In this document: positions 1 through 56,775 of the stretch, in pieces
Layout of the letters: each line of letters begins with the position of its first letter
How positions within the stretch are numbered: position 1 is the first letter of the stretch
Assembly (NCBI GenBank): GCA_029548025.1
Contig: JAKPOE010000010.1
Coordinates: 1 to 56,775 of the forward strand
Origin: Spirochaetota bacterium
GTDB taxonomy: Bacteria > Spirochaetota > UBA4802 > UB4802
DNA length: 56,775 bases
Direction: 5' to 3'
Position numbers and translations under genes: made by a program
The notes under the pieces: generated by a model
What the model saw: only the letters and a program-made list of their open reading frames with translations
Database searches by the model: none
What the model was told of the DNA's origin: nothing

Positions 1-381
1 CATCTTTTTATAAATGATAAGCTTTATAAAAACAACTATCGTTATTTTAAATTAGAAGTATTTGAATCAAAAAAAATGCTGGAGGAAAAACTATGCACAC
101 CCGTTGATACCTTTATATATCCTTTTGGTGTTGTTTCTGACATTGGTAAAAAAGCTCTGATTGAAGCAGGATATAGTTATGCATTTACTATCAAATGGGG
201 AAACACATCACTGCCAATAACCAGCAATAAGCTGGAAATACCACGATACATGTATAATCAAAATTGGAACGCCATAGCCAACGCCATTATTTATAAACGC
301 AAAAACCCGGCTACCCCTCATAAAGAGAGCGAAAAGATTCTTGTTTCTACCATGCCCCGGTTGAAAGGTACTCATCAATAG
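1..381 (+). CDS. Polysaccharide deacetylase, C-terminal part (5' end outside window)
   Basis: The frame is open from the first base and ends in TAG at 379-381, so only the last 126 codons are visible. The text around 'TPVDTFIYPFG' followed by 'ALIEAGYSYAFTI' is the usual C-terminal stretch of NodB-fold deacetylases: a conserved P-F-G strand, then a helix leading into 'Y..A.t'. Family role: removing N-acetyl groups from cell-wall or exopolysaccharide sugars. The metal-binding Asp/His residues would lie upstream and cannot be checked. The 3' end overlaps the convergent nfnB gene by 35 bases. Confidence 0.7.
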   Translation, partial: HLFINDKLYKNNYRYFKLEVFESKKMLEEKLCTPVDTFIYPFGVVSDIGKKALIEAGYSYAFTIKWGNTSLPITSNKLEIPRYMYNQNWNAIANAIIYKRKNPATPHKESEKILVSTMPRLKGTHQ

Positions 382-1777
382 CTTTAGCTGCCTTTCGTCC
401 TGCACCCATTGCCTGTATAACCGTGGCAGCACCGGTTACAATATCGCCGCCAGCAAAAACACCTATCTTGCTTGTCTTCATGGTTACGGGGTCAGCTATG
501 ATATTGCCTCGTTTGGTAGTATCCATCCCCGGCGTAGTCTTGGGTATCAAAGGATTTGGGCCGTTACCAATAGCAATAATGGCTACATCAATATCTATAA
601 TAAACTCAGAACCTTTAACGGGTATCGGGCTTCGCCTTCCAGAAGCATCAGGCTCACCTAATTCCATCTTCAGACACTCAACTGCTTTCACACGTCCTTT
701 TTCATCACCAATGAACTGTACAGGATTGGTCAAAAGTTTAAAGATAACGCCTTCTTCTTCAGCGCGCTCCACCTCTTCTACACGTGCTGGCATCTCAGTG
801 CGGGAACGTCGGTAAACAATATACACCTCCTTGCTTCCCAAACGCAGTGCAGTCCGTGCCGAATCCATGGCAACATTTCCACCGCCAAAAACTGCAACTT
901 TCTGCCCTTTGACAATGGGGGTATCATACTCCGGGAATTTATACGCCTTCATTAAATTTGACCGTGTTAAATACTCATTGGCACTATACACCCCCTGTAA
1001 ATTTTCACCGGGTATATCTAAAAATAATGGCAACCCCGCTCCTGTAGCTACAAACACAGCATCAAATCCCGTTGATAGTAGATCATTCACCGTTTCAGCC
1101 GTGCCTATTACCCTGCTTAGTTCAACAGTAACGCCCGCAGCTTTTAGGGCATCAATCTCATATTGAACAATATCTTTGGGAAGTCTGAACTCAGGAATCC
1201 CATACACCAGAACGCCACCAGCCTTATGCAATGCCTCAAAGATGGTAACATTGTATCCTATGCGTGCTAAATCACCGGCAGCAGTAAGCCCTGCTGGCCC
1301 GGAGCCAATGATTGCAACCTTTTTATTGGTATGGCTATCGCTCCTCTGAGCAACAAAATGTTCCTTCTCTCGTTCATAATCAGCAACATAGCGCTCCAGA
1401 TTGCCAATAGCAACAGCATCGCCTTTTTTTGCCAGAACACACAACTTTTCACATTGATCTTCCTGGGGGCATACCCTCCCGCATACTGCCGGTAATGAAT
1501 TGGTTTGCTTTATGGTAAAAAATGCCTCAAGAGGCTTTCCTTCTTTCAATGCCTTTATAAATCCTGGAATATTGATATTAACAGGGCACCCATCAATGCA
1601 GGTGGGGCGCTTACACTGCAAACATCGTGCTGCTTCTAACATTGCTGTTTTTTCATCATACCCTAACGGGACCTCATTGAAATTGCGGATACGATTTTTT
1701 GCATCCTGCTGAGGCATTTTCTGTCGTGGAATTTTATCTGCCATAGTACTGCTCCAGTTTGCATTTATGTTTTTCAA
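347..1777 (-). CDS. nfnB: NADPH-side subunit of bifurcating transhydrogenase (NfnB; GltD-like flavoprotein)
   Basis: 476 residues. The N-terminus carries cysteine runs that bind two [4Fe-4S] clusters (CLQCKRPTC..GCP near residue 55 and VCGRVCPQEDQCEKLC near 100). An FAD Rossmann motif (GSGPAGLTAAGDLA, about 160) and an NADPH Rossmann motif (FGGGNVAMDSA, about 300) follow. This is the architecture of the glutamate synthase small subunit and of NfnB. I prefer NfnB because the gene directly follows an NfnA-type FAD/[2Fe-2S] subunit, with 44 bases of overlap, and no glutamate synthase large subunit is nearby. Known role: with NfnA it couples NADH and reduced ferredoxin oxidation to NADP+ reduction, reversibly, in the cytoplasm. 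Homologues are often labelled gltA or gltD. Confidence 0.85.
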   Translation of the reverse strand: MKNINANWSSTMADKIPRQKMPQQDAKNRIRNFNEVPLGYDEKTAMLEAARCLQCKRPTCIDGCPVNINIPGFIKALKEGKPLEAFFTIKQTNSLPAVCGRVCPQEDQCEKLCVLAKKGDAVAIGNLERYVADYEREKEHFVAQRSDSHTNKKVAIIGSGPAGLTAAGDLARIGYNVTIFEALHKAGGVLVYGIPEFRLPKDIVQYEIDALKAAGVTVELSRVIGTAETVNDLLSTGFDAVFVATGAGLPLFLDIPGENLQGVYSANEYLTRSNLMKAYKFPEYDTPIVKGQKVAVFGGGNVAMDSARTALRLGSKEVYIVYRRSRTEMPARVEEVERAEEEGVIFKLLTNPVQFIGDEKGRVKAVECLKMELGEPDASGRRSPIPVKGSEFIIDIDVAIIAIGNGPNPLIPKTTPGMDTTKRGNIIADPVTMKTSKIGVFAGGDIVTGAATVIQAMGAGRKAAKAIDEYLSTGAW

Positions 1778-2576
1778 AGCTTTCCTTTTCCTGCTCTTTA
1801 TAGGTATTAAGCCTTTTCATAAGTTCATCAAAATCCACCAGATGAGCATCAAACTCAGGGCCATCAACGCAGGTAAATTGCTTTTTGCCATCAACCGTAA
1901 CCCTGCATCCGCCGCACATTCCGGTGCCATCCACCATTATGGAATTTAAGCTGACCAGTGTTTTCACCCCATACTGTTTGGTCATATCACTGACCGCCTT
2001 CATCATTGGAACCGGCCCAACAGCAACAACAATATCAACTTTCCCCCCATCAAGTATCGTTTTCAATTCATCGGTTACAAATCCTTTAACACCATGCGAC
2101 CCATCATCCGTAGTTACTATCATCTCATCACTTTTTGCTTTGAGTTCGTTTTCTAATATTAATAAATTTTTGTTGCGCGCTCCAATAATACTTATGAGAT
2201 AGTTACCTGCATCTTTCATTGCCACTGCAATTGGATACACAGCAGCAATTCCAATGCCACCACCAACGCAAACACAGGTACCATAGCATTGTATATCGGT
2301 AGGATGCCCCAATGGTCCTGCAACATTAAAAAGTTCCTCCCCCTTCTTTTTAAGCGATAGTTTATGGGTAGAGGTCCCCACAATCTGATAGTAAAGTGTG
2401 ATAGTTCCTGTAGCACTATCAGCATCAGCGATAGTAAGCGGGATACGTTCACCCACTTCATCAACAATAACTATTACAAATTGCCCTGCTTTTCTGTGTT
2501 TTGCAATATAGGGTGCTTCCACAATAGCTTTTCCTACATTGTCAGATATTTTTTCATTGGTTACTATCGTATACAT
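1734..2576 (-). CDS. nfnA: NADH/ferredoxin-side subunit of bifurcating transhydrogenase (NfnA)
   Basis: 280 residues, typical for NfnA and for sulfide dehydrogenase beta / dihydroorotate dehydrogenase electron-transfer subunits. An N-terminal FAD-binding beta-barrel is followed by an NAD-binding half (GGGIGIAAVYPIA, about residue 105). The C-terminus has the [2Fe-2S] cysteines GTGMCGGCRV...FTC (about 215-235). It is the first gene of the nfnAB pair, and its 3' end lies inside the start of nfnB, so translational coupling is likely. In the known complex this subunit carries the NADH site and the branch to ferredoxin. The pair fits an anaerobe that must balance ferredoxin, NADH and NADPH, and it matches the ferredoxin-type hydrogenase at 45-53 kb. 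Confidence 0.85.
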   Translation of the reverse strand: MYTIVTNEKISDNVGKAIVEAPYIAKHRKAGQFVIVIVDEVGERIPLTIADADSATGTITLYYQIVGTSTHKLSLKKKGEELFNVAGPLGHPTDIQCYGTCVCVGGGIGIAAVYPIAVAMKDAGNYLISIIGARNKNLLILENELKAKSDEMIVTTDDGSHGVKGFVTDELKTILDGGKVDIVVAVGPVPMMKAVSDMTKQYGVKTLVSLNSIMVDGTGMCGGCRVTVDGKKQFTCVDGPEFDAHLVDFDELMKRLNTYKEQEKESFEKHKCKLEQYYGR

Positions 2577-2846
2577 AATTCACTTCCATAATAAAGATAA
2601 TCAAACAATTGATATGCATAATGAAATATTGAACATGTCATGAACTTACTAGCAATCATCTGACCTTTGACAGACATAGTATATAGTATATCACATTCTA
2701 TTGATTAAAAAATAACTATCGCCAATACAATACTGTCACAAATACTCCCTGTCAAAAAGCATATACCAACACTGATGACTATACACCATTTGTTGCAGGC
2801 AAACAGTACACTATAATAGCTACACATGGTCAAGATATTTTTATAT
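2577..2846. other. Non-coding stretch upstream of nfnA
   Basis: AT-rich, with no open frame that resembles a protein. It must hold the nfnAB promoter (minus strand), but no convincing -35/-10 pair stands out. It ends at the left terminal repeat of the IS remnant. Confidence 0.5.
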
Positions 2847-2861
2847 AATCAGGCTGTCGAA
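2847..2861 (+). repeat. Left terminal inverted repeat of IS remnant
   Basis: AATCAGGCTGTCGAA; pairs with 3613-3627 with one mismatch (G against A at position 10). Confidence 0.7.
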
Positions 2862-2983
2862 ATAATGTACATAACAAGGATAGTATGCCATTAGTATACC
2901 GTAATCAAGCGACAAAAACAGGGAGAACGTGATGAGACGATTCAGGGAACCGCGTCATAGACCACTCGACGATAGGGAAGTTT

Positions 2984-3525
2984 TTGGTTCGTTTCACAAA
3001 CGAGCTTATAGAGATGTTTGTACAAACGGATAAGCTTGCCATTGAGAAGGGGCTGGCGAATTGTAAAGTATTGTCAATTGATTCGGTCAAGATACGGGCG
3101 AATGCGTCAAGCAAGAAGGACACGAGCATTGATGGTTTGAACCTGCTGGAAGACACCATTAAGGAGAAACTACCGAGATTCATGGATGATGTGGACCGAG
3201 ATGAGCGCAGGGATGAAGAAATTAAGGCGTTGCATCGTCAGGAGGCACGGGTAGCCGAGGCAAACAAGGAACTGCGGATGCTGGTTTTGCATCTCTTGAT
3301 AATTACGAAAAACTTGCTGCGATGAATCAGGAAGCATTGATACCTGACAGATGGTATGATGTTGACAGGCGTGGTGTTCAGAAGAAAGGAGCGTTTGATA
3401 CATGTCATTTCACCTATTGTCCTGAAACAAACTGGTATCAATGTCCCCATGGTATACCACTTTTTTTTCAGAATGAATTCGGACAATCACCCGAGATAAA
3501 AAGGAAGGGTATCGTGAAGCGATGA
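2984..3525 (+). pseudogene. IS1182-family transposase remnant
   Basis: Two reading frames carry adjoining parts of one transposase. The first (to about 3280) has 'GLANCKVLSIDSVKIRANAS' followed by a charged helix, the region of IS1182-type enzymes where 'dGTkIkANAS' is usual. The second (from about 3290, open to 3525) has 'LDNYEKLAAMNQEALIPD' and then 'FTYCPETNWYQCPHG', matching the later 'Y.t.e.lk.l.....yIpd' and 'F.yd...d.y.CP.G' region. A frame change lies near 3280. The N-terminal domain and the end of the catalytic domain are absent, so it cannot be active. Confidence 0.7.
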
Positions 3526-3612
3526 GGCTTGTTTTTTAAGCGATGCTATCTGGTAGAAAGTCCATTTGTTATATAGCAGTAAGGGGAAGTCAATAGTTTA
3601 AAAGTTAAAAAT

Positions 3613-3627
3613 TCGATAGCCTGATTA
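3613..3627 (-). repeat. Right terminal inverted repeat of IS remnant
   Basis: TTCGATAGCCTGATT; the reverse complement matches the left end at 14 of 15 positions. Confidence 0.7.
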
Positions 3628-3692
3628 AATAAATTTTATCAACCCCTATAGCCAAATTATTATGGAATAATAATCAATATATAGACTTAATT

Positions 3693-3941
3693 CTATACAA
3701 TTCCCCCACCCATCATCAATCGTATTGCTCCAAAAATTACTGCAATTATTGACATTACAAGACCTGCGGTAGCTTTCCCCTTTGTTTGCTTATTACTGCT
3801 TGCCATGGCAATGCCAGAAAGAATGATACCTAAAAAACCAAAAGGAATATTCACCCAATTCAACGCCCCTAAAAGGGGAATACATCCAAGCATTGTACCA
3901 AACAACGAAAGAATTCCCACAATAAATCCTGCTGTAGCCAT
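3693..3941 (-). CDS. Small two-helix membrane protein (DUF4190-like)
   Basis: 82 residues with two hydrophobic spans (about 3-35 and 58-78) around a basic linker 'MASSNKQTKGKATAGL'. 'AGFIVGILSL' at the start, 'GIILSGIAMA' in the middle and 'AGLVMSIIAVIFG' near the end are the hallmark pattern of DUF4190-type small inner-membrane proteins, whose function is unknown. A ribosome site (AGGAGGGTTAG read on the minus strand) precedes the ATG. It lies 32 bases downstream of the secreted protein gene at 3974-4801 on the same strand, so the two may be co-transcribed. Confidence 0.65.
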   Translation of the reverse strand: MATAGFIVGILSLFGTMLGCIPLLGALNWVNIPFGFLGIILSGIAMASSNKQTKGKATAGLVMSIIAVIFGAIRLMMGGGIV

Positions 3942-3973
3942 TAGCTAACCCTCCTAAAAAAATGATTTTAAAC

Positions 3974-4801
3974 TTATTTTAACCTTATGGTAATTTTCCT
4001 GATACCATATTCATATTCATACTCGATTCTTGATAAAACTCCCTGAAGAGGTGAAACCTCGCCTTTTTTCAATTTTATCACATCCTCTTCTTTTGAAAAG
4101 CTCTTAATTATATCAACAGGCACTATATTACGATTACTTGGATTATTTCCATCTTCATTGCTTATACCTTTAATATCAAGAATGCCGGTGGCATCTGAAT
4201 ATCCGTTAGTGCCGGCCTCTTTTTCCTCGCTCTGATCAGGCACCGGTACCTCGTAATAAGCATTATACAGTATTGATTTGTCATAACAACGCTCGCACAT
4301 ATTTAATTCCAGTACGAACGCTATTGACGAACCGAGATTGCTGAGCACGAAAGAAAACCACTGTTCATTATCAAACTGGTTATTCTTCTTAGCGGACTCA
4401 ACCATCTGCGAAAATTTATTTTTCCCCATCTTGGAAATGAGAAAATTAATGATTTTCTGCCGCCCAAATTCATTCAGCGTCTTAGACTCTTCTTGCCTTA
4501 CATCAATCAATTTTACAGATCGCATGCAGAACTGTTTACCCCTATACGCAGCGTTTATTCTATACAGTTCTTTCGCATACTGCTTTTCCTTGTATTCCCT
4601 TTGTACCTCCGTATCAGATTCATCATAAATATACTTTTCGACTCCATTTAACAGCGACCATATGTATCTGGAATCAGATTCCCAGTCTGATATATAAGTA
4701 CTCCTCTGCTGAATATTTTCATTGGCATGCAGTGAAAAGCCAAATGGAAGGAGAGATAAAATGGCAATTTGGCAAATATTTCTAATTAAACCGAATTTCA
4801 T
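3974..4801 (-). CDS. Predicted periplasmic protein of unknown function
   Basis: 275 residues that I do not recognise. Residues 1-26 form a signal peptide (basic start, hydrophobic 'ICQIAILSLLPFGFSLHA', cleavage likely after HA-NA). The body is charged and mostly helical in the first two thirds, with a 'CERCYD' pair that could form a disulphide or bind metal. A low-complexity linker rich in Glu, Gly, Asn and Ser (about 190-225) leads to a basic tail ending 'GIRKITIRLK'. There is no transmembrane segment after the signal. The partner gene downstream encodes a small membrane protein. Confidence 0.6.
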   Translation of the reverse strand: MKFGLIRNICQIAILSLLPFGFSLHANENIQQRSTYISDWESDSRYIWSLLNGVEKYIYDESDTEVQREYKEKQYAKELYRINAAYRGKQFCMRSVKLIDVRQEESKTLNEFGRQKIINFLISKMGKNKFSQMVESAKKNNQFDNEQWFSFVLSNLGSSIAFVLELNMCERCYDKSILYNAYYEVPVPDQSEEKEAGTNGYSDATGILDIKGISNEDGNNPSNRNIVPVDIIKSFSKEEDVIKLKKGEVSPLQGVLSRIEYEYEYGIRKITIRLK

Positions 4802-4896
4802 TCATATATTATTTCATAGAATTGCTATTTTGTCAACAACTAAATTAATCAAATATTTATATCAGAAGATATAAAAAATAGCCGTTTACCACATGG

Positions 4897-4923
4897 AAAA
4901 GGCAGCCGGGAAACCGCCTTTTT
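4897..4923. terminator. Hairpin, probable terminator
   Basis: AAAAGGC (4897-4903) pairs with GCCTTTTT (4916-4923) around a GC-rich loop and would give a run of T on either strand. It lies 65-90 bases beyond the stop of the broken DUF4143 gene (minus strand), whose terminator it may have been. Confidence 0.45.
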
Positions 4924-4987
4924 GTTGGACGAAATTTTGCTGGTCATCCGCATATCGTTCTACAAAATCACATTCCGCTTGCACCCG

Positions 4988-5353
4988 TTAGCTTTTGCTG
5001 CTTCCCTCCGCGAGCGCTGAAACAAATTCATACAGCGCCGCGACGCGGACCGTTTTCGTGAGCATGTAGGTTTCCTTCACGGGAGCGATGATCCACGCTT
5101 CCCGTATTTCAAGATCGTTCATGGCGATTGCCAGTCCTTTTCCTGTTTCTGGTGATGCCGACGCTTTGCACTACACCGCGACCAGTCTTCTCCCCCTGCC
5201 CAGCACCATGTCTATCTCGGTTCCGGATGATGTCCGATAGAATACAGCCTCCCGGCCGGGCAGCGAGCTGATCACATTTTCCACCACAAGCCCCCAGGAA
5301 GCGCCGAACACCGGATACCATACAGCCATTAATACGGGTTTACTGCTGGACAT
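4988..5353 (-). pseudogene. Remnant of a DUF4143 AAA-ATPase (C-terminal part, frameshifted)
   Basis: Read on the minus strand, 5353-5174 gives 'GLVVENVISSL', then 'FYRTSSGTEIDMVLGRGRRL'. This is the signature C-terminal strand region of ATP-binding proteins with a DUF4143 domain ('E..v...L....FYRt..G.EvDlv.e'). After a frame change near 5170 the text continues as 'SPETGKGLAIAMNDL', 'AWIIAPVKETYML' and ends at a stop at 4988-4990, again matching the family. The ATPase half is missing. Its base composition is visibly richer in G+C than the flanking genes, which suggests acquired DNA. Confidence 0.65.
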
Positions 5354-5689
5354 TGTTCTCCTCGGGGAGCAGTCCCTCGGATTTCGGTATCGGGGAAAGT
5401 TATTCTCGATGACTCATCGGCGGTTCACTTTCATTTATCTCCTTTAGATTCACCGGGTCTATTTGCATGGATCGTTTTGCCCCTTTGGTTCAGTACCACC
5501 GGGACTACCCCCGACAGCACCAAAGGGGGGGTTTAGAGACTGTTTCCGGAAAACCCTCTCTGGCAGTTCATCGTTCCCTTGACTCTGCCATTATGCATAA
5601 AGATTGCGCTGAATCTTCTTGACATTCTTCCTACTAACTGCTTCACTCTATATAGGCAACCCTGATTCAGCTTCAGGGCACACGACTTC
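5354..5689. other. GC-richer non-coding stretch of the accessory island
   Basis: No plausible gene. It contains an inverted repeat (5480-5528, listed separately) and leads into the first attC-like site. Together with the DUF4143 remnant it is the most G+C-rich part of the window. Confidence 0.5.
5480..5528. repeat. 10-bp inverted repeat with 29-base loop
   Basis: CCCCTTTGGT (5480-5489) is exactly complementary to ACCAAAGGGG (5519-5528). The loop is itself rich in runs of C and G. It could be the end of an old mobile element, an attC arm or a structured RNA; I cannot tell which. Confidence 0.5.
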
Positions 5690-5787
5690 ATATAACTAAG
5701 CAAAGCCGCTGCGGTGCTCGGCCTCCGCGCCTATGATATGAAGACGGCCGCTCCGGCAAAAACTTCAGCTATGCTGAGACGTTATAC
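5690..5787 (+). other. attC-like recombination site 1
   Basis: About 98 bases running from ATATAAC (R''-like, 5690-5696) to GTTATAC (R'-like, 5781-5787). The outer 7-mers are complementary at 6 of 7 positions. The interior is GC-rich and imperfectly palindromic (CCGC..GCGG, GGCC..GGCC). The 3' half 'GGCAAAAACTTC.GC.ATGC' closely resembles the 3' half of site 3 at 8350-8382. Size and layout fit an integron attC, and the following gene begins 39 bases after it. Confidence 0.6.
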
Positions 5788-5825
5788 GACATTTTTACAA
5801 TTTTTAACTAAAAGGAGGAAACCAC

Positions 5826-6674
5826 ATGAAAAAAATTCTATTACCTTTAATTATTACTGTTTTTATTCATACCAATATTTACTCTTATGATTTATTAAAA
5901 ATTGGTGATAATGTAACAAATTATATTAAAACTAATCCGGTTAAATATAAACTGACAAATCAAAAATTATCAAACTGGCCAGAAGGTGTTGTAACACTAT
6001 TAGCTTATGACACAAAAGTTGATGGCAAATCACCAATAATAGTTTTTGCATTAGATAAATATCCCATTGGTGTTTTACAGGGTACAAGTCCAAATGCCTA
6101 TTATATATTTGATATTGATGGAGATGGTATACTAGACACAAAAACAGATAAGGGAATTGTTCCATTTTGGGTTGTCTATGCTAATTCAAAAAATAAATCA
6201 AAAAATGATAATATTACATCTATTTTTAATTTAGTATATGAAAGTTTTCAATCTGATGAAGGACCATATATAAATCAGAAATTCAAAGAATCAATTAACA
6301 AATTGTACGAATTTAATAAAAACATAAATATAGAAAATCGAGACTTAGCATATTTATTTTTGTTTTACCAATTATATAATCAATATTTTCCTGAACAGTC
6401 ATTAAAGTGTTTAGATCTTTTAACAAAAGAATACATATCTAGATTTAATAAAATTCATCCCATTTTATTATTATATAAAGCTGAAACATTAATTAATCTT
6501 AAGCAAGAGCAAGATGCAAAGAAAATTATTGCAGAGTTAAGAAAAGCAGATCCAAATTTCATACCTGCAAAAGCTTATGAATATAGACTAGAAGTTGATA
6601 AAGAAAAAGCCAAAATATTATTAAATAATTTAAAGGAAAACCATAAAAATCACTGGATAGTGAAACAATTGTAA
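5826..6674 (+). CDS. Secreted protein with DxDxDG motif, probable cassette gene
   Basis: 282 residues, no family recognised. Residues 1-20 are a signal peptide. 'DIDGDGILD' (96-104) is a calcium-loop-like motif of the EF-hand/dockerin type. From about residue 150 the chain is helical, with TPR-like repeats ('LAYLFLFYQLYNQYFPEQSLKCL', then 'HPILLLYKAETLINLKQEQDA'), ending without a membrane segment. A strong ribosome site (AGGAGG) sits 7 bases before the ATG. The gene is very A+T-rich, fills the space between two attC-like sites and points away from the first, as an integron cassette gene should. Confidence 0.65.
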   Translation: MKKILLPLIITVFIHTNIYSYDLLKIGDNVTNYIKTNPVKYKLTNQKLSNWPEGVVTLLAYDTKVDGKSPIIVFALDKYPIGVLQGTSPNAYYIFDIDGDGILDTKTDKGIVPFWVVYANSKNKSKNDNITSIFNLVYESFQSDEGPYINQKFKESINKLYEFNKNINIENRDLAYLFLFYQLYNQYFPEQSLKCLDLLTKEYISRFNKIHPILLLYKAETLINLKQEQDAKKIIAELRKADPNFIPAKAYEYRLEVDKEKAKILLNNLKENHKNHWIVKQL

Positions 6675-6681
6675 AAACGGC

Positions 6682-6808
6682 GTATAACACAGCATATGCG
6701 TAATTGCCCTAAATTCAAAACATAAAATATTTATTGACATAAAGATCAATCTATTAAATAAATTTAACGTGTTCCATGCTACTATGCATTATACTGGTAA
6801 CATTATAT
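6682..6808 (+). other. attC-like recombination site 2 (degenerate 3' half)
   Basis: It begins GCGTATAACACAGCATATG eight bases after the stop of the preceding gene. That string matches the start of site 3 (GCGTACAACAAAGCTTATG) at 16 of 19 bases. The 3' boundary is weaker: TGGTAACATTATAT near 6795-6808 resembles 'CGGTAACGTTGGG' of site 3. The middle is AT-rich and poorly palindromic, so the site may be decayed. Confidence 0.45.
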
Positions 6809-6887
6809 GCAATGGCAACATAACTTTGGCCGGGCGTCCGTGCCCGCCTTGTGGGGAATAAAATTTAACCTGCCGGAGGAGAATACC

Positions 6888-8201
6888 ATGAAACACGTAA
6901 ATTTTTTTCTTTTAATTATTTTGGTTGTCGTAAATCTTACCGGTTGTAGTAATGATTTATTTCTTATTGATATTGGTAAATATGGGTATATTGATAAATC
7001 TGGTAAAATTGTAATCAATCCTCAATTTGAAGAAGCTTATGATTTTAGCAAGGAAGGTCTTGCTTTAGTCAAACTATCTGATAAATATGGGTATATTGAT
7101 AAATCTGGTAAAATCGTAATCAATCCTCAATTTGAAAAAGCTTATAGTTTTGGTGAAGAAGGGCTTGCTGTAGTTATGCTGAATAAAAAATATGGATATA
7201 TTGATAAATCTGGTAAAATTGTAATCAATCCTCAATTTGAAAAAGCTTATGATTTTAGCAAGGAAGGGCTTGCAGCAGTTAAAATAAACCAAAAATGGGG
7301 ATATATTGATAAATCGGGTAAAATTGTAATCAATCCTCAATTTGAAGATGCTTATAGTTTTGGTAAAGAAGGGCTTGCAGCAGTTAAAATAAACCAAAAA
7401 TGGGGATATATTGATAAATCGGGTAAAATTGTAATCAATCCTCAATTTGAAGATGCTTATAGTTTTAAGGAAGGTCTTGCTTTAGTCAAACTATCTGATA
7501 AATATGGGTATATTGATAAATCTGGTAAAATCGTAATCAATCCTCAATTTGAAGATGCTTATAGTTTTGGTGAAGAAGGGCTTGCTATAGTCAAACTATC
7601 TGATAAATATGGATATATTGATAAATCTGGTAAAATTGTAATCAATCCTCAATTTGAAGATGCTTATGATTTTGGTGAAGAAGGGCTTGCTCTAGTCAAA
7701 TTATCTGATAAATATGGATATATTGATAAATCTGGTAAAATTGTAATAGATACACAGTTTTATTATGCAGAAGAATTTAAAAATGGTTTAGCACTGGTAG
7801 GTGGTGAAAAATATGGTTATATCAACAAATCTGGAAAATATGTATGGTCATATGATAAAGGAGCAGATATTTATTTAGGCAAAGACATTGTTGGTTGGCA
7901 CATAACTAAAAAAACAGATATTTTTAATAGCGATGATTATTTTATAATGATACTAGATAATCATTATAAGTTTATTGGTGTTACAAAAATAGAATTACGA
8001 ATAAGTGTTGTAAAAGATGCTGGTGTTGAACAACCATTCCGTATAATTTCATATCCAATTGATTCAAGAGCCCCTATGTGGGGGTTTAATAAAAAAAGTA
8101 TTACAGCTGGAGCTTTTGTCGGTAATAGAAAAGGTAAATTTGAATTATTGATAGTTGGAGATAATAAAACCTTAGCTTCTAAAATTTTTGAGGTCAGATA
8201 A
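6888..8201 (+). CDS. Lipoprotein made of WG (KWG) repeats
   Basis: 437 residues. I place the start at the ATG at 6888 because GGAGGAG lies just upstream and the product then opens with a clean lipoprotein signal ending LTGC (Cys20). From residue 31 there are eight consecutive repeats of about 35 residues of the form 'K(Y/W)GYIDKSGKIVINPQF..AY.F..EGLA.VK', plus a ninth partial copy. The fifth copy is one residue short. This is the WG/KWG beta-repeat first described in Leptospira; its function is unknown. A unique domain of about 115 residues closes the protein. Predicted to be membrane-anchored and outside the cytoplasm. It sits between attC-like sites 2 and 3. Confidence 0.8.
   Translation: MKHVNFFLLIILVVVNLTGCSNDLFLIDIGKYGYIDKSGKIVINPQFEEAYDFSKEGLALVKLSDKYGYIDKSGKIVINPQFEKAYSFGEEGLAVVMLNKKYGYIDKSGKIVINPQFEKAYDFSKEGLAAVKINQKWGYIDKSGKIVINPQFEDAYSFGKEGLAAVKINQKWGYIDKSGKIVINPQFEDAYSFKEGLALVKLSDKYGYIDKSGKIVINPQFEDAYSFGEEGLAIVKLSDKYGYIDKSGKIVINPQFEDAYDFGEEGLALVKLSDKYGYIDKSGKIVIDTQFYYAEEFKNGLALVGGEKYGYINKSGKYVWSYDKGADIYLGKDIVGWHITKKTDIFNSDDYFIMILDNHYKFIGVTKIELRISVVKDAGVEQPFRIISYPIDSRAPMWGFNKKSITAGAFVGNRKGKFELLIVGDNKTLASKIFEVR
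6978..7808 (+). repeat. Eight tandem 105-base repeats inside the WG-repeat gene
   Basis: Each unit starts AAATATGG or AAATGGGG and encodes one WG repeat. Neighbouring copies are almost identical in DNA, including synonymous positions; copies 4 and 5 share long identical runs. The fifth unit is 102 bases. This points to recent expansion or ongoing homogenisation by slippage or recombination. Confidence 0.85.
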
Positions 8202-8272
8202 AATATTAAATTTATTACTTGCTTTTCGCCGTCATGGCTCAAAGCAAAAAAGTCTTGATGTTTTGCCACTGC

Positions 8273-8382
8273 GTACAACAAAGCTTATGTGCTGCGCTTA
8301 CTGTCGTTCGCTTGGGCTTCGCCACATTTTAACCTTCGCTATCGCTACGGCAAAAACGTCGCATACGCCGGTAACGTTGGGC
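8273..8382 (+). other. attC-like recombination site 3
   Basis: About 110 bases from GTACAAC (8273-8279) to GTTGGGC (8376-8382), the latter a fit to the attC R' consensus GTTRRRY. The inner part contains many short complementary arms (GCGAAG/CTTCGC, TGGCGAAG-type). The 3' half shares the pattern 'CGGCAAAAAC.TC.GC' and 'ACGTT' with site 1. It lies between the WG-repeat gene and the 88-residue gene. Confidence 0.6.
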
Positions 8383-8425
8383 ATGATTTTTGAATAATTT
8401 CATTGAACTCGGGGAGGTTATATCT

Positions 8426-8692
8426 ATGCTACTTCCTGATCCACAAACATGTATTAATAAAATTAATGATTTCAACCATGGAATCACTCAACAAAGAACT
8501 GCTCGTGATAATTGTGATTATATAACACTATTCCAATTGATTGTAAATAATATTTCTAATAATAATTCAATACCAATTTCATGCAATTTAATTAGAATGC
8601 TTGGTTTATTTCAAGCCTATAGAAATCAGCCAGCCCAAAAAAATTTAAATTTTATTAGTAATTTATTAAATGAATTAGGTTCATCATACTAA
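8426..8692 (+). CDS. Small protein of unknown function, probable cassette gene
   Basis: 88 residues, not recognised. I start it at the ATG at 8426 because GGGGAGG lies 8 bases upstream; an earlier in-frame start would fall just after the attC-like site and lacks a ribosome site. The chain is soluble, Asn/Ile-rich and probably helical, with two cysteines (CINKIND..., ISCNLI) and no signal peptide. It directly follows attC-like site 3. No further attC-like site is seen after it, so it would be the last cassette of the array. Confidence 0.6.
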   Translation: MLLPDPQTCINKINDFNHGITQQRTARDNCDYITLFQLIVNNISNNNSIPISCNLIRMLGLFQAYRNQPAQKNLNFISNLLNELGSSY

Positions 8693-8768
8693 ATAATCGA
8701 TACTATTTACTTTACCACTGACTATTTTCACAATTACAGTCCTGCTACAGCTACATTATATAGAATAG

Positions 8769-8799
8769 TTTACAAATGACATATATATTATACTATAAT
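8769..8799 (+). promoter_or_regulatory. Possible promoter of the PEP-synthase-like gene
   Basis: TTTACA (8769-8774) and TATAAT (8794-8799) with a 19-base spacer; a TATACT overlaps. A good ribosome site (AGGAG, 8816-8820) follows, 7 bases before the ATG at 8828. Confidence 0.35.
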
Positions 8800-8827
8800 A
8801 ATCATCCTTACTATCAGGAGATCTATA

Positions 8828-11416
8828 ATGGATACTATAAATAAAGCAAGCACCGGACTCCCATGCTTAGACAAAATTGTAAACAACCTCATTATGGGTG
8901 ATAATGTAGTGTGGCAGGTTGATACCATTGCTGATTATAAAACATTTGTTGATCCTTTTGTTTCAAAGGCACTTTCAGAAGGTAGAAATTTGAATTATAT
9001 CCGCTTTGCAGAGTTTCCTCCCCTCCTCTTTGAACAGCCGGGAATAAAAATACATTATCTCAATGCACATGAGGGCTTTGAAAGCTTTTCAAAACGAATT
9101 TATACCATTATTAACAGGGAAGGTGAGAATGCATATTATATATTTGATAGTCTTTCTGAACTTCAATCAGCATGGGCAACCGATCTCATGATAGGGAATT
9201 TCTTTGTCATTACATGCCCATATCTTTATGAATTAAACGCTGTTGCATATTTTTCTTTATTGCGCAATAGCCACTCATTTAAAACAATAGCTCGTATTCG
9301 CGATACCACACAATTACTCATTGATGTATACACATGCAATGGCGATTGCTACATACATCCCCTGAAGGTTCAAAATCGCTATTCCCCAACCATGTTCTTC
9401 CCTCACAAAAAAAATGCAGACTATTTTACTGCAATTACCCGAAGTGATGATGTCACCACATTCATATCCCATATACAGCAAACAAGCTTAGAAAAAACAC
9501 AAAGGAACCTTGATTTCTGGGATAGGCTTTTTCTTAAAGCTGAAATGTTACTAGAATTAAACGAGGACCCCACCAAAAAACAACAGATGATTGAACAGCT
9601 ATGCAAGGTAATAATTGGACGGGAGGAGCGTTTACTTACCTTAGCCGCCAATATCTTTACCCTGGAGGACCTTATTGCAATCAAAAACAGAATGATTGGG
9701 ACAGGTCATATAGGTGGAAAAGCAGCGGGTATGCTCATTGCCCGCCGTATTTTACATAGTGATAACAGAATGCAATGGAATGATATTGTAGAACCCCATG
9801 ACTCATTTTACATAGGTTCAGATGTTTTCTATACCTATATTGTTCAAAACGGGTGGTGGAAGTTATTCATGGAACAAAAAACTCAAGAAGGATACTTCAC
9901 TGTAGCAAAAGAAATTGCTCAACAAATGTTGCATGGCATTTTTACCGATGACATCAAGGAGCAATTTCAGCAGATGATTGAATATTTTGGACAATCTCCC
10001 ATTATTGTCCGTTCATCAAGCCTTCTGGAAGATTCTTTTGGTAATGCATTTGCTGGAAAATATGAAAGTATATTTCTTGTTAATCAGGGTTCTCCCGCTC
10101 AACGGTATCAAGCTTTTATTGATGCAGTACGTCAAATTTATTCCAGCACCATGAATGAAGATGCACTTGTGTACCGGCTCCAGCGAGGGCTTCATACAAT
10201 GAACGAACAGATGGCACCTCTGGTACAACGGGTATCCGGCACTCACCGTGGCAATTATTTCTTTCCTGATATAAGTGGTGTAGGATTTTCACATAATACC
10301 TATGTATGGAAAAAAGAGATGAAACCTGAATCAGGGATGATCCGTCTTGTTATTGGTCTTGGTACACGAGCTGTCAACCGTGTTGAAGGTGATTATCCTC
10401 GCATAGTTGCTCTTGACGATCCACGCTCCAAACCCCTTTATGATTTTAAAGACGTACGGCGATTTTCACAACACAATGTAGATGTTCTTAACATAACAAC
10501 CAATCAAGTAGAAACCATACAGATGGACGATCTATTCAACATTCAAGATCTCAATCTTCCAATGCACCTTTTAGGAATAAGGGATTATGAAGCTGAACAA
10601 ACTATTAAAAATATGAATGGCGAACAAAAAGAATATTGGGTCGTTACTTTTGATGAACTATTAATGCACACTGATTTTACCAGTAACATTAAAACAATCT
10701 TACAAACTATCCATAATAGATATCAATACCCTGTCGATATTGAGTTTACCGTAAATTTTAATAAAGAAGAGGGGTATTACATCAACATATTGCAATGCAG
10801 GCCCAATCAGATAAAAGGATTGGGAAAAAAAGTGAAATTACCTGAAGATATACCCGGCGATCATATCTTTTTTACCTCCCGGGGTAACTTCCTGGGGGGC
10901 AGTATAGTTCAGCCTATCAAGCGAATAATCTATGTAGATCCGTATCTGTATAACTCACTTTCAATTTCCCAAAAATATGATGTGGCACGCACTGTAGGCA
11001 AATTAAACAAGGCAATACAAGATCGTGAAGAAATGCCAGCATTGCTCATTGGGCCGGGAAGATGGGGCACAACTACACCTTCATTAGGTGTTCCTGTTAG
11101 ATTCGCTGAGATAAATAACATTAAAGTACTGGTTGAACTTGCGTTGATCAACGAAAATATAATGCCTGAACTTTCATTTGGGACTCATTTTTTTCAGGAT
11201 CTGGTAGAAACCGATATTTTTTATGTAGCATTATTTTATGGTATAAGCAACGTTCTTTATCATCAAAACTTTCTTGAGCAATTCCCCGATATTTTTACTA
11301 AACTTCTACCTGATTCTCAATATAATCACGTTATCCAAGTTTTTGATCTAAAAGAACACGATGTAGAACTTATGGCTGATATCACCACCCAGAAAGTACT
11401 ATGTTTTATGAGTTAA
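8828..11416 (+). CDS. PEP/pyruvate-binding (PPDK N-terminal) domain protein with KaiC-like head
   Basis: 862 residues. Residues about 1-200 read like a RecA/KaiC fold without its P-loop: 'STGLPCLDKIVNNLIMGDNV' corresponds to 'GipgLDelLgGGi..G', and 'YYIFDSLSEL' to a Walker B strand. From about 290 comes the ATP-grasp domain of pyruvate phosphate dikinase/PEP synthase ('GTGHIGGKAAGM', then 'SPIIVRSSSLLEDS'). A conserved tail has 'LLIGPGRWGTTTP' and 'FGTHFFQDL'. The phosphohistidine swivel domain (GG.T.HA) and the PEP-binding TIM barrel of true PEP synthase are absent. It therefore probably binds ATP and phosphorylates or transfers something else; the substrate is unknown. Stand-alone gene. Confidence 0.75.
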   Translation: MDTINKASTGLPCLDKIVNNLIMGDNVVWQVDTIADYKTFVDPFVSKALSEGRNLNYIRFAEFPPLLFEQPGIKIHYLNAHEGFESFSKRIYTIINREGENAYYIFDSLSELQSAWATDLMIGNFFVITCPYLYELNAVAYFSLLRNSHSFKTIARIRDTTQLLIDVYTCNGDCYIHPLKVQNRYSPTMFFPHKKNADYFTAITRSDDVTTFISHIQQTSLEKTQRNLDFWDRLFLKAEMLLELNEDPTKKQQMIEQLCKVIIGREERLLTLAANIFTLEDLIAIKNRMIGTGHIGGKAAGMLIARRILHSDNRMQWNDIVEPHDSFYIGSDVFYTYIVQNGWWKLFMEQKTQEGYFTVAKEIAQQMLHGIFTDDIKEQFQQMIEYFGQSPIIVRSSSLLEDSFGNAFAGKYESIFLVNQGSPAQRYQAFIDAVRQIYSSTMNEDALVYRLQRGLHTMNEQMAPLVQRVSGTHRGNYFFPDISGVGFSHNTYVWKKEMKPESGMIRLVIGLGTRAVNRVEGDYPRIVALDDPRSKPLYDFKDVRRFSQHNVDVLNITTNQVETIQMDDLFNIQDLNLPMHLLGIRDYEAEQTIKNMNGEQKEYWVVTFDELLMHTDFTSNIKTILQTIHNRYQYPVDIEFTVNFNKEEGYYINILQCRPNQIKGLGKKVKLPEDIPGDHIFFTSRGNFLGGSIVQPIKRIIYVDPYLYNSLSISQKYDVARTVGKLNKAIQDREEMPALLIGPGRWGTTTPSLGVPVRFAEINNIKVLVELALINENIMPELSFGTHFFQDLVETDIFYVALFYGISNVLYHQNFLEQFPDIFTKLLPDSQYNHVIQVFDLKEHDVELMADITTQKVLCFMS

Positions 11417-11655
11417 ACTAATACCATTTTCATACTATTGTTTAGCTAAAAACGCTTGATTATATTTCTATTAGCCTCATGTCAACTGTACTGTCACCAA
11501 CCATTTTTTTTAATAAACATCATGTTATAAAAAAATATTATTGACAATTATATCAATTGTTTAGTGTGTTCATTTCCATATATTTGGCATGTTTTGATGA
11601 TTCATCATTATCTATAAGCAATGGTTATCTTTAATATCATACAGGAGGCATTACA

Positions 11656-13014
11656 ATGTCAGTAATATCAGAAGTAATAGACAAGGTTAAAAGGCAGGAT
11701 TCAGAGCAAAAAGAATTTATTCAAGCAGTTCATGAGGTTCTGGAAACACTTGAACCAACTGTTCAAAAACATCCCGAATTTGTGAAGGCAAAAATCTATG
11801 AACGAATTGTTGAACCAGATAGAGTAATTATATTTAGAGTACCATGGGTTGATGATAATGGTAATGTCCATGTTAATAGAGGTTTCCGCGTTCAGTTTAA
11901 CAACGCCATAGGACCATATAAAGGTGGTTTGCGATTCCACCCTTCAGTCAATTTGGGGATTATAAAATTCCTTGGATTTGAACAAATATTTAAAAACTCC
12001 CTTACAACGCTACCTATGGGTGGCGCAAAAGGGGGATCTGATTTTGACCCAAAAGGAAAATCAGATATGGATGTCATGCGTTTTTGCCAGTCTTTCATGC
12101 GCGAACTATACCGACATATTGGTCCTGACACTGATGTACCAGCAGGTGATATTGGTGTAGGAGCCCGTGAAATAGGATTTATGTTTGGCTATTATAAAAA
12201 AATACGGAATGATCATACTGGAGTGTTAACCGGGAAAGGGCTTGAATATGGCGGAAGCTTGCTTAGACCAGAAGCAACAGGATATGGTGCAACCTATTTT
12301 GCAGCAGAGATGTTAAAAACTGTTGGAAAAGAAATTAAAGGAATGACTGTAGCCGTCAGTGGCTCCGGCAATGTAGCACAGTATACCATAGAAAAGGTTA
12401 CACAACTTGGCGGAAAGGTTATTTCATGCAGCGATTCAAATGGAACAATCATTGATGAAGAAGGCATAACTCCAGATAAATTAGCATTTCTCATGGAATT
12501 GAAGAATGTTCGCCGCGGTCGTGTTAAAGAATATGCCGAAAAATATAAAAATGCTCATTATTTTGAAGGTAAATCAGTGTGGGATGTTATTAAAGAGCAG
12601 GGTATCAAAATTAGTGTGGCATTCCCTTCAGCAACAGAAAATGAAATAGATGGCAAGCATGCCGAAGCACTTATCAAAAATGGATGTATCTGCGTTTCTG
12701 AAGGAGCAAATATGCCTTCAAATCTGGACGCAATCAAGGTATATCGTGAACACAATATCCTCTTTGCACCTGGCAAAGCAGCAAATGCTGGCGGTGTTGC
12801 TACATCTGGATTGGAGATGTCTCAAAATAGCTTACGGTTATCATGGACACGAGAAGAGGTTGATAATCGACTACAGATTATCATGAAAAGCATTCACAAA
12901 AGTTGTCTGGATGCCTCAGAAGCTTATGGCAAAAAAGGGGATTATCTCACCGGTGCAAACATTGCAGGCTTCTTAAAGGTTGCCAAAGCAATGGTAGCCT
13001 ATGGCATAGTATAA
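11656..13014 (+). CDS. gdhA: Glutamate dehydrogenase (NADP-type)
   Basis: 452 residues, the usual length for the hexameric bacterial enzyme. It has the glutamate-binding 'KGGLRFHPSVNLG' (about residue 89), the catalytic lysine in 'PMGGAKGGSDFDPKG' (about 125) and a dinucleotide fold with 'VAVSGSGNVAQYTIEK' (about 235). Reaction: 2-oxoglutarate + NH4+ + NAD(P)H to glutamate, in the cytoplasm. The N-terminal extension and motif set are those of the NADP-linked class. An AGGAGG ribosome site precedes the ATG, and a TTGACA at 11541 may be the -35 of its promoter. A terminator hairpin follows. Confidence 0.92.
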   Translation: MSVISEVIDKVKRQDSEQKEFIQAVHEVLETLEPTVQKHPEFVKAKIYERIVEPDRVIIFRVPWVDDNGNVHVNRGFRVQFNNAIGPYKGGLRFHPSVNLGIIKFLGFEQIFKNSLTTLPMGGAKGGSDFDPKGKSDMDVMRFCQSFMRELYRHIGPDTDVPAGDIGVGAREIGFMFGYYKKIRNDHTGVLTGKGLEYGGSLLRPEATGYGATYFAAEMLKTVGKEIKGMTVAVSGSGNVAQYTIEKVTQLGGKVISCSDSNGTIIDEEGITPDKLAFLMELKNVRRGRVKEYAEKYKNAHYFEGKSVWDVIKEQGIKISVAFPSATENEIDGKHAEALIKNGCICVSEGANMPSNLDAIKVYREHNILFAPGKAANAGGVATSGLEMSQNSLRLSWTREEVDNRLQIIMKSIHKSCLDASEAYGKKGDYLTGANIAGFLKVAKAMVAYGIV

Positions 13015-13035
13015 ACACTGTCCTATAAAAACAAA

Positions 13036-13060
13036 TAGAGCAGGATACAACCCTGCTCTA
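13036..13060. terminator. Rho-independent terminator between gdhA and acyl-CoA synthetase gene
   Basis: TAGAGCAGG (13036-13044) pairs perfectly with CCTGCTCTA (13052-13060) around a 7-base loop. A T/A-rich tail lies on both sides, so it may serve both convergent genes. Confidence 0.75.
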
Positions 13061-13083
13061 TTAAAATAAAAATAATAATATTT

Positions 13084-14994
13084 TTATGCGTACATTTTAT
13101 TAATTTCATCTTTAAACACTTCAACTATCACCCGCTTTTTAGTTTTTTGAGTTGGTGTTAGCATCCCATTAGATTCAGTAAACCGCTGATTCAAAATGGT
13201 ATAATTCTTAATCTGTTCAAACTTTTCCAGATGTTTATTTGCTTCTTTTACATCGTTATCAATCAATTCTTTTAAGCGATAGTTGTTAATGAAATCATCC
13301 CCAACCTGTACGCAAAGCTGCATGCCACCAACATCTTCATATACCAGTTTCGACTCATCATATGTAATACCTTCTCGCTTAAACAGCGCCATGAAGTTGG
13401 CAAAATTTGGTACAATTAAGGCAGTAATAAATGGCTTTTCATCACCTACAAGAAATATTTGTTCTACCCAGTTACTTGTAGAAAATAAATTCTCAATCTT
13501 GGCAGGTGCAACATTTTTCCCAATAGAGGTACAGATTATCCCTTTTTTCCGCTCAATGAATTTAAAATAACCATCGCTTGATAATTCTACAATATCCCCT
13601 GTCTTAAACCAACCATCTTTGGTAAAAGTTTCTTTCGTTTCTTTTGGTTTATTGAGATAGCCTTTGAAAATACCAGCACCTGAAAGTTCCAGTTCACCGT
13701 CTTTTGAAACACGGCATTTGCTCCCATTTGCCTCTTTTCCCATATACCCTGGTTTACATGCTGTTATTGGATTGAGTATCGCAGCATTGAAACTTTCTGT
13801 TGAACCATACCCTTCTATGACTGCCAATCCCAGCGCATAGTAAAATCGCAAAAGATCAGGCGAAATTGCAGCGCTTGCCGAAAATGAATGATGGAATCTT
13901 TTACCAAACAAACTACGCACCTTTGCAAAAATTTTATCAGCAATGGAATATTGAATCTTAAGCCATAGTGGCAGCCTGGACTTTAGATCAAAATTCGGAT
14001 GCATATTATAACACCCATTTTCATCCTCACGATATTTCAAAGCCTGTAATCCTACATTCAATGCCCAATTAAATAATTTTTTTTGTAAAGGGTTCTCAGC
14101 CATCTGCTGCTGCATGGTTATATATATTTTTTCATACAGCCGTGGAACACAATTAATCCATGTTGGATTGTACTTTTGCATATCCTCAATAAGGGTTGCT
14201 GGCTTGTCGGCATAACATATTAACGACCCTTTACTGATAGCCAGCCATTGACATGAACCGCGGTCAAAAACATGCGAAAGTGGAAGATAACACAGTGTAA
14301 CATCATTCTCATTAACATCAAAATTATACCTTTGAAAATATTCCGTTGTTCCCTCCAACCGTGATGAACCACACCAATGGGTTAAAATAACACCCTTCCC
14401 CTGTCCTGTTGTACCCGATGTATAAAGAATAGTAAACCAATCATCTAATGTTACACTATCTTTGCGTTTATTATATTTTTTATAATTTGCCTGATTATTT
14501 CGCCATTCCCGTCCCATGGCAATACAATCTTTAATACCGAATACCTTCTTTTTATCACCCTTAAATGACATATCCATCACTATTATTGTTTTAAGGCTTT
14601 TCAAATCTTTTTCTAGTTCCTTAACCTGTTTAAGAAGTGTTTTATCGCCAACAAAAACAATAGTACATCTGGAATCATTCATAATATATTTAACTTCATT
14701 ATTTGAAAGCGTAGGAAAAATTGTAATACTTGCACCACCTGCACATGCAATTGCGATATCAACCTGTGTCCACATATAGCTTGTTGGAGCTAAAATAGCA
14801 GCTCGCCCTTTATAAGGAAAACCTAATTTCATTAATGCACATGCAATATCCTCAATCCGTTCTTTAAGTTCAGCATAAGTAAATAGCCCGTTGTTATCAT
14901 CATACAGCTCTTTATTAAACTTTTGTGCTGGCCTGTCCGGTAACCTATCACATGTATCATAAAAATACCGGACCATTGTTTTCAGTTCGCCCAT
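13084..14994 (-). CDS. Long-chain acyl-CoA synthetase (AMP-forming)
   Basis: 636 residues. The ANL-family P-loop 'ILYTSGTTGQGKGVILTH' is at about 190, the adenylate motif 'YGSTES' near 395, and the 'GWFKTGDIVEL' hinge motif near 465; the C-terminal catalytic lysine region is present. Reaction: fatty acid + ATP + CoA to acyl-CoA + AMP + PPi. Close in type to the bacterial FadD15-like group and paralogous to the gene at 21163-23049. It stands alone, convergent with gdhA, with alaS upstream on the same strand across a 92-base gap. Chain-length preference cannot be read from sequence. Confidence 0.88.
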   Translation of the reverse strand: MGELKTMVRYFYDTCDRLPDRPAQKFNKELYDDNNGLFTYAELKERIEDIACALMKLGFPYKGRAAILAPTSYMWTQVDIAIACAGGASITIFPTLSNNEVKYIMNDSRCTIVFVGDKTLLKQVKELEKDLKSLKTIIVMDMSFKGDKKKVFGIKDCIAMGREWRNNQANYKKYNKRKDSVTLDDWFTILYTSGTTGQGKGVILTHWCGSSRLEGTTEYFQRYNFDVNENDVTLCYLPLSHVFDRGSCQWLAISKGSLICYADKPATLIEDMQKYNPTWINCVPRLYEKIYITMQQQMAENPLQKKLFNWALNVGLQALKYREDENGCYNMHPNFDLKSRLPLWLKIQYSIADKIFAKVRSLFGKRFHHSFSASAAISPDLLRFYYALGLAVIEGYGSTESFNAAILNPITACKPGYMGKEANGSKCRVSKDGELELSGAGIFKGYLNKPKETKETFTKDGWFKTGDIVELSSDGYFKFIERKKGIICTSIGKNVAPAKIENLFSTSNWVEQIFLVGDEKPFITALIVPNFANFMALFKREGITYDESKLVYEDVGGMQLCVQVGDDFINNYRLKELIDNDVKEANKHLEKFEQIKNYTILNQRFTESNGMLTPTQKTKKRVIVEVFKDEINKMYA

Positions 14995-15086
14995 AATGCC
15001 CCCTTGAATATATTAATTATAATATACATATTTATATATCACGACCAGATGGTATTTCAAAAATTAATGACAAATTAAAAAATATG

Positions 15087-17723
15087 TTATTTAAAACTAT
15101 TCAATAGTATCTCTTTACACATGGATAAAGCAATCCCAACATTTTCAGGGGATTTACCACCTGCCTGTGCCAGATCTTTCCTGCCGCCGCCGCCACCACC
15201 AATCTTCTTTGCAACAGCTTTAATGATAGCATTGCAATCAATACCTTTATCTACAGCTATTTTGTTAGCAGCAGCAATAATAAAAGCCTTCTCATCATGT
15301 GAAGAAGCAAGGCACACCACCACTGCAACGGATAGCTCCCGAACAAAATCAGCCACTGAGCGTAATGCTTCAGCATCCATGTTTTGTAATACAGCGCTTA
15401 CAAATTTTATGCCATTAATTGTTTCTGCTTTGTCATATAAATCTTTTGCTATACTTTTAAGTCCCTTTTCTTTTGTTTTTTCCAGTTCTTTTTCTAATAA
15501 CGATACCTTCTCTACCATCTCAGTTATTTTTTTCTCTACATTTGATTCATTTGATTCATTAACCTCAAGCAAACGCATCACCCTGCCAAGCAGGTGCTGA
15601 TCATGTAACAGACGCTCATATGCTCCTTTAAGCGTCACACCTTCGATCCTCCGTACCCCTGCACCCGGTGAAGCCTCATGCATTATCCTGAAAACACCAA
15701 TTTTTCCGGTATTATCTACATGCGTACCACCGCAAAGCTCCTTGCTGAAATTATTAACCGACACCATCCGCACAATGTCCGAATATTTTTCACCAAACAC
15801 AGCCATTGCTCCCGCATGTATTGCATCCTGCAATGGCATAACACTGGTTTCAACCGGCAAGCATGCCCATATCTTTTCATTCACCATAGTTTCAACCTGC
15901 AATAATTCATCATGTGACATTGCCTTAAAATGGGTAAAATCAAATCTAAAACGCTCCGGTTCAACCAATGAACCTGCCTGTTTAACATGCTGCCCTAAAA
16001 CATTGCGTAAAGCTGCCTGCAGCAGATGTGTTGCAGTGTGATTTGCCCGTATACAATTTCTACGTATTCCATCAATGGACAAGCGTACATGCTCCCCTTC
16101 TTGTAAATATCCTTTCTCCATCTGTCCCACATGAATAATGAGGTCGCCGCTTTTTTTTGTATCCTCTACTCTGAAAGTTCCATTATCACCATATATATAA
16201 CCAGTATCACCTACCTGCCCACCCGACTCACCATAAAACGGTGTATTCTTGACAACTATTATACCCCTCTCACCATCTGCAAGCTGTACCTTCAAATCTT
16301 CAAAATTTGACATGGCAACAACATCAGATTCCGAATCATATTTTTCATATCCTTCAAACTCTGTTCTCTGGATAATCTTTGCTAACTGTCCAACAATAGT
16401 ATCAATACTTCCTTCTGCACCTTTCCAGCTCTGGCGCCCTCGTGTACGTTGCTCTTCCATCTTTTTTTCAAAACCAACTTTATCAATAGTCATCCCATGT
16501 TCCTGTGCTATCTCTTCTGTCATTTCAACCGGAAAGCCAAAGGTATCGTACAATACAAAGACATCATTCCCCTGTATTGTTTTTTCTCCCTTCTTTTTCA
16601 GGGCATTAACTATTTCATCCAGCCTGTCCATACCATTTTCAATTGTTTCTAAAAAGCGTTCCTCCTCACCTTTAATAACAGCTTTCACATTTTCCTTTGT
16701 GGACGATAGCTCCGGATATTGTTTTCCCATTATTGTAACAATAGGCTCCACCATGGTATAAACAAATGGCTCATGGATACCAATCTGACGACTATAGCGC
16801 AATGCTCTCCTGAGAATACGTCGCAAAACATACCCGCGCCCTTCATTTGAGGGATATGCCCCATCCGAGATGGCAAAAGTCAGCGTTCTGGCATGTTCAA
16901 CAAGAACATTGACAGCAACCTGTGCGTCTCCCTCATAGCGAATATTGCGTTTGTTTATAACATAGTTTACCAATTCATTGAGTTCATCTGTTTGATAGAT
17001 ACTATCGACATTTTGCACTAATGTTGCCAGCCGTTCCAGCCCCATACCTGTATCGATACCAGTTTTAGGAAGTGGGTGAAGCTTCCCTTCAGTATCCTGA
17101 AAATACTGATTAAACACCAGGTTCCAGAATTCTAAAAATCGTTCACAATCACATCCTGGTTTACAGTCAGGCTTACCGCACCCAAAGCTTGCCCCTCTAT
17201 CCAGATACAGCTCAGAGCAGGGACCACATGCCCCTGAATCACCTGCAGGACCCCAGAAATTATCCTCTTTGCCAAGACGAACAATCTTTTGTTCAGGTAT
17301 TCCAATGATGGTATGCCATATATCAAATGCTTCATCATCGTCGGTATATATAGAAACCCAGATATTCTCTTCTGGAAATTGAATAACCTGTGTGGAAAAT
17401 TCCCATGCCCACTGGATAGCCTCTTTCTTAAAATAATCGCCAAATGAAAAATTACCCAGCATCTCAAAAAAAGTGCAGTGCCGTTTTGTTTTCCCAACGT
17501 TTGCTAAATCACTGGTACGTAAACATTTTTGTATAGAAGCAGCACGTGTGTATTCTGCATTAATTGTACCAGCAAACATAGGTTTAAACTGAACCATGCC
17601 AGCCGTGGTAAAGAGCAATGTAGGATCATCCTGCGGAATGAGCGAGCTTGATGGAACTATCCTGTGATCTCGCTGTTTAAAGTATTCAATAAAAGCAACT
17701 CGCAAATCATGAACTTTCATCAT
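15087..17723 (-). CDS. alaS: Alanyl-tRNA synthetase
   Basis: 878 residues, full length. Class II motifs are at the N-terminus ('RCLRTSDLANVGKTKRHCTF', 'FFEMLGNFSFGDYF'). The editing/zinc site is present as HTATH (about 560) and CGGTH (about 663). A coiled coil and the glycine-rich C-Ala domain ('IGGGGGGRKDLAQAGG') end the protein. Charges tRNA-Ala and clears mischarged Ser and Gly. It lies downstream of recX, a conserved neighbour in many bacteria (recA-recX-alaS), but the 271-base gap suggests its own promoter. Confidence 0.97.
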   Translation of the reverse strand: MMKVHDLRVAFIEYFKQRDHRIVPSSSLIPQDDPTLLFTTAGMVQFKPMFAGTINAEYTRAASIQKCLRTSDLANVGKTKRHCTFFEMLGNFSFGDYFKKEAIQWAWEFSTQVIQFPEENIWVSIYTDDDEAFDIWHTIIGIPEQKIVRLGKEDNFWGPAGDSGACGPCSELYLDRGASFGCGKPDCKPGCDCERFLEFWNLVFNQYFQDTEGKLHPLPKTGIDTGMGLERLATLVQNVDSIYQTDELNELVNYVINKRNIRYEGDAQVAVNVLVEHARTLTFAISDGAYPSNEGRGYVLRRILRRALRYSRQIGIHEPFVYTMVEPIVTIMGKQYPELSSTKENVKAVIKGEEERFLETIENGMDRLDEIVNALKKKGEKTIQGNDVFVLYDTFGFPVEMTEEIAQEHGMTIDKVGFEKKMEEQRTRGRQSWKGAEGSIDTIVGQLAKIIQRTEFEGYEKYDSESDVVAMSNFEDLKVQLADGERGIIVVKNTPFYGESGGQVGDTGYIYGDNGTFRVEDTKKSGDLIIHVGQMEKGYLQEGEHVRLSIDGIRRNCIRANHTATHLLQAALRNVLGQHVKQAGSLVEPERFRFDFTHFKAMSHDELLQVETMVNEKIWACLPVETSVMPLQDAIHAGAMAVFGEKYSDIVRMVSVNNFSKELCGGTHVDNTGKIGVFRIMHEASPGAGVRRIEGVTLKGAYERLLHDQHLLGRVMRLLEVNESNESNVEKKITEMVEKVSLLEKELEKTKEKGLKSIAKDLYDKAETINGIKFVSAVLQNMDAEALRSVADFVRELSVAVVVCLASSHDEKAFIIAAANKIAVDKGIDCNAIIKAVAKKIGGGGGGRKDLAQAGGKSPENVGIALSMCKEILLNSFK

Positions 17724-17994
17724 AATGCTGAATTCCTCTCTCTCAATAATAAAATAGTGTAGTGATTATCTTGTTGAACCTTTCCCTGTAACAATGCATG
17801 GTTGTTTTTGTATCTCATTGTTGTATACTTGTAATCAATTTCATAAAATCAATATTATTATAAATTGTGATTAACCCTCTGCATCGGCTACTCAATCAAT
17901 AACATAACAACATATCAAATGAGAACAATATAAAAAATTGGTGCTACAATTTCAATATTATTTATTTCCACAAAACGATTGTATCATGGATTGC

Positions 17995-18636
17995 CTAATC
18001 ATCAATAAAATTATTATTATCACTATTATTATCACCAAGCCTGTTCAAAACCTCTTTTATTGTATCCCAGCTAAAACCTCTTTGCTGCAAAAACAATCCA
18101 ACCTTTTCCCTGGCATGCTCTTTTCCTTTTACACGATTATATTTTTTTTGTGCTATCTGATATATGCGCTCAATATCAGGCTCGTTATCCTGCATTTTTT
18201 TTATTGCTTTTTTTATTAACGATTTATGGATGCCTCGTTCAAACAATTTTTTTTCTATCACCCTGTTGCCAACAACTTTGTGTTCATGTGTCGAACGGAC
18301 ATACTGTAATGCATAGTGATAGTCATCTATAAATCCTTTTTCTATAAATAATTTTATAACTCTATATATTGTATTCTTATCAAATCCTTTTTTTATAAGA
18401 TATTTTGTTATTTCATGCTCCGATCTATCTCTCAGCCCAATATAGTAAAGAGCTTTTTCCTTACATTCAAACAGCTTTGACTCTTCTTTAATATGTTCAT
18501 ATGCATCAATATCAATTTCAGTACCCTTTCGCAGCAATCCCTGTGGTACTGAAACAGAATCAATTTTTAAATGCTCACCACTATCTAACGTTATCATGAT
18601 ATAGCGATCAGAATATTCTATATCTATTATTACCAT
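17995..18636 (-). CDS. recX: RecX regulatory protein
   Basis: 213 residues with the three-helix repeat pattern of RecX: 'ALYYIGLRDRSEHEITKYLIKKGFD', then 'FIDDYHYALQYVRS.....GNRVIEKKLFERGI', then 'KEHAREKVGLFLQQRGFSWDTIKEVL'. The N-terminal 60 residues form a beta-rich extension. RecX binds RecA filaments and limits recombinase activity. recA is not in the window, but alaS follows on the same strand, as in other bacteria. Confidence 0.88.
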   Translation of the reverse strand: MVIIDIEYSDRYIMITLDSGEHLKIDSVSVPQGLLRKGTEIDIDAYEHIKEESKLFECKEKALYYIGLRDRSEHEITKYLIKKGFDKNTIYRVIKLFIEKGFIDDYHYALQYVRSTHEHKVVGNRVIEKKLFERGIHKSLIKKAIKKMQDNEPDIERIYQIAQKKYNRVKGKEHAREKVGLFLQQRGFSWDTIKEVLNRLGDNNSDNNNFIDD

Positions 18637-18669
18637 GAAAGCTCACCATACTATTAATATTTAACAATA

Positions 18670-18697
18670 AAAAAGGATGCTCAGCGGCATCCTTTTT
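18670..18697. terminator. Terminator after rpsI
   Basis: GGATGC (18675-18680) and GCATCC (18687-18692) form a stem with a 6-base loop, flanked by AAAAA and TTTTT. It sits between rpsI and recX, 26 bases past the rpsI stop, and could end the rplM-rpsI transcript. Confidence 0.75.
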
Positions 18698-18722
18698 GTA
18701 AAGAAAAATTGTATTCTCATTA

Positions 18723-19115
18723 TTATCGTTTTGAAAATTGGAATCTTTTCCTTGCTTTCTTCTGTCCGTATTTCTTCCGTTCCACTTCCCGTGAATCACG
18801 GGTTAGGAATCCTGCCTGTCGCATTGATTTTTTATACTTTTCATCAAGCGCCGACAAACATCGTGCTATGCCTAACTTTACAGCTCCAGCCTGTCCTGTC
18901 CATCCTCCCCCATTTACTGTTGCATACACATCAAATGAAGCAAGTACCCCGGCTTCTTCAAGCGGCTGTCGTACAACCAATTCAAGAGTCTGTCGTCTAA
19001 AATATTCATTAATAGGCTTACTGTTGATAACAATAGCCCCATTCCCTGGTTTCAACCAAACTCGTGCAACAGCTGATTTCCTTCTCCCCGTTGCATAATT
19101 AACTGCGTTTGCCAT
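18723..19115 (-). CDS. rpsI: 30S ribosomal protein S9
   Basis: 130 residues, full length. It starts 'YATGRRKSAVARVWLKPG' and ends with the basic 'KKYGQKKARKRFQFSKR' tail that reaches the P site of the 30S subunit. Partner gene rplM lies 42 bases upstream on the same strand, the near-universal L13-S9 operon. Confidence 0.97.
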   Translation of the reverse strand: MANAVNYATGRRKSAVARVWLKPGNGAIVINSKPINEYFRRQTLELVVRQPLEEAGVLASFDVYATVNGGGWTGQAGAVKLGIARCLSALDEKYKKSMRQAGFLTRDSREVERKKYGQKKARKRFQFSKR

Positions 19116-19157
19116 AGTACGTACCTCGTATTTATTTATACCTATAGATTTATCTTA

Positions 19158-19604
19158 TTAAAATTTTAATTCCAGATTTTCCGGCTTTTGTGCTTGATGA
19201 GGATGATCCTTCCCTGCATAAATTTTTAAATTTCCCATGATATTGCGTGACAATTTATTTTTGGGCATCATCCCTTTTACAGCATGATATAAAACATATT
19301 CCGGTTTTTTCTGCAACATCTTTTTAATATTTACAAATTTCATACCACCTGGATATCCTGAATGGAAGAAATACTCTTTATCATCTGGTTTTTTACCTGT
19401 TAATAAAATTTTTTCTGCATTGATTACGACAATATTATCACCCATATCCAGATGTGCAGAATAGGTTGGTTTGTGCTTTCCTCGTAAAACATGTGCAATC
19501 TCCGCTGCAAGCCGCCCCAGTACTTTTCCCTCAGCATCAATAATATACCATTTTTTCTCAATCTGAGATTTCTTTAATGAAAATGTCCTTTGCCAGATAC
19601 TCAT
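19158..19604 (-). CDS. rplM: 50S ribosomal protein L13
   Basis: 148 residues with the L13 hallmarks 'WYIIDAEGKVLGRLA' near the start and 'GDNIVVINAEKILLTG' and 'AVKGMMPKNKLSR' later. First gene of the rplM-rpsI operon. The leader upstream (19605-19691) is AT-rich with only a 5-bp hairpin (AGCGT/ACGCT near 19672-19684), not enough to call an autoregulatory leader. Confidence 0.97.
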   Translation of the reverse strand: MSIWQRTFSLKKSQIEKKWYIIDAEGKVLGRLAAEIAHVLRGKHKPTYSAHLDMGDNIVVINAEKILLTGKKPDDKEYFFHSGYPGGMKFVNIKKMLQKKPEYVLYHAVKGMMPKNKLSRNIMGNLKIYAGKDHPHQAQKPENLELKF

Positions 19605-19691
19605 TGTAGCCTCTCACACTTCGATGTTAAATGTTAATAGAAAATTTCTAATAAAAATTATATAGATTATAAGCGTAGCACGCTATATATA

Positions 19692-19927
19692 TTAATCAAA
19701 AAACTGTGGAAAAAAGAAATTCATCTCTTTCAGAATTTGGTGTTCAAACTTATTTTTTGATGGTAAATTTGTCAAGGAATTAAAATAAAAATTTGATCTT
19801 CATGATAATAATAATTATCCATATAATGGGTTAGCGTTTGATAAACCTTTAATCCTGATCGAGAAGATGGATTAACTATAACAGTTGCTTTCATTATTTT
19901 ATCCTGTACCTGTTTGTTGATAGTCAT
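19692..19927 (-). pseudogene. Possible N-terminal fragment of a diacylglycerol-kinase-like gene
   Basis: A minus-strand frame from ATG at 19927 (inner ATG at 19894) to TGA at 19772 gives 51 residues containing 'MKATVIVNPSSRSGLK'. This resembles the first strand and phosphate-binding loop of DAGK/YegS-family lipid kinases ('llIvNP.Sg.g'). After a +1 shift the text stays open to a stop at 19692. The remaining 250 residues of such a kinase are absent. It could instead be a chance or small real gene; it sits in an otherwise empty 400-base gap. Confidence 0.35.
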
Positions 19928-19965
19928 AACAACTGCCTTAAAATAATAATATTTATAACTTTAAA

Positions 19966-19995
19966 AATAAGGGGGCGATAACGTGCCCCCTTATT
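19966..19995. terminator. Terminator after the nitronate-monooxygenase-like gene
   Basis: AATAAGGGGGC (19966-19976) pairs perfectly with GCCCCCTTATT (19985-19995), an 11-bp stem with an 8-base loop, directly downstream of the minus-strand gene ending at 20008. Confidence 0.8.
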
Positions 19996-20007
19996 ATAAA
20001 CAAATTT

Positions 20008-21042
20008 TTAAAATTTCTTTAAATTTTTTTGATATATGGCTTTTGCCTCTTTAACTGTCCGCTCGATAACATCTTTTACTGCTGGAACATCATTTATCAA
20101 ACCCTGACACTGTCCTATGAGCTGTACACCATATTCTAAATTACCATCTTCAGTAGCAACTTTAATTTTATCAAATGCTGTTGCAAAATGTGCCAGCTGA
20201 ATCATCATTTTAGGGCCCTGCAACATAACTCCCAATACCAATTTAAAATAGGGCAGGTTCATCATCTTTGCTATTTTATACGATTGTATAGCAGCATGAG
20301 GCAGACTCATACCTTTTTTTATTGCTTTTTCTGCTGATTTTGTCTTTAACACACGACAATAGATGCCATCAAATCTGTTGGAATATATGGTATCTTCTAT
20401 CCCTGCTTTCAACTGGGCTTCAATTGTTTTTTTATGGAGAGGGCTTTCTTTTGTCATTGACAATCGGGTACCCATTCCTATACCTTCAGCTCCTAATGCC
20501 AATGCAGCTGCCATTCCTCTGCCATCAGCAATTCCGCCTACAGCAACAACAGGAATTTTAACTTTATCTACAATTGCAGGTACAAGAACAAAGGTAGTAA
20601 CCTGTCCACCATGTGCTGCCGCCTCATGCCCCGTAACCTGTAATGCATCAGCACCCTGTTTCTCTGCAGCCAATGCATGCTTCTCAGTAACAACAGTTGC
20701 AATAACCTTACCGCCGTATTTATGAGCCCTTTCAGCAATCCAATCACACTTACCCAATGAAACATTAATAATCGGGACCTTTTCTTCCAGCATAACCTCT
20801 GCATTTTCTCTTGCTCCTGGCATGATCAGTGTACATCCTGCACCAAAAGGCTTATTGGTTAATTCACGTATTCTTTGAATGGCTGCTCGTGTCTGCTCAG
20901 CTGTTAAAGGTCCTGTTGCCAGATAACCGGTGCCACCTGCATTACAAACCGCAGCAACAAGCTCGGGTGTGCTTATCCAGCTCATCCCTGGTAAAATAAT
21001 TGGATACTTGATACCAAAAAGTTGTGTAATTCGTGTTTTCAT
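20008..21042 (-). CDS. Nitronate monooxygenase / 2-nitropropane dioxygenase family flavoprotein, copy 1
   Basis: 344 residues forming an FMN-binding TIM barrel. It starts 'LFGIKYPIILPGMSWISTPELVAAV' and has the catalytic-histidine region 'GHEAAAHGGQV' (about 145) and the FMN phosphate-binding 'VGGIADGRGMAAALALGAEGIGMGTR'. Known members oxidise alkyl nitronates; relatives in the fold include the enoyl-ACP reductase FabK, so a lipid substrate is possible. It is clearly paralogous to the gene at 23061-24098. It has its own promoter region with a palindrome (21091-21105) and its own terminator. Confidence 0.82.
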   Translation of the reverse strand: MKTRITQLFGIKYPIILPGMSWISTPELVAAVCNAGGTGYLATGPLTAEQTRAAIQRIRELTNKPFGAGCTLIMPGARENAEVMLEEKVPIINVSLGKCDWIAERAHKYGGKVIATVVTEKHALAAEKQGADALQVTGHEAAAHGGQVTTFVLVPAIVDKVKIPVVAVGGIADGRGMAAALALGAEGIGMGTRLSMTKESPLHKKTIEAQLKAGIEDTIYSNRFDGIYCRVLKTKSAEKAIKKGMSLPHAAIQSYKIAKMMNLPYFKLVLGVMLQGPKMMIQLAHFATAFDKIKVATEDGNLEYGVQLIGQCQGLINDVPAVKDVIERTVKEAKAIYQKNLKKF

Positions 21043-21082
21043 AATAACTCCCTTTTTGCTAATAATCGTAATTCAATACACT

Positions 21083-21108
21083 AACCATAACATAACAATG
21101 TTATGGTT
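21083..21108. promoter_or_regulatory. Palindrome, candidate operator for flavoprotein copy 1
   Basis: AACCATAACAT (21083-21093) and ATGTTATGGTT (21098-21108) form a perfect inverted repeat with a 4-base centre. Its core, CATAACAATGTTATG (21091-21105), ends 49 bases before the start codon. A very similar core lies ahead of flavoprotein copy 2 (24158-24172). No T-run follows on the minus strand, so it is not an obvious terminator of the upstream gene. Confidence 0.55.
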
Positions 21109-21162
21109 ATATTATTTCAATCAATATTTTATATACAATATTATTTTTTTCCCTATTAACGC

Positions 21163-23049
21163 TTAATCTTCATACATCTTGTTAATGACATCACTATATC
21201 GCTGTTGAATTACTTTACGCCGTATCTTCATGGTTGGTGTTATCTCACCATTATCCTGAGTAAACTCAGCAGGCATAAGGGTAAAGCGCTTTACTTTCTC
21301 TACCTGTCCTAAACCTTCGGTCAGCTTTTCAATTTTATTGTTATAAAACTCAAGTATTCCCGGATGAGATATTAGTTCCTGGCGTGATGAATACTGAATC
21401 CCTTTTGATTTTGCATATTCATGTAACATCTCAAAATTAGGAACTATGAGCGCACTTATATATTTCCGTCCGTCACCCACTACAACCACCTGCTCAATGT
21501 ACAAATCCTCTCCTAACATGGTTTCTATAACCTGTGGAGCGATGTTCTTACCACCAGCAGTAATGATAAGGTCCTTTATACGATCGGTTATGCGTATATA
21601 CAGGTTATCATTATGTTTTTCAACGGTCCCAACATCACCTGTTTTAAACCAGCCATCAGATGTAAACATCTCCCTTGTTGCTTCCGGTTTATTATAGTAG
21701 CCATCCATACACATTGGGCCCTTCAATTGTATCTCACCCTCATCTGAAACTCGTACATCAACAATATCAAGAACAGGACCGCATATTCCGGGATATGCTG
21801 TTTTATCAGTACCCACTGCAACAGGGAAAAATTCGGTTAAGCCATACCCTTGTGCCAGTGGAATACCCAGGCCGTTAAAAAATTCATTAATATCTGCAGA
21901 CATTGCTGCACCACCAACATGGAACACACTCGCTCTACCACCCACCACATCTCTCACTTTTTTCAAAACAACTATCTCCCCTATAGCTTTTTTGCAAAGC
22001 AAGAATGGATTGATAAACTTATTTGAACGCTTTCTGGTATCAAATTCTATTCCAGCGTTTGTTGCCCATACAAACAATTTTTTCTTTACCGGTGATGCCG
22101 ATTCCAATCTGTCAAATATTGTAGCATACATCTTTTCCCACAAACGCGGTACGCTACACATATAATGTGGTTTTGAAAGCGGTAAAATTGCCATAATATC
22201 TTTTGGATTTCGGCAATAATGGTTTTCACCACCTTTAAGGAGTACCCCATAACTCCACATACGTTCAAAAACATGACTTAACGGCAAAAATGCCAGCGAT
22301 ACCATACCCGGACCTGCTTCAGGAAATCGCACTACTGAAGCATAAATACCTGCTAAAAAGCTTGCATGGGTATGGACAGCCCCCTTGGGATTGCCGGTTG
22401 TCCCTGAGGTATAAATAATGGTAAGCATATCGTTACTTGATAGTCCCCGCATGCGGGATGTAACCTGTTCAATAACCGCACTATCTACTGTAGTATTAAT
22501 AATATCTTTTACATAAAAACCCTTTTCACTGGTTACAGTGACATCATCCTGCAGCGATATAACATGAGTAACAGATGACATGGTGGCAATTTCTAAAATC
22601 TTATCAAATTGTTCCTGATCACCAGTAAATACCACCTTGATTCCTGCATCTTCAATAATATATCGAGCTTCATCCTTTGAATTGGTTGCATAGATTGGAA
22701 CAGGGACACACCCGGAAGATTGTATTCCTAAATCTACTATGGTCCATTCAGGACAATTTTGCGCAAAAATTGCAATCTTATCCCCAGACTGACATCCATG
22801 GGATATTAAAAAATATCCTATTGCATAGGCATGGTGTTTAAGCTCAGACCATGTATAGGAATATTTCTCATCACCCTTAAAGCCGGTTAATGCGATACTA
22901 TCACCTCGTGCATCAGCACGGGATAGTAGCATAGAAACAACCGTTTTTTCTTCTGATAAAAAATCGTGTAATCCTTGCAATGTTGCTTTCTGCATAACAA
23001 ACCCTTTTGCAATAATATTCTTTGATGATAATTCTGTCGTACTCTTCAA
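21163..23049 (-). CDS. Long-chain acyl-CoA synthetase (AMP-forming), second copy
   Basis: 628 residues. It has the P-loop 'IIYTSGTTGNPKGAVHTH' (about 216), adenylate motif 'QGYGLTEFFPV' (about 400), 'GWFKTGDVGTV' (about 470) and the C-terminal 'TADGK'-type region as 'ITAGGKNIAPQVIE'. Activates fatty acids to acyl-CoA. It lies 11 bases downstream of flavoprotein copy 2, so the two form an operon. It differs from the 13084-14994 paralogue throughout, so the duplication is old. Confidence 0.88.
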   Translation of the reverse strand: MKSTTELSSKNIIAKGFVMQKATLQGLHDFLSEEKTVVSMLLSRADARGDSIALTGFKGDEKYSYTWSELKHHAYAIGYFLISHGCQSGDKIAIFAQNCPEWTIVDLGIQSSGCVPVPIYATNSKDEARYIIEDAGIKVVFTGDQEQFDKILEIATMSSVTHVISLQDDVTVTSEKGFYVKDIINTTVDSAVIEQVTSRMRGLSSNDMLTIIYTSGTTGNPKGAVHTHASFLAGIYASVVRFPEAGPGMVSLAFLPLSHVFERMWSYGVLLKGGENHYCRNPKDIMAILPLSKPHYMCSVPRLWEKMYATIFDRLESASPVKKKLFVWATNAGIEFDTRKRSNKFINPFLLCKKAIGEIVVLKKVRDVVGGRASVFHVGGAAMSADINEFFNGLGIPLAQGYGLTEFFPVAVGTDKTAYPGICGPVLDIVDVRVSDEGEIQLKGPMCMDGYYNKPEATREMFTSDGWFKTGDVGTVEKHNDNLYIRITDRIKDLIITAGGKNIAPQVIETMLGEDLYIEQVVVVGDGRKYISALIVPNFEMLHEYAKSKGIQYSSRQELISHPGILEFYNNKIEKLTEGLGQVEKVKRFTLMPAEFTQDNGEITPTMKIRRKVIQQRYSDVINKMYED

Positions 23050-23060
23050 TGACTATCGTG

Positions 23061-24098
23061 CTATTTTACTTTTTTTGATAACTGTTTCTCTATCGCTACT
23101 GCTTCTTTTACTATTGAATCCACTACCTGCTTTACCGTTGGTGTATCCTTTATTATGCCGCTTACCTGCCCCAATGGCAGCACACCTTTTGCAAAATCGC
23201 CATCAATGGTACCCAGTTTAAATGCATCAAATCCAATTGCCATCTGTGCCATTTGCATCGATCGTTTTGGCCCCATGAGCATAATGCCAATCGCTAACTT
23301 AAGCCATGGAAACTCTAACATATCGGCAATCTTTTTGGATCTGATAAGTGCACTGAATGGATTTAATCGTTTTTTCAATAAATGCTCAACCCCTTTAGAC
23401 TTCATGAACCTGGCAGGCAAGCCATCAACTTTTGGTGTATAAATAGTATCATATACCTCACTTTTTACACTTGCCTGTTTTGCCTGTTCTGCAGCCGGAC
23501 TTTCTTTGGTATTCATAAAACGAGTACCCATTGCTATGCCATCTGCCCCCAGCGCCAGCGCAGCTAAAAGCCCTCTACCATCGGCAAAACCACCAGCAGC
23601 AATAATAGGTATATCTAACGCATCAGCAATTGCCGGAATAAGTACAAGCGAAGTAATTGCTCCGCCATGCCCGGCTGCTTCATATCCTGTAACAATTAAT
23701 GCATCAGCACCATCCCGTTGTGCAGCAAATGCATGTTTATGTGTGGTAACTGTTGCCACTACCTTGCCACCATAGGCATGAGCTGCTTTTGCAATCTTAT
23801 CACCTTTGCCTAATGAGTAATTTATAATAGGAACTTTTTCTTCAATTAAAACCTGTGCATTCCGTTCAGCACCGGGGAAATAAAGGGTAACATTTGCACC
23901 AAATGGCTTTTTGGTGAGCGACCGTATTTTCTGCACCGCTTCACGGGTCTGATCTGCTGTTAATACCCCGGTGGCAAGAATTCCCAAACCCCCGGCATTT
24001 GATACTGCAGCAACAAGCTCCGGAGTGCTTATCCAGCTCATCCCTGAAAGCACTATTGGATATTGAATCTTAAATAGTTCTGTAATTCTTGTTTTCAT
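23061..24098 (-). CDS. Nitronate monooxygenase / 2-nitropropane dioxygenase family flavoprotein, copy 2
   Basis: 345 residues, the same barrel as copy 1, with identical blocks 'GMSWISTPELVAAV' and 'LALGA.GI.MGTR'. The histidine region is 'GYEAAGHGGAI' (about 145). First gene of an operon with the acyl-CoA synthetase at 21163-23049. The pairing with fatty-acid activation suggests that its substrate is a lipid or nitro-lipid-like compound rather than a free nitroalkane; that is inference. A CATAAC-N3-GTTATC palindrome lies 60-74 bases upstream. Confidence 0.82.
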   Translation of the reverse strand: MKTRITELFKIQYPIVLSGMSWISTPELVAAVSNAGGLGILATGVLTADQTREAVQKIRSLTKKPFGANVTLYFPGAERNAQVLIEEKVPIINYSLGKGDKIAKAAHAYGGKVVATVTTHKHAFAAQRDGADALIVTGYEAAGHGGAITSLVLIPAIADALDIPIIAAGGFADGRGLLAALALGADGIAMGTRFMNTKESPAAEQAKQASVKSEVYDTIYTPKVDGLPARFMKSKGVEHLLKKRLNPFSALIRSKKIADMLEFPWLKLAIGIMLMGPKRSMQMAQMAIGFDAFKLGTIDGDFAKGVLPLGQVSGIIKDTPTVKQVVDSIVKEAVAIEKQLSKKVK

Positions 24099-24157
24099 TG
24101 AATACTCCTTTATATATAAATTTGAATAAGTATGCCTTTTCTCAATTTTACCGCAAA

Positions 24158-24172
24158 CATAACTAAGTTATC
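24158..24172. promoter_or_regulatory. Palindrome, candidate operator for flavoprotein copy 2 operon
   Basis: CATAACTAAGTTATC: half-sites CATAAC and GTTATC (one mismatch from perfect) around a 3-base centre, 60 bases before the start codon. It has the same half-sites and spacing as the palindrome in front of copy 1. Confidence 0.5.
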
Positions 24173-24225
24173 TAAAAAAGCAATAAAATTATAGTATTTT
24201 GTAAAACTTTCATATTATCAGTGAA

Positions 24226-25548
24226 TTAGATGGTGGTGTAATCAATCCTGCACATAACATATGGCAGATAACTATCGCCAATCCATTCGCGCTCTTTTGA
24301 TAGTACTATTGTATCATCAAGCATCCTTGTTACATCATCAGCCACCATACAATTTTTAAGCCTTCCCTGTACCTCTCCGTTATTGACAAACCATGCCATA
24401 TCTAAATTAGCAGAAAATTGTCCCATCAATGTATTTGATTGACCAAATCCTATGAATTGGTCAATAATGATACCGGTGTCCATCTGTCTAATCATATCTT
24501 TGAATGATACATCCCCACCCGGCACCACAATGTTGCTAAAGCTTTCCTGTGGCAATGTAGCATAGCTACGCGATGCATTACCGGTTGGGTTGCACTGTAA
24601 TATATGGCTACTCTGCAGGTGCGCTATATGCCGTTGTACATATCCACACTCAATGATCGTTTTATTAAAAGCCATCACCCCTTCACCATCAAAAGGGTAA
24701 CTGCCGGGTGCAAAATGTTCAAGCGGATTATCATACACACTCAACTGCTTGCCAAAAACTTTCTGCCCAAATTTTCCTATATAGCGCGATATACCCCGTT
24801 GAATCGACTTCCCGGAAAGCCCCTGTAGTACCACCCCCATAATCTGGCCAAATGCTTTTGGCGTTAGTATAGCATAATAGTTGCCAGAAGGGATAGCAGC
24901 ATTCGTTTCGCTGAATTGCAACTTCATAATAAGACGATTAACAATTTCATGGTAATCAAATGTGCTTCCCCATGAAGTACTTTCATATACCTGCATACGG
25001 CTCCCATCCGATACTATGCGCAATCCCGAAACGCTAACCCCATGTTGCAGGTAACGATATCCCGCTTCAAAACCACTGGAGTTGGTCAAATAAACATATC
25101 CGTCAACACACCCTGCCGAACTATCAACCATGCAATCACTATATGCTTTACGGATTGTATCTATGATAGCTTGCACTTGCTGGACCTGATTTTCTACAGT
25201 CCAGCTTTCCAACCATTGTTCATCATAGAGCGTTACTTTAGGAATGGCATTTTTACCAGGGAGTGCATAATCCTCGTTATCCCCATACTGTGCAGTATCC
25301 TTTGCATGGGCAATGACAGTTTTTATATCATTGAAATCATTACAATATGAAAAACCGGTTTTCCCATGTATGTTCAGGCGGATACCATATCCCCGTACTG
25401 CAGATTCGCGCGCTGAATGAAATACATTATTTTTAAAGGTAACTGACTTACTGATAGTATCATTGGAATAGATATCCCACCATCTGCATTGAACGCCCTG
25501 GCATTCTTTGCGAATAGCATCATGATTTCTTTTTGCTGCCTCCAGCAC
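24226..25548 (-). CDS. tldE: TldE/PmbA subunit of TldD-TldE metalloprotease
   Basis: 440 residues, family U62. The start is the GTG at 25548, with GGAGG 5 bases upstream inside the end of tldD. The sequence has the PmbA layout (an N-terminal alpha/beta domain with 'GYGIRLNIHGKTGFS', then a beta-rich C-terminal half) and lacks the HExxxH zinc site, as expected for the non-catalytic partner. With TldD it forms a heterodimer that degrades unfolded peptides and matures some ribosomal peptides. The 29-base overlap with tldD points to coupled translation. Confidence 0.88.
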   Translation of the reverse strand: MLEAAKRNHDAIRKECQGVQCRWWDIYSNDTISKSVTFKNNVFHSARESAVRGYGIRLNIHGKTGFSYCNDFNDIKTVIAHAKDTAQYGDNEDYALPGKNAIPKVTLYDEQWLESWTVENQVQQVQAIIDTIRKAYSDCMVDSSAGCVDGYVYLTNSSGFEAGYRYLQHGVSVSGLRIVSDGSRMQVYESTSWGSTFDYHEIVNRLIMKLQFSETNAAIPSGNYYAILTPKAFGQIMGVVLQGLSGKSIQRGISRYIGKFGQKVFGKQLSVYDNPLEHFAPGSYPFDGEGVMAFNKTIIECGYVQRHIAHLQSSHILQCNPTGNASRSYATLPQESFSNIVVPGGDVSFKDMIRQMDTGIIIDQFIGFGQSNTLMGQFSANLDMAWFVNNGEVQGRLKNCMVADDVTRMLDDTIVLSKEREWIGDSYLPYVMCRIDYTTI

Positions 25549-26917
25549 CGCTGCCTCCTATAAGAACATTTTTTATCAATAGGTGCGGCCCACCTGAAGA
25601 AACCGGAAGTGGTGCCTGCCCCTGCTTGCCACAGCCTCCCAATCCACCAAACATGGTACAATCATCTGCAATTGAATCAATATTCATAAGCGTCATGAAC
25701 ACATTCCCGCTGAGCATGCAATCGCGCAATAATCTCGTTTTCTTTCCCCGTTTTACCTCATAGGCATATGCCGGGGTAAAGGTAAACATCTCCAGATTGG
25801 TCTGCCCACCTAATGCGCCAGCTACATATAATCCATTACCTAAACGATCAAACAGCTCATCAGCAGTTGCGGTGCCATTATCAATATAGGTATTGGTCAT
25901 CCGTACAATAGGGTGTGCACCACACGATATTGCCCGCGCATTGCCGGTTGGCTGCTCACCCATTTTTTTAGCTGTTTCCCGAGAGTGCAATCTGCCAGTC
26001 AAAATACCATCCTTAATCAAATAGGTTTTTTGCGGTTGTATCCCCTCATCATCTATAGGGATATACCCTGTATAGGGTAGTGAGCCATCATCAATCACCT
26101 GTAAACATTCCGGACCAAAACGCCTGCCAATCACCATGAGCTCTTTCATTCGGGGATTCTCGTAGATAAAATCTGCTTCAGAAAGATGCCCAAATGCCTC
26201 GTGAATAAACACCCCTGCCAGCTTTGGATCCACTATGACATTGTATAGTCCACTTTGTACCTGCTCTGCCTTTACCAGCTCTGCAGCCGTTTTCACCACC
26301 TCTTCTGCCACAGCGTGATTATCCTCAACCAGTTCAAATCCACCGTACTGTGCAATCGATTCACCGTACGGTTGCATAACAGTACCATCCTTTGCTATAG
26401 CCGAAAAAGAAACGCCACAGAACGAGCTTTCATAATCAACACCTGTTTCGTCAGTATTGTACATATAATAGTGAGTCATGGAATCCCTGTATACAACATT
26501 GGTATTCTCAACCAATGGGCTGCTCTTTAAAATTGCATTATAGCGGTGCATAAGCTCCATCTTTTCTTCAAGGCTTACGCTGTGCAAAGGCTTCAGTACT
26601 TTTGTTTTTTTGTTCACTACATTGGATTGCATGGCAGCAATGGAAACAGCGTCATCTTTTTTTTGTATGTGCGATAGTTCCTGTGCACGGATTATTGCAT
26701 AATCTATCATATCCAGTGTTGTAAATGAAACAAATCCCCAGCATCCCCTGTTATAGACGCGCACCGATCCCTGCGTAGTTTTACCAGCTTTACAGGTTTC
26801 CACTCTATTCTTTGAAAGATGGATGCTTACCGTATCACTTTCACTCATTCGAATTTCAGCATACTCAGCCTTTATGTTTTTTAATTTCTTCTGCGCCATC
26901 GTCATATCTACTACCAT
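25520..26917 (-). CDS. tldD: TldD catalytic subunit of TldD-TldE metalloprotease
   Basis: 465 residues with the zinc motif HEAFGH (HExxxH, about residues 238-243) and the C-terminal 'GGLGGCGKQGQAPLPVSSGG' stretch, which supplies the third zinc ligand (Cys) in the family. A ribosome site (GAAGGA) precedes the ATG. First gene of the tldD-tldE pair. No peptide-precursor gene is visible next door, so a natural-product role is not indicated; general peptide turnover is the default. Confidence 0.92.
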   Translation of the reverse strand: MVVDMTMAQKKLKNIKAEYAEIRMSESDTVSIHLSKNRVETCKAGKTTQGSVRVYNRGCWGFVSFTTLDMIDYAIIRAQELSHIQKKDDAVSIAAMQSNVVNKKTKVLKPLHSVSLEEKMELMHRYNAILKSSPLVENTNVVYRDSMTHYYMYNTDETGVDYESSFCGVSFSAIAKDGTVMQPYGESIAQYGGFELVEDNHAVAEEVVKTAAELVKAEQVQSGLYNVIVDPKLAGVFIHEAFGHLSEADFIYENPRMKELMVIGRRFGPECLQVIDDGSLPYTGYIPIDDEGIQPQKTYLIKDGILTGRLHSRETAKKMGEQPTGNARAISCGAHPIVRMTNTYIDNGTATADELFDRLGNGLYVAGALGGQTNLEMFTFTPAYAYEVKRGKKTRLLRDCMLSGNVFMTLMNIDSIADDCTMFGGLGGCGKQGQAPLPVSSGGPHLLIKNVLIGGSGAGGSKKKS

Positions 26918-27035
26918 TATATCCTTCTCCCAAAAACAGTATTGATACTCAGACCACTGTCAAACAATAGTCATCGCTACCCTATCTCGGCATGGATGGC
27001 AGATTTCTTATTGTGTATGGTATAGCAAAAATCCT

Positions 27036-27737
27036 TTACACTGTTGTCATTGCCCTTTTTATTGCCTGCCCAATATTGCTGGATAACTGTCGCCACAAAT
27101 GGTTTCCCTGAAAATATAAATCCTGGTTAACCTCCACTTCTATGCCGCAGTACCTATCTCCGTACTGCTTTCTAAGCCATACCGTTACACCGTCACCACA
27201 CCCCCTGAAAGGGTAATTGTATGCTATGCGCAACGGATGCAGTGCAAACAAAGTTTCTTTGATACTTTTACTTAATTGCTGTTCTACCGGGCAGTATTGA
27301 TCATATAAAAGTCCTATATCACAATACCGTTTAAATCCATTCAATTGTGGTGTAAACGAATGGACAGCAACATGAATGACATGCGTATGATGTCGCATTG
27401 CCCTGCTAACAGCCTGTTCTATTGTATTGCGGTGTTTATCGTAATAACGTCGTATCAGCTCATTTTTAAGAACGCTATCAAAATTTTTTGTAAATTTCGA
27501 AAATAATTCATCACTTCCTACTGACCGGTTACAATCGACAATAAGGCGTGTAACCTTTGTGTATATAAGTGGCACATGCAGTATGCTGGCAATAATCATA
27601 GCCATTGGTAATGCCCCAATATCATACGCAAGGTGGGTTGCTACTATTTCATGCTCTCCGGAAAAAAGTGCTGTAAGCTCAGGTGGTATATAGTTTCCGG
27701 CATGCTCACAGGTAACAATACAGGTATTTTTTGCCAT
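27036..27737 (-). CDS. N-formylglutamate amidohydrolase family protein
   Basis: 233 residues. The opening 'CIVTCEHAGNYIPPEL' and the later 'TRLIVDCNRSVGSDELFSKF' and 'HVAVHSFTPQLNG' are the conserved metal and substrate blocks of the FGase family. Characterised members hydrolyse N-formylglutamate at the end of one histidine pathway, but many short members like this one occur outside hut operons and their substrate is unknown. No histidine genes are nearby. Confidence 0.8.
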   Translation of the reverse strand: MAKNTCIVTCEHAGNYIPPELTALFSGEHEIVATHLAYDIGALPMAMIIASILHVPLIYTKVTRLIVDCNRSVGSDELFSKFTKNFDSVLKNELIRRYYDKHRNTIEQAVSRAMRHHTHVIHVAVHSFTPQLNGFKRYCDIGLLYDQYCPVEQQLSKSIKETLFALHPLRIAYNYPFRGCGDGVTVWLRKQYGDRYCGIEVEVNQDLYFQGNHLWRQLSSNIGQAIKRAMTTV

Positions 27738-27825
27738 GTGCTAAACCTTTGCAGTATATCGCTTGACATAAAGCAATTGTATTCTACTTTTCTGGTCAAC
27801 ATTTATTTTAACAAAAGAGGTCTGT

Positions 27826-28182
27826 ATGCTTATTATAACAACTATTATTGGGCTATCAGCCGGCATGTTATCAGGACTTATGGGTATTGGTGGTGGGATT
27901 ATCATGATACCAGCATTGATATATGTAATGCATTTTAATCAGCATTTAGCACAGGGAACAACACTTGCTGCAATGATACCACCTATTGGTATTCTTGCAG
28001 CATATGCATATTATAAATCCGGCTATGTTAATATACCGGTTGCGCTTACCCTGGCTTTAGGTTTTATCATTGGGGGCTATTTTGGTGGTAAGATTGCGGT
28101 GTCACTTGATAGCGAAACACTCCGCCGTATTTTTGGAATAATCCTCTTTGTTATTTCATTGCATATCATATTTTCAAAATAG
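27826..28182 (+). CDS. Half-length TauE/SafE (sulfite exporter-like) membrane protein
   Basis: 118 residues with four hydrophobic spans and the family signature 'GMLSGLMGIGGGIIMIPAL' near the start. Full-length TauE/SafE permeases are about 250 residues with two such repeats; this has one, and ends cleanly. Half-size members are known and could act as dimers. Divergent from the amidohydrolase gene across 88 bases. The transported anion cannot be inferred. Confidence 0.75.
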   Translation: MLIITTIIGLSAGMLSGLMGIGGGIIMIPALIYVMHFNQHLAQGTTLAAMIPPIGILAAYAYYKSGYVNIPVALTLALGFIIGGYFGGKIAVSLDSETLRRIFGIILFVISLHIIFSK

Positions 28183-28357
28183 CCGCGCTTTACTGAACCG
28201 GTAATAATGTCATTTTTTATTAACACCCATGAATCTGAAATTTGTAAATTTTAATATGTAATCATGTGTAATACATAAAATAGTTGCTTTATTACTATAG
28301 ACATGATACTGTATTTACAGTATACACTTTACATTTGTTTTTTATCAGGTAACTATC

Positions 28358-28639
28358 ATGCAGCAACAGAACAGTGGTATTCAAAAACCACAACGTATAA
28401 AACCATTCTACTCACAAAAAGTACCCATTCCATCTAACCTTACATCTCTTTTATGGGATGAACAGGATACTGCTCCACTTGAAAAATTAATTCTCCGTGT
28501 TTTGCAGTATGGCAATTATGAAGAAATACATACTATCTACTCTTTATATTCAACGGAAACAACTGACATAGTATCTCGTTACCCTGACATAAAACGGGGA
28601 GTAAAATTCTGGGTGCGGTACTGGAATGAACACCATTAA
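28358..28639 (+). CDS. Putative antitoxin-like partner of AbiEii nucleotidyltransferase (DUF6922-like)
   Basis: 93 residues, soluble. The core 'SLLWDEQDTAPLEKLILRVLQYGNYEEIHTIYSLY' fits the short helical proteins (DUF6922 type) that precede AbiEii-like nucleotidyltransferases. Its last 14 bases overlap the start of that gene, typical for toxin-antitoxin pairs. Antitoxin function is inferred from position only. Confidence 0.6.
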   Translation: MQQQNSGIQKPQRIKPFYSQKVPIPSNLTSLLWDEQDTAPLEKLILRVLQYGNYEEIHTIYSLYSTETTDIVSRYPDIKRGVKFWVRYWNEHH

Positions 28640-29201
28640 CACAACAATAATTACCCTGGCACAACAGATACAAGAGCAGTTTCCGCATTTTTATTTAGCT
28701 GGTGGTACTGCCATAATGTTAAAATATAACCACCGGATAAGTTATGATCTTGATTTCTTTAATTTTAAAGAATTTTCATATAACCGATTGGCAAAAAAAG
28801 TAATACCATTATATCAAAACCAGATTGATAAATGGGAGCGTAAAGAGGATAATATAGATTTCTTTATCAATGGAATAAAAGTATCATTTGTTTTTTTTCC
28901 TTTTAAAAACCTTGAAAAAATTGAAACTATTCATCACATTAAAGTAGCAGGTGATTTTGATCTCTTTTTGAACAAACTGTATGTTGCAGGAAGAAGAATT
29001 GACCCCAAAGATCCTTTTGATGCTGCTTATTTGTATAACCAGCATAATTGGGATAACAACTACATTATACAAGGTTTTGAAAAGAAGTTCAAGGGACAAA
29101 GTTATAAAATATATTTAGGGGCTTTATTGAGCTTTGAGGATTATGGCGAATTACCAGCATGGATAAAAGAAACACTGATGAAGCTTATATACCAGGTTTA
29201 A
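28626..29201 (+). CDS. AbiEii-type nucleotidyltransferase (putative toxin)
   Basis: 191 residues. 'FYLAGGTAIMLKYNHRISYDLDFF' is the nucleotidyltransferase core (GG..., then D.D) of the AbiEii/AbiGii toxin family, and a third acidic region follows near 'EDNIDFFINGIKVSFVFF'. Family members are toxins in type IV-like systems and phage-abortive modules that add nucleotides to tRNA ends. It is translated from within the 3' end of the upstream gene. The last 17 bases overlap the convergent copA gene. Confidence 0.75.
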   Translation: MNTINTTIITLAQQIQEQFPHFYLAGGTAIMLKYNHRISYDLDFFNFKEFSYNRLAKKVIPLYQNQIDKWERKEDNIDFFINGIKVSFVFFPFKNLEKIETIHHIKVAGDFDLFLNKLYVAGRRIDPKDPFDAAYLYNQHNWDNNYIIQGFEKKFKGQSYKIYLGALLSFEDYGELPAWIKETLMKLIYQV

Positions 29202-31539
29202 ACCTCTTGAGCATCAACGATAAACTTACCACTGTTACCGAACTTAAAGCCATAGCAGCCCCTGCCAGTTCGGGTTTTACCAGCCAGCCTGTGAAAGGAT
29301 ACAACACGCCAGCAGCTACAGGCACTAAAACCGCATTATATGCAAATGCCCAGAAGATATTCTGTTTTATGCGTCGCATTACTTTTACTGCTAACTCAAA
29401 ATAGGTCACCACATCACGCAATCTGTTCCTCAAGAGTACTACATCACCAGCTTCTATCGCCACATCAGTTCCACTGCCAAGTGCAATCCCAACATCAGCC
29501 TGTGCCAGCACCGGCGCATCATTGATGCCATCACCAATAAACGCTACAATCTCTCCATCCTTTTGCAACTGTTTCACAACATTCATTTTATCTTCAGGTT
29601 TAACATCAGCATATACAGCATCCATGCCAATTTCATGAGCTATCGCCAGAGCACTCAGCCTGTTATCACCCGTAAGCATGGCTGTTTTTATACCACGCTG
29701 TTGCAAAGAGCGTATAACCGTGTTTGCATCTGTCCTGGGCGTATCCGATAGTGCAATAATACCATACGGCTTTTCCTGTGCTACAACAACGACCGTTTTT
29801 CCTTCATTTTCAAATTCTTTCATCTTTTGTGCGATAGTTACTTCACATGGTATGTAATCCTGTATAAAATCTCTGCTGCCAGCAATAACCTTTTTTTGAG
29901 CTATCGTCCCCATGACACCTTTCCCTTCCACTACGCTGACATCCTCAACCTCATGGAACACTGCATGGTGATTGGTAGCATATTGTACAATTGCTTCACC
30001 AACAGGATGCTCAGCATAGCGTTCCAGGGAAGCACAAACCGATAGCAGTTCATGTTCACTGATGTTGTCAAACGCTATAATATTGGTCACTGTCATGGTG
30101 CCGGTTGTTAACGTTCCCGTTTTATCAAATACTGCATGCGTAACCTTTGAAGCATTTTCCAGGGCTTCACTATTTTTAATCAGTATTCCCAGTTCAGCGC
30201 CTTTTCCAATACCAACGGTTATAGCAGTTGGAGTAGCAAGCCCCAATGCACATGGGCAGGCTATAACAATGACAGCCACAAACACCTCAAATGAAAAAAA
30301 TATATCCCCATTTATTACATACCAAACCAGTGCGGCTATTGTTGCAATCGTCAGTATAACCGGTATAAAAATGCTTACCACCCTGTCGGCAAAACGTTGC
30401 ACACGTGGTTTTGACATCACTGCATGTTCAACCAGATTAATAATCCGTGATAGTATTGAATCCTGTCCAATAGCTTTTGCCTTTATCACAATCAGGCTGT
30501 TTTTGTTAAGTGTCCCCCCAATAACCGCATTGCCTTCGCTTTTGAATACTGGCACAGATTCACCGGTTACCATCGACTCGTCCACATAACTTTGTCCCTT
30601 TACAATTTCGCCATCTACCGGAATGCGCGTTTGCGGTTTCACAACAACCGTGTCTCCAATGGTAACATCACTGGTGTTTATTTCTATTTCATTCCCATCT
30701 CGAATGACTATCGCTGTATCCGGACTAAGCGATAGTAGCTTTGCAATGGTATGGGATGTCCTTGATTTAGCCCTTTCCTCAAGATATTTCCCGATGTTAA
30801 GAAATGATGCCAGAAATATTGAGGTTTCATAGATCATAAATTCATGCGACAGCACGTGCAGTGAAGCAAGGATACTTGCACCAAATGATACCCCGATGCC
30901 CATGGCATACATAACATCCATTGATAAAACCCTATTTTTCAGTGCATGGTATGCACCAGTAAATATGTGATAGCTCACAAAAAGAAATACTGGCGTTAAT
31001 ATAATAGCGATGCCAATAGTATCCATAGCCCACAATCCATACATCATTGCCATAAGCAAAGCACCAGCTACCAGCCCAGCAACAATCTGTATCAGGCGCA
31101 GTGGTGACTGTTTTTGTGTTTGGACCTCTTCTGTCCCTAAAAACCTGTAACCAGCATCTTCAACCTTTGTTTTTATGTCGCTGTCATGAACAGCTTCAGG
31201 GGTAACAACAAGCATTGCTTTCCCTGTGGCATAGTTTACATTAATATCAAGCACACCCTCTATATCCATAATCGCATTCGTTACCGCTTTAGAGCACATG
31301 ACACAGCTCATGTCACCTATTGTTGCCTGTACAATTTCTTTTTCTATGTATACTCCATTTTCTTCCAGCAGTTCAACAATGTGTATGGGACTTATAACGG
31401 AGCTATCGTACTCAATTTCATAGTGTTTATTGTTATAGTTTACACCACTAATACCTGGTGTACTTGTTATCAGTTTTGTAATAGCTTCCCGATTATTATT
31501 TTTTATTGCCAGTAATACTTTTTTATTCATATTAAACAT
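29185..31539 (-). CDS. copA: Copper-transporting P-type ATPase
   Basis: 784 residues. Two N-terminal HMA-like folds: the first (1-68) has lost CxxC, the second keeps it as MSCVMC (about 76-81). The membrane metal site CPC is at about 428 ('CPCALGLATP'), the phosphorylation site DKTGTLT at about 472, the HP motif as 'AEHPVGEAI', and the hinge GDGINDAP at about 668. The last helices carry 'YN' and 'MALSSV', the P1B-1 pattern for Cu(I). Exports Cu(I) across the inner membrane. No copper regulator or chaperone gene is adjacent. Confidence 0.92.
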   Translation of the reverse strand: MFNMNKKVLLAIKNNNREAITKLITSTPGISGVNYNNKHYEIEYDSSVISPIHIVELLEENGVYIEKEIVQATIGDMSCVMCSKAVTNAIMDIEGVLDINVNYATGKAMLVVTPEAVHDSDIKTKVEDAGYRFLGTEEVQTQKQSPLRLIQIVAGLVAGALLMAMMYGLWAMDTIGIAIILTPVFLFVSYHIFTGAYHALKNRVLSMDVMYAMGIGVSFGASILASLHVLSHEFMIYETSIFLASFLNIGKYLEERAKSRTSHTIAKLLSLSPDTAIVIRDGNEIEINTSDVTIGDTVVVKPQTRIPVDGEIVKGQSYVDESMVTGESVPVFKSEGNAVIGGTLNKNSLIVIKAKAIGQDSILSRIINLVEHAVMSKPRVQRFADRVVSIFIPVILTIATIAALVWYVINGDIFFSFEVFVAVIVIACPCALGLATPTAITVGIGKGAELGILIKNSEALENASKVTHAVFDKTGTLTTGTMTVTNIIAFDNISEHELLSVCASLERYAEHPVGEAIVQYATNHHAVFHEVEDVSVVEGKGVMGTIAQKKVIAGSRDFIQDYIPCEVTIAQKMKEFENEGKTVVVVAQEKPYGIIALSDTPRTDANTVIRSLQQRGIKTAMLTGDNRLSALAIAHEIGMDAVYADVKPEDKMNVVKQLQKDGEIVAFIGDGINDAPVLAQADVGIALGSGTDVAIEAGDVVLLRNRLRDVVTYFELAVKVMRRIKQNIFWAFAYNAVLVPVAAGVLYPFTGWLVKPELAGAAMALSSVTVVSLSLMLKRFKPGI

Positions 31540-31730
31540 CCTCTAAAATACTGTATTACTATTCATGGTCATATAATATACTATAAAAACAAAAATAAAT
31601 CAATACCTGATTATTTATTATTATCTGGAAAAAAAATTTATGCCTATTCATGATGGATTATTATTATTTCAATCACTTCACCCATATTCTTTGCTTATCG
31701 GGTCATTGCCTTTTAGTAACTTTTTTTATT

Positions 31731-33848
31731 TTATATAGACTCAATCCCTATAAAAATCTTATCATCACGGTGTTCAATGTTTGATGCATTCCTTTTTATC
31801 GCTTCATTAATAAGCGATACTGTTTGTTCAACACTTAAGTGCCCATTTTCAAGTATAAAATGCTTTAAATCTTTATATTGGTTTCCAAAATAGTCTGTAC
31901 TAAATTCCTCAATTATACCATCAGTAAATAGGTACAATTTATAGTTTTTTTTGATATCAATTATCTTATTTTCAAAATTTGAAAATTTTGAAATTCCAAT
32001 TGCAGGACCCGTGCGGGATAACTCAAAAATAGTGCTGTTCATAACCAAAAATTGATCAGGATGACCTGCCGAAGCATAAAGAAGTTTATTATTGTTCCCA
32101 TCAATATCAACCATAATTGCCGTTAAAAACATTTTCATTGTTTTATAATAATCCGAAAATACTGTATTGAGTTTCTTAAAAACTTCAGCAGGGGTTTCAC
32201 ATTCATCCTTTAACTTATCATATTCAACTTTTATCAATATGGTAATCAATGATGCGCTTATACCATGTCCAGTTGCATCGGCAAGAAACACGCGTGTCTT
32301 TTTATTTGGTAGAGAAGCTATATCATAAACGTCACCACCTATTTGCATAAACGGTTCATTGTACACTGCAATCTTTACGTCCGGTATGTGCATTATTTCT
32401 TTAGGAATAATTCTATCATGAATAGTTTTTGCAAGATGAACTTCATTTGATATTTGATCATATAATGATGCCAGCTTTTTATACGTTTTCTCTGTATCCT
32501 GCTGAGCAGATATGGCTTTTTCAGTCTGATTCAAAAGCTCTTCCGTCTTTTTCTTTACTTCAGCATTTAAATTCTCTGAAAGATATTCTGTTGTCTTAAA
32601 TGCTCTTGCAAATCGTAATGACAAAACTGATGATTGGAACAGAATAAAAAGCGCAAGCCCATATTCAGACATAAAAAATGTACGTATGATAAATAGATTA
32701 TGTAAAATATCATTAGCAACAGTTATCATTAATACTATATACCCTATAAATATTAACAATGCATCATCCCTGCGACGAATACTGGCAGCAATAAGAATTA
32801 TAAAGGCTCCAATCATTGTAGTGAACAGTATTACATTATAAGCACCTATCAAATTTGTAAATATTTTAGGGGGTAAAATCATTGGAATGCTTATAAAAAT
32901 AATCCCTGTAATAATCTGAAAAATTACAAACATTCTGTTTGATTCACGAGGGAAAAGATAACAAACATAGAGCGTAAAACTTAACCATCCTAAACCAAGG
33001 CTACCATATTCAATTGAAAATCTGATAAAAAACACATCGGAATTATAAAAAATTCGTTCAAGATAATTACCTATAACAAATGAATGGCTGAAAATAGCAA
33101 AACAAAATATGGAAAACCAAAAAGAGGTTTTATCTTTTCTACGCCCCATCCAGAGAATTAAATGATAGACAGCAATGATGAATATAATGCCAAGTATAAC
33201 CGTTTTAATAAAATCATGTTCCCACAGAATCTGTGTAATACTTTCAAAAGGACCAATAACTATACACTTATTAAGGCCGCCTCCACGATGAAAAAAGTTT
33301 GATACTTTTACTGCTATGACAAATTCTTCAGTTTCTTTTTCACAGTTTAAAGGTTTTAATTGAGGTTTTAAACAAGGGCTTGAGGATTGCTCATCAATGC
33401 TAACAATCCCAGAACACATAAATTTGTTGCCATTGAAATAGAGTTCATAGGCTGTGTTTGCACCTGGAACATAGATGGCTGGTGAAGTTTCCCAAAAACT
33501 TTTATTTACTTTTACCTTTAAGCGATACCAGCCATAGCCATCGCCTTTAAATTTTTCAGAATTCCAGTAATTGGGTATTATGATATAATCCCATTCAGAA
33601 TCATCGTAATCTGGTCGAGCAAAAGCCGGACTATCTTCCAGCATTCTATACTTCCACTCACCCTTAAGCTCAACAGGCTTCTCTTTAGTAAAATCAATTG
33701 TAGAACAATCAAATACTCCACATTGTGCAGAATAACTTGAAAAAAATACCTCTGTCGGAGAGCAACCTGCAAAGAATAAACAGGCTACTAATAGTGGAAT
33801 GAGGTATAATTTCATAGCCAACGCGCTAACATAAATTTTGATATTCAT
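31731..33848 (-). CDS. Lipoprotein 7TM sensor with SpoIIE (PP2C-type) phosphatase output
   Basis: 705 residues. The signal ends in the lipobox FFAGC (Cys29; an internal Met at residue 12 may be the true start). Residues about 45-205 form a jelly-roll sensor domain of the 7TMR-DISM kind. About seven membrane helices follow (210-410), then a coiled coil (about 420-465), then a SpoIIE phosphatase domain with 'QIGGDVYDI', 'LADATGHGISA', 'ASAGHP' and 'LFTDGIIEEFS'. It senses something outside the inner membrane and dephosphorylates a cytoplasmic partner, usually an anti-sigma-factor antagonist; no such partner is encoded here. This layout is common in Leptospira-like spirochaetes. Confidence 0.88.
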   Translation of the reverse strand: MNIKIYVSALAMKLYLIPLLVACLFFAGCSPTEVFFSSYSAQCGVFDCSTIDFTKEKPVELKGEWKYRMLEDSPAFARPDYDDSEWDYIIIPNYWNSEKFKGDGYGWYRLKVKVNKSFWETSPAIYVPGANTAYELYFNGNKFMCSGIVSIDEQSSSPCLKPQLKPLNCEKETEEFVIAVKVSNFFHRGGGLNKCIVIGPFESITQILWEHDFIKTVILGIIFIIAVYHLILWMGRRKDKTSFWFSIFCFAIFSHSFVIGNYLERIFYNSDVFFIRFSIEYGSLGLGWLSFTLYVCYLFPRESNRMFVIFQIITGIIFISIPMILPPKIFTNLIGAYNVILFTTMIGAFIILIAASIRRRDDALLIFIGYIVLMITVANDILHNLFIIRTFFMSEYGLALFILFQSSVLSLRFARAFKTTEYLSENLNAEVKKKTEELLNQTEKAISAQQDTEKTYKKLASLYDQISNEVHLAKTIHDRIIPKEIMHIPDVKIAVYNEPFMQIGGDVYDIASLPNKKTRVFLADATGHGISASLITILIKVEYDKLKDECETPAEVFKKLNTVFSDYYKTMKMFLTAIMVDIDGNNNKLLYASAGHPDQFLVMNSTIFELSRTGPAIGISKFSNFENKIIDIKKNYKLYLFTDGIIEEFSTDYFGNQYKDLKHFILENGHLSVEQTVSLINEAIKRNASNIEHRDDKIFIGIESI

Positions 33849-34348
33849 AATAGCGTACTACGTTATGAAAAAAGTAGCTTCATCCTTGTGCACTTAGTCC
33901 ATGAATATTTTTAATACAAGAAAAAATACTGCCATTTAAACTATGGGTAGTTATGATACTATTCTTCATTGTTTTATTTAACTCATATCTATTTGCTTAT
34001 GGGAACCTCTGGGAATCCAGCTTTTCATTACCACCAATACGATACACAGTATTCCAATACTTATCCCCGGAAGGGAATGTTCAAAACTAATTATTAAAGG
34101 TTACTATGTTAAAATAAAATACAAGATAGCGGTATTCTTGTCAATTATTATTACAAAATGTCATAATTATAACATGGAAATGATTAACATTAGGCTTCAA
34201 ATGTGTTTTGTTGTAAGTTGTAATTTTATATATAATTAATTATTCTTGATCTACAATCATACATCTTTCCTGCTAAACTTGAACCTGCACCAACTATATT
34301 GTTAATACAACATTAATTGCTTGACAGAAAAACAGCTAAAATATAGAT
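33849..34348. other. 500-base divergent intergenic region
   Basis: It separates the sensor-phosphatase gene (minus) from ispE (plus). It is AT-rich and holds one short signal-peptide-like frame (33953-34090, listed separately) and the ispE promoter at its right end. Nothing else recognisable. Confidence 0.6.
33953..34090 (+). CDS. Very short secreted-like open frame, doubtful
   Basis: 45 residues starting 'MILFFIVLFNSYLFAYG', a good signal-peptide shape, followed by about 28 polar residues and a stop. A weak GGG lies ahead of the ATG, with no real ribosome site. It may be a small secreted peptide or the leftover start of a larger secreted-protein gene. Confidence 0.25.
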   Translation: MILFFIVLFNSYLFAYGNLWESSFSLPPIRYTVFQYLSPEGNVQN

Positions 34349-34349
34349 T
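34321..34349 (+). promoter_or_regulatory. Promoter of ispE
   Basis: TTGACA (34321-34326) with TAGATT (34344-34349) at 17-base spacing, or TATAGA (34342-34347) at 15. Transcription would begin near 34355. That rules out the upstream TTG at 34349 as the ispE start and favours ATG 34379. Confidence 0.55.
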
Positions 34350-34378
34350 TGCCAATCTATTACACAATACCATTATTG

Positions 34379-35263
34379 ATGATTGAAAGTATAAAAGCCT
34401 ACGCAAAAATAAATCTTCATCTAGAAGTTTTGAACAAAAGGCCAGATAGCTACCATAATATCTGTAGTATCATGGCGAAGATTAATATCTTTGATCTTTT
34501 ACAACTTGAGGGATGTGAACTATGCAATCCTAATACTATCGATATAACTATTCGATGCATAGGCGGGCAAAATGCCGCTATAGTAAAAGAACTCCCCATA
34601 GAGCAAAACCTGATCACAAAAGCAATACGTTTATATTGTTCAACTGCACATATTGGCTCAAGGGTTACTATCGCCATACAAAAAGAAATTCCATCAGGTG
34701 CAGGATTGGGTGGCGGAAGTGCAGATGCTGCAGCAGCCTTGATGCTCTGTAATAACGTATTCAATAAATTCAGTCACAATGAACTTATGGCGTTAGCTGC
34801 TGAGATTGGAGCTGATGTTCCTTTTTGTTTAAATGGAAATATTGCTCTTTGCGAAGGTAAAGGTGAAATAGTAACTCCATTGAAAAAAATACCTCTGCCA
34901 GATGCAGTTGTTATTGTTTTTAATGACGTTCACAGCAGTACCAAAGAAGCATACACCGCATTGATGAGAAGTTTTGCGCCTGTTTTGTCAAAAAAAGAAG
35001 CAGTTTTGTCTTTATGGGATAAAAGTGATGTAGGTGCTTTATTAAACATTTTTAAAAATGATTTCCAGGATATTGTTTTTGATAACAATCCACAGCTTAG
35101 GGAAATTTACCGCACCTTGCAGGATTTTGCCCCGGATTTTATCCATATGACAGGTAGCGGTTCGGCATTATGTGCACTTTTTCACGATATTGGAAAAGCC
35201 AATGAGGTTTTCCTGACGCTTAAACCTCACTATTCACAAGTATTTGTATCAAATTTATTATGA
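34379..35263 (+). CDS. ispE: 4-diphosphocytidyl-2-C-methyl-D-erythritol kinase
   Basis: 294 residues from the ATG at 34379. GHMP-kinase fold: 'AYAKINLHLEV' at the start, the ATP loop 'PSGAGLGGGSADAAAAL' (about 104-120) and the C-terminal 'HMTGSGSALCALF'. Catalyses the ATP-dependent step of the non-mevalonate (MEP) isoprenoid pathway in the cytoplasm. First gene of the ispE-tRNA-glmU-prs-rplY-pth run, an arrangement related to that in many bacteria. Confidence 0.93.
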   Translation: MIESIKAYAKINLHLEVLNKRPDSYHNICSIMAKINIFDLLQLEGCELCNPNTIDITIRCIGGQNAAIVKELPIEQNLITKAIRLYCSTAHIGSRVTIAIQKEIPSGAGLGGGSADAAAALMLCNNVFNKFSHNELMALAAEIGADVPFCLNGNIALCEGKGEIVTPLKKIPLPDAVVIVFNDVHSSTKEAYTALMRSFAPVLSKKEAVLSLWDKSDVGALLNIFKNDFQDIVFDNNPQLREIYRTLQDFAPDFIHMTGSGSALCALFHDIGKANEVFLTLKPHYSQVFVSNLL

Positions 35264-35287
35264 CATAAGGCATTTTATTACTATAAT
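35260..35287 (+). promoter_or_regulatory. Promoter of tRNA-Gln
   Basis: ATGACA (35260-35265), a 16-base spacer, then TATAAT (35282-35287); the tRNA begins 14 bases further on. The -35 overlaps the ispE stop codon. Confidence 0.5.
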
Positions 35288-35300
35288 TATAATATTATTT

Positions 35301-35372
35301 TGAGGTGTAGCCAAGTGGTACGGCACCGGGTTTTGGTCCCGGCATTCCCAGGTTCGAATCCTGGCACCTCAG
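35301..35372 (+). tRNA. tRNA-Gln (anticodon TTG)
   Basis: A 72-base cloverleaf. Acceptor stem TGAGGTG/CACCTCA (7 bp) with G as discriminator. D arm around GCCAAGTGGTACGGC. Anticodon stem CCGGG/CCCGG with loop TTTTGGT, giving TTG. T arm CCAGG-TTCGAAT-CCTGG. CCA is not encoded. It lies between ispE and glmU. Confidence 0.97.
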
Positions 35373-35396
35373 CATACTTTATTATGAGTGATAGTT

Positions 35397-36146
35397 ATGA
35401 ATAACTGTAAAGCTGTCATATTAGCTGCAGGTAAAGGCGTGCGCATGCAATCCAGCCTGCCCAAGGTACTGCACAGGTTAGCCGGGAAACCGCTTGTACA
35501 GCATGTTATAGATAATCTCATCAGTGCAGGTATAAGTTATAATGATATTATAGTTGTCGTGGGCTATAAAGGTGATGATGTAATTTCAGCAATTGACAAC
35601 AATATCTCCTTTGTCTGGCAGATAGAACAATTAGGAACAGGTCATGCTGTAATGCAAACTGAACCTCAATTGGGCACCTATAACGGTTGTTTACTTGTTG
35701 CATGCGGTGATGTGCCACTCATAAAGCCTGAAACATTTATCAAGCTGTATAATGCTGTTAACGACCACAGTACAGGTGCTGCAGTTCTGACAATGGAACT
35801 TGAAAATCCCTGCGGATACGGTCGTATTATCCGAGGTGAATATGATAATTTGATTAGGATCGTAGAAGAAAAAGATGCAGATCCTATTCAGAGGAATATA
35901 AAAGAAGTGAATACCGGTACCTATGCTTTTAAAAGTCCTATTCTTTTCCAGGGGTTAAAAACTATTACCACCGACAATGCTCAAAGGGAATATTATCTAC
36001 CTGATGTTTTAACATTTATCAGAAAGTCTGGATATGATGTGAAAATCATTAAACTTGATGACCCCATTGAAGGAACTGGTGTAAATTCTAAAGAAGAACT
36101 TATAAAACTTGGAAGCATAATTACAAAAACGTTTATTAAAAAATAG
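35397..36146 (+). CDS. glmU: Bacterial-type sugar nucleotidyltransferase, GlmU pyrophosphorylase half only
   Basis: 249 residues from the ATG at 35397 (a GTG 9 bases earlier is possible). It has the nucleotide loop 'LAAGKGVRMQSSLPKVLHRLAGKPL', 'EQLGTGHAVMQ' and the metal Asp in 'ACGDVPLIKP'. This is the N-terminal uridyltransferase domain of GlmU (UTP + GlcNAc-1-P to UDP-GlcNAc). The C-terminal left-handed beta-helix acetyltransferase half (about 200 residues) is absent with no trace after the stop. The position before prs, as in canonical glmU-prs, supports the assignment. Another enzyme must supply GlcNAc-1-P. Confidence 0.82.
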   Translation: MNNCKAVILAAGKGVRMQSSLPKVLHRLAGKPLVQHVIDNLISAGISYNDIIVVVGYKGDDVISAIDNNISFVWQIEQLGTGHAVMQTEPQLGTYNGCLLVACGDVPLIKPETFIKLYNAVNDHSTGAAVLTMELENPCGYGRIIRGEYDNLIRIVEEKDADPIQRNIKEVNTGTYAFKSPILFQGLKTITTDNAQREYYLPDVLTFIRKSGYDVKIIKLDDPIEGTGVNSKEELIKLGSIITKTFIKK

Positions 36147-36153
36147 GGTGTAT

Positions 36154-37101
36154 ATGATTTATCCAATTAAATTATTCTCGGGAACATCAAATTATGCATT
36201 AGCTCAGGATATAGCTCATTATTTAGGTATTGAGCTTTCTGAAATTGAAATAAAAAAATTTAAAGATGGTGAAATATCTGTTAAAATTCTGGAGAATGTT
36301 CGCAGCGTTGATGTTTTTTTAATACAATCTACCAGCAATCCTGCCAATGATAACATAATGGAATTGCTGTTGATGGTAGATGCCGCAATGCGTGCTTCTG
36401 CTCAGCGTATTACTGCAGTTATCCCTTATTATGGTTATGCACGACAGGACCGAAAAGTTGAACCGCGTGTTCCTATCTCTGCCAAGCTTATAGCTAACAT
36501 GCTCCATGCTGCAGGTGTCAACCGTGTTCTTACCATGGAGTTACATTCCGATCAAATTCAGGGTTTTTTTGATATCCCCGTAGATAATCTCTTTGCATCT
36601 CCAGTTGTTATTGAATATGTCAATGAATTGAATATACAAAATCCAACAGTGGTTTCTCCTGATGCAGGTGGAACTGAACGTGCTCGATTTTTAGCTCGTA
36701 ATATCAGTGCCGAATTAGCAATCGTTGACAAGCGAAGACCAGAACCAAACAAATCGGAGGTGATGAATATCATTGGCGAGGAAAGCGTTAAAAATCACAA
36801 CTGCATTATCATTGATGATATGATTGATACAGCAGGTTCTATAGCACAAGCAGCAAATGCCTTAAAGAAGAGTGGAGCAAAAGATATTTATTGTACTGCC
36901 ACGCATGCAGTGTTATCCGACAATGCTATCGAAAAACTTAAAAAGGCTGAATTTAAAGAAATCATATTAACCAATACAATAGATATCCCTGAACATAAAA
37001 TATTACCCAATATGAAAATACTATCTATGGCACCACTTTTTGGAGAGGCAATACGAAGAATTCATAATGGAGAATCGGTAAGTTCATTATTTATACGATA
37101 A
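36154..37101 (+). CDS. prs: Ribose-phosphate pyrophosphokinase
   Basis: 315 residues from ATG 36154, the standard length. 'LFSGTSNYALAQDIAHYLG' opens the chain; 'PYYGYARQDRKVEPRVPISAKL' is the ATP/flexible region, 'LTMELHSDQIQGFFDIPVDNL' is conserved, and the PRPP loop is 'IIDDMIDTAGS'. Makes PRPP from ribose-5-phosphate and ATP for nucleotide, His and Trp synthesis. It follows glmU by 7 bases, so they are co-transcribed. Confidence 0.96.
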   Translation: MIYPIKLFSGTSNYALAQDIAHYLGIELSEIEIKKFKDGEISVKILENVRSVDVFLIQSTSNPANDNIMELLLMVDAAMRASAQRITAVIPYYGYARQDRKVEPRVPISAKLIANMLHAAGVNRVLTMELHSDQIQGFFDIPVDNLFASPVVIEYVNELNIQNPTVVSPDAGGTERARFLARNISAELAIVDKRRPEPNKSEVMNIIGEESVKNHNCIIIDDMIDTAGSIAQAANALKKSGAKDIYCTATHAVLSDNAIEKLKKAEFKEIILTNTIDIPEHKILPNMKILSMAPLFGEAIRRIHNGESVSSLFIR

Positions 37102-37119
37102 TGTCATAGTAAATAATTA

Positions 37120-37147
37120 TTGAATTTTATACCATTTTTACTATAAT
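37120..37147 (+). promoter_or_regulatory. Promoter of rplY
   Basis: TTGAAT (37120-37125) and TATAAT (37142-37147) separated by 16 bases in the 75-base gap between prs and rplY. Confidence 0.5.
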
Positions 37148-37176
37148 GTATATTAAATTATCTGGAAGAGGTTGAT

Positions 37177-37800
37177 ATGGAAGCACAAGTATTACCAATT
37201 AAAACGAGATCAGAAATTGGGAAAAATGCCAATCATAGGCTCAGAGCACAGGGATACATCCCTGCTGTTCTATACTCCCATGGCGTATCACAGGCTGTAA
37301 TGGTTGAGAAGAAGAATTTCTTTAAAATCTTCAAGGGACATATATCAGAAAATCTGCTCATTGACCTCCAATTTAATGATCATTCCAGTGCCCCGGTAAA
37401 AGCTTTTATAAAGGATTATCAACGACACCCTATAACGGATGAAATTTTACACCTTGATTTTTTTAAAGTAACAATGACCGAGACCATAACTACCAAAGCA
37501 CCTATAGAAATTATTGGAACTTCTATTGGTGTTAAGCAGGGTGGGATTTTAGAAGTAATTGAGCGCGAAATTGAAGTTGAGTGCCTACCAGCAGATTTAC
37601 CTGAAAAGGTTCAAATTGATGTAACAAATTTAGCAATCGGGCAATCTATACATGTAAAGGATATTATAGCTCCAAACGGTGTTAAGATCCTAAGTTCACC
37701 TGAATCGGTTATTGTAGCTGTACTTGCACCACATAAAGCCACCGAAGAGGTTGCACAACCAGCTGGGGAACAACCTCAAGAAACTGTTGAAGAACAGTAA
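37177..37800 (+). CDS. rplY: 50S ribosomal protein L25 (Ctc/TL5 type)
   Basis: 207 residues. The N-terminal 5S-rRNA-binding domain starts 'LPIKTRSEIGKNANHRLRAQGYIPAVLY'. The C-terminal TL5-type beta domain ('VKQGGILEVIEREIEVECLPADLPEKVQIDV') and a Glu/Gln-rich tail follow. The length matches the long Ctc form. Directly upstream of the pth-like gene, 25 bases apart. Confidence 0.93.
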   Translation: MEAQVLPIKTRSEIGKNANHRLRAQGYIPAVLYSHGVSQAVMVEKKNFFKIFKGHISENLLIDLQFNDHSSAPVKAFIKDYQRHPITDEILHLDFFKVTMTETITTKAPIEIIGTSIGVKQGGILEVIEREIEVECLPADLPEKVQIDVTNLAIGQSIHVKDIIAPNGVKILSSPESVIVAVLAPHKATEEVAQPAGEQPQETVEEQ

Positions 37801-37825
37801 TTATTTAGTAATGAGGTGTATGTAA

Positions 37826-38440
37826 TTGAAATTAATCGTAGGATTTGGAAATCCAGGCGAAGAATACTTCAATAACAGGCAAAACATTGGCTTTAAGGTT
37901 GTCGATATTCTTGGCAATAACGAGAATATTGACATACGTGTCAAAAAGAAAAAATCTATCATTGGACGTGGCAAAATTTCAGGTGAGGATGTCGTTTTGT
38001 TGAAACCTCAAACCTTTGTTACCCTTATTGGTGAGTCAGTGCTGTATATTGCTTCTTTTTTACGTATCAATGTCCGTGATATTATCTGTGTCCTGGAAGA
38101 TTCGTCTTTGCCTCTGGGCGAAATTCGTGTTGATTCCATTATGTCCAAGCTCAAGCACCCTGGAATAGAATCTATGACAAAGGCTTTGAAATCCGATAGA
38201 TTTGCAAAAGTACGAATTGGTATTGGCTACCCACATAAAGGCATAACGATGGAAGAACATCTGTTAAATGATTTCTCAGACGATGAAAATTTTATCTTAA
38301 TAGATGTTCTCAATAAAGCCGAGGAGGTAGTACGAATGCTCATTAGCCACAGTATCGAAGAAATACAAAACAAATATAATCCTGAAGGTGCGCTGAAAAT
38401 TAAAAAACGGCAATTGCCCAGGATACGTATCCGTAGATAA
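37826..38440 (+). CDS. pth: Peptidyl-tRNA hydrolase homologue lacking catalytic residues
   Basis: 204 residues from a TTG start (GAGGTG 7 bases upstream). The fold is clearly Pth: 'LIVGFGNPGEEY', 'LLKPQTFV', 'ASFLRIN', 'LPLGEIRV' and 'KVRIGIGYPH' line up with the E. coli enzyme. However, the catalytic His20 is Gln19 ('NNRQNIG' where 'TRHNAG' is expected), Asn68 is Thr66, Asp93 is Glu91 and Asn114 is Pro112. Only the first Asn (N9) is kept. The C-terminus carries a basic tail ('LKIKKRQLPRIRIRR') that could bind RNA. It occupies the normal place after rplY. I infer loss of hydrolase activity and perhaps a tRNA- or ribosome-binding role. Confidence 0.85.
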   Translation: MKLIVGFGNPGEEYFNNRQNIGFKVVDILGNNENIDIRVKKKKSIIGRGKISGEDVVLLKPQTFVTLIGESVLYIASFLRINVRDIICVLEDSSLPLGEIRVDSIMSKLKHPGIESMTKALKSDRFAKVRIGIGYPHKGITMEEHLLNDFSDDENFILIDVLNKAEEVVRMLISHSIEEIQNKYNPEGALKIKKRQLPRIRIRR

Positions 38441-38507
38441 GCATTTCCTTTTAACTTACTTCCTTTCTCATCCGATAATATCAATAAAAGTATACCTAAT
38501 AACCACT

Positions 38508-39785
38508 ATGAATACCAAACTACCAATTTTAATTACATTATTGTTATCATTTTTCATGAACAGCTACCTGTTTGGACAGAATTATAAAGATGCTATACAC
38601 CAAAAAAAATTCTCTGAAGCTTTGACAATTATCCAATCCAAGCTTGACGATATATATTCAAAAAGATCCATTGAAAAGCAGATACCAACCACCTATGTTG
38701 CCATTGAAAAGATTGAAGAAGGGGTTGATTTACAAAAGATTTTTTCAGAAAGAAAGATACAGCCATATTTTATAGAAAATAACGATACCCTCTATGCATT
38801 ACATGCTGATGCAGCACTTTGTTATCAAAACATCTACAAATATCATGAAGCATTACAGCATTATTTTCAGGCATTACGCTTTACAACAATTGGAGAAAAG
38901 GATCATACAATCTTTTATTCAATAGCACAAATTTTTAAAAAAATAAATAAATTTAATGCGTATGTGCTCTATTTAGAGGAAGCGTATGAAATTAAACCAG
39001 ATAATTATGATTATTCTTTAGAACTATCCTTAGCTCTTTCATCTGGCAAGAATAAAAAGAAAGCTTTATTTCATCTCAACCGTTATATTGCATCAAAAGG
39101 TGATAGTGTTCCCCCCAATCTCTATCTGATCGCTGCAAACTGCTATGAATCAATAGGAGATTACATCAAAGCATCCGAACAATATACATTATACCTTCAT
39201 CATAAACCCAATGATTACGCTGTTCTCTTTGCATTAGGCTACCTTGCTTATACAAAAATTTCGGATATGAAGTTAGCATACAAATCATTTATAAATGCTA
39301 TCCCACTTTTCAATGAAAATGATTGGGTATTAAAAGGACTATCTTATACAATGTTAGGTGATATTGAATGTATGGATCTTAATTACAAAAATGGTTTAGA
39401 ATACTATCTACAGTCAATAGCCATATCGGAAAATATGAAAAAAATAATAGATGAAAAAAAAGCCAATATTAATACAATCAATGATAAAATAAACGTAATT
39501 AAATCAACATTGCTTGCTAATAAAGATATTGCATTATACCCCCAATATCAAACGCTAATGGATGAATTAGGAAACAATGAACTTGAATTACGGCAGCTTG
39601 AACATGAATACAGCAAATTGAATGCAGGATTACTATCGTTTAAAATTGCTGTCGCCCATGAGAATATGATGCAATTTGCGCAAGCAATTGAATGGTATAA
39701 CAAAACCATTGAGTATGGAATTAAAATAAGAGAATCCAGCAAAAAAATTGAAAAATTACAGCTAAAAATTTCCAGAGGATTTTAA
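38508..39785 (+). CDS. Secreted or periplasmic TPR-repeat protein
   Basis: 425 residues, no named family. A signal peptide (about 1-23, 'ILITLLLSFFMNSYLFGQ') is followed by several TPR units between about 95 and 310 ('ALHADAALCYQNIYKYHEALQHYFQAL', 'YLIAANCYESIGDYIKASEQY'). A coiled-coil stretch (about 310-375) and a final TPR-like pair end it. Probably a scaffold outside the cytoplasm. It sits between the pth-like gene and yebC on the same strand. Confidence 0.75.
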   Translation: MNTKLPILITLLLSFFMNSYLFGQNYKDAIHQKKFSEALTIIQSKLDDIYSKRSIEKQIPTTYVAIEKIEEGVDLQKIFSERKIQPYFIENNDTLYALHADAALCYQNIYKYHEALQHYFQALRFTTIGEKDHTIFYSIAQIFKKINKFNAYVLYLEEAYEIKPDNYDYSLELSLALSSGKNKKKALFHLNRYIASKGDSVPPNLYLIAANCYESIGDYIKASEQYTLYLHHKPNDYAVLFALGYLAYTKISDMKLAYKSFINAIPLFNENDWVLKGLSYTMLGDIECMDLNYKNGLEYYLQSIAISENMKKIIDEKKANINTINDKINVIKSTLLANKDIALYPQYQTLMDELGNNELELRQLEHEYSKLNAGLLSFKIAVAHENMMQFAQAIEWYNKTIEYGIKIRESSKKIEKLQLKISRGF

Positions 39786-39910
39786 TAAAAATTTTTTTAT
39801 TGAAAAGATGTATTATTTTATTAATGACAAAATCAATGACATTTCTAACATTCGTCATTACTTTAGTTTTTACTTCATGTTTACAAATTGTATTGTGAGG
39901 AGCATTCATT

Positions 39911-40657
39911 ATGTCAGGGCACTCTAAATGGGCTAATATTAAGCACAGAAAAGCTGCACAGGATGCAAAAAAGGGAAAAATATTTACCAAATTTATACGG
40001 GAAATCACCGTTGCCGCTCGCGTCGGTGGTGATGACCTCAATAGCAATCCTCGTTTACGGACTGCTGTTTTAAAAGCGCGTGAAAACAATATGCCAATGG
40101 AAAACATTGAACGGGCAATAAAAAAAGGGACGGGAGCTCTTGATGGTTCAACATACGAAGAAGTACGCTATGAAGGGTACGGCCCCGGTGGGGTTGCCAT
40201 CATGGTTGACTGCATGACTGACAATAAAAATAGAACAACGCCAGAGATACGCACTATATTTTCAAAAAATGGCGGAAATTTAGGCGAATCTGGATGTGTT
40301 TCATTCCTTTTTATTAGAAAAGGCGTCATTAACATTGATGCAAATGCAACAAATGAGGATAAGGTTATGGAAATCCTCCTTGATTATGATGTTGAGGATA
40401 TAAAAACTGAAGATACTACCATTGTTGTCTATACCTCTCCTGATAAATTTAATGACATATTAGAAATCATACGTTCTCACAATCTGCCAACATTAAATAG
40501 TGAAATAACCTATATTCCCAAAACAACCATCAATCTGGAAGGGCAAAAAGCATCACAATGTTTACGATTGATCGAAGCTCTTGAAGATCATGATGACGTA
40601 CAGGATGTATACGCCAATTTTGATATCCCGGATGATATTATTAATAGTATGAGCTAA
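39911..40657 (+). CDS. yebC: YebC/PmpR family protein
   Basis: 248 residues. The near-invariant opening 'MSGHSKWANIKHRKAAQDAKKGKIFTK' and 'GYGPGGVAIMV' are diagnostic. Family members act as DNA-binding regulators or, as shown for the YebC2 type, help translation through proline stretches. A GAGGAG ribosome site lies 9 bases upstream. Followed immediately by ruvC and ruvA, the conserved yebC-ruvCA order. Confidence 0.95.
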   Translation: MSGHSKWANIKHRKAAQDAKKGKIFTKFIREITVAARVGGDDLNSNPRLRTAVLKARENNMPMENIERAIKKGTGALDGSTYEEVRYEGYGPGGVAIMVDCMTDNKNRTTPEIRTIFSKNGGNLGESGCVSFLFIRKGVINIDANATNEDKVMEILLDYDVEDIKTEDTTIVVYTSPDKFNDILEIIRSHNLPTLNSEITYIPKTTINLEGQKASQCLRLIEALEDHDDVQDVYANFDIPDDIINSMS

Positions 40658-40662
40658 TCGAT

Positions 40663-41151
40663 GTGGCAACTATAATGGGAATTGACCCCGGTTATGGACG
40701 CTGTGGTTGGGCGATAGTAACCGATAGATTAACCTATATTGACTGTGGTGTTATTGAAACAACTCCTGGTGACGAAGGTGAAAGACTTTTTACTATATAT
40801 CAAAGTGTAGGTGATTTAATTGCTTTATATCAGCCTCAATCGTGTGGATTGGAAAAATTGTTTTTCAGTAAAAATACTAAAACTGCTCTATCGGTAGTGC
40901 AGGTCATAGGTGTTTGTAAGTTAATACTAACTCAGCATGCTATACCTTATTCTGAATATACACCAATGCAGATAAAACAATCTATTACCGGATATGGAAG
41001 ATCTTCAAAAGAGCAACTATCGACCATGCTGAGAAAAATTTTAAAATGCGATACAATACATAATTATGATGATGCATTTGATGCAATTGCAATAGCACTA
41101 TGTCATTGTCTGGCAACTCCAGAAAGATCATTATTACACCAAAAAGTATAA
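40663..41151 (+). CDS. ruvC: Crossover junction endodeoxyribonuclease RuvC
   Basis: 162 residues from a GTG start 5 bases after yebC. The four acidic catalytic residues are all present: Asp in 'GIDPGYGRCGW' (about 7), Glu in 'GLEKLFF' (about 66), and the Asp pair in 'YDDAFDAIAIALCH' near 139-142. Cuts Holliday junctions as a dimer with RuvAB. ruvB is not in the window. Confidence 0.94.
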   Translation: MATIMGIDPGYGRCGWAIVTDRLTYIDCGVIETTPGDEGERLFTIYQSVGDLIALYQPQSCGLEKLFFSKNTKTALSVVQVIGVCKLILTQHAIPYSEYTPMQIKQSITGYGRSSKEQLSTMLRKILKCDTIHNYDDAFDAIAIALCHCLATPERSLLHQKV

Positions 41152-41175
41152 ATTTATTTCAATTTTGAGTTTTAT

Positions 41176-41760
41176 ATGATTGCATTTCTTAAAGGCAAAA
41201 AAATATCTATTAAACCAACAAAAGTTATCGTTGATGTTAATGGGGTAGGGTACGAGGTTACCATCCCCCTATCTACCTATGAAAAAATAAGTTCTGTAGC
41301 TACTATCGAGCTTTATATTGCTATGGTAGTCAGAGAAAACTCCGTTGCCCTGTATGGCTTTAGTTCAGAAGAAGAAAAGCAGATGTTTGCAATCCTTACA
41401 TCAATTCCCGGGGTAGGCCCATCCATTGCAATATCAATTTTATCATCTATGTCGCCTCACTATATTACCAACGCCGTGAAAGCTGAAAATATTCTTGCCT
41501 TTACCGCTATACCAGGAATTGGAAAAAGTAAAAGCGAAAAAATAATCTTTGAACTAAAACGCAAACTTCGGAAATTAGAAGCCACTGTTCAGCATCCTGC
41601 TACAACATCCCCCGATAGACAGGACGCTATCGATGCATTGGTGTCATTAGGCTTTGATGAAAAACTTGCAATGTCTACTATTTCTTCAATTATCACAAGC
41701 AATCCTGATTGTGATTTAGAGACAATAATCCGATTATCATTGAAACAATTATCGCAATAA
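41176..41760 (+). CDS. ruvA: Holliday junction branch migration protein RuvA
   Basis: 194 residues. N-terminal OB fold 'MIAFLKGKKISI....VIVDVNGVGYEV', then helix-hairpin-helix units 'LTSIPGVGPSIAISILSSM' and 'FTAIPGIGKSKSEKIIFELK', then the C-terminal RuvB-contact domain ('DALVSLGF'). Binds four-way junctions. Last gene of the plus-strand block. Confidence 0.95.
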   Translation: MIAFLKGKKISIKPTKVIVDVNGVGYEVTIPLSTYEKISSVATIELYIAMVVRENSVALYGFSSEEEKQMFAILTSIPGVGPSIAISILSSMSPHYITNAVKAENILAFTAIPGIGKSKSEKIIFELKRKLRKLEATVQHPATTSPDRQDAIDALVSLGFDEKLAMSTISSIITSNPDCDLETIIRLSLKQLSQ

Positions 41761-41863
41761 TCATGGATATTGATTTATCATGATTGGAAGTTCTACAGTA
41801 TTGCATGATTAGTGTTGTAAATTTTGCTTGTTTTTGCTTGTTATTTAAAGAGAGTTCATGATG

Positions 41864-41877
41864 GTCAGCATGCTGAC
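41864..41877. repeat. Perfect 14-bp palindrome
   Basis: GTCAGCATGCTGAC, its own reverse complement, 104 bases after ruvA. Function unknown; it could be a protein-binding site or part of the adjoining repeat. Confidence 0.5.
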
Positions 41878-41910
41878 ACTGAGAGGGAATGAAAAAAATA
41901 GTTGCCAGCA

Positions 41911-41976
41911 GTCATCCTGAACTCATTTCGGAATTTACAGTTACATATTGCGATTCCGGTTAAAGCCCGGAATGAC
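41911..41976. repeat. Dispersed palindromic repeat element (REP/RPE-like)
   Basis: Begins GTCATCCTGAACTC and ends CCGGAATGAC. The terminal GTCAT/ATGAC are complementary and an inner ATTCCGG/CCGGAAT hairpin (41953-41973) has a 7-base loop. Strings of the type 'GTCATCCTGAAC...CCGGAATGAC' are familiar as interspersed intergenic repeats in many unrelated bacteria. Only one copy is visible here. Confidence 0.55.
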
Positions 41977-42259
41977 AGGAGTCCATATTATATATTTTCC
42001 GAGGAGTTAAAATTTGATATACAATTGTTATTCATTACAGTTCTTTATTGAAAGAAATCGAATGATAAATGCTTAAACACCTGAATAATAGTAAAATTAA
42101 ACTATATTAAACATAATGAAATATTAAGTCTTATTTATATAATCTAATTTAAACTATTTGTAAATTTTTTTTATGAACATACAATATTATCATTGATTTT
42201 TATAAGTATTTTTTATATTATAAATTTTATAATAAAAATTTATTCAAACGAGGTGCATC

Positions 42260-42796
42260 ATGAAAATTGAAATAACCATATTAGGATTATTGATGGAAGA
42301 AAATCTTTATGGCTATGAAATTAAAAAGCGTATAGTTGAACGCCTTGAAGATTATGTAGATATTAAATTTGGTTCAATTTATTATGCAATTAAGAAAGCA
42401 TTAGATAATGGCTGGGTAAAAAAAATAGGTACCGAAAAGGAAGGAGGTAATCCTGAGCGGTACATATATCAAATACTGCCTGACGGACGAAAATACTATA
42501 AAAAGATGCTGAAACAATATTTTGACCATAATTTCATACATTTTGATATTGATATCGTATTGATGTTCCTGAATTCTCTTTCTCCTGAACAAAAAGAACA
42601 ATTCATAGAAGATCGTGTTGAGCATATAAAAGATAAGATGAATGCATTAAAAGAAAAAATTGATACTGAATTAAAAAATAATTCACCAAACTCTCAGTTA
42701 CACGTTTATACCTATCTAGAAAATCATCTCAAAGCTGAATTAAACTGGCTGAAATCCCTTAAAAAGGGCGAAGTATTAACAGAGGTTGAACAGTAA
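42260..42796 (+). CDS. PadR family transcriptional regulator
   Basis: 178 residues. Winged-helix N-terminus 'ILGLLMEENLYGYEIKKRI' then 'IKFGSIYYAIKKALDNGWV', the PadR recognition region with the 'GSIY' turn. The wing is 'GGNPERYIYQILPDGRKYY'. The C-terminal two-helix dimerisation arm (about 110-178) is of the Vir-like longer type. A GAGGTG ribosome site precedes the ATG. The adjacent gene is convergent, so its target is not evident. PadR regulators usually sense small phenolics or drugs. Confidence 0.85.
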   Translation: MKIEITILGLLMEENLYGYEIKKRIVERLEDYVDIKFGSIYYAIKKALDNGWVKKIGTEKEGGNPERYIYQILPDGRKYYKKMLKQYFDHNFIHFDIDIVLMFLNSLSPEQKEQFIEDRVEHIKDKMNALKEKIDTELKNNSPNSQLHVYTYLENHLKAELNWLKSLKKGEVLTEVEQ

Positions 42797-42799
42797 GTT

Positions 42800-43843
42800 T
42801 TATTTGTTTAAAATATATTCCAGATAATCAGCTTGTTTGCTCTGAATTAATTTTTCCAGTGTATATTTAAGTTGTGATAGCTCATTTTGATATCTATATG
42901 CTTCAGTTTTGATGAGCTCTTGTCTGGGGGAGTCTGCATAAGCAAGAGCTTTTTTTTCATTTATATCCATAATATGCAACACATTTGCATGATGTTTTTT
43001 AGCTAACGAAACCAGCAATGCTTGCGTCAACTCTGGAGAAGTTGACCTTCTTAAATCTTCCCGTGTTATTTTAGTAACAACAACTGTATTTTGTGCTTTC
43101 AATGTGGCTGTTCTGTGCATTGAAAGCAGCATTGCAATCTCACCGATAACAGTACTTTTTTCAGATATCGTTGCCACTTTTGAATTTTGTATATAAACCT
43201 CTAATTGCCCTGACTCTAATATATACATTGCATCACCCACCGAACCTTCTTCACATAATAGCGAACCAGGAGGAAACTCTATCATATTTGCAGATAGTTC
43301 CCTGGGAGTATCAATTCGTAATGATTCGTTTGCCCGCGAAAATGCTTCACCTTTTTTAAATGTTATGCTGGTTTTAAATTTATCAATTAGATCTTTTAAC
43401 CATGGCAGTTTTCTTTTTTCATATTCCAGTTGCAGTGAATGCACAATAGTGTAATATTCAATACATATATTCCGTTCTTTCACCAGTTGAGAATCGATTT
43501 GCATATTTTTCTTCAAAATGTCATTTGTCAATACAACAACTTTAGCTTCAACTATAGCCAGATTCATGGTAAAAGCAGTATTATTTAAACTCTGTATAAT
43601 AGTATTAGCAGGAATTTTTTTTATTGTTGTACCTTTGACAGCTAAGGCTGTTTCAAGTCTGTGTATATTTTCATACGTTTTGCTGTTTAATACTGGTTCC
43701 GTGGCACCTATAATTACATTCTTCCCCTGCAAAACATATTTATCAGCTTCTGTGACAAATAAAAATACTGTACCATCAGCAATCATATATGCATTATCAG
43801 CAATAGCATTTTTTTTATATAATTGTAAAAGTTGTTCATCCAT
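42800..43843 (-). CDS. Cyclic-nucleotide-binding domain protein with two cNMP folds
   Basis: 347 residues. A degenerate cNMP-like fold occupies about 5-110 and a helical linker follows. The second domain (about 185-310) has 'FPPGSLLCEEGSVGDAMYILESG' and the phosphate cassette 'GEIAMLLSMHRTATLKA' (GE...R.AT), so it probably binds cAMP or cGMP. A helical tail follows; there is no DNA-binding HTH. It overlaps the CheY-like gene upstream by 8 bases, so the two are translated together and may act in one signalling path. Confidence 0.78.
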   Translation of the reverse strand: MDEQLLQLYKKNAIADNAYMIADGTVFLFVTEADKYVLQGKNVIIGATEPVLNSKTYENIHRLETALAVKGTTIKKIPANTIIQSLNNTAFTMNLAIVEAKVVVLTNDILKKNMQIDSQLVKERNICIEYYTIVHSLQLEYEKRKLPWLKDLIDKFKTSITFKKGEAFSRANESLRIDTPRELSANMIEFPPGSLLCEEGSVGDAMYILESGQLEVYIQNSKVATISEKSTVIGEIAMLLSMHRTATLKAQNTVVVTKITREDLRRSTSPELTQALLVSLAKKHHANVLHIMDINEKKALAYADSPRQELIKTEAYRYQNELSQLKYTLEKLIQSKQADYLEYILNK

Positions 43844-44201
43844 TGTTTAAGACTTTTTCTATTGCATCTAATAGTTCCTGCTTTTCAAAAGGTTTTGATA
43901 AAAATAGCCTAGCATTAATATCTTTCTCATTTATTTTTAAAGTTCTTTCATTCAATGCTGATATTATGATGATTTTAGCATCAGGATAATCACTGGTAAT
44001 TTCTGAAATAGCTTCTAATCCATCCTTCCCCCACATGGTAATATCCATGGTAACAACATCGGGTTTCACTTCTTTATACTTTGACAATGCATCTAAACCA
44101 TTATCAACCTCCGCAACAACCTGATGACCTGCCTCCTCTAATGTTTGATGAATAATTCGACGCATAAAACTTGAATCATCAACTATCATACAGCGCGCCA
44201 T
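43836..44201 (-). CDS. CheY-like single-domain response regulator
   Basis: 121 residues from the ATG at 44201 (GAGG 8 bases upstream; an earlier in-frame start at 44237 is less likely). Receiver motifs: acidic pair 'IVDDSS', phospho-Asp in 'VTMDITMWGKDG', Thr/Ser in 'IIISALNE' and Lys in 'FLSKPFEKQEL'. No output domain. The cognate kinase is not in the window. Coupled to the cyclic-nucleotide-binding gene downstream. Confidence 0.9.
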   Translation of the reverse strand: MARCMIVDDSSFMRRIIHQTLEEAGHQVVAEVDNGLDALSKYKEVKPDVVTMDITMWGKDGLEAISEITSDYPDAKIIIISALNERTLKINEKDINARLFLSKPFEKQELLDAIEKVLNNG

Positions 44202-44307
44202 TTTCATAACCTCAATAACAATTAATATTACACACAATTACTATTGACAATGCAATCTACTCATACTACTAATAACCATATAACTATATTTACGTCAAGG
44301 CTTTATT

Positions 44308-45033
44308 ATGCACATCAAAATGAAAGAAAAGCAAATTACCAAATATGTCAAAACTGTTGGCAAAGCAATCAACACGTATACAATGATAGAAGCAGGCGAT
44401 ACTATTTGCATAGCATTATCAGGCGGTAAAGATTCATTAGTTTGCATGGATGCCTTATATCGCCGGCTATCGTATTTACCTATTCATTATACTCTATATT
44501 GCTGTCATGTAAATGTGACAAATTTTAATAATAAACCAATAAATATTCTTCAATCATACTGTTCAATATATAATATACCCCTGATAATTAAAGACATTAC
44601 ACTTGATCTTTCTATCAAAGGGTCATCCCCGTGCTTTGTTTGTTCATGGTACCGGAGAAAAGCTCTTTTTGAAACAGCAGCACAGCTCAACTGCAAAAAG
44701 ATAGCGTTTGGGCATAATCAAGATGATATAATAACAACCTTTTTTTTAAATATGCTTTATCATGGAAAACTATCGACCATGCCACCAAAATTAAAAATGT
44801 TCAACGGTGCATTGGAAATCATCAGGCCTCTGGCTTTTTTAACCGAAGCACAGATCAAAGGTTATATAAAAGCCCTTCCACTATCACCTATTGAAAATGA
44901 ATGTCCTTACAAAGATTGCACAAAACGATATCAAATGAAAGAACTTTTAAAAAATCTTAATAAAACAATCAAAGGAGCCCAGACAAATATTTTTCATTCA
45001 TTGAGCCATTGGGATGATGACTATTTACTTTAA
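44308..45033 (+). CDS. ttcA: tRNA 2-thiocytidine biosynthesis protein TtcA (family)
   Basis: 241 residues. The PP-loop 'IALSGGKDSLVCMDAL' activates the base, CxxC is 'PCFVCSWYRRKALFETA', and a further cysteine pair is 'ENECPYKDCTKRY', together suggesting the [4Fe-4S] form. 'AFGHNQDDIITTFFLNMLYHG' is the conserved family block. Known role: ATP-dependent thiolation of cytidine 32 in tRNA. Stand-alone gene, divergent from the receiver gene and convergent with the hydrogenase operon. Confidence 0.85.
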   Translation: MHIKMKEKQITKYVKTVGKAINTYTMIEAGDTICIALSGGKDSLVCMDALYRRLSYLPIHYTLYCCHVNVTNFNNKPINILQSYCSIYNIPLIIKDITLDLSIKGSSPCFVCSWYRRKALFETAAQLNCKKIAFGHNQDDIITTFFLNMLYHGKLSTMPPKLKMFNGALEIIRPLAFLTEAQIKGYIKALPLSPIENECPYKDCTKRYQMKELLKNLNKTIKGAQTNIFHSLSHWDDDYLL

Positions 45034-45102
45034 GTTTTTCCACACCCACCCGATGGTCTGAAACAATATATCTCATCACCATTATGTAGCTTTTTATATA
45101 TT

Positions 45103-45567
45103 TCAATTTGTCTTTTTTTGCACAACATCAGTATGATCCTTTATCTCACATTGCTGTCGGTATTCCGACCCAACCACCAGTGAATTACCATATTTTTTAT
45201 AATCTGCCATGCAGAATGCCTTTGTCATGGTTATAGAATTTCTAGGGCAAATATCAACACACTCCTTACAAAAGGTACATCGCGTTAAATAGATGACTAT
45301 CCTTTTTGTCTTCTTATTGTTAACTTCAGCAGAATATAATTCAATTGCATTAGCTGGACATACTTTACTGCATAAACCACAGCCTGTACAACTCTGAAAA
45401 TCGTATTCCAGCCTGCCTCTGAATCCTTCTTTAACGACAATTGGTGGATGTATTATTCCCTGGTTAAGGTATTGTTTAGTATTATTGGGAATATATTTCG
45501 TAGGAAAACAATTGGTGGATTTTTTTGAAAAGATCTGTTCAATGACTTTATATACCATACCTAACAT
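45103..45567 (-). CDS. mbhN: Hydrogenase ferredoxin-like subunit (two [4Fe-4S])
   Basis: 154 residues. Two cluster motifs, 'CTGCGLCSKVCPANAI' and 'CTFCKECVDICPRNSI', give 2x[4Fe-4S], the NuoI/MbhN type that takes electrons from ferredoxin and passes them to the small subunit. Last gene of the 13-gene minus-strand operon, 10 bases after mbhM. The N-terminal 45 residues are a membrane-surface extension without clusters. Confidence 0.85.
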   Translation of the reverse strand: MLGMVYKVIEQIFSKKSTNCFPTKYIPNNTKQYLNQGIIHPPIVVKEGFRGRLEYDFQSCTGCGLCSKVCPANAIELYSAEVNNKKTKRIVIYLTRCTFCKECVDICPRNSITMTKAFCMADYKKYGNSLVVGSEYRQQCEIKDHTDVVQKKTN

Positions 45568-45577
45568 GGCACACCTA

Positions 45578-46591
45578 CTATATAATCCTCATATTTGGAT
45601 CAAGCATAATAAGTATTAACCCAATAATACTGATTGCTGTTATTGCAAAAAGAAAAAAACGCGCAACCTGTGATATTTTTAAACGTGCCATAATAACACG
45701 GATAAAGGTTATCCCAAAACTGTAAATCACTATAATCTTAAATAATAAAAATGCTATTTCAACAAAAGGGGCCACTCTATGTCCATACATCTGAAAAGAT
45801 ATACCAAACAATTGGGACAGCGTATATGGGAAAAAAAGTATTATAACAAGCATTGAAAGTGCTAATGCTTTAAAAGCATCAGTTAATAGTATAAATGCCA
45901 GTAGCTTACCCGAATATTCAACTGAAACACCTTCTGCAAGTTCAGTTTCAGCCTCGGCCTGATCAAAAGGCACTCTGGACATTTCAGCTGGCAAAACAAG
46001 CTCCATAGCAAAAAACAATAATATGCCACCCAATACCCCAAATGCACCAGCATTATGCCATAGTGGATATTCAAATAATGATGACATAGCAAAAGGATCA
46101 GCCATACTATCTGCTACATGCCATGCAACACTAATTATTACTACAGCTATTGGTAATTCTATACTCATAAGTATTACCATTTCACGCTGAGCACCAATCG
46201 CAGCATACGGTGAACCAGACGAAAAAGCACCAGTAACTATTGCTATAGAAGGGATAAGAATACAATACAATACTACAATTAAATCACCCTGCAAAGTAGT
46301 ATCAATGCCAGTGATGTAGAATATATATGGCATCGAAATATATAATAGTAGCAATACACTTGATGCCAGAGCTATTACAGGAGCAGATGAAAACAACCAC
46401 CTCACCGCTGTTACCGGTATAATAGTTTGTTTATACACCAATTTAATGATATCATAAACTGGCTGTAAAAGGGGTGGCCCAATTCTTGACTGGAAATATG
46501 CTGCTATTTTCCGATCTATCCCCTTCAACAAAAGTCCTAATATTAATCCAACTATCGTAATGATGAGAGCTATGGCAAGTACCATAATCAT
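45578..46591 (-). CDS. mbhM: Hydrogenase membrane anchor subunit (NuoH-like)
   Basis: 337 residues, about eight membrane helices. 'GIDRKIAAYFQSRIGPPLLQPVYDIIKL' is the signature loop of NuoH/EchB/MbhM proteins, and 'LVLPAEMSRVPFDQAEAETELAEG' is the second conserved loop with its acidic residues. It links the catalytic arm to the ion-translocating membrane arm. Its start overlaps the mbhL stop (ATGA). Confidence 0.9.
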   Translation of the reverse strand: MIMVLAIALIITIVGLILGLLLKGIDRKIAAYFQSRIGPPLLQPVYDIIKLVYKQTIIPVTAVRWLFSSAPVIALASSVLLLLYISMPYIFYITGIDTTLQGDLIVVLYCILIPSIAIVTGAFSSGSPYAAIGAQREMVILMSIELPIAVVIISVAWHVADSMADPFAMSSLFEYPLWHNAGAFGVLGGILLFFAMELVLPAEMSRVPFDQAEAETELAEGVSVEYSGKLLAFILLTDAFKALALSMLVIILFFPYTLSQLFGISFQMYGHRVAPFVEIAFLLFKIIVIYSFGITFIRVIMARLKISQVARFFLFAITAISIIGLILIMLDPNMRII

Positions 46592-47817
46592 TGATTTACT
46601 GACCTCTTGTATTTCTTAATGCTTTTTTGATGAAGGTATTCCCAGTTGTACCTTTCTTCATCACCACCTTTTCTAATAAAAGTCATTCTATCTGCACATG
46701 CCACGCATGGATCTATTGAAGCAATAACTATTGGTATATCAGCTATCTCAATATTTGTCAGCATAGGTATCCATGTAAATCCATTTGAATAGGTAGGCGC
46801 TTTGACTTTTAACTGTATGGGGTGCTCCTGGTTATCCAGTATAACATAATGGCATACCTCACCTCGTGGGGCTTCATACCGCCCTATACCCTCACCTTCA
46901 AGTTTCTTCAACGTGTTGATAATTTTAACTGCTCCATCACCTGAATGAATATCTCCTTCTGGTAAGTTTTCCATGCAAAACTGTATTATATTTAATGATT
47001 GTTTAATCTCCAGCACTCGTACTGCCATTCTATCATACACATCACCAATAGGTTCTTTGCCAAGATCACGTGGTGATATAGGATTTAACCATGGGATATC
47101 ATAGTAAGCATTAACAGGATAATCTATACGGACATCTTTCAGTAATCCTGAACCTCTTGCAGTAGGGCCAACTGCACAAAACATTTCTGCCTGCTCACGG
47201 GATAAGATCCCAATACCTTCAGTTCGTGCACGTAATGTTAAATCATCCAGAAGTATTTCCGAAGCACGATCATACAATTCCATATAATATTCTAACATGC
47301 GTGTAATAGTTTCTGAATTCTCTGGTGTTACATCCCTCCTGACACCACCTATGGTGAGCATCCCATAATTTATACGGTTGCCAGTAAGTTCTTCAAGACA
47401 ATCCAATACCTTTTCACGAATATTCCATGTATACATAAAAAGCGTATCAAAACCAATTTCATGAGCTGCAACACCTGTCCACAGCAAATGAGAATGTAAT
47501 CGCTCCATCTCACCTATTATGGTGCGGATATATCGAGCTCTATCAGGAACCTGTATTTCAGCAACATCTTCTATAGCAAGACAATATGCCAGTGGATGCG
47601 AAAATGAACATATACCACATACTCGCTCCAGTAAATAGATAATCTGAATGTAATTTCTTTCAAGAGCTATTTTTTCGATCCCTCGATGTGTATAACCAAA
47701 ATCTATATCAACACCAGTAACCTGCTCTCCTTCTATCCTGAATGTAAATTTTATTGGTTCCTTAAATGCAGGATGTATCGGTCCTATATTTAAAGGATAT
47801 ACTCTATCAGATTTCAT
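46588..47817 (-). CDS. mbhL: Group 4 [NiFe]-hydrogenase large subunit
   Basis: 409 residues. Both nickel-site motifs are intact: R65-V-C67-G-I-C70 at the N-terminus and D369-P-C371-V-A-C374 near the C-terminus. NuoD of complex I and the sulfane-reducing MBX/MBS relatives lack the full set, so this should be a real hydrogenase. 'DPCVACADR' is followed by exactly 32 residues beginning Met-Thr, matching the processed tail of E. coli HycE (cut after Arg, 32 residues removed). It would evolve H2 from reduced ferredoxin or run in reverse. Overlaps both neighbours by 4 bases. Confidence 0.88.
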   Translation of the reverse strand: MKSDRVYPLNIGPIHPAFKEPIKFTFRIEGEQVTGVDIDFGYTHRGIEKIALERNYIQIIYLLERVCGICSFSHPLAYCLAIEDVAEIQVPDRARYIRTIIGEMERLHSHLLWTGVAAHEIGFDTLFMYTWNIREKVLDCLEELTGNRINYGMLTIGGVRRDVTPENSETITRMLEYYMELYDRASEILLDDLTLRARTEGIGILSREQAEMFCAVGPTARGSGLLKDVRIDYPVNAYYDIPWLNPISPRDLGKEPIGDVYDRMAVRVLEIKQSLNIIQFCMENLPEGDIHSGDGAVKIINTLKKLEGEGIGRYEAPRGEVCHYVILDNQEHPIQLKVKAPTYSNGFTWIPMLTNIEIADIPIVIASIDPCVACADRMTFIRKGGDEERYNWEYLHQKSIKKYKRSVNQ

Positions 47818-48308
47818 TTGCTATCTTCCTTGTTTTTGCCATTACGAAGAGGGAAATATCCATCCTGTAAGGATGAAGGAGTAAATAGCCTCCTGCTATC
47901 AGGGATATCTTCAATTACTATCCCTAGCATTTCCATAACTTCCCTTTCCATAAAAAGAGCTCCCGGGACAATATCGGTAATAGTTCTGATTGTTAAATCA
48001 TTATTAGGTAAATCTACAGATGCAATAATCATTAATTCAGAATAGTGAGTATCATCCATTTTCAGGGCAAATGGATAGATAAGTTCAATACGATCTTCAT
48101 ATTCCTTATAAGCCATTGCTGTAGATAGGTGAAGCCTCCCTAAACTTTTTAGAGTATTTACCGTAAAATGGAATGCCTCTCGATCTATACTGATCCATAG
48201 GTGCAATCGCATAATTCCACCATGGTAGTTTTTCACCTTCAACCTTGAAGCCTGGAGGTGATTCCCTAATTTTTCCTGAATAATCGTCACAATTGATTGA
48301 ACATCCAT
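47814..48308 (-). CDS. mbhK: Hydrogenase NuoC-like subunit
   Basis: 164 residues from the ATG at 48308 (a GTG 12 bases earlier is possible). The C-terminal half 'ITDIVPGALFMEREVMEMLGIVIEDIPDSRRL' is the conserved NuoC/HycE-N block that braces the large subunit. Its stop overlaps the mbhL start (ATGA). Confidence 0.82.
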   Translation of the reverse strand: MDVQSIVTIIQEKLGNHLQASRLKVKNYHGGIMRLHLWISIDREAFHFTVNTLKSLGRLHLSTAMAYKEYEDRIELIYPFALKMDDTHYSELMIIASVDLPNNDLTIRTITDIVPGALFMEREVMEMLGIVIEDIPDSRRLFTPSSLQDGYFPLRNGKNKEDSK

Positions 48309-48331
48309 ACCATTTACCACATGAACTATTT

Positions 48332-48757
48332 TTACAACACTTCTAACTTTTCCCAGGCTTTTGCAACCCCAAAGATTATTGCATCAGGACGTGGCGGACA
48401 ACCAGGAACATAAACATCTACAGGTAGCAATGTATCAAATGGGCCAGCCATAGCATATGATTCCTGAAATACTCCTTTGGTAGCACCACAACTGCCTATG
48501 ATCATGACCAGCTTTGGTTTAGGAACCTGCTGGTATACCTGCAGTATTTTATCTTTAATTTTCTCCGTTACCGTTCCAGTTACTAATAATATATCCGCAT
48601 GTCGGGGACTACCTACTAATTTAATGCCAAACCTTTCAGCATCATACCTTGGCATTAACATAGCAAGTATTTCAATATCACATGCGTTGCATGAACCGGT
48701 ATTCATATGATATGCCCATAATGAACGTTTCAAATGTTTGTAATTAATCTTTTTCAC
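48332..48757 (-). CDS. mbhJ: Hydrogenase small subunit (NuoB-like, one [4Fe-4S])
   Basis: 141 residues. I choose the GTG at 48757 because it overlaps the mbhI stop as GTGA, in line with the rest of the operon. The four cluster ligands are C23 and C26 ('GSCNACDIE'), C90 ('GSCGAT') and C120 ('VPGCPPRP'). It holds the proximal [4Fe-4S] cluster next to the Ni-Fe site. Confidence 0.88.
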   Translation of the reverse strand: MKKINYKHLKRSLWAYHMNTGSCNACDIEILAMLMPRYDAERFGIKLVGSPRHADILLVTGTVTEKIKDKILQVYQQVPKPKLVMIIGSCGATKGVFQESYAMAGPFDTLLPVDVYVPGCPPRPDAIIFGVAKAWEKLEVL

Positions 48758-49092
48758 ATAAGTGCCCCTGTTATTATCAATAACATTATAGCAACGATAA
48801 TAATAAACCATTGAATAAAATCACCAATATCACTGATGAACAATCTATTTAAACCATCAAAATATGATTGCAAGGTATGCTTAAATCCCCAGTATAGATT
48901 ACTTGCAGTGATTAATTGCAGCATTTTATCACTGGTTCCTGAATAAAATGGAAGTCCCTGTTCTGACATCTCATCAAAATCATTTCTAAAAAATATTTTT
49001 CCAATAATTATAAACAAAACCATAATTATTAAAAAAATACAAACCCATAATAAAGGCATCCAGTTAAGATATTCTAATTCAAATTCATGCAT
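48754..49092 (-). CDS. mbhI: Hydrogenase membrane subunit MbhI-like
   Basis: 112 residues with two hydrophobic helices (about 12-35 and 90-111) and a polar middle that includes 'ASNLYWGFKHTLQSYFDGL'. Size, topology and place between mbhH and mbhJ fit MbhI, which fastens the catalytic module to the Mrp-like module. The sequence itself is poorly conserved in the family, so position carries the call. Confidence 0.7.
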   Translation of the reverse strand: MHEFELEYLNWMPLLWVCIFLIIMVLFIIIGKIFFRNDFDEMSEQGLPFYSGTSDKMLQLITASNLYWGFKHTLQSYFDGLNRLFISDIGDFIQWFIIIVAIMLLIITGALM

Positions 49093-49104
49093 TCATAACT
49101 CCAT

Positions 49105-50631
49105 TTAAAAAGTAGATAATACATTTACAGCAGGCTCAATCAATAATTTTATAATACCCTGGGGAAACAAGCCAATGACTATTATAACAATACTCAAAAT
49201 AATCATACTGCATTTAACCAATATTGGTTGTTCAACCGGCCTCCTTTCAGGAGGCATTCCCAGAAAAGCACTGTAAAAAACCTTCATAAATGAAGCCAAT
49301 GTTAAAACTGAAACAAAAATAGCTATCAATGTTAACAACGGATTATAGTGAAATACAGATTCATAGATGATAAGCTTGGAAACAAAACCATTCAATGGTG
49401 GTATTCCTGAAATTGCTAATGCTGCAATCATAAAAACCAGTGCAGTAAACTTATCATAATGAGCCAATCCATGCATTATATTCAAGTCGCGCGTTTTATA
49501 GTGTCTAACGATTATACCAGATGTTAAAAATAACAATCCTTTATAGAGGGCATTGTTGACCACATGAAAAAGTCCACCTATTATGGCTATTTTTCCATAA
49601 ATAGCAAATGAAGCATCACCCGATTTAATAACCGAAAGCCCTACACCAACTCCCAATAACATATAGCCAACCTGAGAAACAGCATGAAAAGCCATAAGTC
49701 GTTTAACATCTTTCTGTATAAGTGCCTGAGTTACCCCTACAAACATTGACAACACACCAAATAGTATAAATAGCATCCCCAGTTCATAACTTACCTGTGC
49801 ACGACTTAGTCCAAAAGTAAATGCAATCCTGAAAAGCCCATATAAACAAATCAAACTACCTAATTTTACCATGGAACTTATTGGGGCAGGAGCTTCAGAG
49901 TAAGTATCGGGTATCCACATATGCATGGGGACAACACCACACTTCATAGCTAATGGTAAAATGAGCATCACAATAGCAATTTTGTCCAGTACGGTTCCAT
50001 TCATTACTTTTTTGAGATAGTCAATATTAAACGAGCCATACTGTGCGTAAAGGAATGCAATACCCAGTAAAAAGAAGCTCGTTGCGATTGAGCTCACAAA
50101 CATATATTTATAACCGGCATAGGGTGGGTGTTTCCGTTCTGTTCTGAACGAAACCAATGCAGACGATGATATCGATAGTATCTCTAAAAAAACAAAAAAT
50201 GTAAACAAATCATTCGTAATAAGCATACCCATCATACCAGCAACCATACAGACATATAAAACAGTGAAATAATTTTTCCTTTCATTTTCTTCAATATACT
50301 GCGATGAAAATAAATAAAAAATAAATGATAATGTTGTAACCATAATAATAAATAATAACGAAAATTGATCTATTTTCAATGCTATACGTATAGGGAATGT
50401 TAATCCATGTTCCAATAAAGCATTTGGATCAGGAGAACCTACCATATAATGAATAATTTTTTTATAAATCATTACATCCTGTATCAGCAAATATGATAGC
50501 ACCATGATAACAACAATAGCCACGCCTGCTGTTATAGTGCGTATAGTACGATTAACCATACCTATAATAGGGAGCATAAAAGCAACAACAAGAGGAATCG
50601 TAACCAATAATACTGGAACATGCTTTATCAT
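49105..50631 (-). CDS. mbhH: Hydrogenase ion-translocating subunit (MrpD/NuoN-like)
   Basis: 508 residues, about fourteen membrane helices. The antiporter core contains 'ILPLAMKCGVVPMHMWIPDTYSEAPAPISSMVKLGSL', with the lysine and histidine of the proton path, and 'MAFHAVSQVGYMLLGVGVG'. A glutamate in the 'LEILSISSSALVS' helix matches the conserved acidic residue of MrpD/NuoN. Only one such subunit is present, as in Mbh; MBX has two. Overlaps mbhG by 4 bases. Confidence 0.88.
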   Translation of the reverse strand: MIKHVPVLLVTIPLVVAFMLPIIGMVNRTIRTITAGVAIVVIMVLSYLLIQDVMIYKKIIHYMVGSPDPNALLEHGLTFPIRIALKIDQFSLLFIIMVTTLSFIFYLFSSQYIEENERKNYFTVLYVCMVAGMMGMLITNDLFTFFVFLEILSISSSALVSFRTERKHPPYAGYKYMFVSSIATSFFLLGIAFLYAQYGSFNIDYLKKVMNGTVLDKIAIVMLILPLAMKCGVVPMHMWIPDTYSEAPAPISSMVKLGSLICLYGLFRIAFTFGLSRAQVSYELGMLFILFGVLSMFVGVTQALIQKDVKRLMAFHAVSQVGYMLLGVGVGLSVIKSGDASFAIYGKIAIIGGLFHVVNNALYKGLLFLTSGIIVRHYKTRDLNIMHGLAHYDKFTALVFMIAALAISGIPPLNGFVSKLIIYESVFHYNPLLTLIAIFVSVLTLASFMKVFYSAFLGMPPERRPVEQPILVKCSMIILSIVIIVIGLFPQGIIKLLIEPAVNVLSTF

Positions 50632-50984
50632 AATTCTTCAACTCCACGAAGTTTACGCGTATCCAGTGTTTTATTATTTCTATAGGTTAATATTGCTACG
50701 CCCAGCATCAATGCCGTAGTAGCAAATCCAATAACGATGTTTGTTAAAATCAACGCCTGCGGGGTGGGCAAGACCATAGTTATGTGAGTATCCCATGGGA
50801 GTAATGTAAAAATTGGAGATGTTGCATTATGCCGGTATCCCAGAGTAATAAAAAAAAGATTCATTCCTGAATCAAGAATATTAAGTGCAATAACAATCTT
50901 GATGAGATTTCGCTTAAATATTAATGCAAATAATCCAATAGTAAACAATAAAACAAAAGTTATATAAAGTATGATAGCGGACAT
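50628..50984 (-). CDS. mbhG: Hydrogenase membrane subunit (MrpC/NuoK-like)
   Basis: 118 residues, three membrane helices with 'RNLIKIVIALNILDSGMNLFFITLG' and 'DTHITMVLPTPQALILTNIVIGFATTALML', the MnhC/MrpC signature with its buried polar residues. Ten bases after the mbhE-F gene. Confidence 0.85.
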   Translation of the reverse strand: MSAIILYITFVLLFTIGLFALIFKRNLIKIVIALNILDSGMNLFFITLGYRHNATSPIFTLLPWDTHITMVLPTPQALILTNIVIGFATTALMLGVAILTYRNNKTLDTRKLRGVEEL

Positions 50985-50993
50985 AATAACACC

Positions 50994-51821
50994 TTATAAT
51001 GAATTATTTTTCACACCTGATGCATGGAATAACGTAACCAGAATAAGGCTTAATCCAAAAAAAACCTCTATGCCAACAGCAAGAGATAGCCATGGCAAAA
51101 TACCAGCTGAAATCAAATAGCCAGGATTGGGGCCAAAGGGGATTATTTTACCAAATACTGTGGTACCATGAGCCAAAAAATTATACAAAAAGGAAATCCC
51201 AATCCCTGCAAAACCCATTCCAATGAATATAGTCAGCCCCAGTGATTCAAACAATGAAAATATTTTTCTGGTTCTTTGCATGTGACGGGTTATATAAAAA
51301 CTGATTAACAAAAGTGCTGTAGCTGAAGCCATAACAGAACCTCCCTGAAATCCACCGCCTGGAGAAATATGTCCATGAACTACCAGATAAATCCCAAAAC
51401 TTAAGATCATGATATACATTAAGAAAGTACCAAACGTTATAATTCTCGATTCTATCTTTGGGAATTGTCCCGCTTTAGAAACTCCCGCCGATATAATACT
51501 TTTACTTTTCAAAAAAGTAAAAAATAACATAGAAATGCTACTTACCACAAGAAAAAGCACTGTGGCTTCCCCTAATGTATCAAATCCTCTATAATCAAAA
51601 ACAATACTGGCAACTATGTTATTTGACCCTGTTTCGACCTGACCATTGCGTAAAAAATAATCATCCATGATAGTAACACCTTGAGTATCTATACCCAATG
51701 GTTGCCTTTCATATAAAATTCTGGGATTACCTATCGGTTCACCTATTGGATGCAGGTGAAGTATCCCCACAAAGATAAATCCAAATATAACAACTATCGC
51801 TACAACACTGATCAGCCTCAT
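50994..51821 (-). CDS. Fused hydrogenase subunits MbhE + MbhF (MrpB)
   Basis: 275 residues from the ATG at 51821, which overlaps the mbhD stop (ATGA). Residues 1-95 correspond to MbhE: one helix, then a periplasmic loop with 'DYFLRNGQVETGSNNIVASIVFDYRGFDTLGEATVLF', then a second helix. Residues about 120-275 are MnhB/MrpB, with 'GHISPGGGFQGGSVMASATALLLISF'. Thermococcal Mbh encodes these separately; here they form one chain with no stop between them. Part of the ion-pumping arm. Confidence 0.8.
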   Translation of the reverse strand: MRLISVVAIVVIFGFIFVGILHLHPIGEPIGNPRILYERQPLGIDTQGVTIMDDYFLRNGQVETGSNNIVASIVFDYRGFDTLGEATVLFLVVSSISMLFFTFLKSKSIISAGVSKAGQFPKIESRIITFGTFLMYIMILSFGIYLVVHGHISPGGGFQGGSVMASATALLLISFYITRHMQRTRKIFSLFESLGLTIFIGMGFAGIGISFLYNFLAHGTTVFGKIIPFGPNPGYLISAGILPWLSLAVGIEVFFGLSLILVTLFHASGVKNNSL

Positions 51822-52060
51822 TCCTCTCTTCTCCGTGTCATTCGTATTGCTATAACAAAAATGCATGTTGTTAAAGCAGCACCAATTCCAGCTTCTGCAA
51901 TGGCAACATCCGGTGCATCTAAAAGAAAATATAGTACTGTCAAAACCAGGGAAAATACCGAATAGCTCACTATCGCTGCCAGTAAGTCCCGAAAATATAT
52001 GCTCAACAATGCTGTAATAACAAGAGCAATCGAAATCACCAGGAAAAAATAATAGATCAT
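51818..52060 (-). CDS. mbhD: Hydrogenase membrane subunit MbhD-like (DUF4040, MrpA C-terminal type)
   Basis: 80 residues, two to three helices, with 'LLAAIVSYSVFSLVLTVLYFLLDAPDVAIAEAGIGAAL', the DUF4040 block found at the C-terminus of MrpA and as free MbhD. The start overlaps the mbhC stop by 4 bases. Confidence 0.85.
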   Translation of the reverse strand: MIYYFFLVISIALVITALLSIYFRDLLAAIVSYSVFSLVLTVLYFLLDAPDVAIAEAGIGAALTTCIFVIAIRMTRRREE

Positions 52061-52464
52061 AAAGTACCCTCCTCATCTGGAATCCCTTCACTAATTTTAT
52101 CCATTTCCAGATCATCAACTGTTTTTATCTGAGATTTATAATCATATTCATTTATAACAACACCAAATGGTTTTATCCCTGATAACAAAGAAGCCCGCGC
52201 AATTGCATGAGCACTGATTGGATTAGTAAAAATAATAACAAGTAAAGCTACAATACTGTGAATGATTATTGTTATGCTTGTAGCATCATAATACCATATA
52301 TTTTTAACTCCTACAGCTAACACTACAAAAATACTGCCAAAAGTCGTTGTTTTTGTGGCAGCATGTAATCGTGTATAGATGTCAGGGAAGCGCATAAGTC
52401 CAATAATGCTTACGCCATTAACCAGCAAGCCAATTACTAAAAATATACAAATTATAGTATCCAT
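52057..52464 (-). CDS. mbhC: Hydrogenase membrane subunit (MrpG-like)
   Basis: 135 residues. 'GLMRFPDIYTRLHAATKTTTFGSIFVVLA' is the MnhG/MrpG signature; three helices precede 'NPISAHAIARAS' and a polar C-terminal tail that is longer than usual. Two bases separate it from mbhB. Confidence 0.87.
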   Translation of the reverse strand: MDTIICIFLVIGLLVNGVSIIGLMRFPDIYTRLHAATKTTTFGSIFVVLAVGVKNIWYYDATSITIIIHSIVALLVIIFTNPISAHAIARASLLSGIKPFGVVINEYDYKSQIKTVDDLEMDKISEGIPDEEGTL

Positions 52465-52466
52465 AT

Positions 52467-52748
52467 TTACCGCTTCTCATCTATGAGGTATCGCGCAATA
52501 TATAATGTACCAATAAATGAAATAATCCCATAAACAATGCCGATATCAATATACAGTGCCTTCTTTTGTGCAGCGCCCAGCACAATCATGATGACAATTA
52601 TTAGTGTATTTATTGTGTCAAGTGCTACAATTCGTTCTGGCACATTGTGACTGAATGCAATGCGTATTACTATGATACAAACATAGATAATCAATAAAAG
52701 CCCTGAGATTAAAAAAATTAAATCAAAATCATACATATGTTGATCCAT
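52467..52748 (-). CDS. mbhB: Hydrogenase membrane subunit (MrpF-like)
   Basis: 93 residues, three helices, with 'VRIAFSHNVPERIVALDTINTLIIVIMIVLG' and 'YIDIGIVYGIISFIGTLYIARYL', the MnhF/MrpF pattern. One base separates it from mbhA. Confidence 0.87.
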   Translation of the reverse strand: MDQHMYDFDLIFLISGLLLIIYVCIIVIRIAFSHNVPERIVALDTINTLIIVIMIVLGAAQKKALYIDIGIVYGIISFIGTLYIARYLIDEKR

Positions 52749-52749
52749 A

Positions 52750-53292
52750 TTATTTAAATAATTTCTTTAAAAAATAATGCTGGAACCCCGATACATCTTT
52801 TGGTGTTGCTTTATAACCTTTATCCTTGACCCAATACAAACAATGTATAAAGAACTTCTTTTTATCAGGGTCATAACCTGCTGTTAATGTTCCAGGTGAT
52901 AATGTTATGGAATTAGCAAGCAGATAGATGCCCAGTTCATCATCCATTTCAGGATCAACTTTAACAATAGCCGGCTGAATCTTTCCGGTTATAATCCTGT
53001 ACATTACTTCAACATTGGCAATGAGTAACGATAGAAAAAACGGGCCAACAAAATATAAGATTAATCCAATATAGAGCAATGGATTAAGAAGTGCTGCTGT
53101 AACTTTAATAGGTATTAACCAAAAAGTTAGTAAAGCCAGAATAATACTTATACTAATACCAAATATAAATTCTTCATATGACCAGAAAAGTATATCATTG
53201 CCCGAACCAGCTGTAAGTACAAGATATGAATAAGCTGCTACAAATGAGTAAAATGCTATTGCCCACAATTTGTATTGAAATTCTTTCGACAC
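52750..53292 (-). CDS. mbhA: Hydrogenase membrane subunit (MrpE-like)
   Basis: 180 residues from the GTG at 53292 (an upstream GTG at 53349 would give 199; neither has a strong ribosome site). Three or four N-terminal helices are followed by a cytoplasmic domain with 'LANSITLSPGTLTAGYDPDKKKFFIHCLYW', the hallmark of MnhE/MrpE. First gene of the operon. The gap to the regulator gene upstream is small, so the promoter may lie within it or before the regulator. Confidence 0.82.
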   Translation of the reverse strand: MSKEFQYKLWAIAFYSFVAAYSYLVLTAGSGNDILFWSYEEFIFGISISIILALLTFWLIPIKVTAALLNPLLYIGLILYFVGPFFLSLLIANVEVMYRIITGKIQPAIVKVDPEMDDELGIYLLANSITLSPGTLTAGYDPDKKKFFIHCLYWVKDKGYKATPKDVSGFQHYFLKKLFK

Positions 53293-53427
53293 AATATTAC
53301 CCTGATTAATTTTAATTTGTATACCCCTACCATTATGTAAACCATACACACTATTTATTCTTAATACAAGCTTTTTTTATCATTTCCTTTAGCTTGATTT
53401 ATAAATTAAGACTCTTCATAATTCTTA

Positions 53428-54534
53428 TTATTCATTGATAGCATATGTGCAATTCTTTTTTTCTCTTTTATATTGCACTGGGGTTTTGCCAGTAAATCGT
53501 GAAAATGCCTCATAAAAAGATGATTTGGAATTAAACCCAACAGCATATGCTATTGACAACACCGATCTCTCAGATTCCTCAATAAGCATCTTTTTTGCTT
53601 CTTTAATACGATATTGATTGATAAATGTGTTAAAATTCATCTGTAGTTTTACATTCAGCAATTCTGAAAGCTGGTGAGCGGTAATATTAAGTTCATTGGC
53701 TACTTCTTTCAGCGTTACATCTTCATCTAAATACAGGCGTTCTTCGTCCATTAATTGTTTTAGTTTTTCACAAAGGCTTTCCACTTCACATCCTTTTAAC
53801 AAGGTGCGTTCATATCTTTTCCTGCGGGCTTCACGTATAAGAAGTTGTAAAAACTCAGGTTTATGCTGTCCAACCAGATACGCTGCAATAAGCAAGATAG
53901 CCATTATAATGACACTTACCTTTATCCCAATAAGGCTTCGCATACAATAACTTGCTAATAGAATCATCAACCCGGCAAACGAACTTATGCTGAATATTAA
54001 TGTCACCACCATTATCGAAGTCAACTCATGCAATTTCCAGAATTGGAATAAACGGTGCAATAAAAAACCGATGTATAAACTATCCAGAAGAAGTGCTGCA
54101 ATAACTGCAATTCTTAACCAGTGATAGATACCAAAATTATCAAAGAATAAACTATTAATAATGGCTATCTGCAAATTGTAATCAGAACGTATAAAGAATA
54201 TATCTATTATGCAATAAATAACAGAAGGGAGCAGCAGTAATAAATTTATTTTTGGAAGTGAATCTTCAATCCGTATAACAAGGTAATAGGCAAAATAAAG
54301 AAGTGGACCAATACAATATAAAAATGTAAAATGGAAATAAAAAAGATACGGTTTTTTAAAAATAAATCCATTCAATATACATCCATATTGAAACAATAAA
54401 AGACCTAAAACCAGGAATAACCCAAAAAGATTCAGGTTTTCAAGCCTGCGATGAGGTACACACAATTGACCAACTGCAACTAAAAGCGAAATACCACCTG
54501 CAAAAAAAGCTATATATTCTACAAATTGGGGCAT
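53428..54534 (-). CDS. Membrane-embedded AraC-family transcriptional regulator
   Basis: 368 residues. Residues about 1-225 contain six or seven hydrophobic helices. Residues about 265-362 form the double helix-turn-helix of AraC proteins ('VTLKEVANELNITAHQLSELLN', then 'SVLSIAYAVGFNSKSSFYEAFSRFTGKTPVQYK'). Such 7TM-AraC regulators are frequent in Leptospira and Bacteroidetes; the signal is unknown. Because it sits just ahead of the hydrogenase operon on the same strand, it is the natural candidate regulator of that operon; this is inference. Confidence 0.85.
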   Translation of the reverse strand: MPQFVEYIAFFAGGISLLVAVGQLCVPHRRLENLNLFGLFLVLGLLLFQYGCILNGFIFKKPYLFYFHFTFLYCIGPLLYFAYYLVIRIEDSLPKINLLLLLPSVIYCIIDIFFIRSDYNLQIAIINSLFFDNFGIYHWLRIAVIAALLLDSLYIGFLLHRLFQFWKLHELTSIMVVTLIFSISSFAGLMILLASYCMRSLIGIKVSVIIMAILLIAAYLVGQHKPEFLQLLIREARRKRYERTLLKGCEVESLCEKLKQLMDEERLYLDEDVTLKEVANELNITAHQLSELLNVKLQMNFNTFINQYRIKEAKKMLIEESERSVLSIAYAVGFNSKSSFYEAFSRFTGKTPVQYKREKKNCTYAINE

Positions 54535-54542
54535 ACATTTAC

Positions 54543-54893
54543 CTATTCATTATATCCACACCCTTCATAAGGACTTAACTTTTCTTCAGGTGCTAATGCA
54601 ATACCATCATAATAGGGGAAATCCTTGCACATTCTGGGCCTTATATCATAAATGCTGCATAGCCCCAATCCATGAGAGTCAAATGTAAAATGTTTGCAGG
54701 AATAATGATATGGCAAATCTTCAGAAAGATTTTGATATTTAAAGGTTAACATGGGATAGATAAGGTAAATTTCAGAAAAATTAGGGTTTATCATGGATAA
54801 TTGCAACCAGTATTTATACGCCCTTTGTAAAACTTCAGGTGACTCTGCAAGCCGTACATCATTGCAGCAGTTTCCACATCGTTTACATTCCAT
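54543..54893 (-). CDS. YkgJ-family cysteine-cluster protein
   Basis: 116 residues from the ATG at 54893 (a GTG 9 bases earlier is possible). It starts 'MECKRCGNCCNDVRL' and later has 'YSCKHFTFDSHGLGLCSIYDIRPRMCKDFP' and a final 'YEGCGYNE'. The CxxCxxCC opening and the 'C.iY..RP..C..FP' block define the family, thought to bind zinc or an Fe-S cluster. Function unknown. Eight bases upstream of the AraC-type gene, so the two are likely co-transcribed. Confidence 0.82.
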   Translation of the reverse strand: MECKRCGNCCNDVRLAESPEVLQRAYKYWLQLSMINPNFSEIYLIYPMLTFKYQNLSEDLPYHYSCKHFTFDSHGLGLCSIYDIRPRMCKDFPYYDGIALAPEEKLSPYEGCGYNE

Positions 54894-55099
54894 ATAATTC
54901 ACTTCAACGATTTAATAAAATACTACCAAAAAAAACTTGCATAATTATTATATCTATCATACGATATATATAATAATAGCATATTTTATTATAGTTGCAA
55001 TTTATTATATATATTTATCTTTTGTTAAAATCATATGAATTGATGTATCATAACAAATTGAATAATTATTATTTATAACTATAGTGAGAAATAGTATTG

Positions 55100-56092
55100 A
55101 TGAAAGTACGAATAAAAATCTTTAAAAGCAATATTGAGCGAAAGCTGAAGGAAAAATATTATTTAAAGAAAAAACAATGGTTAAAAAAATGGGATAAGGT
55201 ACTTGAACATGGTCATGAAAAAATGACCATCATGTTTATCCCACATAACGAGCAAAAGATTTTTAACTTTCAGATATCGCGTTTTACCATACTTTTTTTC
55301 ACTACTTTACTGGTCATAGTTCTTGTTACATCCTCCTATGCAATAATTAAAAATACCGCAGTTAAAAGAGAAGAAGAGCGATTGCTTTCCAATTACAAGG
55401 ATATTCGTTCCCAGATAATACGTTTTGAACAATTAACCAATGAATTAGGTCAAGAACTTGATAAAATAAAACCTGATATAGAAGACCTTTACGATCTGGC
55501 TACCAATAACAATAATTCAACTTCCATATGGGAAAGTTCGGTAGTGAACAATGAAGACCCATCGATGCGTCAATATGCTTCAATTTTACCTTCAGATATA
55601 CAGGTATTGCGCAGCATGCAGAAGGATTTACTCTGTACTACTAACACGGTCAAAACAATTAAGAATTTTATCGATGTTCGTAATAAGGTCATCTATGATA
55701 CACCATCTATCATCCCCAATCCAGGCCATATAACCTCGTTGTTTGGTTGGAGGCGTTCCCCTTTTGGTTTTGATAGAGATTTTCATTCGGGCATTGATAT
55801 AGCTGCTCCTCAAGGCACTGAGATACGCGCTACTGCCCCTGGCATTGTGATATCCGCATCGTGGGGTGGTGGATACGGTTATATGGTCAGAATACGACAT
55901 AAATATGGTTATGAAACAATATATGGGCATTGCTCCAAGATTATCGTGTCACAAGGGCAATCTATTAAAAAAGGGCAGATTATTGCTTATGTTGGGCAAA
56001 CTGGTTCTGCGACAGGCAGTCACTGCCATTATGAAATCAGGATAGGAGGTGTTGCTATCAATCCTTATCCGTATATGAGCAAGATGTGGTAA
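55100..56092 (+). CDS. M23-family (LytM) peptidoglycan peptidase, membrane anchored
   Basis: 330 residues from the ATG at 55100. A basic cytoplasmic segment comes first, then one membrane helix (about 60-85, 'FTILFFTTLLVIVLVTSSYA'), a coiled coil (about 90-135) and the LytM domain (about 210-325). The zinc site is complete: H and D in 'FHSGIDIAAPQGT', and HxH in 'GSHCHYEIRIGG'. It should cut peptide bridges in the cell wall, or act in cell-shape control like other coiled-coil M23 proteins. Confidence 0.9.
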   Translation: MKVRIKIFKSNIERKLKEKYYLKKKQWLKKWDKVLEHGHEKMTIMFIPHNEQKIFNFQISRFTILFFTTLLVIVLVTSSYAIIKNTAVKREEERLLSNYKDIRSQIIRFEQLTNELGQELDKIKPDIEDLYDLATNNNNSTSIWESSVVNNEDPSMRQYASILPSDIQVLRSMQKDLLCTTNTVKTIKNFIDVRNKVIYDTPSIIPNPGHITSLFGWRRSPFGFDRDFHSGIDIAAPQGTEIRATAPGIVISASWGGGYGYMVRIRHKYGYETIYGHCSKIIVSQGQSIKKGQIIAYVGQTGSATGSHCHYEIRIGGVAINPYPYMSKMW

Positions 56093-56134
56093 TTGTCCAT
56101 TTTCCTGTTGCAAACATGGTTATTACTCTAACAC

Positions 56135-56775
56135 ATGAAATCATTATCCAATATCATTATTGCTGGTGCTATCCTTACCTCCATAACAGCTATTGTTATT
56201 TCCCAACAACTATCATCCACCTTTCATGAACGCATTAACAACTACATTGATACTCATAAAGAACAAACAGTACAACCCTCTGCCAGGGGGCTTGACGATG
56301 TTTTGATTTTACAACCTCAACAAGAACTATCACCCTTTGAATATAACTCAGGGGATTGGACTAAATATATCATTGAACCTCGATACTCGTTTTCCATTAT
56401 AAGCAATCAAATATATGAAGAAGAGCCATATGATATTCTTTCATATGGTTCAATGAATATTAATGTTAACTATGGCAAATCTTATTTTACCAATGATAAG
56501 TATAAACGCTTTGATGAAGACAAACCAACATCAGCACTTATTCAATCTGGTTTAACTATAGAGCAAAATTCCCAGCTCCATATAGAGGGTAAAGCTGGGA
56601 AGCGCCTTACATTGTATATTGACCACGACAGTCAACAGCAAAATAATACCTATGTTTTACAATACAAGGCAGTGAATGATGATGAAGTAATACGTGAAAT
56701 TAATGCTGGCGATATCAATATTAAGGTTAACAACTCTAAATACGCAGTATATGATGACACAACTTCAAAAGGTGT
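56135..56775 (+). CDS. Start of a large secreted SprA-like protein (3' end outside window)
   Basis: 213 codons visible. A signal peptide (about 1-24, 'IIIAGAILTSITAIVIS') is followed by a polar stretch. The block 'GLTIEQNSQLHIEGKAGKRL' then 'TLYIDHDSQQQNNTYVLQYK' and 'DDEVIREINAGDINIKVNNS' resembles the opening domain of SprA ('i.v.G.iGdki.i...yd......n...l.Y.g.ede.i..ie.Gnvs'). SprA is the very large outer-membrane channel of the type 9 secretion system, and longer relatives occur in spirochaetes. The family call rests on pattern only. It follows the M23 gene by 42 bases. Confidence 0.6.
   Translation, partial: MKSLSNIIIAGAILTSITAIVISQQLSSTFHERINNYIDTHKEQTVQPSARGLDDVLILQPQQELSPFEYNSGDWTKYIIEPRYSFSIISNQIYEEEPYDILSYGSMNINVNYGKSYFTNDKYKRFDEDKPTSALIQSGLTIEQNSQLHIEGKAGKRLTLYIDHDSQQQNNTYVLQYKAVNDDEVIREINAGDINIKVNNSKYAVYDDTTSKG

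Follow-up and report, generated by a model that had tools for sequence, protein, structure and literature searches.

The stretch of spirochaete DNA analysed here, hereafter the window (56,775 bases), holds a short run of single genes separated by three attC-class sites. A recombinase gene was not found nearby, and we consider it likely that these cassettes were captured by a tyrosine recombinase without the I2 region specific to integron integrases (IntI). The window sites belong to a class that often adjoins I2-less recombinases in related genomes; thus, the 'missing integrase' of the window array is probably not an IntI. Judged from sequence, such arrays probably represent a second route by which gene cassettes move.

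The window array

Three same-strand genes are separated by the three sites (Table 1). The original prediction, which had read them as an attC-type cluster of one-gene cassettes in a spirochaete lineage, is right on the lineage, the common gene orientation and the place of each site, and the 16 of 19 identities that it counted between the 19-mers opening sites 2 and 3 are reproduced by direct comparison. The inverted R''/R' core with a GTT crossover is present in sites 1 and 3, and site 2 has ATT, with the crossover G changed to A. Covariance-model searches were made with two models built from sites of related genomes, both excluding the window sites: R1, from 16 sites of genomes G001 and G005 (alignment A1, which omits a site without R'' and partial sites), and R2, from 43 sites. 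R1 favours the class with decayed A-type recombinase genes (described below), since it was mostly built from sites on contigs with such genes. Each model matches exactly the three predicted places in the window. With R1 and R2, respectively, site 3 scores 57.5 bits (E = 7.9e-11) and 56.8 bits (E = 1.7e-11), site 1 scores 30.0 bits (E = 1.1e-4) and 38.2 bits (E = 4.9e-7), and site 2, the weakest, scores 16.8 bits (E = 0.098) and 21.8 bits (E = 0.0042). The R1 score of site 2 compares with 16.3 bits for a stray match at an IntI locus, and its R2 score with 15.4 bits for the best stray, a single weak match in 1.16 Mb of other DNA.

Table 1. Features of the array and its surroundings, in window positions.
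Feature	Position	Strand	Details
Island absent from UBA2205	2850..8679		blastn; 5.8 kb; 122 non-aligning bases stand there instead
DUF4143 protein gene fragment	5171..5353	-	PF13635 C-terminal part, 20.9 bits, below cut-off
Group II intron 5' remnant	5452..5683	-	RF01999 38.3 bits over 5452-5577; 5' end read from sequence
attC-class site 1	5690..5787	+	R'' 5690-5696 ATATAAC, R' 5781-5787 GTTATAC
Cassette gene 1, 282 aa	5826..6674	+	Start resembles a signal peptide (by eye); TPR-like matches weak and under the cut-off
attC-class site 2, degenerate	6682..6808	+	R'' 6682-6688 GTATAAC, R' 6802-6808 ATTATAT
5' leader of cassette 2	6803..6846	+	93% over 44 bases to a G041 cassette
Cassette gene 2, 437 aa	6888..8201	+	WG beta repeats, PF14903 364.5 bits, 8 stretches
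attC-class site 3	8273..8382	+	R'' 8273-8279 GTACAAC, R' 8376-8382 GTTGGGC
Gene 3, 88 aa, near-orphan	8426..8692	+	1 protein found among 5.8 billion

Alternatively, the spacers could be inverted repeats that arose by chance, or members of a repeat family unconnected with recombination, a reading that is very improbable and already disfavoured. It is favoured by the minimum-energy folds of the loosely cut window sites, which are unremarkable; the bottom-strand check suggested in the original prediction gives z values of -2.13, -0.38 and -0.52. Among the example folds chosen (12 HARP-class, 6 IntI-class and 3 window sites), those of the window are also less clean. However, the models match exactly at the three spacers, and R1 returns no match at E <= 5 in a 1.27 Mb control (80 other loci). 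Covariation likewise argues against chance: within the 16 aligned sites, both partners vary in 14 of 18 pairs, and 85% are paired compared with 20-43% when the pairing is slid. The leader of cassette 2 is shared with the first cassette after an attI-like site in G041, and the alignment begins at the TT past the crossover point. A loose structural attC scan was dropped, as it showed no separation between the window (75) and shuffles (60-95).

For cassette gene 1, nine proteins are found at E <= 1e-3 among the matches listed (5.8 billion searched), the best being the window's own. Cassette gene 2 has a lipoprotein-like start (by eye). Gene 3 may be cut at its 3' end, since no site was found after it and this end lies at the island junction (near 8680). 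The intron remnant lies opposite to the cassettes, and 6 bases separate its 5' end, which reads GTGTG, from the R'' of site 1. A tblastn search of the window with IntI, HARP-type and Xer proteins, two of each, gives no recombinase match at E <= 1e-4, in agreement with the absence of an integrase noted earlier.

The closest genome compared is UBA2205, in which a neighbour protein is 97% identical over 862 aa. Its contig L001 aligns with the window on both sides of the island (blastn; 6892-9730 with 1-2849, and 9853-21114 with 8680-19932), and the site between them is empty. The original prediction would have been weakened by homologous genomes with the three genes and spacers in fixed order; UBA2205 lacks the stretch, so no fixed order is seen. 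UBA2205 carries such sites elsewhere, some adjoining decayed recombinase genes, and only broken recombinase copies were found beside its arrays. A decayed A-type copy on contig C58 scores 185 bits to the HARP type versus 94 bits to IntI, and an attI-like motif lies 143 bases beyond it. The UBA2205 fragments were considered as IntI on a TIGR02249 match, and this assignment was rejected because the HARP type fits better. A search of the sister arrays for a further group II intron gave no Rfam match at gathering score.

Association with recombinases lacking I2

In related genomes, two types of tyrosine recombinase adjoin these sites, the HARP (A) type and the B type, both without I2. Within the sequence examined, counted model sites are found at 15 of 40 HARP/B loci, which comprise 21 from the order and 19 chosen for top A-type scores, as B types in some cases, or, for G031 and G033, because sites had already been seen on the contig (13 of 38 loci without these two). 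All 23 counted sites of the A type (10 loci) are downstream of the gene and share its strand, and all 11 of the B type (5 loci) are upstream of it and on the opposite strand. All 34 counted sites thus keep one fixed side and strand per type, with one unfitting match omitted just upstream of an A-type gene (L178 9199-9237; 39 bases, 30.2 bits, E = 6e-4). Two fitting matches are also omitted from this count, the contig-cut one at L277 and a 20-bit one at L172, and matches were kept down to 22.6 bits. The other 25 loci have no counted site; 18 of them have less than 1 kb of sequence on the array side, and seven have 1.4-9.8 kb (L168, L170, L176, L277, L284, L286 and L288).

At 22 true IntI loci, nothing convincing was found; the best R1 match at 20 of them has E = 0.84. 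No site at E <= 1 was seen at the order's own two IntI loci, both of which have little DNA on one side. Among 46 genomes of the order, 2 carry a true IntI that passes the cut-off and 24 have model sites. Of the original 'attC cluster lacking its integrase', the attC-type sites and the lack of an integrase in the window stand, and membership of a class found beside canonical IntI does not.

The array could be an ordinary CALIN, in which the attC sites stem from a canonical integron with its IntI elsewhere or lost and the nearby HARP-type recombinases are unrelated passengers. By the clade model there are three plus-strand sites within 2.7 kb, where a CALIN takes at least two in the same orientation over a few kb, and the window has no IntI, Xer or HARP-type match. 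CALINs are common and widespread according to the part of PMC9668308 cited here, true IntI is present in two genomes of the order, and the R and L boxes of the sites resemble attC. Nevertheless, we regard this origin as rather unlikely: side and strand are fixed for every one of the 34 sites counted (a single unfitting match being omitted), the true IntI loci yield nothing convincing (the order's two having little DNA on one side), IntI is rare in the order, and the stem architecture differs.

Stem architecture of the sites

The hairpin has R and L stems as in attC. In one scan, the L stem is unbroken (at least 8 pairs) in 27 of 47 candidates from 51 HARP-class loci versus 0 of 113 at 20 IntI loci (Fisher p = 3e-18; shuffles give 0-2). 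A bulged L stem occurs in 14 of the 47 HARP-class candidates, and shuffles give 3-12. At the level of the class, the extrahelical L-stem bases of canonical attC are mostly lacking, the window sites themselves being too worn to judge. A complete lack of such bases is not claimed, since in several HARP-class sites the other arm has a 1-2-base step after 9-11 pairs. The spacer is uneven, with 1 or 3 bases versus 5 on the other side, and the hairpin tip is predicted to be branched.

The attI-like motif

Of 29 A-type genes, 14 have an attI-like motif behind them, with 1.14 expected; a 30th gene, L285 (35 bases of sequence), was left out. The motif was defined with 15 of these genes in view and is present in 10 of them, and in 4 of the 14 unseen genes (about 0.55 expected). 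None is known from the window. In 5 of the 14 genes having it, which are close relatives of one another, it lies 73-74 bases on. The G041 cassette begins at the GTT of this motif.

These features bear on whether the HARP-type gene is, in the manner of group IIC introns, a mobile element with attC hairpins as its target, and not the array's own integrase. Such an element would be consistent with the large, widely spread HARP-type family and with copies that have no array in the sequence examined. We find it improbable in view of the motif distance of 73-74 bases in those five relatives, the G041 cassette start at the motif's GTT, the single fixed orientation and the B-type gene, which is divergent from its array and has a TTGAC box resembling a promoter (by eye) that points at the array.

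Recombinase proteins

The TIGR02249 match is split into two pieces in all seven HARP/B proteins tested and is in one piece in both IntI. The I2 stretch is missing from 21 of 21 HARP/B rows of alignment A2. Of the 14 HARP/B proteins scanned, 3 pass the Pfam cut-off for a HARP domain, and two of these 3 were picked because the listing named HARP (2 of 120 proteins listed); HARP is thus a weak label. A-type relatives number at least 7,879 at E <= 1e-40 among 8,000 candidates; in so large a family, many members may have another role. Many of these relatives are listed with PF22823, which our own scan did not report.

IntI4 (PDB 2a3v) is the best PDB profile match (5.4e-61) and the top Foldseek match, although the A and B types lack I2 and the A type adds a HARP-like N-terminal part. 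The archaeal XerA-like recombinases (PDB 4a8e and 5hxy; NF040815) are also similar. NF040815 is the best NCBIfam match of six of the seven HARP/B proteins run (with two IntI), and PDB 4a8e gives the best VIA-align result (Z 23.3, rmsd 8.7, 257 aligned) when residues 86-346, which lie outside the HARP-like part, of a structure model with a pTM of only 0.53 are aligned.

The first tree places the A types on one side of a branch (85/96), a grouping not recovered in the second, where B type and IntI are sisters (97/94) with the A types below. Rows X_L108, B_L295 and A_L287 were removed before the second tree; alignment A4 holds 14 of 21 rows and A5 holds 58 of the 120 proteins listed. The branching order is uncertain because the Xer branch is long and three rows were dropped. 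A short-motif test for IntI recovered only 4 of 18 IntI and was discarded.

Proposed mechanism and relation to known systems

From the co-location and orientation, we infer that the I2-less recombinases act on these sites. The A-type gene, which lies upstream of its array and in the same orientation, would be followed by an attI-like site ending in GTT; the B-type gene, which diverges from its array, would be preceded by such a site. Cassettes, each a gene with its attC-class hairpin, would enter at the attI-like site between G and TT. With neither I2 nor the usual extrahelical bases, the choice of strand would probably depend on the uneven spacer and the branched tip; in the A type, the N-terminal HARP-like domain might assist in reading the folded strand. 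The recombinase appears to have decayed in the window's lineage; thus, the window array is likely an orphan, mobile only with a recombinase in trans. An intact copy elsewhere in this genome is possible, the search having covered the 56,775-base window.

There is about an even chance that HARP-domain and B-type recombinases without I2 form a second integron architecture, with hairpins of unbroken L stem, uneven spacer and branched tip. In the sections of PMC7790495 cited here, I2 is held necessary for cassette capture, I2 and single-strand recombination are held to be confined to integron integrases, and a lack of intermediates in integron origin is noted. If the B type is sister to IntI with the A types below, capture of cassettes from folded DNA may predate the I2 helix, and the I2-less recombinases may be the long-missed intermediates as living enzymes. 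Should they serve natural arrays, the origin of integrons would be directly testable. Where integron detection relies on the IntI-specific domain, as described in part of PMC8352920, an integrase may be missed, and some orphan clusters may be platforms of this kind. No record of attC arrays with I2-less recombinases was found in the portions of the literature consulted.

CALINs likewise have tandem attC-like sites and one-gene cassettes in one orientation with no integrase nearby; here, however, the L stem of the class is mostly unbroken and the partner recombinase in relatives is not IntI. In the Treponema reverse chromosomal integrons of the same phylum, as far as the cited part of PMC3607928 describes, the recombinase is transcribed toward attI and the array, as in the A type, but it is a true IntI, and the IntI-linked spirochaete sites tested here have a bulged L stem. 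Finally, the remnant next to site 1 resembles group IIC-attC introns, in the portion of PMC7923331 cited, by following a bottom-strand hairpin, lying opposite to the cassettes and having a GTGTG 5' end. In contrast to these introns, only a 5' piece is present with no reverse transcriptase seen, and the junction on the minus strand is GAAGTC/GTGTG, not TTGT/T.

attC-class sites of the window array

Two covariance models of attC-class sites, R1 and R2, were built without window sequence, and both match the window exactly at the three spacers where the original prediction had placed attC-type sites, which bears that claim out (see the table). R1 finds these three places and no other in the window, and gives no match at E <= 5 in 80 other loci (1.27 Mb). 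R2, built from 43 sites of related genomes, lifts the weakest window site, site 2, to E 0.0042, with one stray of 15.4 bits in 58 loci (1.16 Mb). Under R1 alone, site 2 scores 16.8 bits, no better than a 16.3-bit stray at an IntI locus. Its crossover G is also gone, and the site is probably non-functional. Related sites are found elsewhere in Spirochaetia bacterium UBA2205 (G001), clustered on contigs C72, C58 and C9. The alignment of 16 sites that underlies R1 comprises 13 from UBA2205 and three from genome G005, of which one has a degenerate R'. Its R''/R' and L''/L' pairs covary strongly: both sides change in 14 of 18 pairs, and 85% of the cells are paired, compared with 20-43% after sliding the partner. 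The window array is a cluster of this attC-class site type, with no recombinase in view. The palindrome-like CTTCGACAAGCTCAGC or a near variant lies within the terminal loop of several UBA2205 sites (L111, L112, L113, L116), and a variant is present in one G005 site.

Features of the window (positions in nucleotides)
Feature	Position	Strand	Remarks
Island	2850-8679		Three-gene array in right part
Transposase-like fragment	2984-3525		Left part of island; by eye; 2984-3325 without Pfam match
DUF4143 fragment	5171-5353		Left part of island
Site 1	5690-5787	+
Gene 1	5826-6674	+	282 aa
Site 2	6682-6808	+
Leader segment	6803-6846		After site 2 crossover
Leader hairpin	6828-6848		By eye
Gene 2	6888-8201	+	437 aa, WG beta repeats
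Site 3	8273-8382	+
Gene 3	8426-8692	+	88 aa
PPDK_N-domain protein	8828-11416		862 aa
AbiEii-type nucleotidyltransferase gene	28626-29201		PF08843, 38.7 bits

Recombinases adjoining the arrays

In UBA2205, two broken recombinase genes adjoin arrays. Only one UBA2205 sequence, the C58 fragment, reaches E <= 1e-60 with the HARP-type profile. It scores 185 bits with a recombinase of 295-390 aa carried by other members of the spirochaete order of the window's relatives, against 94 bits with IntI; the C72 fragment scores 88 against 73 bits. Two types lacking the I2 region are distinguished: the A or HARP type, a tyrosine recombinase upstream of the array on the same strand, and the B type, which diverges from the array. 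The HARP type is present in 88 of 392 phylum genomes. Our set comprises 40 HARP/B loci, 21 from the order and 19 chosen among phylum genomes having the type.

Fifteen of these 40 genes have counted model sites nearby; G031 and G033 entered the set on account of sites previously seen on the contig. The 23 counted sites at ten A-type loci are all downstream of the gene, on its own strand, and the 11 at five B-type loci are all upstream of it, on the other strand; this orientation count omits an unfitting 39-base match (30.2 bits) at L178. The 25 loci without counted sites have array-side DNA of <1 kb in 18 cases and 1.4-9.8 kb in seven. None of 20 true IntI loci of the phylum has a model site below E 0.8, and nothing convincing was seen; the two IntI loci of the order, whose sequence on one side extends no further than some hundreds of bases, have none either. 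Across 46 genomes of the order, true IntI is above cut-off in two and model sites pass a strict filter in 24. G009 carries a canonical IntI together with a HARP-type recombinase (L165, L188), with model sites near the latter only.

In alignment A2 the two true IntI rows contain the stretch with the IntI-specific motif and none of the 21 HARP/B rows does, and TIGR02249 gives a two-piece match below cut-off in all seven HARP/B proteins tested. Among 14 HARP/B proteins scanned for a HARP-like N-terminus, three are above the Pfam cut-off (two of them chosen because a listing named HARP), seven are weaker and four show none. The AlphaFold2 model of P0020, an attC-linked member, has a tyrosine-recombinase fold (pLDDT 86.5, pTM 0.53) closest to IntI4 and XerA-like proteins. 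With Xer as the far group, the tree makes B types the sister group of IntI (97/94), with A types below; given the long Xer branch and the three rows left out, this possible branching order is a lead and not a result. The placement and direction of the genes, their pattern of decay and the class of site suggest that A and B types are integrases of this array type, working without I2; the I2 helix is presented elsewhere as a requirement and as a feature that only integron integrases have (PMC7790495).

For 14 of 29 A-type genes the motif GTT[AG][TG][AG][CT]G, a candidate attI-like site, occurs within the 230 bases downstream (1.14 expected). It was composed after viewing 15 of the 29 stretches and is found in ten of those and in four of the remaining 14, where about 0.55 would be expected. 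In five genes, mutually close relatives, it lies 73-74 bases past the gene end. An attI-like motif also stands 143 bases beyond the broken C58 copy of UBA2205. On the divergent side of four of ten B-type genes, a CAATTT-GTT element accompanied by a promoter-like TTGAC box can be made out by eye; the motif had been suggested by three of these.

Hairpin geometry

The L stems of the IntI set and the HARP-class set (recombinase loci and arrays from the same genomes) were compared in one scan with identical thresholds. Eight unbroken L pairs occur in none of 113 candidates from 20 IntI loci, all of which have a bulge within the first ten, whereas the 47 candidates from 51 HARP-class loci divide into 27 unbroken, 14 bulged and six neither. 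Shuffled DNA yields 3-14 candidates, of which 0-2 are unbroken. The difference (Fisher p 3e-18) is very strong, not exact, since sites of one array are non-independent. The first extrahelical base is described in published work as invariant and indispensable for choosing the strand (PMC2727003). The spacer is even, with 2-4 bases per side, in most IntI-linked rows and typically 1/5 or 3/5 in HARP-class sites. As for the folding expected of the sites, chosen HARP-class sites are predicted to fold mostly with a branched tip and IntI-linked ones as a single hairpin in which some bases bulge; the sites of the window itself fold poorly.

Genomic context and cassettes

The window is spirochaete DNA: its PPDK_N-domain protein is 97% identical to the UBA2205 homologue (L001) among the best 80 of 113 relatives, and the flanks align at 92-94%. 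A fixed order of genes and spacers in a homologous genome, the contrary case named in the original prediction, was not found in UBA2205, which lacks the whole stretch 2850-8679. UBA2205 has the counterparts of 1-2849 and 8680 onward with 122 unaligned bases between them, so the stretch is an island, gained by one lineage or lost by the other.

Six bases separate R'' of site 1 from the GTGTG 5' end of a group II intron remnant (RF01999, minus strand), which therefore lies directly after the bottom-strand hairpin, against the cassettes. Group IIC-attC introns are described as placed after the bottom-strand attC hairpin, opposite to cassettes (PMC7923331); the remnant is alike in placement and orientation, but its target letters differ from their TTGT/T.

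In G041, the cassette that comes first behind the attI-like site opens with a sequence matching the leader segment after site 2 at 93% over 44 bases, and the two align from the TT of G/TT onward. Sites in G044 (76% over 87) and G004 (86% over 51) are followed by comparable leaders. In a search of 5.8 billion proteins, which depends on shared words, gene 1 has nine relatives, itself included, among the matches listed, and gene 3 has one; such sparseness is as expected for cassette genes. Six of 392 spirochaete genomes encode distant relatives of gene 1 (26-32%; L296-L301), and three of the six (G064, G075, G157) also carry IntI. By eye, cassette leaders in several genomes show a GC-rich hairpin whose loop resembles CGTCCGTG, both in the window and, downstream of the recombinase, in L171, L173 and L184.
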